Notes under the pieces: generated by a model
The model's database searches: none
Told to the model about the DNA's origin: nothing
The model's input: only the letters and a program-made list of their open reading frames with translations
DNA from: Syntrophaceae bacterium
GTDB taxonomy: Bacteria > Desulfobacterota > Syntrophia > Syntrophales > UBA2185
Reading direction: 5' to 3'
NCBI GenBank assembly: GCA_003153775.1
Contig: PMBI01000055.1
Location: 8,366 to 53,092 of the forward strand
DNA: 44,727 nucleotides
Program-made: the position numbers and the translations under genes
Part shown: piece after piece, positions 1-44,727 of the stretch
Position numbering within the stretch: the stretch's first letter is position 1
How the letters are laid out: every line of letters begins with the position of its first letter

Positions 1-1
1 C

Positions 2-127
2 CCCGGAATGATGCTTTGGCGGGAGAAGTTGTTCTCTTTCATGACCCGTAACGCCCTTCCTGAGACTGATTTCTTCAGGATACCGCCTGAGAGGGTCGTT
101 GAGTTGGGCATACAGATTGAATTGTAG
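2..127 (+). CDS. kup: Kup potassium uptake protein, C-terminal fragment (5' end outside window)
   Basis: The first 41 codons of the window are open up to a TAG at 125-127 and read as the extreme C-terminus of a Kup/HAK/KT low-affinity K+ symporter. The recognisable pieces are an FxxMxRNA stretch followed by a TDFFRIPP segment and a closing RVVELGxQIEL, which is how many bacterial Kup proteins end. In the family this part is the cytoplasmic tail behind 12 membrane helices; the membrane part lies upstream, outside the window. The match is from memory of the family tail and is quite specific, but only about 6% of the protein is visible. It is the first of three potassium transport systems in this window. 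Confidence 0.85.
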
Positions 128-431
128 CTTAGCCGGGGCCTTGCCTCATCAATCGCTCCTCGACAGATATATGTCCCTTTGACAAAGGGAGCAGCAGGGG
201 ATTTTCCGGCAAGTCAGTTTCGTGGAAGAGACTGTAAGGTCGCGAGTCAAGCAGACGAAACCATGTCGACCCGCCACATGTCAATTCAATTCCCTCGCTT
301 TACTCGGAATAAACTCCGGGAGAAATCTTTCTTGTTGAAAGTAGCTGACGGTATCGCCCTCCAGAACAACATTTCACTTTGAGAAAGCAAACACGAAAAA
401 TCATGATCAGCATGCCCATGGCATAGAAGTT
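128..431. other. Intergenic region without a supported gene
   Basis: About 300 bases lie between the kup stop and the stop of the CHASE3 gene, which converges on it. A 67-codon plus-strand frame (179-382) has no ribosome binding site and resembles no family I know, so I do not call it. The only clear structure is the perfect inverted repeat at 174-190. No T-run follows it, so it is not a convincing intrinsic terminator. On the minus strand, past the CHASE3 stop, I looked for a continuing HAMP or kinase frame and found none. Confidence 0.5.
174..190. repeat. Perfect 7-bp inverted repeat with 3-base loop
   Basis: TCCCTTT and AAAGGGA flank the loop GAC. The repeat sits 47 bases after the kup stop. 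It can form a 7-bp stem, but it is followed by GC-containing sequence rather than a T-run. It may be a weak or Rho-assisted terminator for kup, a transcript-end stabiliser, or a binding site. Confidence 0.5.
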
Positions 432-1193
432 TCATTGATCTCTATCCGCCGCTGACACGATTGCCTTTCTCTTGTTAAAAAGATGCCGAGCAATGAGGCG
501 TGTTGCCAATCCGATAAATAACGCCAGAATAATAGCCAGATAGTCGCGCTTACGAATGGCATTGATCTCTTGTACTCGTTCGGTCAGTAATTGTTCTTCT
601 TCGTTTTGCATGGAATTTAAGTTGGCGCGTATTTCATCCATCGTCCGTTTCCCGTAGGCGAGGTGATTATATATTCTTGTATCGAAGGTCATTCCCGTGG
701 TAAAAAAACGAAAGGTTTTCGATTTGGTGACGTACTGCTTTTGCCAAGTGAGGTCTGCCATTTGCCGGTCAATCAGGAGTTGAATTTCTTTCAGCAGGCG
801 CAGCTTATTAAGTCGCGGATCATGGCTCGGCTCTGCTTCAGCTAAAGCGCGTAGGTCTGACATTGCAAAGTGGAGTTTTTGCGACGCAGTAGCATAGGGC
901 TGTAGAAACTCATCGCGCCCGGTTAAAAGATAGCCGCGCATACCGGTTTCAGCATTGACCATCAAGGTGACAACTTCATTCAAGCCCCTGACCATCTGAA
1001 AGTGTCGCTGAATATCGGCTTGAATATTGGCACGCTGATGATTGCCGAAAAGGGCTAAAACGGCGGAGATGGTGATTGCAAGTAGCGGCAGTATTAGCAG
1101 TATTTTTTCCTGCCTATGCAACGGAATCTGTCGCCATAGGCGCGTCACTGGCTGAAAGAAACGCTTACCTATACTTATAATTGTTTGCATCAT
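432..1193 (-). CDS. CHASE3-domain membrane sensor module lacking any output domain
   Basis: About 253 residues: a short basic N-terminus, a first membrane helix (residues about 30-50 of this start), an extracytoplasmic CHASE3 domain, a second helix near the C-terminus, then about 20 basic residues and a stop. The CHASE3 signature is clear: an asparagine-rich entry helix, then the AETGMRGYLLTGRDEFLQPY stretch. CHASE3 is normally the N-terminal sensing domain of histidine kinases, diguanylate cyclases or chemoreceptors. Here the frame ends where a HAMP linker would begin. It could be a truncated kinase gene or a stand-alone partner protein. I chose the ATG at 1193 (a second ATG follows at 1190) because the longer frame begins at a TTG (1247) that is itself the probable -35 box. 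A weak Shine-Dalgarno (CAGG) precedes the ATG. Confidence 0.75.
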   Translation of the reverse strand: MMQTIISIGKRFFQPVTRLWRQIPLHRQEKILLILPLLAITISAVLALFGNHQRANIQADIQRHFQMVRGLNEVVTLMVNAETGMRGYLLTGRDEFLQPYATASQKLHFAMSDLRALAEAEPSHDPRLNKLRLLKEIQLLIDRQMADLTWQKQYVTKSKTFRFFTTGMTFDTRIYNHLAYGKRTMDEIRANLNSMQNEEEQLLTERVQEINAIRKRDYLAIILALFIGLATRLIARHLFNKRKAIVSAADRDQ

Positions 1194-1217
1194 CGCATTG
1201 CCTGACCTGTGTTTATA

Positions 1218-1247
1218 CTTGTACCATACATGCGCGGGGCAGGTCAA
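1218..1247 (-). promoter_or_regulatory. Candidate sigma70 promoter for the CHASE3 gene
   Basis: On the minus strand, TTGACC at 1247-1242 is separated by 18 bases from TACAAG at 1223-1218. That is a good -35 and a mediocre -10. It places the transcript start near 1211, just before the chosen ATG at 1193. Confidence 0.35.
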
Positions 1248-1381
1248 GACGGTGAGAGTTCCACAGAAACAGGTCCACCTGTGGAGTTAGTTTTCGGTCA
1301 TTTGGAAGGTCTTATAGTCTAAGTGGTAACTCAGACGCGGACAGATGAGTCATGCCCGAGTGTGACGGGGCGCCCGCCGGG

Positions 1382-1582
1382 TTATTTGCGGTCGATTTCG
1401 ATGTTTTCCTTGGTGCCGCTGTGGGAGACTGCGATCATGATGCCTAATCCAATCAATATTACGACTCCGATCACTGTCCATGCCATGCCAATGCTGGCCA
1501 ATACACCCATTTTCCATAGCGCGGCCAGAACACCGCCGATGAGCACGATATAACCGATAAGATACATGCCGGTCCATTTCAT
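1382..1582 (-). CDS. Small two-helix inner-membrane protein, unknown function
   Basis: A 66-residue protein with two hydrophobic segments (roughly residues 5-28 and 31-52) and a short charged C-terminal tail ending in EIDRK. I do not recognise the family. The gene looks real: it has a strong ribosome binding site (AGGAG seven bases before the ATG) and a near-consensus promoter upstream at 1643-1671. It therefore seems to be transcribed on its own, and strongly. Abundant two-helix proteins of this size are often stress-induced membrane proteins or modulators of larger membrane complexes, but nothing in the sequence decides this. Confidence 0.75.
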   Translation of the reverse strand: MKWTGMYLIGYIVLIGGVLAALWKMGVLASIGMAWTVIGVVILIGLGIMIAVSHSGTKENIEIDRK

Positions 1583-1642
1583 GATGAGTCTCCTGTGGAT
1601 CAGATACTGTAGTTTGATAATGTATTGCTTTCGATGGATAGA

Positions 1643-1671
1643 AGTATAGGGGGGCTGTTTTTACTTGTCAA
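1643..1671 (-). promoter_or_regulatory. Near-consensus sigma70 promoter for the 66-residue membrane protein
   Basis: On the minus strand, TTGACA (1671-1666), 17 bases, then TATACT (1648-1643): 11 of 12 consensus positions with ideal spacing. The start would be near 1636, giving a leader of about 54 bases before the ATG at 1582. The spacer contains a run of six C. Confidence 0.7.
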
Positions 1672-1722
1672 TGGATATCTTGGGCGTTTCATCCCATTTC
1701 ATTTCTCTTCTCTTCTTCCGCA

Positions 1723-2577
1723 CTACACAATGGCCTTCATCAAATGACCATAACCGCGCACCCTTAGATTGTCATTACGACCTGCAAAGTAGCGTGCGTT
1801 TATTTCATCCGGACCCAAATCTTCCACCTCCTCAAAACCCGACGCCTTCAAGTCGGCAGTGAGCGAGGAAGGGTCAAAGAAGGTTCTCCAGGGTTCGCCC
1901 GCCTTCGCGACTCGATTCGAGAGAGCGTCGAATGCTGACCGCTGCTCGGGATTCAGCAAGGAAGGTGAAATAACATAATCGAAGACAACGCCGCTTCCTG
2001 TTGCCAGGCCGGCAATAAATTTCAGAGTTGAGGCGATAGTCTCTCCCGTCAAATAGGGGGTTACTCCCAAACACGAGAAAAATATTGGTTTACCGTGATC
2101 AATATCCGTCTGCTTGAGGCCATCCGCCATCGTCTCTGTTTCAAAATCCACCGGGATAAAGGTGAGCGATGCGGGGATAGAGATACCGGCTTCCTCCAGT
2201 CGCACGCGTTTCCAACTCTGTGTTGCCGGGTGATCAACCTCGAAAACAAGTAGTCTAGTCTGCGTATAAGGGTTTCTATACGCGAAGGTATCAAGGCCCG
2301 CGCCGAGGATCACGTATTGGCGGAGCCCTCTCCGGACGGCTTCACCCAGCGCGTCTTCGGCATAGCGGGAGCGCGCGGCGATGAAGGCTCTGAGCAACTC
2401 CGACCCGGGAGGGGCAGCGGACTGTTGCGGCGTAGCCTGCAGCGCCGCCAAACTTTCAGCACCTATGATACGCATCGCCAGGGGATCATCGAAGATCCGG
2501 GGTTCATCAAATATCTGGTGTGCGGAGCGATGCATCGCAGCTCCTTGCGCAGTCAAGCTGGGACGGCTTTCTATCAT
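1723..2577 (-). CDS. Class I SAM-dependent methyltransferase, TIGR00027 / leucine carboxyl methyltransferase type
   Basis: A 284-residue cytoplasmic protein with the layout of the TIGR00027 methyltransferases, relatives of leucine carboxyl methyltransferase best known from mycobacteria and actinomycetes. The N-terminus has the SLTAQ entry and an RIFDDPLA segment. Motif I is ILGAGLDTFAYR around residues 90-101, followed by the acidic FEVDHPATQ, where the aspartate contacts S-adenosylmethionine. The substrate is unknown; members methylate O-linked carboxyl or hydroxyl groups of small molecules. The ATG is preceded by AAGGG at good spacing. The gene starts 49 bases after the stop of the seven-PAS hybrid kinase on the same strand, so the two are probably co-transcribed, but no functional link is known. 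Confidence 0.85.
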   Translation of the reverse strand: MIESRPSLTAQGAAMHRSAHQIFDEPRIFDDPLAMRIIGAESLAALQATPQQSAAPPGSELLRAFIAARSRYAEDALGEAVRRGLRQYVILGAGLDTFAYRNPYTQTRLLVFEVDHPATQSWKRVRLEEAGISIPASLTFIPVDFETETMADGLKQTDIDHGKPIFFSCLGVTPYLTGETIASTLKFIAGLATGSGVVFDYVISPSLLNPEQRSAFDALSNRVAKAGEPWRTFFDPSSLTADLKASGFEEVEDLGPDEINARYFAGRNDNLRVRGYGHLMKAIV

Positions 2578-2626
2578 AATAGCCCTTGGATTCTGTATTT
2601 GCGGATGTTTCCTATTGGCGAGTATC

Positions 2627-5600
2627 TTACTTGTCGAGTTCCCTTCTTACGGCAATCCCGATTTTCTCCAATAGGTAGGGTTTCTTCACATATGCGCCGG
2701 CCCCGAACTCCTGTGTCCGCGTGACCCGCTCGGTCATCGCAAATCCGCTTACAATGATCGCTTTCTGGTCGTTGCGTACCGCAAGAATCCTGCGGTACGT
2801 CTCCAAACCGTCGATACCCGGATCCATAATCATGTCGAGGATAAGCAGATCAACGGGCTGTTCCTTCACGAATTCTATTGCCTCTTCACCGCTTGCGACG
2901 GAGTCTACCTTGTATCCGAGGCCTTCCAGCATGGCTGACGCGAGGAGACGTTGACCTTCCACGTCATCCACGACCAGAATGTGTTCACCGCGGCCCATGT
3001 ACTCGCTCTGGGGAACGGCCTGTTCAATCTTGGTTAAGGCTTCTCTGGTTACAGGGAAATGGAGGGTAAAGGTGGTCCCTTTTTTCTCTTTGCTCTCCAC
3101 ATCGATGTACCCGTCGTGATCTTTCACTGTGCCCCACACAACCGCCAGTCCGAGACCAGTGCCGCTCCTGCCCATCACCTTCTTCGTATAGAAAGGCTCG
3201 AAGATCCTCCCAATATCCGCGGCCGGAATTCCTGACCCAGTATCCGATACGGTAAGCACGGCATACTCCCCTTCCTGAGTTGTGTCATACCCGTGAATCG
3301 GCTTGTCCACGTAGCGGTTCTCGGTCCTGATCAGCACGTCTCCTGACACGGATATCGCCTCCGCGGCGTTGGAAAGCAGGTTCATCACCGTCTTGCTCAG
3401 ATGTACGGGCGAACCCTTGAGATTCAAAAGCTCTGCATCCAGAGATGTTTCAAATTGGACACCGGGATGATGAGATTTGATTCCCTCGAACTCCGGCGTC
3501 TGCAGGAAATCGGAGATGATCCTGTTGAGGTTTACCGTCTCCGAGACCAGCACGCCTCGCCTGGTAAGCGTGAGCAGGTCCTGGATGATTGCCGCGGCAC
3601 GCTGACCGCCCTTGAATATCTGCATTGCGTGCCTTTGAAAAGGGTTCTCCTGCGGGGCGTTTTGCAGAAGAAGCTCCGAATAGCCGACAAGAACCCCCAG
3701 AACATTGTTGAGGTCATGGGCCACTCCGCCCGCAAGCGTCCCTAATGCCTCCATCTTCTCGGCTCGCTGCAGGCGTTCCTGCAAAATCTTCTGCTTCTGT
3801 GCTTGCTGCTTGTGTTCTGAGATGTCGCGTGCAATCGCCAGAAGGCCCGTTCGCATTCCCTCAGAGTCACGTAAAAAACTATAGTGAATCTCAAACGGTA
3901 TAATGGAACCATCCTTGTGAAATAGTTCAATTTGCATGATAGTCGACTTGGCTGCATCATTTTGACCAGGGCTTTCTATCGCCATCTCTCTCGTTAATTT
4001 CTGGATGGCCATTTCGAAGGATGCGGGAGTAAAGGCTTCCTCCATCGTTCTCGCCATGGCTTCATCTACGGAAAATCCAAGTATACGGGAGACAGAAGGG
4101 CTTATGTATGTCAACCTTGTCGCCATATCTGTAGTTAAGATAATGTCGTTAGCGTTCTCAGCGAGCAGGCGGTATCTCTCTTCACTTTCCTGCAGTTCCT
4201 CCCGCGCGCGCTTGCTGTCTGTGATATCTCGAAACAGCCCCCTGAATCCCGCGGGCCGTCCTTCTGCATCCGTTATAAAAGAGGCGGAGCCCTCTACGGT
4301 TCTCTTGGCGCCATCTTTCGTGATCACGTTCCATTCAAACTGTGCGCGTGCAGTATGTGTTCTGTACACTTCGTTATAAAGTTTGAATATCTTCTCTGAA
4401 TTTTCTTTATCGGTGTATTTTTTGTAGTGCATACCCAATGTCTCTTCCTTACTGTAGCCAAGGAATCGTCGGGCCGCCTCATTGAAGAAGGTGAGCCGTC
4501 CCGTCAGGTCGAGTTCAATATATCCCTCTTCCATATTTTCTATGATGGCGCGGTATTTCTCTTCGCTCTGACGCAAAGCTGCCACGGCCTGCCTTCGTTC
4601 GGTGATGTCCCGGACGATGGCCTGGATCAGGACGTCATCACCGATCTTGATGCTGTTGAGACTGACTTCCGTGTCAAAGGGTGTGCCGTCATACCTTATG
4701 TGCCGCCATTCAAAAAACTGAAGTTCTCCTGACAGCGCGCGCGATATCTTCTCAATGGACTTCTCTCTGGAATCCCTTCCGTCCGGCTGGAAAGGGGGTG
4801 ATAAGGCATAGGGATGATTTCCGATGATCTGATCCATGGTACATCCGAACATTTCCAAGGTGACGGCGTTGCAGTCGATAAACTTATCCCCCTTGAGGAT
4901 GAATATGGCGTCGTTCGCGTAATGGAAGAGCGTCCCGTAACGTTGCTCACCTTCTTTCAGGGCCTCCTCCGCCCGCATGCGGTCGGTGACGTCCTTTGAG
5001 ACTACCGTCACTGCCGTCACTTCGCCGCCGCTTCCCACCACCGGACTGAGTGTCCGGATAAAGAACCTTCCGTCTCTCTCACTCCTATGATCCTGTTGAA
5101 TGGAAGCGCCGGTCTCAAAAACGATCTTCACGCTTTTCGCGAATTCGTGGGAATCTTTCTGGGAATGAAAATCACTGTACGGCCTTCCCACGATCCGGTC
5201 GAGCGGCATACCAAAGCGCTTCTGGTGTCCTTCATTCATAAAAAGGTACCTTTGCTCCGCGTCAATAATGTAGATCGAGTCTACAGTATGTACGAGAGCG
5301 CGATATTTCTCTTCGCTCTGACGCAAGGCTTCCTCGGCCTGCTTACGCTCGGCGATGTCTATGATGGTTCCTCTTATCCCCACGGCTTCATTCTGATGAA
5401 TCTTATTCGAGGCATAGATGAGTCCGATAAACGTGCTGCCGTCTTTCCTGACGAAGGTAAATTCCTGGCCGGGGATTGATGTCTCCTGCATTACCCGCCC
5501 AATACTCTCTCCGACTCTCTGCCATTCCTCGGGTGGAAAAAACTGAAGTGCGTTCATACCCTCTTTGTAATCCTCTTGATTATACCTGAAGACTTCGAGG

Positions 5601-6682
5601 GCAGTGCGATTAAAGGAAATGATGCTGCCCGCGGTATCAACTTCAAAAATTGATATCGGCAGGAAATCTGTCAATTCACGGTACCGCTTCTCACTTTCCC
5701 GAAGCGCCTGCTGGCTCTCCAAGAGTTCAGCATACTTCTGGCGAAGCTCCTCGTCGTAGGCTGACAGTTGTCCATATGCTGCGCTCAGTTCTTCATGCTT
5801 CGCCTTTAAATCTCTTGCTATCTGCCGCTTCTCGGTTACATCCCGGATCGTTCCCCGGTATCCGAACACATTCCCATCAGCATCCTTCCACACAACCGAT
5901 GTAAGAAGGACGTGAATAACAGAACCGTCTTTCCTCCTCATGTCGAAGGGATATTCCTTGACGTATCCTTCCTTGCGCATGTGGGAGATGAACCTGTCTC
6001 TCTGCGTGGGATCAGCATACAAGTTCCGAATCTGCACATTCTTTAATTCCTCTCTGCTCGCATAGCCGAAGAGCTCGACCGCTGCATCATTCAGGTCAAT
6101 CCATTTTCCTTCCACCGAACTGATAAACACGCAGTCCCTCGATGTCTCGAAGAATGCCCTGTATCGCTCTTCGCTGTCGCGCAGGGCTTCTTCCGCATGC
6201 TTCCGCACTGTGATATTGGTCGCGGCCCCCATCATCCGGACCGGGTTTCCCATCCGGTCGCGAAGAATATAGATGCGGTGATTAACATAAACATAGGCCC
6301 CGCCTGCAGTGCGGATCCGGTATTCATTTGAGCCGAATTCCCGGTCGCTCTTCATCAACCTTCCCATACCCAAAACCATCCGGTCACGATCGTCCGGGTG
6401 TATAGCCTGAATCCACCAGTTCCACGGATCATTTATTACTTCGGGGACGCCCAATGCCTTCTGCATCCCCTCATTACACCAGAGTTGATTCTTGGCCACG
6501 TCCCAATCGTGGATGGCATCGTTTGTGGCTATTGACAGCATGGCAAGTCTCTCATCAGACTTCCGCAGCTCTGAAGCCTTCAGTCTGAGCTTATTCCGTG
6601 CTTTTTCGAGCTTCGACACCTTCAGGCGCAAAGAAATCAATCCATCGACAAGCTCCTTCTTGGTCCTGGTATAGTCCTTCAT
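2627..6682 (-). CDS. Cytoplasmic hybrid histidine kinase with seven PAS domains and a C-terminal receiver
   Basis: A 1351-residue protein without membrane segments. Order: N-terminal coiled coil (about 1-42); seven PAS domains at about 44-165, 170-288, 328-447, 455-570, 575-698, 705-824 and 830-955, most introduced by a SEExYR-type linker; a coiled coil at about 289-325 between the second and third; HisKA with the phosphoacceptor His989 (GGVAHDLNN); HATPase with N box, DTGSGIP and GTGLGL motifs at about 1080-1200; and a receiver (about 1228-1348) with phosphoacceptor Asp1283 (LILDM). The GGxAHDxNN H-box puts it in the NtrB-like/HPK4 group common in deltaproteobacteria. The internal receiver has no DNA-binding output, so it may feed a phosphorelay or act as a phosphate sink. 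The signal is cytoplasmic but unknown (PAS can bind haem, flavin or small ligands). AAGGAG precedes the ATG. It is divergent from the TRAP operon, which it might control. Confidence 0.95.
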   Translation of the reverse strand: MKDYTRTKKELVDGLISLRLKVSKLEKARNKLRLKASELRKSDERLAMLSIATNDAIHDWDVAKNQLWCNEGMQKALGVPEVINDPWNWWIQAIHPDDRDRMVLGMGRLMKSDREFGSNEYRIRTAGGAYVYVNHRIYILRDRMGNPVRMMGAATNITVRKHAEEALRDSEERYRAFFETSRDCVFISSVEGKWIDLNDAAVELFGYASREELKNVQIRNLYADPTQRDRFISHMRKEGYVKEYPFDMRRKDGSVIHVLLTSVVWKDADGNVFGYRGTIRDVTEKRQIARDLKAKHEELSAAYGQLSAYDEELRQKYAELLESQQALRESEKRYRELTDFLPISIFEVDTAGSIISFNRTALEVFRYNQEDYKEGMNALQFFPPEEWQRVGESIGRVMQETSIPGQEFTFVRKDGSTFIGLIYASNKIHQNEAVGIRGTIIDIAERKQAEEALRQSEEKYRALVHTVDSIYIIDAEQRYLFMNEGHQKRFGMPLDRIVGRPYSDFHSQKDSHEFAKSVKIVFETGASIQQDHRSERDGRFFIRTLSPVVGSGGEVTAVTVVSKDVTDRMRAEEALKEGEQRYGTLFHYANDAIFILKGDKFIDCNAVTLEMFGCTMDQIIGNHPYALSPPFQPDGRDSREKSIEKISRALSGELQFFEWRHIRYDGTPFDTEVSLNSIKIGDDVLIQAIVRDITERRQAVAALRQSEEKYRAIIENMEEGYIELDLTGRLTFFNEAARRFLGYSKEETLGMHYKKYTDKENSEKIFKLYNEVYRTHTARAQFEWNVITKDGAKRTVEGSASFITDAEGRPAGFRGLFRDITDSKRAREELQESEERYRLLAENANDIILTTDMATRLTYISPSVSRILGFSVDEAMARTMEEAFTPASFEMAIQKLTREMAIESPGQNDAAKSTIMQIELFHKDGSIIPFEIHYSFLRDSEGMRTGLLAIARDISEHKQQAQKQKILQERLQRAEKMEALGTLAGGVAHDLNNVLGVLVGYSELLLQNAPQENPFQRHAMQIFKGGQRAAAIIQDLLTLTRRGVLVSETVNLNRIISDFLQTPEFEGIKSHHPGVQFETSLDAELLNLKGSPVHLSKTVMNLLSNAAEAISVSGDVLIRTENRYVDKPIHGYDTTQEGEYAVLTVSDTGSGIPAADIGRIFEPFYTKKVMGRSGTGLGLAVVWGTVKDHDGYIDVESKEKKGTTFTLHFPVTREALTKIEQAVPQSEYMGRGEHILVVDDVEGQRLLASAMLEGLGYKVDSVASGEEAIEFVKEQPVDLLILDMIMDPGIDGLETYRRILAVRNDQKAIIVSGFAMTERVTRTQEFGAGAYVKKPYLLEKIGIAVRRELDK

Positions 6683-6718
6683 GTTCGGTTCTCCTTATTT
6701 ACCCTGGCGCGGACACGC

Positions 6719-6752
6719 AAAAACCCCGCCTCCTTTTAGGAAAACGGGGTTT
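6719..6752 (-). terminator. Terminator-like hairpin in the leader of the hybrid kinase
   Basis: AAACCCCG at 6721-6728 pairs with CGGGGTTT at 6745-6752. A smaller inner pairing (TCC/GGA) lies in the 16-base loop. Read on the minus strand, the stem ends in five T at 6723-6719, so it works best as a terminator or attenuator for transcription running towards the kinase, whose ATG is 37 bases further on. No minus-strand gene lies behind it that would need termination. Leader attenuation is therefore a reasonable reading; a bidirectional insulator between the divergent genes is the alternative. Confidence 0.5.
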
Positions 6753-6924
6753 CAGTAATCAGTTCATAGCATCCTCGTACAAGACTGAAGAGTTTATGAA
6801 TCTTTGTCTCTGACCTTTCGCGTGCGTCTTTAACTACCACGATTCACACTGTAAAGCTACCATGAAAAGAGACTCTGACGCTGAGGAGAAGAACGGCCTG
6901 TGCGTATTTTTTCGCAGTGTTGCA

Positions 6925-6953
6925 TTGACAGACGGCCTTTTTATAAATACAAG
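6925..6953 (+). promoter_or_regulatory. Candidate sigma70 promoter of the TRAP operon
   Basis: TTGACA at 6925-6930, 17 bases, then TACAAG at 6948-6953, with an AT-rich stretch (TTTATAAA) in the spacer. The -35 is perfect and the -10 has four of six matches. Transcription would start near 6960, about 50 bases before the preferred dctP ATG. Confidence 0.45.
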
Positions 6954-7011
6954 TAACAATCATTTATAGGGCAACATGAAGAAACTGTTCAATTCAAAAA
7001 GGGAGGGTAAC

Positions 7012-8070
7012 ATGAAAGCAAGATGGATCGGATGTCTTGTCGTTCTTTCTTATGTCCTTGGATTCGCAGCCGTAGGATTCTCGGCCAATTACAAACCCGA
7101 GTACAAGATGAGCATCGTGGTTGGTCCCACGACTTCCTGGGGCATGGGGGGCGCCAAGTTCGCTGAGCTGGTGAAGGAGAGAACAAACGGACGGATCAAT
7201 ATCAAGGTGTACTACAGCGGCCAGCTCTATGCAGGGAAACAGACCAACGAATTCCTCCTTCTGAAGCAGGGCGTGGCGGATTTTGCTCTCGGCTCGACGA
7301 TCAACTGGTCACCGGCGGTCAGGGAACTAAACCTCTTTGCCCTGCCGTTCTTCTTCAACGGCAGTTACAAGGCCCTTGACGCGGTTGAAAGCGGCGACGT
7401 CGGGAAAAAGATATTTAAGATCCTCGATGAAAAGGGTGTTGTTGCCATGGGGTGGGGAGAAAACGGTTTCCGCGAGATAACCAACAGTAAAAGGTCTGTA
7501 AAGAAACCTGCGGATCTCAACGGACTCAAGATCCGGGTCGTCGGCTCACCCATCTTCATTGATATCTTCAAGTCCCTGGGCGCCAATCCCATATCCATGA
7601 ACTGGGGTGAAGCCCTAAGCGCCTTCCAGGCGGGAACCGTGGACGGGCAAGAAAACCCTGTGACGGGAATCATCATTCCCTATAAACTCTGGCAGGTCAA
7701 TAAATACTGCACGTTCTGGAATTACGTCATCGATCCCCTGATCCTGGCTGTCAGCAAAGAAACCTGGAATGCGTTTGATGCGAAGAACCAGGCGATTATC
7801 CGCAAGGCCGCCTTGGATGCCGCCCGCTGGCAGAAAAAATCCGCCCGTGAAGGCCTTGAGGGAAGCAGCGACTCTCTGAATATTCTTAAACAGAATGGAA
7901 TGGATGTCTATGTTCTGACAGCGGAGGACGTGAAAGCCTTCAAGGACAAGGTAAAGCCTGTTTATGACCGGTGGGTCCCCGAGATCGGCGCCGATCTTGT
8001 GCAAGCAGCCGAGAAAGCAGTCCAGAGCGCTGAAAGAAAGGCACCGGCCAAGAGGCTCCCTAAGAAATAA
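7012..8070 (+). CDS. dctP: TRAP transporter solute-binding protein (DctP family)
   Basis: Periplasmic substrate-binding subunit of a tripartite ATP-independent transporter, about 352 residues. It has a signal peptide (MKARWIG, hydrophobic core, cleavage near FSA-NYK), then the DctP fold. The segment GLKIRVVGSP with its conserved arginine, which in characterised members binds the substrate carboxylate, and the downstream WGEALSAFQAGTVDGQENP block are family hallmarks. The substrate is likely an organic acid, but which one cannot be read. I start at 7012, not at the in-frame ATG at 6976, because a strong site (GGGAGGG, four bases before ATG) precedes it and the signal peptide then begins correctly. 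First gene of a tight dctP-Q-M operon. Confidence 0.93.
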   Translation: MKARWIGCLVVLSYVLGFAAVGFSANYKPEYKMSIVVGPTTSWGMGGAKFAELVKERTNGRINIKVYYSGQLYAGKQTNEFLLLKQGVADFALGSTINWSPAVRELNLFALPFFFNGSYKALDAVESGDVGKKIFKILDEKGVVAMGWGENGFREITNSKRSVKKPADLNGLKIRVVGSPIFIDIFKSLGANPISMNWGEALSAFQAGTVDGQENPVTGIIIPYKLWQVNKYCTFWNYVIDPLILAVSKETWNAFDAKNQAIIRKAALDAARWQKKSAREGLEGSSDSLNILKQNGMDVYVLTAEDVKAFKDKVKPVYDRWVPEIGADLVQAAEKAVQSAERKAPAKRLPKK

Positions 8071-8547
8071 GTGAACAGACTGAAGTATCTATACTCGCAT
8101 TTTGAAGAAATGGTGAGCGCGGCCTTGCTGGCTGTTATGGCCGTGTTTGCCTTCCTTAACGTCCTCACCCGCTATTTCGTCCATTATTCCTTTGCATTCA
8201 CGGAAGAGATCGAGGTGGCCCTCCTCGTGTGGATCACCATGCTCGGTGCGGCGGCAGGCTTCCGTCGGTGCGTTCACCTGGGCTTTAATTTTCTGTCTTC
8301 AAAGATCCCGCCTGCGGGCAGGAGGTTCCTCCTGGTGATCAGTTCTCTCCTCACAATATCTTGCTTCGGCGTCCTCCTCCGCTACAGTTTGATCCAGATA
8401 CAGGATGAATTAATGCTTGCGGTCACCACGGAGTCCCTCGATATTCCCCAGTGGATTTATACCCTGGCCCTTACCGTCGGATCGCTATTGGTCATTTTCC
8501 GGGTCGTGGAGATGACAGTTAATAAGCTGAGGGGGAAGGGGGACTGA
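8071..8547 (+). CDS. dctQ: TRAP transporter small membrane subunit (DctQ family)
   Basis: A 158-residue, four-helix membrane protein of the DctQ family: an N-terminal helix after a short amphipathic lead, the RYFVHYSFAFTEEIE stretch with its conserved acidic pair, a GAAAGFRR loop, and two more helices. It forms the membrane complex with DctM that docks the loaded binding protein. Translation starts at a GTG placed directly after the dctP TAA with no gap, and its stop overlaps the dctM start, which points to translational coupling. The length is normal for the family. Confidence 0.92.
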   Translation: MNRLKYLYSHFEEMVSAALLAVMAVFAFLNVLTRYFVHYSFAFTEEIEVALLVWITMLGAAAGFRRCVHLGFNFLSSKIPPAGRRFLLVISSLLTISCFGVLLRYSLIQIQDELMLAVTTESLDIPQWIYTLALTVGSLLVIFRVVEMTVNKLRGKGD

Positions 8548-9824
8548 TGGAAGGACTTCTCCTATTCGGCCTCTTTCTCCTGATACTTTTCGCGGGTGTT
8601 CCTGTTGCTGTCGCTTTGGGAACCGTCTCCCTTTTTCTCATCTGGCTCTATAACTTAGGTATCTCGGGCGTATCTCCGAATTTCTACGCCGGTGTCGCCA
8701 AGTTTCAGCTCCTCGCTATTCCCTTCTTTATTCTGGCAGGCCTGATCATGGACCGCTGTGGCATCTCGAAAAGACTTGTTCACCTCATCAGCCTCATAAT
8801 TGGGCCCATTCACGGGGGGCTTGCTCTGGTAACTATCGTTGTTGGTTTGATCTTTGCGGGGATATCCGGCTCCGGCCCGGCGGACACGGCGGCCCTGGGA
8901 ACGATTCTCATCACAGCCATGGCGGCGAGGGGATACGCGAAGGATTTCAGCGCGGCCCTGATCGCGGCATCGGGATCGCTGGCAATTATCGTACCTCCGA
9001 GCATCGCCTTCATCATCTACGGGGTCATCACTGGCACCTCCATCCCCGCCCTATTTGCGGCAGGGGTGATCCCCGGTATCATCACCGGTCTTGTTCTTAT
9101 GATTCCCTCCTATATCATCGCAAGGAAAAGGGGCTGGAGAGGCGAGAGATGGGGGACGCTTAAAGAAATCTGGGACGCCTTCAGAGGGGCTTTCTGGGGG
9201 CTCATCGCCCCGTTCATCATCCTCGGCGGCATGTACGGCGGGATATTCACGCCGACCGAAGCGGCAGTGGTTGCCGTGTTCTATGGATTGTTCGTGGGCA
9301 TGGTCATCTACCGTGAGCTTGATTTTCGTTCCCTGTATGAACTTCTCCGCGACACCGTTCTGTCTTCCGCGGTCATCATGATCATCGTTGGGTTTGCGGG
9401 CCTCTATGCATGGACCGGCTCCACCATGGGAGTCATGGACAAGTTCTCCAGCCAGATGCTCTCCCTGTCCGCGAATCCGGCCGTGCTTCTCGTGCTGATC
9501 AACATCATGCTTCTTGTCGCCGGTATGCTCATGGATGCGATTTCCATCTACTACATTTTCCTCCCCATGCTGATCCCGCTCATCAAGGTCTTCAACTGGG
9601 ACCCAGTCTGGTTCGGCGTTGTCATGACAGTCAACCTCGCTATCGGCCAGTTGACACCGCCTGTGGCGGTGAATCTTTACGTTGTCTGCAACATCGCCAA
9701 CATATCCCTCGAAGAAGTTTCTAAAGCAGTCCTTCCCTTCATTCTTATCATGATCGTCGCGCTGGCCATCATCATTTATTTCCCCTGGCTGTCGCTGTAC
9801 CTGCCCGCGCTCTTCAAGTTGTAG
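8547..9824 (+). CDS. dctM: TRAP transporter large permease subunit (DctM family)
   Basis: A 425-residue membrane protein with about 12 hydrophobic segments, matching the DctM (IT superfamily) large subunit that carries out Na+-coupled carboxylate import. Typical pieces are the SGSGPADTAALG motif early in the protein, IIVPPSIAFIIYG in the middle, a GIFTPTEAAVVAVFYG block and the late GQLTPPVAVNLY motif. The start ATG overlaps the dctQ TGA by one base. The next gene converges with a gap of only 18 bases, and no terminator hairpin is visible between them. Confidence 0.94.
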   Translation: MEGLLLFGLFLLILFAGVPVAVALGTVSLFLIWLYNLGISGVSPNFYAGVAKFQLLAIPFFILAGLIMDRCGISKRLVHLISLIIGPIHGGLALVTIVVGLIFAGISGSGPADTAALGTILITAMAARGYAKDFSAALIAASGSLAIIVPPSIAFIIYGVITGTSIPALFAAGVIPGIITGLVLMIPSYIIARKRGWRGERWGTLKEIWDAFRGAFWGLIAPFIILGGMYGGIFTPTEAAVVAVFYGLFVGMVIYRELDFRSLYELLRDTVLSSAVIMIIVGFAGLYAWTGSTMGVMDKFSSQMLSLSANPAVLLVLINIMLLVAGMLMDAISIYYIFLPMLIPLIKVFNWDPVWFGVVMTVNLAIGQLTPPVAVNLYVVCNIANISLEEVSKAVLPFILIMIVALAIIIYFPWLSLYLPALFKL

Positions 9825-9842
9825 CGCAGCGTTCATTTTGCT

Positions 9843-10418
9843 TTAGACCAGCCGTTTTCCGAGTTCGAGGGCCTCCTTCATCAGTGATTTGTTCTTCTTG
9901 ATTTCGCCCGCGTCCATGGCGCTTCCGTAAACCATCCCGACAATGCTTGCTCCAACGTATGCATAGGCGTCCTGAAAAGTGCGGAGGGCATTGACACAGC
10001 CGGATTTGAACGGGTCAGAATCTCCGTAACTCATGGCTATGGCGATCCGTTTACCCGCAAAAGCATTTTCAGCGCGCGGGAGCAAGGCAAACGAGCGATC
10101 CATCCATAGTTTCGTCTGCGCGGACATGGTAAACCAGTAAACAGGACTCGCAATTATCCATGCATCCGATGCCAGCAACTTCTTGTAGACGATCTGCATG
10201 TCGTCATTGATGGAGCATCCTTTACTGCCTGGCTTCTGACACGCATAGCACGATTTGCAAGGCGCGATCTTCATCCCGTGTATAAAGAGAGTCTCCACTC
10301 TTGCGCCCGCGGACTCAGCTCCTTTGGCAATCGCTTCCGCCAATATGGCGCTATTGCCTTTCTTCCTGGGGCTGCCCAGTAATACGAGTACTTTCTTCAC
10401 ATCATTCTTGCGGGTCAT
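9843..10418 (-). CDS. Flavodoxin-fold NAD(P)H/FMN oxidoreductase with iron-sulfur-flavoprotein-type cysteine motif
   Basis: About 191 residues with a flavodoxin-like fold: an N-terminal beta strand and phosphate loop LGSPRKKGNS (about 14-23) that binds FMN phosphate, and the SPVYWFTMSAQTK block (about 92-104) that wraps the flavin. Cys54, Cys57, Cys60 and Cys68 form CX2CX2CX7C, matching the compact motif known to bind a 4Fe-4S cluster in the archaeal iron-sulfur flavoprotein (Isf). An electron-transfer or reductase role is likely; the partner is unknown. I start at the ATG at 10418, preceded by GGAGG six bases upstream, not at the in-frame ATG at 10436. It lies 27 bases behind the M48 protease gene on the same strand. 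Confidence 0.88.
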   Translation of the reverse strand: MTRKNDVKKVLVLLGSPRKKGNSAILAEAIAKGAESAGARVETLFIHGMKIAPCKSCYACQKPGSKGCSINDDMQIVYKKLLASDAWIIASPVYWFTMSAQTKLWMDRSFALLPRAENAFAGKRIAIAMSYGDSDPFKSGCVNALRTFQDAYAYVGASIVGMVYGSAMDAGEIKKNKSLMKEALELGKRLV

Positions 10419-10445
10419 CTTAAACCTCCATTCCAATGTGTGCTG

Positions 10446-11168
10446 TTAATGGGCATCCGGCCCTGAGTCCGGTGCTGTCTGCAGTGGCGCCTTGGTTGTC
10501 CGGCTATTTCCCAGTTTCACCATGGCTTCGAGACGCTCCTTGGTATTGGGGTGCGAATCGAGGAGACCGCCGCCCGTGGCTCCTGAGGATTTTAAGAGAA
10601 AGCGAAAGCTGTAGGCCATGGTCCCCGCGGGGTCCGGGTCGTTGGCCTTGGACAGGATATCAACGGCTTTGCTATCCGCATCGGTCTCCTGGGAGCGAGA
10701 ATAGGCAGGAAGAGCAAGCATGCCTGTGACTAACATGGCATTTGAAGCAATCAAACCTCCCACCCCCGGGATAAAAGACAAAGCGGTACGGGTCAGCTGT
10801 TCCGCGGCGATCGCCGTCTTCCTCTTGTCTGCATGACCCAGAACCTCATGGCCTATCTCATGGGCAGCCACCCCGCGAATGAGCCTCTCATCGCCCGTGT
10901 TAATCAAACCTGTACTAAAGCCGAACCTGCACTCCCCGAGAGACATGGCGTTCAGTTTTTGAGAGTCGATAAAGAAGACCTGGCAATTTCCCGGGGAACG
11001 GCCGGCGCTCCGGAGGAGGGGCACAATCTGCTCCGCGACTTTTTTGTGGGCGGGATTCTGCCAGTCAGGTTTTACGACCTTTGTCTGTGTCGCCCTCTCT
11101 CCTGCACAGCCCACAAGGGACGAGATGCAGATACATAATGCCAACCTGCGCCAGGTGGATAATGTCAT
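10446..11168 (-). CDS. M48-family zinc metalloprotease lipoprotein
   Basis: A 240-residue exported protein. A signal peptide with lipobox SLVGC gives Cys21 as the probable lipidation site, so the mature protein should be a membrane-anchored lipoprotein in the envelope. The catalytic HEIGH motif lies at 103-107, followed by a second histidine pair region (EVLGH) and a downstream QETDAD segment that supplies the third zinc ligand glutamate. This matches small M48 peptidases of the LoiP/YcaL type, which take part in outer-membrane protein quality control. The C-terminal SHPNTKERLEAM segment (SHP, then a helix) is typical as well. The ATG has AGGAG about nine bases upstream. It lies between the DapA-like gene and the flavoprotein gene, all on the same strand. 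Confidence 0.9.
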   Translation of the reverse strand: MTLSTWRRLALCICISSLVGCAGERATQTKVVKPDWQNPAHKKVAEQIVPLLRSAGRSPGNCQVFFIDSQKLNAMSLGECRFGFSTGLINTGDERLIRGVAAHEIGHEVLGHADKRKTAIAAEQLTRTALSFIPGVGGLIASNAMLVTGMLALPAYSRSQETDADSKAVDILSKANDPDPAGTMAYSFRFLLKSSGATGGGLLDSHPNTKERLEAMVKLGNSRTTKAPLQTAPDSGPDAH

Positions 11169-11254
11169 TCCCCACTTCTCCTCTTCTCCTGAAACGCGTC
11201 TGTGCGGCGGTCTTCCGAAGATAGCATTTCCTCTTTCACATTATATAGAAGATC

Positions 11255-12304
11255 TTATTCCATGTATCCTTTTTCAGGCATCAATATGTAGTGCGTCAGA
11301 ATGGCGCTGGTCGCCTCGATGACGTCATGGGGAAGGCGAATCTTTTCGTGAAGCATGGGTCCTTCTGTAGTATTTGCCGAAGGCCCGAACGCGAAAAAAT
11401 GATCGATAGCCTTGTTGGCATTGGTGAAAGGATTGCCGTAAGGCAGTGGTTGCACGAGAGCGAAGACCTCACTGACGATGCTGGTCAACTTCTCTGATAT
11501 CCCCCGTGCTTTTTCCTGATCGTTCTTTTCCAGACTTTCGATGAGAGATGAAAGATCCCGGGAAAAGCAGTTAGCCGTACTTAAAAGAAACCCGTCGTAG
11601 CAGCCGCCCGTGTCTTTGAGCCAATGCGCATAGCCGCCCTCGGCGCCCCTGACGAGATAGCTCCCGCCCTTGTAGACATCGGAAGTGGCAATGCTGTCCT
11701 GACCGCTTGAGTCCTTGAAGAAAACCAGGTTGAAATATTTCTGCACGAGCCTGGCAAAGGTTTCGGGCGCCGCTTCATTTTCCGTCACCTGAGGAAGCTG
11801 ATACAGTGCGACAGGCAGCCCCATATCGAGGACAGCGGAAAGACCCGCTTCAATTTGATGCTGCGTGAGCGACTTCCCCCGGGGTGGGCAGATCGTGAAA
11901 CCGCAAACACGATTTGCTGTCAGGATTTGGCCGGCGTCTTCTTTTCCCGCCGAATATTTTTGAAGCATCCTTATCATGCTTGAGATCGTCCGCTTCATGG
12001 TCTCAACGTCGGCTTTCAGGACACCGAGGAGGAGGCTGATCTCATGCGTCCGGGCCTGCTGTATCGCAAAGTCTGCGACTGCCATTGTTTCATCTTCCGT
12101 CAGTTCCCAGCCGTCACTGGTCGATCCAGGAATGAGAAGTCCCTTGACCCACGGGACTACATGCTTGAAATGGGCACGCATCCGGTCGAAGTCGATTGTG
12201 CCATTGCTCCTGTAGTGTGTGAGGAGAGGGCACCACAACCTGGGGATGCCGGAAGGAAAAAGCTCCTTGATTAACGCCTGGCGCTTCACTGCAATGTCAT
12301 TCAT
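11255..12304 (-). CDS. Dihydrodipicolinate synthase / N-acetylneuraminate lyase family aldolase
   Basis: A 349-residue TIM-barrel class I aldolase of the DapA/NanA family. The Schiff-base lysine is Lys197 (FFKDSSG) and the catalytic tyrosine Tyr168 (ALYQLP); their spacing matches the family. The GSTSDGWELTEDE segment (about 60-72) corresponds to the GTTGE loop of DapA. The protein is about 50 residues longer than DapA, partly through extra sequence near residues 110-145, so it is more likely a paralogue acting on another 2-oxoacid than the lysine-pathway enzyme. The substrate is not readable. The ATG is preceded by AAGGA. It is probably the first gene of the minus-strand group down to 9843 and is divergent from pstS. 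Confidence 0.85.
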   Translation of the reverse strand: MNDIAVKRQALIKELFPSGIPRLWCPLLTHYRSNGTIDFDRMRAHFKHVVPWVKGLLIPGSTSDGWELTEDETMAVADFAIQQARTHEISLLLGVLKADVETMKRTISSMIRMLQKYSAGKEDAGQILTANRVCGFTICPPRGKSLTQHQIEAGLSAVLDMGLPVALYQLPQVTENEAAPETFARLVQKYFNLVFFKDSSGQDSIATSDVYKGGSYLVRGAEGGYAHWLKDTGGCYDGFLLSTANCFSRDLSSLIESLEKNDQEKARGISEKLTSIVSEVFALVQPLPYGNPFTNANKAIDHFFAFGPSANTTEGPMLHEKIRLPHDVIEATSAILTHYILMPEKGYME

Positions 12305-12644
12305 TGAATATCCTTTCAGAGCCTGAATAATTTTGCAGGCATCCGCTGTTTATCACAGTTGTCAGTCGTGAGGCAATAGGCGTTTGGTAACCGCGGGAGC
12401 AGATTCTATTCTTCCCAGGATTAACAAATTCTTCATCCTTCTTTAACAAATCTGCAACATTTGATGTGTATTGATATAATGCATTTGGAAATGAGTCCGT
12501 CTCACAGGATTCCGTAACGGGCTTGACATTATTCACAGTGCTGAAATGCCGATCAGGTTTTTCGGTTCTTGAAAATTGGTAATAAAAGATGTCTTCTATA
12601 AATATTGAAGATAAAGTAAAATTGAATAAATGGAGGTTTTGAAA
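12305..12644. other. Divergent intergenic region carrying the pst control region
   Basis: The 340 bases between the DapA-like gene and pstS hold the tandem Pho-box promoter at 12419-12480, a leader of about 155 bases, and the pstS ribosome binding site. A second TTGACA (12521-12526) has no good -10 behind it. The minus-strand promoter of the DapA-like gene is not clear. Confidence 0.5.
12419..12480 (+). promoter_or_regulatory. Tandem Pho boxes (four 11-bp units) and -10 box of the pst operon
   Basis: Four consecutive 11-base units fill 12419-12462. Units three and four have cores CTTTAAC and CTGCAAC, each followed by an AT-rich tetramer, against the enterobacterial half-site CTGTCAT plus four AT-rich bases. 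TTAACAAAT recurs exactly 22 bases apart (12421 and 12443). A perfect TATAAT at 12475-12480 starts 12 bases after the last unit, and there is no separate -35. This is the known geometry of PhoB-activated promoters, in which phosphorylated PhoB bound to the box replaces the -35 contact. Confidence 0.75.
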
Positions 12645-13496
12645 ATGGTAAGAAAATTACTGGCGGTCTGTTTGATTTGGCTGGCTTTTGGTGCAAATCT
12701 GGCTCTTGCTGCGGAAAGTGTGGTCATCAAGGGATCCACGACGGTTCTGCCTATTGCGCAGGCGGCATTGGAGGTTCACATGAAGGCGCATCCCGGAGTG
12801 AATATATCTCTTTCCGCCGGCGGATCGGGGGACGGGATCAAGGCACTGATCGACAAGTCTACAGACATCGCGAACTCATCAAGGGAAATTAAGGATAAAG
12901 AAATCACCCTTGCCAGAGCTCACGGAGTGGAACCCGTTGCCTACACGGTTGCTATCGACGCTATCGTTCCTATCGTGCATCCGAAGAACAAAGTCAATGG
13001 ATTGACAATTGATCAACTGAGTCAAATCTATCAGGGCAAGATTACGAACTGGAAAGAGGTCGGCGGGGATAACCTCACGATTGTCGTTGTTTCGAGAGAC
13101 AGCAGCTCCGGTACATTTGAGTCCTGGGGGCACCTCGTTTTAAATAATGCCCGCGTAACTCCCAAGGCGCAGTTACAGGCGTCAAGCGGAGCGGTTGTGC
13201 AAACGGTTTCAAAAAACAGATATGCCATCGGTTATATTGGTCTCGGCTACTTGAACACGTCGGTCAAAGGTCTGACCGTCAACGGCATTACGGCCTCGGC
13301 GAAGACCGCGCTTTCCAAAGAATACCCGGTTGCAAGACCTCTCTATATGTATACGAACCGGCAACCTGCGGGTGAAACCGCAAATTTCATCAAATTTGTA
13401 CTGAGCCCTGCCGGACAGAAACTTGTTGCGAAAGAGGGGTTCGTTCCTTTGATTGCGGAAGAAATAAGGAAGCCGGCTCAGAAGGGTAAGAAATAA
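12645..13496 (+). CDS. pstS: Phosphate ABC transporter substrate-binding protein PstS
   Basis: Periplasmic phosphate-binding protein, about 283 residues. After a signal peptide (cleavage near ALA-AES), the mature protein opens with VIKGSTTVLPI. It carries the phosphate-contacting blocks SAGGSGDGI, IANSSREI and SRDSSSGTF seen in the PstS family. A downstream Ile-Tyr-Gln-Gly-Lys-Ile-Thr-Asn-Trp segment is a further hallmark. The chosen start at 12645 has GGAGG eight bases upstream; the in-frame ATG at 12630 would put this site inside the gene. First gene of pstSCAB-phoU-phoR, behind a Pho-box promoter, so expression should rise on phosphate starvation. Confidence 0.95.
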   Translation: MVRKLLAVCLIWLAFGANLALAAESVVIKGSTTVLPIAQAALEVHMKAHPGVNISLSAGGSGDGIKALIDKSTDIANSSREIKDKEITLARAHGVEPVAYTVAIDAIVPIVHPKNKVNGLTIDQLSQIYQGKITNWKEVGGDNLTIVVVSRDSSSGTFESWGHLVLNNARVTPKAQLQASSGAVVQTVSKNRYAIGYIGLGYLNTSVKGLTVNGITASAKTALSKEYPVARPLYMYTNRQPAGETANFIKFVLSPAGQKLVAKEGFVPLIAEEIRKPAQKGKK

Positions 13497-13505
13497 AAAT
13501 AAAAC

Positions 13506-14393
13506 ATGAACAGGCATCAGAAAGAAATTTTCATCAGAGGTATCTTTGCTTTTTTCGCCTTTGCATCCGTGCTTATTCTGGCGCTGATTGTCATGTTCCT
13601 GTTCCGTGAAGGATTACCCATATTCAAAGAGGTTTCCGTCGCAGATTTCCTATTCGGACAGGAATGGTATCCCACGTATGACCCTCCCGCTTACGGGATA
13701 TGGCCCTTGATTTTCGGTTCTGTGATCGTCACTGTATTCTCCTGTCTTATTGCCGTTCCGTTGGGGGTCCTTTCCGCTGTGTACATTTCTGAAATAGCGC
13801 CAGCTTCCATCAAGGATATTACGAAGTCGATAATAGAGCTCCTGGCAGGTATTCCCTCCGTAGTCCTCGGTTTCTTCGGCATGGTCGTTGTAGCCCCCTT
13901 TCTCCAGGACACTTTTGATCTCCCGACGGGTCTTAACATCGTGAATGCTTCCGTCATTCTCGCGATCATGGCGATACCTACGATTTCGAGCATCTCAGAG
14001 GATGCCCTTTATGCCGTACCTAGTGAGTTCAAGGAAGCGTCGTACGCCCTGGGTGCAACGAAATACGAAACTATAACCAAGGTCATCATGCCGGCCGCCC
14101 TGTCGGGGATTTCCACGGCCGTAATTCTGGGCATGGCAAGGGCTATAGGCGAAACCATGGTGGTGCTCATGGTTGCGGGCGGTGCGGCGGCCGTGCCGGA
14201 GAGCATCTTTGATTCTGTCAGGCCTATGCCCGCCTCCATTGCCGCGGAGATGGGCGAAGCGCCCTTCGGGAGCGGCCACTACCATGCCCTCTTTGCCATA
14301 GGCATGGTGTTGTTTTTCCTGACGCTCTTCTTTAATCTCATTGCCGATTATATCTCACAGAAATTCAAGGAAGTGGGATCAGCGACACTATAA
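13506..14393 (+). CDS. pstC: Phosphate ABC transporter permease PstC
   Basis: A 295-residue inner-membrane permease with about six helices. The PstC pattern is visible: an N-terminal helix followed by a periplasmic loop containing FGQEWYPTYDPP, then GIPSVVLGFFG, and the cytoplasmic EAA-like loop EASYALGATKYETI with the following glycine, which docks the PstB ATPase. With PstA it makes the phosphate channel. The start lies 9 bases after pstS; the ribosome binding site is weak, so translation may depend on coupling to pstS. Confidence 0.94.
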   Translation: MNRHQKEIFIRGIFAFFAFASVLILALIVMFLFREGLPIFKEVSVADFLFGQEWYPTYDPPAYGIWPLIFGSVIVTVFSCLIAVPLGVLSAVYISEIAPASIKDITKSIIELLAGIPSVVLGFFGMVVVAPFLQDTFDLPTGLNIVNASVILAIMAIPTISSISEDALYAVPSEFKEASYALGATKYETITKVIMPAALSGISTAVILGMARAIGETMVVLMVAGGAAAVPESIFDSVRPMPASIAAEMGEAPFGSGHYHALFAIGMVLFFLTLFFNLIADYISQKFKEVGSATL

Positions 14394-14414
14394 AGGGGAA
14401 CAGGAGTTTACATT

Positions 14415-15293
14415 ATGCAGGCTGCGCTCACGACATCCATGACATTTCGATATTTCAAACAGCAGGTATTTTTTACCGTCGTGCGATTGTCGGCGCTCTT
14501 GATTGCTTTAGCCTTGGGCGGTCTCATTGCTTACATCGTGGCAAATGGAATATCAGCAATTAGTTGGGATTTTCTCACCCTTCCGCCGACGGATTCCATG
14601 ACGAAGGGCGGGATCATGCCCGCCATTTTAGGTACCCTTTATCTGACAATCGGCGCAATAGCTGTTGCACTTCCTCTCGGTGTAGTCTCGGCAATCTATC
14701 TTACCGAATATGCAAAACAGGGAAGATTTGTCAGACTTGTCCGCATTGGTATAAATTGTTTGGCGGGGGTTCCATCGGTGGTCTTTGGATTGTTCGGACT
14801 CGGGTTCTTTGTTGTTTTTCTGCATTTCGGATCATGCATTCTTTCCGGAGCCTTGACCCTTGGCATACTTGTCCTGCCGACGATTATCGGGGCGTCGGAA
14901 GAAGCCTTGAAAGCGGTTCCACAGACATTCCGCGAGGCTTCACTGGCCCTGGGTGTATCTAAGTGGGAGACCATTTATAAGATCGTCTTGCCGAATGCTT
15001 TACCCGGAATACTGACAGGGTCGATCCTGGGCATCGGCAGGGCGGCCGGCGAAACAGCGCCGATTATGTTTACTGCAGCGGCATTCTTTACAGCGAAGCT
15101 TCCCAGCTCCGTCTTCGATGAAGTCATGGCTCTTCCGTACCACGTATATGTTCTTGCTACGGCGGGCACCCATATAGACCAGACGAGATCGATTCAATAT
15201 GGGACGGTGCTCGTTCTTGTCGGACTTGTGCTTGGCGTTGATCTTATCGCCATTGTCATCAGGAGTTATGTAAGGAAGAAAAAAAGGTGGTAA
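14415..15293 (+). CDS. pstA: Phosphate ABC transporter permease PstA
   Basis: A 292-residue permease partner of PstC with six predicted helices. Family features are [14 protein letters not shown] near the start of the core, [16 protein letters not shown], and the EAA-type loop [15 protein letters not shown] that contacts PstB. The ATG is preceded by CAGGAG at good spacing, 21 bases after pstC. Its stop overlaps or nearly touches the start of pstB. Confidence 0.94.
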
Positions 15294-15295
15294 TT

Positions 15296-16057
15296 GTGGA
15301 AGGCAACAGTATAATCGAATTGAAGAATGTAAATTTTTTCTATGGAAAGACCAGGGCACTGACCGATATCACCATGGATTTTAGCAAGAACCGGGTTACC
15401 GCCCTGATAGGACCATCCGGCTGCGGCAAGTCCACGTTGTTGAGAGTGCTCAATCGCATGAATGATCTCATCGATGGAACCAAGGTCGAGGGAGAAATCA
15501 TTTTTGAAGGCATAAATATTTATAAGCCTGATGTAGATCCCGTCGACATTCGGAGAAAGATCGGCATGGTTTTTCAAAAGCCCAACCCGTTTCCTAAGTC
15601 GATATTCAGCAATATAGCCTATGCCCCGAGACTTGCGGGGATCACTAAAAGGAGTGATCTGGAATTTCTTGTCGAAGAAAGCCTGAAACAGGCGGTGTTG
15701 TGGGATGAGGTAAGGGATATCCTGGGAAAATCGGCGATGACCCTCTCCGGTGGGCAGCAGCAGCGTCTCTGTATTGCCAGAGCGCTTGCCATGAAACCGG
15801 ATGTCATACTCATGGATGAGCCGACGTCGGCGCTCGATCCTATATCAACGGCGAAAATCGAAGAGCTGATCGATGAGTTGAGAAGGAATTATACCATCAT
15901 CATTGTTACTCATAACATGCAGCAGGCAGCCCGTGTTTCATCTAAGACCGGTTTTTTCTATTTAGGGAAGCTCATTGAATATAACGCCACGGAAAAAATA
16001 TTCACCAATCCGGATGTGAAACAGACGGAAGACTATATTACCGGGAGATTCGGCTGA
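15296..16057 (+). CDS. pstB: Phosphate ABC transporter ATP-binding protein PstB
   Basis: A cytoplasmic ATPase of about 253 residues that drives phosphate import. Walker A is GPSGCGKST, the ABC signature LSGGQQQR, Walker B VILMDEP, and the H-loop lies in IVTHNMQQA. The RVLNRMNDL segment after Walker A and the C-terminal [15 protein letters not shown] are typical of PstB. I prefer the GTG at 15296, with AAGG spaced properly in front; a GTG at 15287 overlapping the end of pstA is the alternative and would add three residues. Confidence 0.95.
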
Positions 16058-16172
16058 TCAAGGGATGGCAGGATTTCTCCCCGTCTGCGCAGGGACAGAG
16101 ATCGAAATGAGAAAGCGGAAATTGTTAGAACGATAAATCGCCGAGGATGATCTAAAGGCATGGAGATGACAA

Positions 16173-16856
16173 ATGGCTGAAAAAAAGCACACAAGCACCC
16201 ACTATGAAAAAGAACTTCGGGACATCAAGGAATGTCTTATATATTTAGGCGCCCTCGTAGAAAAGGCAATAGAATTTGCAACAGAAGCCCTTGTCGACAG
16301 GAATACGGAACTGGCCCACAAGGTAATCTGCGATGACAATACGATCGATCAGCTTGATGTGGAAATCGAGGAAAAGTGTATCCGTATACTGGCCTTGAGG
16401 CAGCCGACGGCGAGGGACCTGAGATACATCACAACGGCCATTAAAATCAATGGACATCTGGAGAGGATCGGCGACATGGCGGCTAATATTGCTGAAAAAG
16501 CTATTCTCTTAAGTGAGGAACCGCCGATGAAGCCCTATATAGATATTCCCCGGATGGCGGAAATTGCCCGGCGAATGATAAAGGAAAGCCTCGATGCCCT
16601 GGTTAATGAAGATACTGATCTGGCGCGTAAAGTACGGATGGAGGATGAAACCATCGATAACCTCAACGAACAGGTTTTCCGGGAACTCCTCACCTTCATG
16701 TTGGAAGATCCCAAAAAGATCCATAGAGCTCTCATAATTATGCAGATCTCCAAGAGCCTCGAGAGGATTTCCGATCATGCCGTGGGTATTGCAGACATGG
16801 TCATGTATATGGTGACGGGAAAGATTGTCAGGCACGAACCATCCTGCAAGGTTTAG
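16173..16856 (+). CDS. phoU: Phosphate signalling protein PhoU
   Basis: A 227-residue, all-helical cytoplasmic protein made of two PhoU repeats. Each carries the metal-binding type motif: LERIGDMAANIAE in the first (about 95-107) and LERISDHAVGIAD in the second. PhoU links the Pst transporter to the PhoR kinase and damps the Pho response when phosphate is plentiful. The ATG has GGAG eight bases upstream. A gap of about 115 bases separates it from pstB; no terminator or promoter stands out there. Confidence 0.95.
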   Translation: MAEKKHTSTHYEKELRDIKECLIYLGALVEKAIEFATEALVDRNTELAHKVICDDNTIDQLDVEIEEKCIRILALRQPTARDLRYITTAIKINGHLERIGDMAANIAEKAILLSEEPPMKPYIDIPRMAEIARRMIKESLDALVNEDTDLARKVRMEDETIDNLNEQVFRELLTFMLEDPKKIHRALIIMQISKSLERISDHAVGIADMVMYMVTGKIVRHEPSCKV

Positions 16857-16866
16857 GAGCGACTGA

Positions 16867-18630
16867 TTGAAGAATCATCTATTATACAGGATTCTTGCCT
16901 GCTATGTCGCGCTGATACTTTTCACCGCAATAGCCATGGGATTGATGTATGCCCGGCAGATCAAGACTGAATTGATAGACGGGATCAAAAATGACCTGAT
17001 TGCTCAAGCACGAATCTCTGCATTATTGGGGACAGGCGATATTGAAAGGAAGCTGTCAAATCTGGCTGATATATCCCGCTCCCGTGTTACCCTTATTGAT
17101 GCTTCGGGCCGCGTCAAGGCGGATTCAGAGAAAGACTTGGCGGAGATGGAGAGTCACCTCAACCGCTCGGAAATTCAGGAAGCGAGGATCAAGGGACAGG
17201 GGGAAGCCATTCGTTACAGCCGCACCCTCGGTGTAGACATGCTCTACATTGCCTTTCCGGTTACAGAAGGCTCTGAAGTTAAAGGCTACATACGATTTGC
17301 CCGTCCGCTTTTCGAGGTGAGAAAATCCATCGATCAACAGTACACTTATATATATAAGTGTCTCCTGATCGCCATCATTCCTTCGCTCGTCATTGCATTT
17401 CTTCTGGCCAGAAAATTTATATCGCCAATCGAGAAAGTAATTTCATATACGCACAAGGTTTCCGGCGGCGAGTCATTAGGAACACTTCTGGTAGAGGCAA
17501 ATGACGACGTTGGACAATTGGAAAAAGACATCAATCGTATGGTTGTTGAACATCGGGAAAGGGTGAGGGTTGCGGATCAGGATAGGGCGCAACTTGAAGC
17601 GGCCTTTGCCAGCATGACAGAGGGCGTGCTTGTAATCAACAATCAGGACCGCATCGAGTTTCTCAATAGAAGCCTGAAACACGTCCTCGGAAATGAAGGC
17701 ATCGCTGACATTTTGGATAAGACGCCGCTTGAGGCGTTCAGGAATGTTCAGTTACAGGATGCCCTCGATCTGTTCAGAGATTCCGGAGCACCCGTGTTGC
17801 GGGAGATCAGCCTCGGGCAGGAAGCGCCGATTATTCTGGATGTCACTATATCAGCCGTTCAAGGACTACCCGAAGGGAAACAAAAGACGATGATGGTATT
17901 TCACGACGTCACGCGTCTCAAGAAACTAGAAAAGATACGTGAGGACTTCGTGGCTAATGTTACCCACGAGATTAAGACACCACTTACGGCCATCATAGGA
18001 TTTATTGAGACCCTTGAGGATGGCGCCATCAATGAAGAAGCGACGGCGAAAAGATTTCTTCACATAATTTCCGAGAATGCTCATCGTCTTGGAAGGCTGG
18101 TGGACGACCTGCTGGTTCTTTCGAGCATTGAGCTGGGAGAAATGAAATTGCGGATCGAAAATGTCTCCATAGCCGATGCAATTGATAACGTGTTGCCTAT
18201 GTTCGAGACGAAAGCGGCGGATAAATCCCTTGCTATTGATAAAAAAATTTCTGATAAACTCCCGTTTATTGGGGCTGACAGGGATAAATTGGCGCAGATT
18301 CTTGTGAACATTCTCGATAATGCCATCAAATTTACGCCAAGCGGCGGAAAGATTTCTATTGCTGCGTTCCAAGATGAAAAAGGTTATGTGGTCGTCAGAG
18401 TGATGGACACGGGCATAGGTATACCGAAAATGGAAATTCTCAGGCTTGGAGAACGGTTCTACCGGGTGGATAAGACACGCTCGAGGGAGTTGGGGGGCAC
18501 CGGTCTCGGATTGTCAATAGTAAAACATCTCATGAGAGCACATAACGGAAGCATTGATATCGAAAGTCAGGTGGGAAAAGGTACTACGGTTTCTCTCAGT
18601 TTTCCCCAAAATAGGGCGCCGATAACATAA
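16867..18630 (+). CDS. phoR: PhoR-type phosphate sensor histidine kinase
   Basis: A 587-residue membrane kinase. Helix one lies at about 7-29, an extracytoplasmic domain at about 30-162, helix two at about 164-183, HAMP at about 184-235, PAS at about 240-345, HisKA with phosphoacceptor His367 (NVTHEIKTPLTA), and HATPase with the N box, DTGIGIP and GTGLGLSIV motifs. The H-box sequence and its place after phoU support PhoR. The large extracytoplasmic domain resembles the PhoR of Gram-positive bacteria more than that of E. coli. Translation starts at TTG with AGGAG seven bases before it, 10 bases after phoU. No PhoB response regulator gene follows; a terminator comes next. Confidence 0.9.
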   Translation: MKNHLLYRILACYVALILFTAIAMGLMYARQIKTELIDGIKNDLIAQARISALLGTGDIERKLSNLADISRSRVTLIDASGRVKADSEKDLAEMESHLNRSEIQEARIKGQGEAIRYSRTLGVDMLYIAFPVTEGSEVKGYIRFARPLFEVRKSIDQQYTYIYKCLLIAIIPSLVIAFLLARKFISPIEKVISYTHKVSGGESLGTLLVEANDDVGQLEKDINRMVVEHRERVRVADQDRAQLEAAFASMTEGVLVINNQDRIEFLNRSLKHVLGNEGIADILDKTPLEAFRNVQLQDALDLFRDSGAPVLREISLGQEAPIILDVTISAVQGLPEGKQKTMMVFHDVTRLKKLEKIREDFVANVTHEIKTPLTAIIGFIETLEDGAINEEATAKRFLHIISENAHRLGRLVDDLLVLSSIELGEMKLRIENVSIADAIDNVLPMFETKAADKSLAIDKKISDKLPFIGADRDKLAQILVNILDNAIKFTPSGGKISIAAFQDEKGYVVVRVMDTGIGIPKMEILRLGERFYRVDKTRSRELGGTGLGLSIVKHLMRAHNGSIDIESQVGKGTTVSLSFPQNRAPIT

Positions 18631-18646
18631 AAATGAGAAAAATTGA

Positions 18647-18697
18647 AGGGAAAAGGGTCCTTTTTACTAAAAAAATGCTCTTTTCCCTCATTTTTTT
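18647..18697 (+). terminator. Intrinsic terminator of the pst-phoU-phoR operon
   Basis: AGGGAAAAG at 18647-18655 pairs with CTTTTCCCT at 18680-18688, followed by a seven-T run at 18691-18697. The loop is about 24 bases. It lies 17 bases after the phoR stop. Confidence 0.75.
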
Positions 18698-18718
18698 CAT
18701 AAATCTGCTCAAAACGTC

Positions 18719-18746
18719 TTGACATGGGGAAATTTGTGTATATTTT
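18719..18746 (+). promoter_or_regulatory. groES: Candidate groESL promoter
   Basis: TTGACA at 18719-18724, 16 bases, then TATTTT at 18741-18746, which gives a leader of about 80 bases. I searched the leader for the CIRCE inverted repeat (TTAGCACTC-N9-GAGTGCTAA) and did not find it, and no heat-shock sigma32 pair was convincing. Confidence 0.5.
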
Positions 18747-18831
18747 ACTTCCAAACTCGTTCACGGATATAATTCCCTGACAAAAAATACCAAAAAATAT
18801 TAAAAATAAGGAAGGAAGGAGAAATGGGGTC

Positions 18832-19122
18832 ATGAAGATTAGGCCATTACAAGATCGAGTGATTATCAAGAGGTTAGAGGAAGAGCAAAAGACAAAAGGC
18901 GGGATTATTATCCCCGACACGGCGAAAGAGAAGCCTATAGAGGGCGAGGTTGTAGCCGTAGGCAAGGGAAAGACGACAGAAGACGGCAAACTGGTAAAGC
19001 CCGATGTCAAAGCCGGAGACAGGATTCTCTTCAGCAAGTATGCTGGTACGGAAGTCAAGATCGACGGCGTGGAACATCTCATCATGAGAGAAGACGATAT
19101 ATTGGGAATCATTGAAAAGTAA
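18832..19122 (+). CDS. groES: Co-chaperonin GroES
   Basis: A 96-residue co-chaperonin that caps the GroEL cavity as a heptamer. It begins [14 protein letters not shown] and contains the mobile-loop sequence [16 protein letters not shown], which contacts GroEL, and ends in the usual [17 protein letters not shown] precedes the ATG with about ten bases of spacing. groEL follows after 27 bases. Confidence 0.98.
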
Positions 19123-19149
19123 TAATAGATCATAAGGAGGATATGTTAA

Positions 19150-20784
<1,635 letters not shown>

Positions 20785-20810
20785 GAGGTTTTTAAACTTA
20801 TTTCATTATG

Positions 20811-20846
20811 AAAAAGCCCCCTGTTTTACGGCAGGGGGCTTTTTTA
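20811..20846 (+). terminator. Strong intrinsic terminator after groEL
   Basis: AAAAAGCCCCCTG at 20811-20823 pairs with CAGGGGGCTTTTT at 20832-20844, followed by a run of T. The loop is about 8 bases. The A-run in front makes it potentially active in both directions. Confidence 0.95.
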
Positions 20847-20895
20847 GTTCTGCTTGTAAGAGGTTAATTTCTGTGATAGCCTCTTCGACTACTAA

Positions 20896-20923
20896 TTTAC
20901 CCATAATTATATTAATGTATAAA
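20896..20923 (+). promoter_or_regulatory. Candidate promoter of the ileS operon
   Basis: TTTACC at 20896-20901, 16 bases, then TATAAA at 20918-20923, within an AT-rich stretch between the groEL terminator and ileS. It is plausible but not strong. No T-box-like leader is seen, and none would be expected outside Gram-positive bacteria. Confidence 0.4.
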
Positions 20924-20957
20924 TTATCACTGATTATGAAGAGTTGAGGAGTTTCCC

Positions 20958-23738
20958 ATGGACTATAAGGATACATTGAATCTGCCAAAAACAAGTTTTC
21001 CCATGAAGGCTAATCTTTCCCGGAAGGAACCGGAATTGCTCAAAATCTGGGAGGACATGAACATCTATGAAAAGATCAGGCAGCACTTGAAGGGAAGAAA
21101 GAAGTTTATCCTTCATGACGGGCCTCCTTATGCAAATGGGAACATTCATCTCGGTACGGCGCTGAATAAGGTGATTAAGGACATAGTGATTAAGTCAAAA
21201 AATATGTCCGGGTTAGACAGTATTTACGTCCCCGGTTGGGACTGTCACGGTCTTCCCATAGAGCATCAGGTCGAGAAAGAACTGGGCGCAAAGAAGAACG
21301 AGATGTCCCATGCCGATATAAGGCGGTTCTGCCGGGCGTTTGCGGAAAGATATGTGGGAATACAGAAGGGACAGTTCAAGCGGCTCGGGGTCTTCGGAGA
21401 ATGGGGAAATCCCTACCTTACCATGTCTTACGACTACGAAGCCGCGACCGTTGAGGAGTTCGGGAAGCTTTATTTCAGCGGTGACATCTACAGGGGGAAG
21501 AAGCCCGTATACTGGTGCGCTTCCTGCAAGACAGCCTTGGCCGAGGCCGAAGTTGAATATATGGACCATACGACGCCGTCCATTTATGTCAAATTCGCGA
21601 TGATCTCGGACATATCAAAGGTCCGGCCGAAACTGGCCGGAGAAAAAGTCAGCGTCGTAATATGGACGACAACCCCCTGGACCATACCACCCAACCAGGC
21701 AGTTGCCTTGCATGAAGAATTTATCTACGTGGCAGTTAAGGTGAATGGTGAGACCCTGGTACTCGCCAAGGAGCTTCTGGACTACTGCATGGACGCCTTC
21801 GGCTACAAGAATTACAAGGTACTCGACGAATTTCCGGGCTCGGTTCTGGAAGGCCTGAAGGCCAAGCACCCGCTTGTCGACCGCGAGAGCCTCCTGATCC
21901 TGGCTCCCTTTGTCACCCTCGATGCGGGAACGGGACTGGTGCATATCGCGCCCGGGCATGGGCAGGAAGATTACGAGATAGGCATGAAGTACGGTCTCGA
22001 CAATTACGCACCTGTTGACGACGACGGCAGATACACTTCCGACGTCAAGGATTTTGCGGGGCAGTTTGTCTTCGACGCCAACGAATCGGTCATTAAGAAA
22101 TTGGCAGAGGTAGGCGCCTTGCTTGGCCGTGTTGACATAGGGCATACCTATCCTCACTGCTGGCGGTGCAAGAATCCCATCATCTTCAGATCCACGGAGC
22201 AGTGGTTTATCTCTATGGATAAAAATAACCTGAGGCAGAAAACCCTCGAAGCTATCGAGACAGTGGCATGGCTGCCGGCGTGGGGCCGTGACAGGATATC
22301 CGGAATGATCAGAAACCGTCCCGACTGGTGTATCTCCCGACAGAGATTGTGGGGCGTACCTATTACCATGTTCTCCTGCAGCCACTGCAAGAGCGACCTC
22401 ATGACTAAGGACATCATCGCGCACGTTGTAAAGCTCGTCAATGAATATGGCGCCGATGTGTGGTTCGAGAGGGATACGAAAGACCTGCTGCCCGCAGGAA
22501 CGGTCTGTCCCGTGTGTCAGAGCGATCAATTTTCAAGAGAAACCGATATACTCGATGTTTGGTTTGATTCCGGTGTTAGTCATGCTGCGGTGCTCGAAAA
22601 GCGACCTTATCTCGGCTCCCCGGCGGATATGTACCTCGAAGGCAGCGACCAGCACAGAGGGTGGTTCCATTCCTCTCTACTCGAGTCTGTGGGAACAAGA
22701 GACCGCGCCCCATACAGGACGGTGCTGACACACGGGTTTGTCGTTGACGGCGAAGGAAAGAAGATGTCCAAATCCACGGGCAACGTCGTTGACCCGGAGG
22801 AGATCATCGATAAGCATGGCGTTGAGATATTGCGACTTTGGGTAGCCGCAGAGGATTATACACAGGACATAAGGATTTCCGACGAAATCCTTGAACGCCT
22901 CGTAGAGGCCTACAGGCGCATTCGCAATACCAGTCGCTTCATTCTGGGAAATCTGTATGATTTTGACCGCAGTAAGATGGTATCCTGTCAGGATATGGAA
23001 AAAATCGACCGGTGGGCTCTTCACAGGCTGCAGGAAATTATCGAGCGCGTGAAGACGGCTTACAATCAGTATCAATTTCATCATGCGTTCTTTACGCTTC
23101 ATAATTTCTGCACCGTTGACCTGAGCGCCCTTTATCTGGATGTCCTGAAAGACAGACTCTATACGTCCAGGGCGGAATCACGGCAGCGAAGGTCTGCGCA
23201 AAGCGCCATGCTCGTAATCCTTGACGCCATGACACGCTTGCTTGCCCCCATACTTTCCTTCACTGCAGAAGAGATATGGCTGTCTTTGCCTCCGCATCAG
23301 GGCAAGGAAATCAGCGTTCACCTGACTCAATTCCCTGAAGTGAATAAGGAATATGTGGATGCGGATCTGGCCCAGAGCTGGAACAAGATGATTGCGCTCA
23401 AGGGAGAGATATCGAAGGTAATTGAGACGGCAAGGAAAAATAAGGTCGTCGGCCATTCGCTCGATGCCGGTGTGGATATCTCTGCATCGGGCGAGCTCCG
23501 CGCATTTTTGGAGGCGCATCTTGATGATCTAAAAGCCCTGCTCATTGTGTCCGAGATTGCTATAGTAAAAGAGGATATCGTTAAAGACCCTTGTGCAAGC
23601 TCTGGATTTGCAGGTCTGACAATTGGGGTGAGGAAGACGCGGGGAAAGAAATGCGACCGGTGCTGGGTGTACAGCGAAACAGTGGGTGTGAACGCTGAGC
23701 ATCTGACTATCTGTGAAAGGTGCCTTGCGAACCTCTAA
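20958..23738 (+). CDS. ileS: Isoleucyl-tRNA synthetase
   Basis: A 926-residue class I synthetase that charges tRNA-Ile. The HIGH-type motif appears in [13 protein letters not shown] (around residue 60), the CP1 editing domain in [14 protein letters not shown] (about 235-250), and the signature KMSKS at residues 602-606. The C-terminus carries the bacterial-type zinc ribbon (CDRCW, then CERC just before the end). The length and presence of the C-terminal zinc domain make it a standard bacterial type 1 IleS. GAGGAG precedes the ATG. First gene of ileS-lspA-trkH-trkA. Confidence 0.98.
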
Positions 23739-23809
23739 GAATCATATTCCCTCTCCATCCGTTTGCTTTTAGGGGGCGTACGCCGAGGGAAGTTTCATGG
23801 AGAGATTAT

Positions 23810-24304
23810 TTGAAAAGAAAGTATCTCATCCTATCTGCCACAGTGGCGGCCGTCGTGCTCCTTGACGTCATTACCAAGACGTACATCGACTCGCACATGT
23901 CCCTTCATCAATCGGTTGTGGTCATAGGGGGTTTTTTGAATATTACTTACGTCAGAAACCCGGGCGCGGCCTTCAGTTTTCTTGCCAGCGCCTCACCGGG
24001 TTTTCGGTCCGTATTCTTCCTCGCGGTAACGGCTATAGCCATAATACTCGTTCTTTACTATGTTGCCAAGAGCAAGACCGAAGAACCGTTCATGATATTT
24101 GCCCTTTCCCTGATTCTATCCGGTGCGTTGGGTAATTTCATTGATAGGGTGCGTCTCGGAGAAGTGATTGATTTCATCGATGTGCATTTAGGTGCCTACC
24201 ACTGGCCCGCCTTTAATGTCGCTGATTCAGCCATAACCGTCGGAGCCTGCATTATGCTTTTTGCATTGTTTAAACGTCCAAAGGAGCATGAGAATAGTCC
24301 ATGA
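23810..24304 (+). CDS. lspA: Lipoprotein signal peptidase (signal peptidase II)
   Basis: An inner-membrane aspartyl protease of about 164 residues that removes signal peptides from prolipoproteins. Four helices are visible. The family boxes are VRNPGAAFSFL (about 48-58), GNFIDR with catalytic Asp112, and FNVADS with catalytic Asp139. The frame is open back to an ATG at 23720 inside ileS, but I prefer the TTG at 23810: it has GGAGAG about seven bases upstream and gives the usual basic N-terminus before helix one and the usual length. The ileS-lspA order is common. Its TGA overlaps the trkH ATG. Confidence 0.93.
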   Translation: MKRKYLILSATVAAVVLLDVITKTYIDSHMSLHQSVVVIGGFLNITYVRNPGAAFSFLASASPGFRSVFFLAVTAIAIILVLYYVAKSKTEEPFMIFALSLILSGALGNFIDRVRLGEVIDFIDVHLGAYHWPAFNVADSAITVGACIMLFALFKRPKEHENSP

Positions 24305-25653
24305 AGCGGTTTGTATCGAAGCTGTTATCTCCAGAGAGGTTTTTCATCATCAGTTTCGCTTCTGTGATATTTATAGGGGCCGTTCTCCTCTGGCTGCCTT
24401 ACTCCGCCGCCGGCAGACATATAAACTTTATTGATGCCCTCTTCACGTCTGCCTCGGCGGTTTGCGTTACGGGTCTTACCGTTTTGGATATCGGCAAGGA
24501 TCTATCTTTGAACGGGCAGATTGCGACCCTTTGTCTCTTTCAAATCGGCGGACTCGGGATTATTACATTCTCCGTCGTTCTTTTCGGGCTGATGGGGAGA
24601 GGCATTTCGTTTAAGGGCAGGGAAATTTTCCAGTCAACGTTTCTCCATACGCCGCGCAGAGATTTTTTCGTTATTATGAAGTGGGTTTTTGGTCTCACCT
24701 TTATCATCGAGGCTGGGGGTACATTTTTATTATTTCTCCGCTTCTCACGAGATTTTTCTCCAAGCAGGGCTTTCTATCAGGCTCTGTATCATGCTGTTTC
24801 CGCCTTCAACAATTGCGGACTCTCCCTCTTCCCGGACAAATTAGTGCACTATCAAAATGATGTAATTATCAATGTCACAATCATGGCATTGATAATCCTC
24901 GGCGGGATAGGCTTTATAGTTCAGTATGAGGTCGTTTCCAAGTGGAGGGGATATCAGCAGAAGATTTCCATACATTCGAAAATAGTTCTCTTAACTACGG
25001 CAAGTCTCATCCTCGGGGGCGCCGCATTTTTTTATCTGTTTGAGATGAATCACATTCTCAAGGACGCACCTGTCAAGTCGCAGATTCTTACGTCTTTTTT
25101 CCAATCGGTCGCTCCCCGTACGGCAGGGTTTAATACGATTGACATCGGTCAACTGACAAATCCGACAATCCTTGTCCTCATTATGATGATGTTTATAGGT
25201 GCGTCGCCCGGCTCAACGGGAGGAGGCATTAAGACAACGAGTTTCGCACTGCTTCTCCTGATGATCTGGAATCGGCTGAAAGGACAGGAACAGGTGAATG
25301 TCTATAACAGAACCATCCCCGGTGAGGTTCTGACACGAACTATCGCCATTATCTTCGCTTCCGCCTTTTCAGTTACTCTCATCACTTCCATTCTTCTGTT
25401 GTTAGGGGGTGCCGGTGATTTGCCTCCCGGTGAGAGCCGTCATTTCTTTGTGGAGTATCTCTTTGAAACGGTATCCGCTTTTGGCAATGTGGGACTGTCC
25501 ATGGGTATAACACCAACCCTCAGCACTGGCCAGAAACTGGCTATCATACTCACAATGTTTGCGGGGCGCGTGGGCCCGCTTACTCTGGCTTTTTCCTGGT
25601 ATTCACCGAGAAAGGGCTTAACATATGCGGAAGAGTCTGTCATGGTTGGATAA
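24301..25653 (+). CDS. trkH: TrkH/KtrB-family potassium channel subunit
   Basis: A 450-residue membrane subunit of a Trk/Ktr K+ uptake system. It has the four-times-repeated M1-P-M2 arrangement; visible pore or filter regions include SAVCVTGLTVLD, SAFNNCGLSLF, the RTAGFNTIDI loop and the SAFGNVGLSMG loop near the end. The GASPGSTGGGIKTTS block belongs to the gating loop region of the third repeat. At 450 residues it is nearer KtrB than E. coli TrkH. The ATG overlaps the lspA stop by four bases (ATGA). The regulatory subunit trkA follows after 12 bases. Confidence 0.94.
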   Translation: MKRFVSKLLSPERFFIISFASVIFIGAVLLWLPYSAAGRHINFIDALFTSASAVCVTGLTVLDIGKDLSLNGQIATLCLFQIGGLGIITFSVVLFGLMGRGISFKGREIFQSTFLHTPRRDFFVIMKWVFGLTFIIEAGGTFLLFLRFSRDFSPSRAFYQALYHAVSAFNNCGLSLFPDKLVHYQNDVIINVTIMALIILGGIGFIVQYEVVSKWRGYQQKISIHSKIVLLTTASLILGGAAFFYLFEMNHILKDAPVKSQILTSFFQSVAPRTAGFNTIDIGQLTNPTILVLIMMMFIGASPGSTGGGIKTTSFALLLLMIWNRLKGQEQVNVYNRTIPGEVLTRTIAIIFASAFSVTLITSILLLLGGAGDLPPGESRHFFVEYLFETVSAFGNVGLSMGITPTLSTGQKLAIILTMFAGRVGPLTLAFSWYSPRKGLTYAEESVMVG

Positions 25654-25665
25654 GGAGGTTCGGTA

Positions 25666-26325
25666 ATGGCTTCAATAACGCGGCGGGTGGTTGTAGTTGG
25701 ACTTGGCATCTTTGGCTCCAACATCGTCAAAGAGTTATACGCAAACGGTTTCGACGTCATTGCGGTCGACAAGGATAAGGAAGCCGTTCACCGTCTGAAG
25801 GATTTTGCCACTAAAGCAATTGTTGCCGATGGTACGGACAATGAGGTGATGGATCATATCGGCATTCAGGAGGATGATGTAGTCATTATCTCCTTTGGTG
25901 AAGACCTGGCAGCCAGCACGCTCATAACACTTCACCTGAAAAAGATGAAGGTCAAGAGTATAATTGTCAAAGCCCCCAACGAAGAGCATAAACTTATTCT
26001 CGAAAAGGTTGGTGCAACTGACGTTATTATTCCTGAAAAGGAAGTTGCCAGCAAAGTTGCCAAGAGTCTTATTTCTCCGAGTGTCCTCGATTGCCTTCCC
26101 CTTTCTGAGGGCTATATGATATTTGAAATTGCACCTCCTAATAGTTTTTTGGGGAAAAGCATTGGTGAACTTGAGTTGAGGAGCAGACATCACATTGAAG
26201 TCATCGCCGTGAAAGATGTGCTGACAGACCAGGTTCATATGGTGCCGGCCGCCAATTTTGTCCTGAAGGACGGAGAGATACTCGTAGTTATAGCCAAGGA
26301 AAAAGATATCCAGAAGATAAAGTGA
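25666..26325 (+). CDS. trkA: TrkA/KtrA-family potassium uptake regulatory subunit (RCK protein)
   Basis: A 219-residue cytoplasmic RCK protein: an N-terminal Rossmann domain with GLGIFGSN (about 12-19) and an acidic residue at the end of the second strand for nucleotide binding, and a C-terminal TrkA-C domain from about residue 135. The single RCK copy makes it KtrA-like, not like the duplicated E. coli TrkA. It gates the adjacent membrane subunit in response to ATP/ADP or NAD(H). AAGGAGG lies seven bases before the ATG. Confidence 0.94.
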   Translation: MASITRRVVVVGLGIFGSNIVKELYANGFDVIAVDKDKEAVHRLKDFATKAIVADGTDNEVMDHIGIQEDDVVIISFGEDLAASTLITLHLKKMKVKSIIVKAPNEEHKLILEKVGATDVIIPEKEVASKVAKSLISPSVLDCLPLSEGYMIFEIAPPNSFLGKSIGELELRSRHHIEVIAVKDVLTDQVHMVPAANFVLKDGEILVVIAKEKDIQKIK

Positions 26326-26364
26326 GCCACTTGACAAGTATGCATCGCGGAATTGAGGGTCCTT

Positions 26365-26649
26365 ATGAGCGTCATTGTTGATTTTTCCATTTTCCCTATT
26401 GGTAAAGAGGAGAGCGTGAGTAAATACGCATCAAGGGCAATAAGAGTTATTAAAGACAGTGGCCTCCCTTATCACATAGGTCCGATGGGTACATCAATAG
26501 AGGGGGAATGGGACGAGGTCATGCTTGTTATCACGCACTGCATGGATGAGCTAAAAAAGGACTGCCCGCGGTTATACATGACTATGAAAGTGGACTGCAG
26601 GCAAGGCGAGTCCGGGCGCATGGGGAAAAAGGTAAAGAAGGTGGAGTAA
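26365..26649 (+). CDS. MTH1187-family thiamine-binding protein
   Basis: A 94-residue protein of the MTH1187/YkoF-like superfamily (former DUF77), a small ferredoxin-like fold reported to bind thiamine. It shows the family's opening (MSVIVDFSIFPIGK), the GLPYHIGPMGTSIEGEWDEV core and the C-terminal KVDCRQGESGRMGKKV. I use the ATG at 26365 because GAGGG lies five bases in front; the frame also opens at a TTG at 26353. Thiamine scavenging or sensing is inferred for the family; there are no thiamine genes nearby, so the link to the trk genes is probably only positional. Confidence 0.85.
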   Translation: MSVIVDFSIFPIGKEESVSKYASRAIRVIKDSGLPYHIGPMGTSIEGEWDEVMLVITHCMDELKKDCPRLYMTMKVDCRQGESGRMGKKVKKVE

Positions 26650-26696
26650 GATTATTGGAGCCTCAAAAAAGATGCACCTCCTACCGATCGATTGTT

Positions 26697-28532
26697 TTAA
26701 CTGACAATTAATGCTTCCTCTGGGCAAGTCATTACCGTGTCGTCCTCATTTCTAATCACCTCTGCAGCAAGGAAAGCGTTGGGCAATATATTGTTGACGT
26801 AATACCTGGCGCACGCGATCTTCCCTTTATAGAATTGTGTATTGACTGCATCGGCGGGTATGTCATCGAGCTTACTCTTTGCAATCAGTGCTTGCTCAAG
26901 CAGACACTCGGCAACCTGGACCTGGGAGCAGACGAACAGCGCTTTTAGCGCATGCAGAGGTATGAGTGACCTTTTTTCACCCATATTGTCATACCAGGAA
27001 TCATAAGTAGTTTTTACCAGCTCTATGCATCGGTAGCCCCTGGCCAAGTTACTCATCTCTTTCTTTAAACCGGGGGCATTACGGTTGGCTTCGATGAAGT
27101 CCTTTATAGCTGCCATCCAGTTTGCAAAAGAAGAGCCTTCCTTCATCCGCATCTTGCGTCCCACGAGGTCGTTTGCCTGAATGAAAGAGGTTCCCTCCCA
27201 GATGGTGAGGATTTTGGAATCCCTCAGGTACTGCTCCACCGGGTATTCCTGGGTGTAGCCGACGCCGCCAAGGACTTGAATCGCCTGTGTGATCGTGCCG
27301 ACACTCGCCTCCGCGCCATAACATTTTATTAACGGAGTGAGAACGTCAACAAGTTCGCCGCATCTTCTTGCCGTCTCTCTGTTGCCGGAATTATTCTGGA
27401 TGTCGAGGTAATAGCATGCCTTGAATACCATCGCCCTGATACCTTCCACATGCGCCTTCATGTCAAGGAGCATCCTCCTGACATCTTCGTGCTTTGAGAT
27501 CGGGACGCGCTCGGCGTTCTTCATGCCGAAGGGCCTTCCCTGAATGCGCTCTGTCGCGAACTGGGATGCGAAATAGTATGCTGCGGCCGCCTGTGTGTTG
27601 GCATTGTGCCCGGTGGCGATCCGGGACTCATTCATCATGTGAAACATCATTGCCAGGCCGTGGGAATGGCCTTTTTCGTCAGGAGGCGGGCCGAGGCGGA
27701 TTCCATAACATTCGTCGTCATCGCCGAAATTGAGGAGCGCCGTAGCCTGGGCATGGAGCCCCATCTTGTGCTCCAGGCGCGCTGTCTTGACATCATTGGG
27801 CTTGCCCAGAGTTCCGTCCTCGTTCACCCATATCTTGGGAACGATGAAGAGCCCGATACCCGTGGAGCCCTGGGCGCCTACTTCAGGGCGGGCGAGCACC
27901 ATGTGTATTGTGTTTTCACAGTGGCCGCCGTCCCCTCCGGTGATGAACATCTTGGTACCTTTGATCTTGTATATCCGCGCGTCGTCGGTTGGATAGGCTC
28001 TCGAAGCAATGTCACCCACATCCGATCCGAAGTTGGGTTCCGTAAGACACATGGTTCCCTGCCACTCGCCACCCAGCATCTTCTGCAGAAACATGGCCCG
28101 GTCTCTTTCTGTGCCGAAGCGCAGAATCAGATTGGCTGCACCGCTCGTAAGCTTGATGTATGATGTCAAAGCTGGGCATGCGGCCTGGTTGATCTCAGAG
28201 ACGGCCTTGTAAAGAATGAGAGGCATGCCGGTTTCAATCTTTATGCATTCGCTGCTTGATCCCCACCCGTTCTGCTGAAGAAAGCGATACGCCTCCCGGA
28301 AGCCCGGCGTAGGCGTCACCACACCGTTCTCCAGTTTTGCTCCTGTCTTATCTCCGACGGCGTTTATGGGATTAACGATCTCCCGCGCGACCTTGTAAAC
28401 TTCCTTCAAAACAATGTCGATATCATCAATGCCGAAATTTTCCTTAAACCGGTCGCATGCGAAAACCTCCTCAGACGGCAGCCACTCCTTCAGGATGAAT
28501 ATTAAATCTCTCAAATCGTACTTGAATTCCAT
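26697..28532 (-). CDS. Large acyl-CoA dehydrogenase (about 600 residues, DmdC/FadE5-like)
   Basis: A 611-residue FAD enzyme of the acyl-CoA dehydrogenase superfamily that introduces the alpha-beta double bond into an acyl-CoA. The N-terminal extension, the MCLTEPNFGSDVG flavin/substrate loop (about 162-174) and the KGTKMFITGGDGGH segment belong to the long subfamily that includes DmdC (methylmercaptopropionyl-CoA dehydrogenase) and FadE5. The C-terminal IWEGTS carries the probable catalytic glutamate. After the core there is an extra helical C-terminal domain (about 460-611), usual for this subfamily. The acyl chain cannot be read. AGGAG precedes the ATG. Last gene of the five-gene beta-oxidation operon. 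Confidence 0.93.
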   Translation of the reverse strand: MEFKYDLRDLIFILKEWLPSEEVFACDRFKENFGIDDIDIVLKEVYKVAREIVNPINAVGDKTGAKLENGVVTPTPGFREAYRFLQQNGWGSSSECIKIETGMPLILYKAVSEINQAACPALTSYIKLTSGAANLILRFGTERDRAMFLQKMLGGEWQGTMCLTEPNFGSDVGDIASRAYPTDDARIYKIKGTKMFITGGDGGHCENTIHMVLARPEVGAQGSTGIGLFIVPKIWVNEDGTLGKPNDVKTARLEHKMGLHAQATALLNFGDDDECYGIRLGPPPDEKGHSHGLAMMFHMMNESRIATGHNANTQAAAAYYFASQFATERIQGRPFGMKNAERVPISKHEDVRRMLLDMKAHVEGIRAMVFKACYYLDIQNNSGNRETARRCGELVDVLTPLIKCYGAEASVGTITQAIQVLGGVGYTQEYPVEQYLRDSKILTIWEGTSFIQANDLVGRKMRMKEGSSFANWMAAIKDFIEANRNAPGLKKEMSNLARGYRCIELVKTTYDSWYDNMGEKRSLIPLHALKALFVCSQVQVAECLLEQALIAKSKLDDIPADAVNTQFYKGKIACARYYVNNILPNAFLAAEVIRNEDDTVMTCPEEALIVS

Positions 28533-28570
28533 TTCTTGCCTCTCCTGTCCGGCCCTATTTATCCTGCGCC

Positions 28571-29728
28571 CTACACCCTATTCGGGGCATAGCCTAGAGC
28601 CGCGTTGGCCACGATCATGGTGTGCATATTAGAAGTACCCTCGAGCGTCTCAAATTGTTTTGAATCCCGCAGGAAGCGTCCGCAGGGATATTCTTCGGAG
28701 TAGCCGTAGGAGCCGTGAAGCTTCATACATTCATTGGCCGCATGGACGACGATCTTTGCCCCGTAGAGCTTGGACATCGAGGTCTCCATCACGTTCGGAA
28801 GGTTCCTGTCTTTCAGCCATGCAGCCTTGTAAACCAGAGCGGCCAGCGATTCATGCTCCATCTTCATTTCCGCAATCTGCTGCTGGATCAATTGGTATCT
28901 GCCAATCTGTTTTCCGAACTGCGTTCTTTCATTTGCATATTTAATGGATTGCTCCAGGATGGCGCCGGAAAGGCCCAAGGCGCCGGCAGAACAGCCCAGG
29001 CGGGTTGCGTTCAATTGTGCCATGCATATCTGGAATCCCTTGTTCATCTTTCCGAGAACAACCTCCTTGGGAACCTTGACATCCTCAAAGGCGATTTCCG
29101 CCGTATCGGAAGCCCACAATCCCACCTTGTCGTGTAGCTTCCGGCGGGTGATGCCCGGCAGGCTGTAATCCATTATCAGGCAGGTGATCCCCTTCGCCCC
29201 GGCATCCTTGTCCGTCTTCACATAAAGGAGGCCATGATTGCAGATGGTTCCATTGGTTATGAACATCTTGGTGCCGTTTAAGAGAAAATAATCTCCTTTA
29301 TCCTGCGCGCGGCAGCGCATGGCGGCAACGTCAGAGCCGATATCGGGCTCTGTCATGGCGAAGCTTCCGATGAATTCTCCACTGACAAACCTGGGTATGT
29401 AATAGTCCTTCTGCGCTTGCGCGCCGAATTTTTGAATTGTCAATGCCGGGCCCCAGCACTGCATGTTAAAGGCCATCCGCCAGGAGGTATGGACCTTTGC
29501 GACCTGCTCAATTACCAGGCTCCCCTCGAGAAATCCCATGCCGTTGCCGCCGTATTTCTCGTCGATACAGAAACCAAAGAAACCCAGTGCCGCCATCTTT
29601 TCGAATATCTCCCTGCGCCAGTGCTGGTTCTTTTCATCTTCATCTACATATGGCTTGATTTCATTCTCGGCGAAATTCTTTGCCATATCCTGAATCATTT
29701 GCTGCTCTTGCGTTTGTGCAAAATCCAT
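28571..29728 (-). CDS. Acyl-CoA dehydrogenase (short, about 385 residues)
   Basis: A 385-residue FAD-dependent acyl-CoA dehydrogenase of the usual short length. Present are the AMTEPDIGSDVAAM loop (about 125-138), LNGTKMFITNG, the RTQFGKQIGRYQ helix and the C-terminal TLEGTSNMHTM with the catalytic-base glutamate. Butyryl-, glutaryl- and related dehydrogenases share these features; I cannot assign the chain length. The electrons would leave through an electron-transfer flavoprotein, whose genes are not in the window. AAGGAG precedes the ATG. The large dehydrogenase starts 38 bases later. Confidence 0.95.
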   Translation of the reverse strand: MDFAQTQEQQMIQDMAKNFAENEIKPYVDEDEKNQHWRREIFEKMAALGFFGFCIDEKYGGNGMGFLEGSLVIEQVAKVHTSWRMAFNMQCWGPALTIQKFGAQAQKDYYIPRFVSGEFIGSFAMTEPDIGSDVAAMRCRAQDKGDYFLLNGTKMFITNGTICNHGLLYVKTDKDAGAKGITCLIMDYSLPGITRRKLHDKVGLWASDTAEIAFEDVKVPKEVVLGKMNKGFQICMAQLNATRLGCSAGALGLSGAILEQSIKYANERTQFGKQIGRYQLIQQQIAEMKMEHESLAALVYKAAWLKDRNLPNVMETSMSKLYGAKIVVHAANECMKLHGSYGYSEEYPCGRFLRDSKQFETLEGTSNMHTMIVANAALGYAPNRV

Positions 29729-29746
29729 CTTGTTCTCCTTGCCGAT

Positions 29747-31015
29747 TTATGATTTTCTCTCTACGACTATGCAGATTCCCTGCCCGCCGCCGCCGCAGAT
29801 GGTCTCGAACCCGTAACGGGCATTGCGTCTTTTCATTTCATGGAGGAGCGTTGTCAGTCTCATCATGCCCGTTGCGCCTACCGGATGGCCAAGGGAAATG
29901 CCCGATCCATTCACATTCACCTTCTCTTCCATATCTTTGTCACTGAGCCCGCACAGCCTTGCATCTGCCAAGGCCTGGACTGCAAAGGCCTCCTGCACCT
30001 CTATGAGATCTATCTGATCGATCTTCAAACCGGTCTTACTGAGAGCCTTGGAGACTGCGACAGGCACTGCTGGATACGTCAATGTTGGATCCGTGGCGGC
30101 AATAGCACACGAACGAAAATATGCCATCGGTTTGATACCGAGTTCTGTTGCTCTTCTTTCAGATGCGAGGACAACGACAGAGGCACCGTCATTCTCCGAA
30201 GAGGAATTACCGGCAGTACACACCCCGTCCGGATAAACGGGCCGGAGCCCGGCAAGCTTTTCCATGGTCGTTTCGCGGCGCGGTCCCTCATCTGTATGGA
30301 AAAATATGACGTCCCCGCTTTTCCCTTTTCCAACGGGAACGTCAACTATCTCATCCTCGAATTTCCCGGCATCCCATGCAGCAATAGCTTTCTTGTGGCT
30401 GTGATATGCCCATCTGTCCGCCTCTTCACGGGTTATATTTTCCCTCTTGGCCGCCGTCTCCGCCCAGGACATCATAGAGCTCAGTTCTCCGTAACGGTGG
30501 ACGGGTTGAGACATCACCCTCCCGCGCTGAATCCTGTCGTAGAGCGGAATGCCCCACATCGCAAGGGCGCCGTGGCCCTTGGGCATGAAACCATACTTGT
30601 CATGGTTCTTACCGCCGAGACCCCATTTAATATCACCCGGTATATAGAGTTCCGCCTGGCTCATGCTGTCCATACCGCCGGCGACGATAATTTCTGCATT
30701 TCCCGTTTGGATCTGTAAAGAGCCGTAAAAGATTGATTCCAGCCCTGAGCAGCAGCGACGGTCCAGCACAACGCCAGGCACAGTATCCGGCCAGCCCGCA
30801 TCAAGAACAGCCATGCGGGCACCGTTGGCGCATTCCCCGTTCTGGTAGGATGTGCCTATGATGACGTCATCGACCGCAGCAGCTTCGATGCCGGCCCTCC
30901 TCACAGCCTCATTCAAAACGAGGCTGCCGAGCCGGTAGACCGGAATGCCTTTCATCGCCCCGCCATAGGCGCCTATCGGCGTGCGGACACAACTCAGAAT
31001 GACCACATTTTCCAT
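29747..31015 (-). CDS. Thiolase (acetyl-CoA acyltransferase)
   Basis: A 422-residue thiolase that cleaves 3-ketoacyl-CoA with CoA in the degradative direction. The nucleophilic cysteine is Cys88 (in RCCSGLES); the standard CGSG has its first Gly replaced by Cys89 here. The C-terminal LGHPVGATG supplies the histidine and ICGGGGQG the second active cysteine. The length is slightly above the typical 390-400 because of extra sequence around residues 120-160. GAGG precedes the ATG. It lies between the hydroxyacyl-CoA dehydrogenase and the short acyl-CoA dehydrogenase. Confidence 0.95.
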   Translation of the reverse strand: MENVVILSCVRTPIGAYGGAMKGIPVYRLGSLVLNEAVRRAGIEAAAVDDVIIGTSYQNGECANGARMAVLDAGWPDTVPGVVLDRRCCSGLESIFYGSLQIQTGNAEIIVAGGMDSMSQAELYIPGDIKWGLGGKNHDKYGFMPKGHGALAMWGIPLYDRIQRGRVMSQPVHRYGELSSMMSWAETAAKRENITREEADRWAYHSHKKAIAAWDAGKFEDEIVDVPVGKGKSGDVIFFHTDEGPRRETTMEKLAGLRPVYPDGVCTAGNSSSENDGASVVVLASERRATELGIKPMAYFRSCAIAATDPTLTYPAVPVAVSKALSKTGLKIDQIDLIEVQEAFAVQALADARLCGLSDKDMEEKVNVNGSGISLGHPVGATGMMRLTTLLHEMKRRNARYGFETICGGGGQGICIVVERKS

Positions 31016-31052
31016 TTTTCATTACCTCGTGTAATTCTTCCTGAAAATCTGA

Positions 31053-31940
31053 CTAGAAGTTAAGGTCCGTCCGCGGCTTCTTCTCGCCGGACGTGTAGTC
31101 GTACCAGCCCTTCCCGGTCTTGCGCCCCAGGTCGCCGGAAGCCACCATTTTCTTCAGAATCAGAGAGGGTGCCCATTTCGGGTCCTTAAAGTTTTCCCAC
31201 AGGGTTTCCGCCACGGCCAGGCCGATCTCAAGACCGACAAAATCACCCAGTTCGAAAGGACCCATGGGATGGTTAAGGCCGAACTTCAGGGCCTTGTCGA
31301 TGTCTTCGATGGTTGCGACACCCTCCGCCAGGCATCTGTAAACCTCATTGCGAAGTGCCGCGTTGACCCGGTTGACGAGAAAACCGGGGCCGTCTTTTAC
31401 ATAAACCGGGATCTTGCCAAACTTTTCCGCCAATTCTTTGATTGTCACGGCGGTTTCTTCCGAAGTCTTCAAACCCCTGATGACCTCAACGAGCTTCATG
31501 ACCGGAACGGGGCTGAAGAAATGCATGCCGGCAAACCTCTCCGGCCGCTTGGTAGCGGCGGCCAGTTCCGTGATAGGAATAGAGGAAGTGTTGCTTGCAA
31601 ATATGACCTCTCGCGGGCAGAGTTCGTCCAGTTTCCTGAAGAGCTCCGTCTTGGCCTGCTTATTTTCGAATATGACTTCGATTACCACGTCGCAGTCTTT
31701 AGCGAGAGCGAGATCAAGAGTCGGGGTAATCCTGTCGAAAGTAGCCTTGACGTCTTCTTCGCTGAGCTTCCCTTTGGCAACACCGTTCTTAAGGTTTTTC
31801 TCGATAGTCGCCATGCCCTTTTGAACCAGTTCATCCTTTATATCCTGCATTACCACCGTAAAGCCAGCAGCAGCCGCAACCTGTGCAATCCCTGAGCCCA
31901 TGAAACCTGATCCTGCAACCATAATCTTTTTTATCTTCAT
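31053..31940 (-). CDS. 3-hydroxyacyl-CoA (3-hydroxybutyryl-CoA) dehydrogenase
   Basis: An NAD-dependent dehydrogenase of about 295 residues that oxidises 3-hydroxyacyl-CoA. The Rossmann motif GSGFMGSG lies at about 9-16; the catalytic histidine is in MHFFSPVP and its partner glutamate in the FENKQAKTELF region; NHPMGPFEL opens the C-terminal helical domain. The size matches the monofunctional 3-hydroxybutyryl-CoA dehydrogenase (Hbd) type, without a fused hydratase. I start at 31940, which has GAGGGG upstream and begins directly with the Rossmann strand; the longer frame to 31997 adds 19 unconserved residues. Confidence 0.95.
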   Translation of the reverse strand: MKIKKIMVAGSGFMGSGIAQVAAAAGFTVVMQDIKDELVQKGMATIEKNLKNGVAKGKLSEEDVKATFDRITPTLDLALAKDCDVVIEVIFENKQAKTELFRKLDELCPREVIFASNTSSIPITELAAATKRPERFAGMHFFSPVPVMKLVEVIRGLKTSEETAVTIKELAEKFGKIPVYVKDGPGFLVNRVNAALRNEVYRCLAEGVATIEDIDKALKFGLNHPMGPFELGDFVGLEIGLAVAETLWENFKDPKWAPSLILKKMVASGDLGRKTGKGWYDYTSGEKKPRTDLNF

Positions 31941-32003
31941 TTTTCCCCTCTGTTTCCGGCATTGTAAAGAACGAAAAGATGTTCTGATAAACCGCAACCA
32001 TCT

Positions 32004-33647
32004 TTACTCGGCATAGAGCTTCCTTAATTCTACTTTATTAATTTTCCCCACGCTGGTCCGTGGGATGGCATCGACAAACTCATAGCGGTCGGGGATGCCG
32101 TATTTCGGGAGTTTACCTTGCTCGGACATCTTCTTCACATATTCTTTCATGTCGTCGCCAGTTACCTTGCCCTTAAATTCCGTTCTCAGGGTGAGAACCA
32201 CAAGCGGTCTTTCCCCCCACTTGGAATCCGGTACGCCGATTACGGCGGCCTCGGAAACAGCGGGATGCATGCTGACCAGATTCTCGAGGTCGATGGAAGA
32301 AACCCACTCTCCGCCGGTCTTGATGACGTCTTTCAGGCGGTCTGTGATCTGGACATATCCCTGCTCATCTATGTATGCCACATCGCCGCTGTGGAGCCAG
32401 CCGTCCCTCCAGAGGTCTTTTGATTTCTCAGGGTCCTTGTAATAGGATTCTGTGAGCCACGGAGCTCTCATCACCAGTTCCCCGGTACTTCTGCCATCGC
32501 TGGGCAGGGCCTTTCCGCTTGCATCGACGACCTGTACCTCAACCAGAGGCGCGGGGAGACCGGTCTTGACGAAGATATCAAGTTTCTTTTCTTCGTCCAG
32601 ATTCAACATGGTGCTTTTAAGGCTGGCCCCCGAGATGAGGGGACAGGTCTCGGACATCCCGTAGGCGGAATAGATCTGTATCCCGAGTTCCCTGGCGGCG
32701 ATCGCCAATGACTTGGGAAGGGCGGCGCCGCCGATGACCACCTTCCATTTCGAAAGGTCCAGTTTTTTCGCGATGGGGTTTGTGACGAGCATATGTATTA
32801 TGGTAGGAATGCAGTGAGAGAAGGTAACCTTCTCGCCGAGGATGAGTTTCAGCAGCACCTCCGGTTCATAGCGCCCCGGATAAACCTGTTTCACCCCCAG
32901 CATCGTCGCCAGATAAGGAACTCCCCAGGCATGGACATGAAACATCGGCGTGAGCGGCATGTAGACATCGTTTGATCTGAACCGTCCCGTCGTCTCGTAG
33001 CTGCCCACATTCACGCCCATTGCCAGGGTATGTAAGACGAGCTGGCGATGGGTGAAATGCACGCCTTTGGGATCGCCGGTAGTTCCCGTCGTATAGAAGA
33101 TCGACGCCCGTGTATTCTCATCGAGATCGGCAAAATCGTAGGATGCATGCGCTGCCTGCAGCATCTCCTCATATTCTCCATCGATCCTGGCCTTTGTTTC
33201 CTTCCTTCCGTCATCCGAAATAAGAATGATTTTTTTTACCGTCTTGAGGTTACCTTGAATCACCTCGAGAAGCGGCAGAAAATCCTGATTGACGAGGATG
33301 ACCGAGTCCTCGGCATGATTGATCGTGTAGGCAAGTTGCGCGGGGGAGAGCCGCCAGTTGAGGGTATGTATGACCGCCCCCATCATGGGAACGGCAAAGA
33401 AGCACTCCAGATATCGGTGGCTGTCAAAATCCAATACGCCTACGACATCGCCCTTTCCCACCCCCAGGGCGGTAAGACCGTTGGCCAGTCTGTGAACCCG
33501 TTCGTACATGTCGTGATAGCGATACCGGACCTTATCCCGATAGACGATTTCCTGGTTCTGTCCGTAGATGATACCCGTAGCCAGAATTTTCTTGATGATC
33601 AGGGGATAATCGTAGCTTTCTCCTGGTTTGTAAATCTTTGCCTCCAT
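32004..33647 (-). CDS. AMP-forming acyl-CoA synthetase (fatty-acid/DmdB-like CoA ligase)
   Basis: A 547-residue adenylate-forming ligase that activates a carboxylic acid with ATP and CoA. The P-loop motif is [16 protein letters not shown] (about 186-201), the A5 motif YGMSETCP, the A7 segment [12 protein letters not shown] and the A10 lysine region [11 protein letters not shown] near the end. The overall pattern resembles medium-chain or 3-methylmercaptopropionate ligases (DmdB type). First gene of the operon leading to hydroxyacyl-CoA dehydrogenase, thiolase and two acyl-CoA dehydrogenases. AAAGGAGG precedes the ATG. Confidence 0.93.
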
Positions 33648-33933
33648 AGTATCCCTCCTTTAAATCCTCATGTGTGATAAAAAATTCTTTTCCGGTTTAA
33701 GAATGATTCCACCATTTCCGATAGACTAAAGTTCTGCGACGGAGCATTGTTTCTCACACTTTACAGTATGGGCATAGGAACGGACATAGCTGGTACTATG
33801 ACAGAGTTGTGCGAAAGTCTCATGAAACAATCTTCGACTACAGCCTGATGAGTCTGTCTATGTATTCGCAGATGATCTTCCTTGGTCCTCTGCCCTCAAG
33901 TCTTAGCTACATTTGAATTTGTGGAGTATGACG
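33648..33933. other. Intergenic region upstream of the acyl-CoA ligase operon; possible decayed coding sequence
   Basis: This stretch of 286 bases lies between two minus-strand genes and should hold the operon promoter, but I see no good -35/-10 pair. A plus-strand frame of about 44 codons without a start runs to a TGA near 33915, and the minus strand has broken frames with closely spaced cysteines. It may be a remnant of an inserted or lost gene; I cannot identify it. Confidence 0.4.
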
Positions 33934-36030
33934 TTATCTAAGGACGATTGTTGCGTCAACTGCTATCAGAGCGCCTTTCTCTCCCAATATGAGGGGGTTT
34001 ACATCAATTTCCTGAATCCGTGGATACTGCAGGCCGATCGTGCCCACTGTAACGAGTATCGCTGCGAGTTCTTCCCTGTTAACGGGCGGCTCTCCCCTGA
34101 AACCATCGAATATCTTCTGTCCCCTCAAACGGCCGATTAACGCCAGAGCGTCCTCTATCGTCAGCGGAGCCGGGGCAAAAACCACATCACTTAATATCTC
34201 CGCCATGATACCTCCCAGCCCGAGCATCACACAGGGGCCGAAATGAAAGTCCCTGACGAGTCCGACGATGATCTCGATTTTTCCTCTAACCTGCTTGTAG
34301 GCAAGGACCTGACCTGAAGGGTCCATCTTCTTCTTTAGGGAACCGAAGATCTGCACTGCATCATCCGGCGTTGCTATATTTAAATGCACCAGGCCGAGTT
34401 CGGTCTTATGTACCTTTCCCTTTTGCAGGCCTTTCATGACGAGCGGAAAACCGAGCCGCTTTGCGGCTTCTTTACACTCCGCTTTATCCGATATTATCTC
34501 CTCCTCTACAGTGGGAATGCCGTGAAGCCTGAGAATAGTCTTAGAGGCATACTCGTCCAAAGGCCCAACTGCTTTTTTCAGGACATCACAGATATTATCG
34601 GGGATGCGTATAGTCTTTTTTCTTTCCGGCAGTCGTTCAAAAATTTCAGAGGATCTCTGCTGATGGAAAACAGCAGCCAGGCATTCCACGGCGCGGGATA
34701 TTTCCTGGAATACCGGAATACCACAGGAGACGGCCTCTGCCTTGAAACGAAGGGCCTCTTCCTGTCTCCCGAGGAGCCATACGAACACAGGCTTGCCGGC
34801 CGTACGCGCCTGTTCGGCAATATCTGTGACATTGAGTCCCAGCTGAAAATTTCCCGCGAAGGCGTGGAGGAAGACGGCATCAACTGCGGGATCGCCGAGG
34901 ACTACCGCAAGAGCCGTGCTGTATACATCGACGTTTGTCCCGCCATGCTTTTCTATGGCCGGCCACAGGTCGACTGGATTCCCGACGGGCATCCAGTCGG
35001 GGAAAAGAAGTCCCAAGGTGTCTTTGGTTTCAGGGGAGAGTTCTGCTACGATCAGGCCATACTCTTCAATGAAGTCGGAGGCGACAATGCCGGAACCGCC
35101 GCTGAACGTGAGAACAGCAATGCGACCGTATCGGCCGGTCGGCCGTGGTGTTGCAGAGAGCGAACGGCAGAGGTCCATCATCTGATGAAAATCTCCGGCT
35201 TCAGTCACCCCGGCCTGGGCCAGGGCGCCTGAAATGATCTTATGATTTCCTGCCATGGACGCCGTATGGCTCATTGCCGCTTCGGCCCCTTTCTTACTCT
35301 TTCCCCCGTGGAGGACGACAATGGGTTTTGTGCTTTTCCGGCACAGTTCCATAAAGCGCCTGCCGTCGGAAAAAGACTCCAGGTAATGGCCGATAACTTC
35401 AGTGTTAGTATCTTGAAGGAGGTAAGACAGTAGGTCGCACTCGTTCACGTCGATCTTGTTTCCAATGGAGCATACTTTACTGATGCCCATCACGCGGTGA
35501 CTCATGACATCGACGAGAAAGCCGGCGGACAGCAATCCGCTCTGCACGACGAGCGATACGTTTCCGGGGATAAGGAGTCCCTGTTGCAATGAACGTGGAT
35601 CCATGAAGGAAAAAAGAAAGCCTCCGACGGCATCGACGAGACCCATGCAATTGGGCCCCCATAGGCGAATCCCCGTTCGCTTGCATATATCTTTGAGAGA
35701 TTGCTGCAGAAGACTTCCATCCCGACCGGCTTCAGCAAAGCCGCCGGATTCTATCATGACACCCCGCACACCTTTGGCTACACAATCCTCTATGACTCCC
35801 GGTACGAGTCTGGCCGGAACAAAGACGATGGCCAGGTCAACATGCCCGGGGACGGCGCGTACGGACGGATAACAGGCGATTCCTTCAATTTCCTTGTAGC
35901 CGGGATTGACCGGATAAATATTTCCCTTATAGCCGATGAGGAGATTCTTGAAGATGGCATACCCGCCTTTGAGAGTGTTCGGCGTCGCACCGACAACACA
36001 GATCCCGTCCGGGTTAAAAAAGAAATTCAT
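33934..36030 (-). CDS. NDP-forming acetyl/acyl-CoA synthetase (fused alpha-beta, ATP-grasp)
   Basis: A 698-residue cytoplasmic enzyme of the ADP-forming acyl-CoA synthetase family: acyl-CoA + ADP + Pi to acid + CoA + ATP, or the reverse. The N-terminal CoA-binding Rossmann domain begins IcVVGATPN (about 10-18), the ligase domain contains the phospho-histidine His255 (SHTAS), and the C-terminal ATP-grasp domain (about 480-698) has the VHKTELGLVHLN motif with the second conserved histidine. Alpha and beta parts are in one chain. In anaerobes it can yield ATP from acyl-CoA. GAGGAG precedes the ATG. It follows the 3D-domain lipoprotein gene by 20 bases and lies 286 bases before the acyl-CoA ligase gene. 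Confidence 0.92.
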   Translation of the reverse strand: MNFFFNPDGICVVGATPNTLKGGYAIFKNLLIGYKGNIYPVNPGYKEIEGIACYPSVRAVPGHVDLAIVFVPARLVPGVIEDCVAKGVRGVMIESGGFAEAGRDGSLLQQSLKDICKRTGIRLWGPNCMGLVDAVGGFLFSFMDPRSLQQGLLIPGNVSLVVQSGLLSAGFLVDVMSHRVMGISKVCSIGNKIDVNECDLLSYLLQDTNTEVIGHYLESFSDGRRFMELCRKSTKPIVVLHGGKSKKGAEAAMSHTASMAGNHKIISGALAQAGVTEAGDFHQMMDLCRSLSATPRPTGRYGRIAVLTFSGGSGIVASDFIEEYGLIVAELSPETKDTLGLLFPDWMPVGNPVDLWPAIEKHGGTNVDVYSTALAVVLGDPAVDAVFLHAFAGNFQLGLNVTDIAEQARTAGKPVFVWLLGRQEEALRFKAEAVSCGIPVFQEISRAVECLAAVFHQQRSSEIFERLPERKKTIRIPDNICDVLKKAVGPLDEYASKTILRLHGIPTVEEEIISDKAECKEAAKRLGFPLVMKGLQKGKVHKTELGLVHLNIATPDDAVQIFGSLKKKMDPSGQVLAYKQVRGKIEIIVGLVRDFHFGPCVMLGLGGIMAEILSDVVFAPAPLTIEDALALIGRLRGQKIFDGFRGEPPVNREELAAILVTVGTIGLQYPRIQEIDVNPLILGEKGALIAVDATIVLR

Positions 36031-36050
36031 GGAAACTCCTCATTAGAAAA

Positions 36051-36515
36051 TTACGGTTTGTTGATGGTAACGTCGAGATACTTTCTACCCCATGCCTTGC
36101 AATCTTTTTCATCGGGGAAGAAAATGTCGATGTGGTCTCCTTTGATGGCAGTGCCGGTATCGTGCACCTCTCCCCAACCGTAACCGGGGACATACATCTT
36201 CGTGCCGTAAGGGTACCTGCTGATGTCCGCTGCGATTGTCCCCTTTTTTGCCTTGGTTCCGTCGGATGTGACGCCCACTTTCTTCCGCTCTCCCTCGTGG
36301 GGTCCGTACGCATAGACCGGCGGCATCAGGAAGCAGCCGTATTTGTTTTTCCAGCCCGTCGATTTCTTGCCGGCGTCATAGGCGGTAACGAGCATCTTCC
36401 GCGTTTCTGTCTTGCCGTATTCACGGGGAATGGTGGCGCATCCGGAGACAAGCATGATTGACAAAGTGGAAATGCTAAGCGCAAGTAAAAAGACTTTTTG
36501 TAAACGTGGCATCAT
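36051..36515 (-). CDS. 3D-domain lipoprotein (MltA/RlpA-like double-psi barrel)
   Basis: A 154-residue exported protein. The signal peptide ends in a lipobox (LVSGC, cysteine near residue 26), so it is probably a lipoprotein. The C-terminal half is a 3D domain, named for three conserved aspartates: TIAADISRYPYGT, GYGWGEVHDTGTAIKGDHIDIFF (Asp in VHDTG, two Asp in GDHIDIF). The fold occurs at the C-terminus of MltA and in resuscitation-factor-like or cell-wall lytic proteins, so a role in peptidoglycan turnover is likely. Two adjacent ATGs (36515, 36512) are possible starts; the ribosome binding site is weak. Confidence 0.88.
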   Translation of the reverse strand: MMPRLQKVFLLALSISTLSIMLVSGCATIPREYGKTETRKMLVTAYDAGKKSTGWKNKYGCFLMPPVYAYGPHEGERKKVGVTSDGTKAKKGTIAADISRYPYGTKMYVPGYGWGEVHDTGTAIKGDHIDIFFPDEKDCKAWGRKYLDVTINKP

Positions 36516-36689
36516 GATTCTCTGAAATCCTGATGATATATGCGAGGCAAGCTACCATAACGACGGCCTCTATTTCAAGGCAAGTTTGGACTCATCTATT
36601 ATTGCTCATCTTGATTTTCCGGATTATTGCCTTAGCGAATGAATTGTCAGGGGCTATTATGGGCGTCGCTCCAGTGGATTTCCAAGCAT

Positions 36690-38672
36690 CTACATGTCTA
36701 CACGGATCGGCAATATGACGGTGGTGATGCCCTTCCACTGCAAGCGCCGCTGAATCGCAAAGGCGGTTTCATTGTGCAGCACCTTCTGGAAAGGGTTTTC
36801 TTCACGGAAGATCAGCTTCCCGGTGAAGACCGTAGCTCTCGGAAACTCCTTCACAAGAGACTCGCACAGCCCCGTTGCAGTGTCAGCTACGTCGGTTCCT
36901 ATCTCTATTCTGTAGTCAGCGGGGAATCCGTAGGAACGGACAAGGCGGACGTATTTTGTCAGATCGCTCTCTACGGATTTTTTCAGTGCATCTATTTCCG
37001 CTATGCCTTTGAATGAACCGGAGTCGATTTCTCCTACAGAGACAAAAATAAAATTCTTGTAGAGTTTGGGAAATTCACGGACAACGGAGAGCCACACATG
37101 AAGACCAAATCCGCTATAGCCCCTTACGAGCAGTATCGCCGTGGTCTCTTTAGTATCCAACGGGTCGTTATTGGGCTGACTGCCTCTGGGGAGTTCAGAC
37201 AGAATCTCCTCGAGTTGGCGAACCCCTCTGCGGACTTTTCTGTAGTGTCCCCTGATCAGATAGCACAGCCCGATAACTCCGGAGGTGATTAAGAGGGTCA
37301 GCCAGCCGCCCTCTTCAAACTTAATAACTACAGTAATGAGGAGGATTGTGAGGCAGAGGACCAGGCCCACCACATGCACCGCAATATGTCTTTTCCATGC
37401 CTTATCCTTCTCCCTGTTACGGAAGAAAAAAGTCGCCATTCCGAACTGTGACAATGTAAAGGTGAGAAACACGTTGATGGAGTACATGACAACGAGTGCG
37501 GAAACGGAACCGTCGGTGTATAGTAAGAGCAGAAGGGCTGCACCGCCCATGAGCAGAACGCCGTCCTGCATGGAAAGGCGCTCCGATAGCGATGCGAAGC
37601 GACGGGGCAACCAGGAATCGATAGCCATATTTGCCATAACACTTGGTCCCCCTGCGAATCCTGACTGAGCGCCAACCATGAGCAGGGCTCCTTCGGAGAG
37701 AATCGTTATCAGCGCGATCGTTCCGCCGAGCGGCCAATTACCAAAGGTGAGATCGGCAAGTACGGCATTCAACGTTCTGCCCGGAGCAGGCACTATTTGG
37801 TAAAGCGAATAGCAGAATAGGAGGCCTGCCGCCGTAATTGCAAGCGATGTAGCCAGGTATACCATCGTGCGTTTGCCTGTCTGAACTTTGGGCTCACGCA
37901 TCATCTGCATGGCGTTGGAAACCGCTTCAATCCCCGTATAGGTACCACCCCCGAGAGAGAAAGCCCTGAGAAAGATGGCCAGCATGGTTACATAGCCTAT
38001 GGCGGAGACATCATATCTGAAATTCTCCTCGAACGCCCGTGCAACCGGCCCAACCTGATTGGCGTGGCTCAGAATGCCATAACCGATCAGCAGAATGTGT
38101 GTTACTACAAATGTCATAAAAATGGGTGCGAGCGCTGTTACAGACTCCTTCACCCCTCTTAAGTTCATGACAACAAGTAGGAGGATCAGGAAGACCACGA
38201 AGATCAATTTGTACTTAAGAAATGTGACGGGTAAATAGCTGAACAAGGCATCGCCGCAGGAGGCAAGAGATACCGTGATGGTCAGTACGTAATCAACGAG
38301 GAGGGCGCATCCGGATATCACCCCCGCGTTCTTGCCGATCGTGTGGGTGGAGACAATATATCCACCGCCTCCATGGGGGAAATGCTCGATGATACGTGAA
38401 TAGGCGTATGAGATGATAAAAACCGTCAATGCCGTCGCCAAGGCCAGGAACACGGCGAGGTAGGTGTGGGGACCGAGCGCTTTGAAGGCCTCTTCCGGAC
38501 CGTATGAAGAAGAGGAAAGGCCGTCGGCTCCCAGGCCGATCCAAGCAAGGACGGGGATGAGAGATATTCTGTGGAATATCGAAGGCTCGTGGATATCTCG
38601 AGGCGGCCCTATCAATTTACGGCGCAACTTCCCAGCGAATTGTCTTTTATGCCCCGGATCTTCAGAATTCAT
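36690..38672 (-). CDS. APC-family permease with C-terminal soluble domain, KimA-like (potassium) or amino acid transporter
   Basis: A 660-residue membrane protein: about 12 helices (residues 40-470) followed by a cytoplasmic domain of about 160 residues. The opening PVLAWIGLGADGLSSSSYGPEEAF and EHFPHGGGGYIVS match the KimA/YdaO group of the APC superfamily, whose Bacillus member is a high-affinity K+ transporter controlled by c-di-AMP. Many genomes label such proteins as amino acid permeases, so the substrate is not settled; the presence of kup and trkAH nearby is only mild support for potassium. The start ATG has no visible Shine-Dalgarno, and no other methionine lies upstream of the first helix. 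Confidence 0.85.
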   Translation of the reverse strand: MNSEDPGHKRQFAGKLRRKLIGPPRDIHEPSIFHRISLIPVLAWIGLGADGLSSSSYGPEEAFKALGPHTYLAVFLALATALTVFIISYAYSRIIEHFPHGGGGYIVSTHTIGKNAGVISGCALLVDYVLTITVSLASCGDALFSYLPVTFLKYKLIFVVFLILLLVVMNLRGVKESVTALAPIFMTFVVTHILLIGYGILSHANQVGPVARAFEENFRYDVSAIGYVTMLAIFLRAFSLGGGTYTGIEAVSNAMQMMREPKVQTGKRTMVYLATSLAITAAGLLFCYSLYQIVPAPGRTLNAVLADLTFGNWPLGGTIALITILSEGALLMVGAQSGFAGGPSVMANMAIDSWLPRRFASLSERLSMQDGVLLMGGAALLLLLYTDGSVSALVVMYSINVFLTFTLSQFGMATFFFRNREKDKAWKRHIAVHVVGLVLCLTILLITVVIKFEEGGWLTLLITSGVIGLCYLIRGHYRKVRRGVRQLEEILSELPRGSQPNNDPLDTKETTAILLVRGYSGFGLHVWLSVVREFPKLYKNFIFVSVGEIDSGSFKGIAEIDALKKSVESDLTKYVRLVRSYGFPADYRIEIGTDVADTATGLCESLVKEFPRATVFTGKLIFREENPFQKVLHNETAFAIQRRLQWKGITTVILPIRVDM

Positions 38673-38735
38673 AGAGTGTTATTTGTGCCGTGGATTTATT
38701 ACCCGGATGATACTCTTGGTATATGGTAAGATTAA

Positions 38736-39083
38736 TCAGGTAATCGGGTTTTCAACATGAATACCCTCACCGACCTGACCACAGAGAAAGCCGCGCTTTC
38801 CGTTAAGATGCGTACCCTGCTCGTCATAGATTCTAATGGAAAAATCCTCGGTGAGAATTTTCAAATGGAGTGATCTGCCGTCCGCGATTGTAATCTGTAT
38901 TGGTTTGCAATTCGTGGGGAGATTGTCAGTATCAGTGTCCTTAAATGACAGTTCATGTTTGCCGGGTTCGATTTTCAACGAAGTGGATTGCAGTGAAAAT
39001 ACCTCACCATCCTCGCGTCCGTCGAGAAGAGTGATGTAAGTGAAATGCCTGCTGAGGTTTGTAACAGTTAATTCGGCACTCAT
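38736..39083 (-). CDS. Unrecognised 115-residue protein, probably beta-rich; leaderless transcript likely
   Basis: I do not recognise this protein. It has no signal peptide or membrane helix. The sequence alternates hydrophobic and polar residues (MSAELTVTNL, KIEPGKHELSF, SLHLKILTEDFSIRIY), which suggests a small beta sandwich, perhaps of the PEGA or carboxypeptidase-regulatory type. There are two cysteines. The ATG has no ribosome binding site, but a perfect consensus promoter ends eight bases before it, so the mRNA would have almost no leader. It lies 205 bases behind the lone receiver gene and 63 bases ahead of the APC permease gene, on the same strand; a link to the permease is possible but unproven. 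Confidence 0.65.
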   Translation of the reverse strand: MSAELTVTNLSRHFTYITLLDGREDGEVFSLQSTSLKIEPGKHELSFKDTDTDNLPTNCKPIQITIADGRSLHLKILTEDFSIRIYDEQGTHLNGKRGFLCGQVGEGIHVENPIT

Positions 39084-39091
39084 AATTTTGC

Positions 39092-39120
39092 ATTATAAAA
39101 TGGGCCGGAGATGGTGTCAA
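39092..39120 (-). promoter_or_regulatory. Perfect consensus sigma70 promoter predicting a leaderless mRNA
   Basis: On the minus strand, TTGACA (39120-39115), exactly 17 bases, then TATAAT (39097-39092): 12 of 12 consensus bases. The next ATG starts at 39083, eight bases after the -10, so the expected start site (about 7 bases after the -10) leaves a leader of about two bases. Confidence 0.85.
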
Positions 39121-39288
39121 ATGAAAATACGGTATTATGATAAGGGTTAGGGCGATTTCGTTTATGTTCTGATTTTTCACGGTGGCATATTGAAACACGT
39201 GGAACAAGCGGGTCGCGGTCAGTGAATTGTCAATGACTTGAGATGTTTGTCTATTTCTCGATCTAAATTTTTCTTAAATTGAGAAACA

Positions 39289-39657
39289 TTATTCCGGAAG
39301 CACAAGCTGCAGCATTTTAAGCAGATCTTCGGCCTTGAAAGGCTTGGCAAGAAAGTATTGGCCGCCTATCTTGTGGCTCTTCGGGACTTCGCTTGGCTTA
39401 ACGGCGCCGGTAAGAAAAAGCACGGGAATCTTAGATGTGTTAGGGTCGTCTTTCATTTCATGTGCAACAGTCGACCCATCCATGTCCGGCATCATTAAAT
39501 CCAGTATTACTGCGTCAGGTCTTAACTGTTTGCATTTTCTCAGTCCTTCCTCTCCGGTATGCGCAGCGTGCACCTCATAACCATTTGCTGTGAGCCGCAA
39601 TTCCACTATTTTAACTATGTCAGGATCATCATCGACAACAAGAATTACCTTTCCCAC
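39289..39657 (-). CDS. Single-domain response regulator (CheY-like receiver)
   Basis: A 122-residue receiver without output domain. The acidic pocket is VVDDDPD (residues about 7-13), the phosphoacceptor aspartate is in VILDLMMPDMDG (about Asp53), and the switch threonine and lysine are in LFLTG and AKPF. It could relay phosphate from a kinase such as the seven-PAS hybrid, or act on a protein partner; no kinase gene is adjacent. Translation starts at GTG with AGGAGG four bases upstream. It is not a PhoB candidate because it has no DNA-binding domain. Confidence 0.93.
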   Translation of the reverse strand: MGKVILVVDDDPDIVKIVELRLTANGYEVHAAHTGEEGLRKCKQLRPDAVILDLMMPDMDGSTVAHEMKDDPNTSKIPVLFLTGAVKPSEVPKSHKIGGQYFLAKPFKAEDLLKMLQLVLPE

Positions 39658-39724
39658 TGGGCCTCCTCCTCAATCTTAAAAACAGACAGCCGATAGCTTT
39701 TATTGGCATCCCGGACTCTATTTC

Positions 39725-40024
39725 TCAATCCTTCTTCCTTGATTCTTCTTTCATCCTGTCGAGCTCTTCTTTATACTTTTCGGCTTGGGCTCTTACCATT
39801 TCGATTTCTTCCCTTGCCTTTGCCAGACTTTCCTCCTGTTTTTGCCTTTCTTCCCTCAGCTTGTCCTGAATTTCATCAAGACCGATATAAACGGCAAGTA
39901 TACCGCCAAGTACAATAATGATGGGGATTCCGCCCTTCAGGATGATAACAAAATCACTCCACCAGAATATGAGACCTAAGAGTCCGATAATTACCGAGAC
40001 GACACCGCCAATTAGCAATGACAT
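39725..40024 (-). CDS. Small membrane protein with C-terminal coiled coil (MamI-like N-terminus)
   Basis: A 99-residue protein: two hydrophobic helices (residues about 3-23 and 30-50), then a highly charged heptad-like helix rich in Glu, Lys and Gln to the end. The helix pair, with GLLGLIFWW and a later GGIPIIIVLGGILAVYIG, resembles by eye the magnetosome membrane protein MamI, but no other magnetosome gene is present and simple two-helix proteins can look alike by chance. The start at 40024 has AGGAGG seven bases upstream; the open frame reaches back to 40120, but that part is not credible. It lies 67 bases ahead of the receiver gene. Confidence 0.75.
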   Translation of the reverse strand: MSLLIGGVVSVIIGLLGLIFWWSDFVIILKGGIPIIIVLGGILAVYIGLDEIQDKLREERQKQEESLAKAREEIEMVRAQAEKYKEELDRMKEESRKKD

Positions 40025-40115
40025 GGCCTGACCTCCTATTAAACAATTCAACGATAATGCGTCGAGGCGGAAACAATTGCTGTAAGGTGCTAATATTTGT
40101 AATATATTAAGGTGG

Positions 40116-40144
40116 AACATAACACAGTATTAAGGCGCAGGCAA
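40116..40144 (-). promoter_or_regulatory. Candidate promoter for the 99-residue membrane protein gene
   Basis: On the minus strand, TTGCCT (40144-40139), 17 bases, then TATGTT (40121-40116). Four of six matches in each box with ideal spacing; the leader would be about 85 bases. Confidence 0.35.
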
Positions 40145-40217
40145 GGTGAAAGTTAACAAATTTCAAAGGAATGTCCGGCGCAAGGGCGTGGATTCAAGGA
40201 AGATGGGAAAATATTCC

Positions 40218-40246
40218 TTGACATTATCAGCAAATACTTTTAGGTT
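40218..40246 (+). promoter_or_regulatory. Candidate promoter upstream of the liv operon
   Basis: TTGACA at 40218-40223, 17 bases, then TAGGTT at 40241-40246. The -35 is perfect and the -10 poor, which would suit an activator-dependent promoter. The leader to livK would be about 240 bases and includes the small frame and the hairpin. Confidence 0.35.
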
Positions 40247-40276
40247 TCGCGGACTATCAGAAACAGTGACGAGCCA

Positions 40277-40336
40277 ATGAAAAAAGAATTCCTGGATCTC
40301 CTAAACGAACAGACCCGCTCTAAATACACATATTGA
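40277..40336 (+). CDS. Possible 19-residue leader peptide or gene remnant
   Basis: An ATG at 40277 opens 19 codons (MKKEFLDLLNEQTRSKYTY) to a TGA at 40334-40336. It begins about 24 bases after the expected start of the 40218-40246 promoter and is followed directly by a hairpin. The Shine-Dalgarno (GACGAG) is weak. The peptide has no run of Leu, Ile or Val codons beyond three leucines, so classical attenuation is not obvious. It may be chance or the start of a lost gene. Confidence 0.25.
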   Translation: MKKEFLDLLNEQTRSKYTY

Positions 40337-40337
40337 T

Positions 40338-40372
40338 GCCTGCTGTGCGCCTCGTTGGGCGGGCATGCAGGC
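40338..40372 (+). other. Stem-loop in the liv leader
   Basis: GCCTGC at 40338-40343 pairs with GCAGGC at 40367-40372, with an inner CGCC/GGCG pairing (40348-40351 with 40358-40361). No T-run follows, so it is not an intrinsic terminator. It begins one base after the small-frame stop. Confidence 0.5.
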
Positions 40373-40490
40373 CTAATCCGAATCAACCCCAGACAGATTT
40401 AATCCCCATAATTAAAAGTAAAAGAATAATTGTACCGCTTTCTTAATGGGAGGATTACAAAGGAATGATAAATTTATCAGGAGGTACAAC

Positions 40491-41636
40491 ATGTTAAAGA
40501 AAATAATCATAAAATCAATTTGCATTTTCTCTCTTCTTCTTGTCTTTACGGTAAACTCGTGGTCGCAGGAGCCGATTAAGATCGGAGGACTGTTTGCCGT
40601 AACCGGTCCGCCGTCATTTCTCGGCGAACCGGAACGTAATACGGCCAACATGATGGTGGATCAAATCAACAAGACAGGCGGCATCAAGGGGCGGAAGCTG
40701 AAACTGGTATTCTACGATACCCAGGGTGATGCCACTAAGGCAGTGCAGGCCGCCACACGACTCATCAAGGAAGACCGGGTCAGCGCCATCATTGGGCCCA
40801 GCACGACGGGCGAGACAATGGCCGTAATTCCTGTTGTCGAAAATGCGGGTATTCCGCTGATTTCTTGCGCCGCAGGAATCAAGATTACGGAACCGGTAAA
40901 GAAATGGGTATTTAAGACGGCCCAGAATGATTCCCTGGCAGTGGAGCGCATCTATGATCATCTGAGAAAGCGGAATCTGCATAGTGTTGCCATACTCACA
41001 GTATCCGACGGCTTCGGGGCTTCGGGCAGGGAACAGTTAAAACTTCGTGCGAGAGACTCCGGCATCACCATAGTAGCCGATGAGATCTACGGGCCCAACG
41101 ATACGGACATGACGGCGCAGCTGGTCAAAATACGCGGGAGCAAGGCGCAGGCCATTATTTGCTGGGGAACGAATCCGGGACCCGCCAAGGTGGCCAGAAA
41201 CGCCAAGCAACTCGGGCTTAGCCTGCCACTCTATATGAGCCACGGCGTTTCTTCGAAAAAATTTATAGAACTGGCCGGAGATGCAGCGGAAGGGATAACC
41301 CTCCCCTCGGGCCGGGTCATTGTTGCGAATGTGCTTGCAAAATCCGATCCGCAGAAAAAATCACTGCTCGCTTTCGTAAACGATTACAAGAATCATTACA
41401 GGGTGGAGGGGGATCATTTCGGTGGTCACGCATGGGATGCGGTCATGCTTCTCAAAAGTGCGATTGAACGTGGAGATGGCTCGCCCGCCTCTATTCGTAA
41501 TGAACTTGAGAATACCCGCAATTTTAAAGGAATCGGCGGCATATTCAACTTCACTCCTCAAGACCACGCAGGTCTGACAAAGGACGCCTTTGTTCTTGTC
41601 ACGGTTAAGAACAGGGAATGGATGCTGGTAAAGTAA
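40491..41636 (+). CDS. livK: Branched-chain amino acid-type ABC transporter substrate-binding protein
   Basis: A periplasmic binding protein of about 381 residues, type I fold (Peripla_BP_6). A signal peptide (MLKKIIIKS, hydrophobic core, cleavage near SWS-QEP) is followed by IKIGGLFAVTGPPSFLGEPE. The inter-lobe pocket residues typical of LivJ/LivK appear in IGPSTTGETMAVIPV. The Liv family imports Leu/Ile/Val, but relatives bind amides, urea or aromatic acids, and substrate choice is open; in an organism of this type an aromatic or short-chain acid is plausible. The start at 40491 has AGGAGG six bases upstream; the frame extends back to 40446 without support. First gene of livKHMGF. Confidence 0.9.
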   Translation: MLKKIIIKSICIFSLLLVFTVNSWSQEPIKIGGLFAVTGPPSFLGEPERNTANMMVDQINKTGGIKGRKLKLVFYDTQGDATKAVQAATRLIKEDRVSAIIGPSTTGETMAVIPVVENAGIPLISCAAGIKITEPVKKWVFKTAQNDSLAVERIYDHLRKRNLHSVAILTVSDGFGASGREQLKLRARDSGITIVADEIYGPNDTDMTAQLVKIRGSKAQAIICWGTNPGPAKVARNAKQLGLSLPLYMSHGVSSKKFIELAGDAAEGITLPSGRVIVANVLAKSDPQKKSLLAFVNDYKNHYRVEGDHFGGHAWDAVMLLKSAIERGDGSPASIRNELENTRNFKGIGGIFNFTPQDHAGLTKDAFVLVTVKNREWMLVK

Positions 41637-41693
41637 TGTCTGGAATCTGCAAGGTCATATTGATATGATTTCCAGGATATAAGTATTAGTCCT

Positions 41694-42578
41694 ATGGAAC
41701 TTATTGAGCAGTTGCTGCAATATACTCTGTCCGGTCTCTCTACAGGGGCGATTTACGCCCTCATCGGGCTTGGTTTCGCCATCATCTACAATTCCACGAG
41801 CATAATCAACTTTGCTCAGGGTGAGTTTGTGATGCTTGGCGGTATGCTGACGTTATTCTTCCACGTCACCCTCGGGCTTTACCTTCCGCTTGCCGTCGTC
41901 CTTGCCATTGCAGCTGCAACGGCAGTGGGCGCATTATTTGAACGCCTCGCCATCAGCCCCCTTAAGGATGCTGAACCGATCATTCTCGTCATCATCACCA
42001 TAGGCGGAAGCATTCTTATCCGTGGAGTTGCCATGCTCCTTTGGGGAAAGGATACGCACGCCCTGCCTATGTTTTCCGGAGATGATCCGATCATTTTGCT
42101 GGGCGCCGCAATAATGCCCCAGAACATTTGGATCTTTGGCGTGACGCTGATTATCATCACGGCGAACAGGCTCTTTTTCCATCACAGCGTAAGCGGGAAA
42201 GCGATGCGCGCCTGCTCTTTCAACCGCATAGCGTCAAGGCTTGTCGGAATCGATGTCAAGCGCATGATCCTCTTTTCCTTCATCATAAGTTCGGCCATGG
42301 GCGCCGTAGCGGGAATCATCATCGCGCCCCTTACCATGACGTCGTATGATGTGGGCGTCATGCTCGGACTGAAGGGGTTCTGTGCCGCCATCATCGGCGG
42401 CATGAGCACCGGCATGGGAACGGTTGCCGGCGGTTTGATCGTAGGCGTTCTGGAGTCTCTCGGGGCGGGCTTAATATCGTCAGGTTATAAGGACGCCATT
42501 GCCTTTATCATTCTCCTCGTCATTCTGCTAATCAGGCCTCAGGGGTTATTCGGAAAAGGAGAAGCGGAAAGGGTATAA
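41694..42578 (+). CDS. livH: Branched-chain amino acid-type ABC permease LivH
   Basis: A 294-residue inner-membrane permease with about eight helices. The LivH hallmarks are the opening LSGLSTGAIYALIGLGFAII, INFAQGEFVMLGG, and the late cytoplasmic loop and GGMSTGMGTVAGGLIVGVLE. With LivM it forms the channel served by the LivG/LivF ATPases. The start ATG has only a weak ribosome binding site; livK ends 57 bases before it. Confidence 0.94.
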   Translation: MELIEQLLQYTLSGLSTGAIYALIGLGFAIIYNSTSIINFAQGEFVMLGGMLTLFFHVTLGLYLPLAVVLAIAAATAVGALFERLAISPLKDAEPIILVIITIGGSILIRGVAMLLWGKDTHALPMFSGDDPIILLGAAIMPQNIWIFGVTLIIITANRLFFHHSVSGKAMRACSFNRIASRLVGIDVKRMILFSFIISSAMGAVAGIIIAPLTMTSYDVGVMLGLKGFCAAIIGGMSTGMGTVAGGLIVGVLESLGAGLISSGYKDAIAFIILLVILLIRPQGLFGKGEAERV

Positions 42579-42583
42579 GATTA

Positions 42584-43567
42584 TTGGACGGATGGATGAA
42601 ACGTGAATTGATGAAGTTTCTTGTATTTGCTGCTGCAGTCCTCACGGCCCCACTGTTCCTCAAGGGCGGCTATATTGTGAATGTGCTGGTCTTCGTCGGC
42701 ATTTATACTATCTTAGCCGTGGCTCTGAACCTGCTGCTCGGGCTGGCCGGTCAAATCTCCCTCGGGCAGGCGGCATTTTTCGGACTTGGCGCTTACATAT
42801 CCGGGGTGTTAACGGCGACATATGCAGCCAATCCCTGGGTGGCCATGGTCATCGCCGTCATTGCCGTGGGTGCTATAGCCTTTGCCCTCGGCTTTCCCAT
42901 CCTCAAACTCAAGGGACATTACCTGGCAATGGCGACGCTCGGCATGGGGATTATCGTCTACATCATCTTCAATGAGACTGTCGATATAACGGGCGGCCCT
43001 TCAGGACTGTCTGGTATACCGAATCTCTCTATCGGCGGCATTGTCTTCAATACAGACATGAAAAATTATTACCTGGTTTGGTCCTTCGTCATCGTCACGA
43101 TACTCTTGTCTGTCAATCTTTCCCAATCAAGGATCGGCAGGGCTCTTCGGGCCATTCACGACTCCGAAGTTGCAGCCCGCATCCTCGGAGTGAATGTCAG
43201 ACTCTTGAAAGTGCAGATTTTCACCGTTTCTGGCATCTTCTCTGCCCTTGCCGGAAGCCTCTATGCCCACACTGTTCAATTTATCTCGCCCGCATCCTTC
43301 GGGTTCAATGTTTCCATAGAGCTCCTTACTATGGTGATTATCGGGGGACTGGGCAGTATCTACGGCTCTTTCCTGGGCGCCGCTATTCTGACTTTGCTGC
43401 CCGAGCTTTTCAGGACTTTTCAGGATTATGATATTGTCGTTTACGGTACTGTTCTGATAGTAATGACCATGTTCATGCCGGGCGGCCTCGTGCGAGGTGT
43501 ACCGCTTCTGGCGAGATCCCTGCTTGTCAGGGTAAAGGCCGGCCTCTCTTCTGAGAAAAGTGTTTAG
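42584..43567 (+). CDS. livM: Branched-chain amino acid-type ABC permease LivM
   Basis: A 327-residue permease with about nine helices. Typical are ALNLLLGLAGQISLGQAAFFGLGAY, a GGPSGLSGIPN loop, RALRAIHDSEVAARILGVNV (the loop facing the ATPases) and GGLGSIYGSFLGA. The frame opens at a TTG (42584) five bases after livH; the ATG at 42596 is an equal candidate for the start, as neither has a strong ribosome binding site. Confidence 0.94.
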   Translation: MDGWMKRELMKFLVFAAAVLTAPLFLKGGYIVNVLVFVGIYTILAVALNLLLGLAGQISLGQAAFFGLGAYISGVLTATYAANPWVAMVIAVIAVGAIAFALGFPILKLKGHYLAMATLGMGIIVYIIFNETVDITGGPSGLSGIPNLSIGGIVFNTDMKNYYLVWSFVIVTILLSVNLSQSRIGRALRAIHDSEVAARILGVNVRLLKVQIFTVSGIFSALAGSLYAHTVQFISPASFGFNVSIELLTMVIIGGLGSIYGSFLGAAILTLLPELFRTFQDYDIVVYGTVLIVMTMFMPGGLVRGVPLLARSLLVRVKAGLSSEKSV

Positions 43568-43579
43568 GGGAATTATAAG

Positions 43580-44332
43580 TTGCTCAAGATAGAAAGCATG
43601 ACAAAAATATTCGGCGGCCTCACGGCGCTACAGGATGTTTCCTTCTCAATTTCAGCGTGCGACATTACCGGCATCATCGGTCCCAATGGAGCTGGCAAGA
43701 CAACGCTGTTTAATGTTGTAACTGGTATCTATGATCCCACATCCGGCAAGGTCTACTATGACGGGAAAGACATAACCGGATTTTCCCCGGAGAAGCTTGC
43801 CAGACTCGGCTTGGTGCGCACGTTTCAGGGTATTGAATTGTTCGGTCAAATGACGGTTCTGGAAAATGTCATGGTTGGTCTTCATACAAGGTCACAAAGT
43901 GGCATCATTGCTTCGGCCTTAAAATTGCCCGCCCATTTGCGGGAGGAACGCCGGATCAGGGAACGGGCGATCTCCTGGCTCGAATTTGCAGGCATCGCGG
44001 ACCTGGCTGGTATGAAAGCGGCCAACTTGCCGTTCGGCAAGGGGAGGCTTCTCGAGATAGCGCGCGCGATGGCCGTTGAACCCAGGATCATTCTCCTCGA
44101 CGAACCGGCAGCGGGCCTCAATAGCAGGGAGACTTCCGATCTCGCCCTGCTGATTATGAGAATAAAGGATGCGGGGATTACAGTAGCCCTTGTGGAACAT
44201 GATATGGAGCTGGTCATGGGAATCTGCAGCCGTATCGTAGTTCTCAATCTCGGGCATAAACTTGCCGAAGGGACGCCGCGACAGATTCAGGAAGACGAAC
44301 AAGTGATAACTGCTTACCTGGGCGAGGGTTAA
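43580..44332 (+). CDS. livG: Branched-chain amino acid-type ABC ATPase LivG
   Basis: A 250-residue cytoplasmic ATPase. Walker A is GPNGAGKTT, the LVRTFQGIELF block follows the Q-loop, the signature region is LPFGKGRLLEIARAM (where the standard LSYGQQR is degenerate, as often in LivG), and Walker B is IILLDEPAAGLN. The last third has the H-loop VEHDMELVMG and the usual LivG C-terminus ending in VITAYLGEG. A TTG start follows AGGGG nine bases upstream, 12 bases after livM. Confidence 0.94.
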   Translation: MLKIESMTKIFGGLTALQDVSFSISACDITGIIGPNGAGKTTLFNVVTGIYDPTSGKVYYDGKDITGFSPEKLARLGLVRTFQGIELFGQMTVLENVMVGLHTRSQSGIIASALKLPAHLREERRIRERAISWLEFAGIADLAGMKAANLPFGKGRLLEIARAMAVEPRIILLDEPAAGLNSRETSDLALLIMRIKDAGITVALVEHDMELVMGICSRIVVLNLGHKLAEGTPRQIQEDEQVITAYLGEG

Positions 44333-44348
44333 CGGTGCTTTGTCAATA

Positions 44349-44727
44349 ATGCTGAAAATTAAAAACATCAACACATATTACGGTAAACTGCACGCCCTGA
44401 GAAACGTCTCCCTCCACGTCAATGCAGGAGAGATCGTTGCACTCATTGGCTCTAACGGGGCCGGAAAGACGACAATATTAAATACAGTCTCTGCCGTCAC
44501 GCCGCCCGCAGACGGCGAAATATATTTTGATGGCATCTCGATCAGCAGGCTTTCCACGGATACCATAGTCAAACTGGGCGTCTCCCAGGTCCCCGAGGGG
44601 AGGCAGATATTCAAACCTCTTTCCGTTGAAGATAATCTTGAACTCGGCGCATATCTCCGCTCTGAGGCCGGGGAAAGAAAGAAAGATATAACGAAGGATA
44701 AGGACGCAGTGTATGCGCTATTCCCGC
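44349..44727 (+). CDS. livF: Branched-chain amino acid-type ABC ATPase LivF, 5' part (cut by window end)
   Basis: The ATG at 44349 opens a frame that runs past the window end (126 codons visible). It starts MLKIKNINTYYGKLHALRNV, with Walker A GSNGAGKTT at about 36-44 and the LivF-typical VSQVPEGRQIFKPLSVEDNL block. It is the second ATPase of the Liv importer, 16 bases after livG. The signature motif and Walker B lie outside the window. Confidence 0.93.
   Translation, partial: MLKIKNINTYYGKLHALRNVSLHVNAGEIVALIGSNGAGKTTILNTVSAVTPPADGEIYFDGISISRLSTDTIVKLGVSQVPEGRQIFKPLSVEDNLELGAYLRSEAGERKKDITKDKDAVYALFP

Follow-up and report, generated by a model that had tools for sequence, protein, structure and literature searches.

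A four-unit Pho-box array and two candidate -10 hexamers upstream of the pst operon in an uncultured Syntrophales bacterium

Introduction

What kind of control element precedes the pst genes of an uncultured Syntrophales bacterium, and from which of two adjacent -10 hexamers would phosphate-controlled transcription start? The DNA analyzed here (the window, 44.7 kb in full) corresponds to C24:8366-53092 of a 98-contig, 3.13-Mb assembly. Since the closest named relatives are Syntrophaceae-labelled assemblies, with a PstS 93% identical to that of fen_1164, the organism is placed with the Syntrophales. A search of the literature by title and abstract, in which Yuan et al. 2006 (twelve proteobacteria) was not covered, returned no description of a Pho box in this order.

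The operon in question spans 12630-18630, with all six genes on the + strand:

12630..13496, + strand: pstS (TIGR02136, 274.9 bits, cut-off 206.6)
13506..14393, + strand: pstC (TIGR02138, 309.9 bits, cut-off 196.45)
14415..15293, + strand: pstA (TIGR00974, 289.9 bits, cut-off 193.45)
15287..16057, + strand: pstB (TIGR00972, 399.2 bits, cut-off 343.2)
16173..16856, + strand: phoU (TIGR02135, 211.1 bits, cut-off 130.25)
16867..18630, + strand: PhoR/PnpS-like sensor histidine kinase (PnpS, 380.5 bits, cut-off 400; PhoR, 299 bits, cut-off 334.2)

The gene order pstSCAB-phoU-phoR given in a first-pass annotation of this DNA is retained, the last name being reduced to PhoR/PnpS-like. PnpS and PhoR are among the best matches of the kinase, both under their curated cut-offs, and its domains are HisKA and HATPase_c, with sCache_like and PAS_8 barely over their cut-offs; the name is a putative one, chosen from the best match and the operon position only. 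The corresponding operon of E. coli is pstSCAB-phoU, from which the present one differs in that the kinase gene lies inside the operon and phoB elsewhere. Farther away in the window, a gene at 2627-6682 (- strand) encodes a hybrid histidine kinase of 1351 residues that combines several PAS domains with a receiver domain, and acyl-CoA dehydrogenase, thiolase, AMP-binding, and CoA-ligase-like genes follow one another at 26697-36030 (- strand), a run that would fit a degrader of fatty or aromatic acids.

Computational Details

The genome set consisted of 60 genomes, 46 of them with a PstS match, from which 30 loci were taken. Two loci (L018 and L020) were dropped, their upstream region being absent or too short, which left 28. 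The window is one of these, as is G001, its closest relative. Input to the motif search was the stretch of 260 bases preceding pstS (207 in a single locus). Expectation-maximisation for a 22-base motif was run on 26 loci, with the window and G001 left out and two other genomes of the window's genus kept in the training set of the resulting 22-column matrix. A larger collection of 80 named loci was used for the spacing analysis: 5 were skipped (without upstream sequence), and the 75 that were scanned comprised 18 repeats of the training set and 57 new loci, of which 52 scored at least 17, a limit set by us. The second model, R2, was built on 76 promoters with the window's whole genus excluded and three family genomes kept. 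Model R1, trained with the window included and not independent, was superseded by R2.

Results and Discussion

Architecture of the Array

The region in front of pstS contains the following elements:

12419..12429, + strand: Pho unit 1 (distal), GATTAACAAAT, read directly; weakly conserved in the 76 relatives, with an invariant T at the fourth base
12430..12440, + strand: Pho unit 2, TCTTCATCCTT; order consensus TYTTCATCAnn
12441..12451, + strand: Pho unit 3, CTTTAACAAAT, a family variant; order consensus CTGTCATCAAA
12452..12462, + strand: Pho unit 4 (promoter-proximal), CTGCAACATTT; order consensus CTGTAACAWTT
12463..12474, + strand: stretch GATGTGTATTGA between unit 4 and TATAAT, read directly
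12463..12468, + strand: six-base spacer GATGTG between unit 4 and the canonical -10
12469..12474, + strand: degenerate hexamer TATTGA at the canonical -10 place; the same-genus genomes G002 and G003 carry TATTAT there
12475..12480, + strand: TATAAT with a TG one base upstream (TGATATAAT), six bases beyond the canonical place and shared with G001
12481..12629, + strand: predicted untranslated leader of about 149 nt, the transcript start itself being predicted

The four consecutive 11-base units at 12419-12462, as already described in the first-pass annotation, are read directly from the sequence and hold the two top sites of the matrix in the window. The exact 22-base recurrence that had been pointed out is likewise present: TTAACAAAT occurs at 12421 and again at 12443. 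No other 9-mer of the window recurs exactly at this distance, words with only one or two kinds of letter being disregarded, and of 2000 dinucleotide shuffles made from the 325-nt intergenic region, 2 contain such a recurrence. The cores CTTTAAC and CTGCAAC are found in the last two units, as stated there. A Pho box is defined, in the excerpt of PMC4415409, as 11-base direct repeats composed of a CTGTCAT-like core plus four bases, and the window contains at least two direct 11-base repeats of this E. coli type.

The expectation-maximisation converged on CTGTCATCAAACTGTAACAATT with a score of 455, the best of 60 starts, whereas five base-shuffled sets, run from 12 starts apiece, scored 91-106. 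Scanned along the full window, both strands included, the matrix has its best site at 12430 (units 2-3, 19.6 bits), followed by 12441 (units 3-4, 18.1 bits), and the next site has 8.1 bits. The value of 19.6 was reached by 1 of 2000 dinucleotide shuffles of the intergenic region on either strand. The best register being units 2-3, and not 3-4, was counted against the main explanation discussed below. Model R2 finds the array with 32.3 bits (E 2.2e-7), its positions 3-53 being aligned to 12421-12471. No Rfam family was matched within the window at gathering thresholds. A consensus promoter scan of 12300-12660 gave nothing at the array, which has no -35, and one match at 12304-12331, which is not above shuffles (mean 1.4).

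The consensus columns of the Syntrophales (76 promoters, genus excluded) consist of a weak unit 1, the consensuses of units 2-4 listed above, six bases, and TATATT. The promoter-proximal pair is strong and the distal pair weaker. The fourth base is T in 76 (unit 1), 76 (unit 2), and 74 (unit 3) of the 76 promoters. The window shares with these promoters the four-unit layout and the AACA core of unit 4. In its unit 3 (CTTTAAC), AAC takes the place of the CAT of the order. The AAC core is present in 7 of the 8 family genomes with a readable promoter, G007 being the exception, and TTAAC in 6 of the 8; among the remaining 73 promoters of the R2 set, which are outside the known family, L028 alone has it. 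The AAC core is a family-level variant of the known box. The earlier proposal of a lineage-specific motif is not supported by the motif of the order, which is close to the E. coli Pho box; what is particular to the window is the AAC core. On these sequence features, the array is assigned as a Pho-box array of four units before a pst operon, of a kind common across the order.

Known boxes compare as follows. The E. coli pstS promoter also has four 11-base units on the coding strand, followed by a -10, before pstS (units assigned by eye), so that the number of units is the same. Its own elements are CTGTCATAAAA, CTGTCATATTC, CTTACATATAA, and CTGTCACCTGT, six bases, and TATTTT, whereas the window has units of TTAACA/TTCATC type, TATTGA at six bases, and TATAAT at twelve. 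For Desulfovibrio vulgaris, the excerpt of PMC3333781 gives the box of PhoB (DVU1083) as (c/t)GT(n)AC repeats 4 bases apart before pst genes, described as 6-bp repeats with a 4-bp spacer, and binding of this PhoB to the box was shown by gel shift according to the excerpt of PMC6456213. As far as these excerpts describe that box, the window differs in its four units and in the third base, which is T instead of G in units 1, 2, and 3. Units 1 and 3 of the window hold TTAACA, 22 bases apart. The PhoP box of Bacillus subtilis is built of TTAACA-type repeats; this likeness is only a resemblance, the regulator of the window being apparently PhoB-like.

Position of the -10 Element

The first-pass annotation considered TATAAT, which is indeed present at 12475-12480, twelve bases past the array, to be the -10 of the Pho promoter and the geometry to match that of enterobacterial PhoB promoters. 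Neither assignment agrees with the comparison. In E. coli the -10 starts six bases past the last unit, with TATAGT in phoA, TATTTT in pstS, and CATAAT in phoB (by eye; for phoB, CTGTCATAAAT was our choice of last unit). The relatives also place it six bases on, where the window has TATTGA: TA is found there in 26 of 26 and the final T in 23 of 26, although these units were anchored by eye, which can favour regular spacing. At every other offset from 0 to 21 in the same 26 relatives, the mean -10 score is negative.

Anchoring by the matrix only agrees with the by-eye anchoring on the six-base spacing. In the 52 further loci at a score of at least 17, TA is located six bases past the array in 50 and TAnnnT in 41, as compared to 4 and 0, respectively, at twelve bases. 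Of the five loci under 17, four (L068, L072, L087, and L124) again show TA at the six-base position, and L074 is without usable upstream sequence; the low-scoring loci included, the count is 54/57, with L055 (CATATT) and L111 (AATATT) as exceptions. For the pooled Syntrophales promoters it is 74/76. The last unit of the window was anchored at unit 4, despite the preference of the matrix for units 2-3, since in G002-G004 a TATTAT follows this unit at six bases and the R2 alignment agrees.

Compared with the other Syntrophales, the window and G001 are distinguished by a -10 that is either degenerate or displaced. TATTGA has a score of -1.33, which is level with the weakest of the 76 relatives (TAAGAG, -1.32) and not clearly below all of them; hexamers of such weakness, for example TAAGAG and TAAGAA, occur at the canonical place in a few relatives. 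TATAAT lies six bases, or about half a helical turn, from the canonical place, and at twelve bases from the array it falls outside the register of all four units. This placement is common, among the promoters read, to the window and G001 only. The hexamer occurs anywhere in 335 of 2000 shuffles and is thus not rare, and TGnTATAAT occurs in 24 of 2000. The alignments of the window to G002 and G004 open a gap at the -10 region, and G003 lacks the same gap. Judged from G002 and G004, the shift may go back to an insertion of six bases, but G003 gives no such indication.

Between the window and G001, 153 of the 155 bases at 12475-12629 are the same, and array and leader together are identical at 207 of 211 bases, as compared to 122 of 139 four-fold sites of pstS (Fisher p 1e-4), although a local or recent exchange of DNA could equally give such a tight match. 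G001 has, beside the orthologous locus, a second pstS locus (L052 / L138, G001:C243) with a canonical box of 46.7 bits, which may be either a true second copy or assembly contamination.

Regulator and Other Pho Targets

The best PhoB match of the genome is encoded on contig C6 (TIGR02154, 281.1 bits, full length) and is under the curated cut-off of 296.2; TIGR02154 is the best of 98 families for this protein, and on this match the genome is considered to contain a PhoB-type regulator. Its DNA-reading stretch, TVDVHISRLR, is one residue apart from the TVDVHIRRLR of E. coli. The 36 stretches read in relatives, with some loci from the same genome, are RAVDVHIRRLR (20), RTVDVHISRLR (7), RTVDVHIRRLR (7), and RTVDVHIKRLR (2). 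The C6 phoB follows a ComM-like gene (by eye), and no kinase gene was seen in the 1.5 kb after it, as far as read by eye. The search of the whole genome with R2 gave no site before it.

R2 finds sites at E <= 0.001 in 45 of the 60 genomes, the present one included, and none at this threshold in the other 15. In the whole genome under study (E <= 10) it finds two sites only, that of the window and C85:92378-92429 (- strand; L131 8379-8430, G000; 35.0 bits, E 3.3e-8). The first-pass annotation had named the absence of similar boxes before other phosphate genes as a ground for refutation; such a box is present, although it is the only further one. An exact-pattern search of the genome with up to 3 mismatches found the window alone, the 21-base word being too strict. 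Two weak R1 matches are absent from the R2 list and were dropped, one in C12 (E 0.36) and one in C65 (G000:C65:43674-43703, L133 3675-3704; 13.7 bits, E 0.17). A substrate-binding-protein-like ORF precedes the C65 site, and an ORF of 489 residues follows it at 254 bases (names by eye).

The C85 box lies 72 bases before a porin-like ORF of 467 residues, whose likeness to an outer-membrane porin is weak (NF033939, 67.8 bits, cut-off 250) and which matched no Pfam family. On the other side, at 356 bases, is a divergent 5'-nucleotidase-like ORF of 578 residues, with Metallophos and 5_nucleotid_C over cut-off (part scanned) and UshA at 225.7 bits (cut-off 600). The same arrangement with the box is found in G001, G002, and G004, and all four boxes have TA six bases past the last unit (by eye).

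In relatives, 20 stretches picked from R2 sites away from PstS matches hold 23 sites. An assignable gene follows 14 of these, namely, the porin/5'-nucleotidase pair (3), pstC (4), a PhnD-ending gene (1), a PHO4 phosphate transporter (1), DUF47 (PhoU_div; 1), a PstS-like binding protein (1), PF01451 (2), and a porin-like ORF (1), and the other 9 have no assignable gene or an unrelated one, with L171 counted without a family search and L170b showing no ORF. The motif therefore appears to track phosphorus genes mostly, not always. The two PF01451 sites (low-molecular-weight phosphatase / ArsC type) belong to family members, L169 1312-2050 (G005:C95) and L170 1930-2501 (G006:C446), and hint at a Pho-controlled handling of arsenate. 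The PhnD-ending gene, at L182 (G050:C26:90948-90999), is a 613-residue ORF whose C-terminal half scores as PhnD (321.7 bits, cut-off 261.1); it may be a phosphonate target, and its odd N-terminal extension possibly reflects a wrong start.

Proposed Mechanism and Alternatives

The feature is very probably an ordinary PhoB-type phosphate-starvation promoter, in which the four units drive pstSCAB-phoU and the kinase gene. By analogy with known PhoB systems, scarcity of phosphate would lead to the phosphorylation of a PhoB-type response regulator, two dimers of which would then occupy the four units at 12419-12462 in a head-to-tail arrangement. The bound regulator would recruit RNA polymerase in place of a -35 element, with a transcript start somewhat more likely than not near 12481 from TATTGA (12469-12474), and would in this way, again as in known PhoB systems, activate the pstSCAB-phoU genes together with that of the kinase. 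The kinase gene is part of the operon and phoB lies elsewhere without a detected box, so that positive feedback would act by way of the kinase and the transporter, not of phoB. Against this reading stand the weakness of TATTGA, the scores of PhoB and the kinase under their curated cut-offs, the 15 genomes in which R2 has no site at E <= 0.001, and the 9 of 23 inspected sites with no assignable phosphate gene.

A functionless, A+T-rich chance repeat deserves practically no credence: the intergenic region does have 63% A+T, but the expectation-maximisation motif, the matrix ranks, the six-base spacing, the R2 sites, and the conservation across the order are all against it. It is also highly improbable that the array is bound by another OmpR-family regulator instead of PhoB. 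In its favour, the PhoB model has 11 matches at E <= 1e-20, most of them over the receiver part only, and the second best, a protein on C95, is full length (146.8 bits). Against it, the motif is Pho-box-like in both sequence and spacing and stands before pst across the order. In addition, of the 71 named loci whose upstream sequence reaches 1000 nt or more, 25 have the end of phoB within less than 450 nt of pstS.

A closer alternative concerns the hexamer and not the regulator. The ancestor shared with G001 may have undergone a change of about six bases that broke TATTAT and created the extended -10 TGATATAAT half a helical turn away, in which case the usual contact with PhoB would be lost and the operon would have basal, phosphate-independent transcription, or PhoB would act differently. 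The TATTAT of G002 and G003, the weakness of TATTGA, the low frequency of TGnTATAAT in shuffles, and the gap toward G002 and G004 (not the same in G003) speak for such a move. We nevertheless consider it unlikely: the array and leader kept relative to G001 suggest that the box is still used, unless DNA was recently exchanged, the other Pho promoter of the genome (C85) retains the six bases, and TAAGAG and TAAGAA are equally weak at the canonical place elsewhere. Somewhat less likely still is the use of both hexamers, with a PhoB-dependent start at about 12481 at low phosphate and a PhoB-independent start from the extended -10 at about 12487 at high phosphate; both are present and both are kept in G001, but overlapping starts of this kind are indistinguishable from sequence. 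The excerpt of PMC10294691 states that structural models support strict requirements on the spacing between pho box and core promoter. We lean, with some reservation, toward the canonical -10 at 12469-12474 as the origin of the phosphate-controlled start, because the array and leader are more tightly kept between the window and G001 than the four-fold sites of pstS; TATAAT would then be accidental or an additional -10.

Conclusions

The present analysis gives the Pho switch of uncultured Syntrophales a comparative basis, by providing its motif, its spacing, and a second, porin-like/5'-nucleotidase target, and R2 is a model able to find Pho promoters in genomes of this order. The feature is otherwise ordinary, the displaced TATAAT amounting to a minor experiment of nature on the strict spacing that has been proposed between PhoB and the core promoter. 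If the -10 has in fact moved in this sublineage, the locus would be a natural test of whether activation by PhoB tolerates a rotated promoter or the operon has become partly independent of phosphate.
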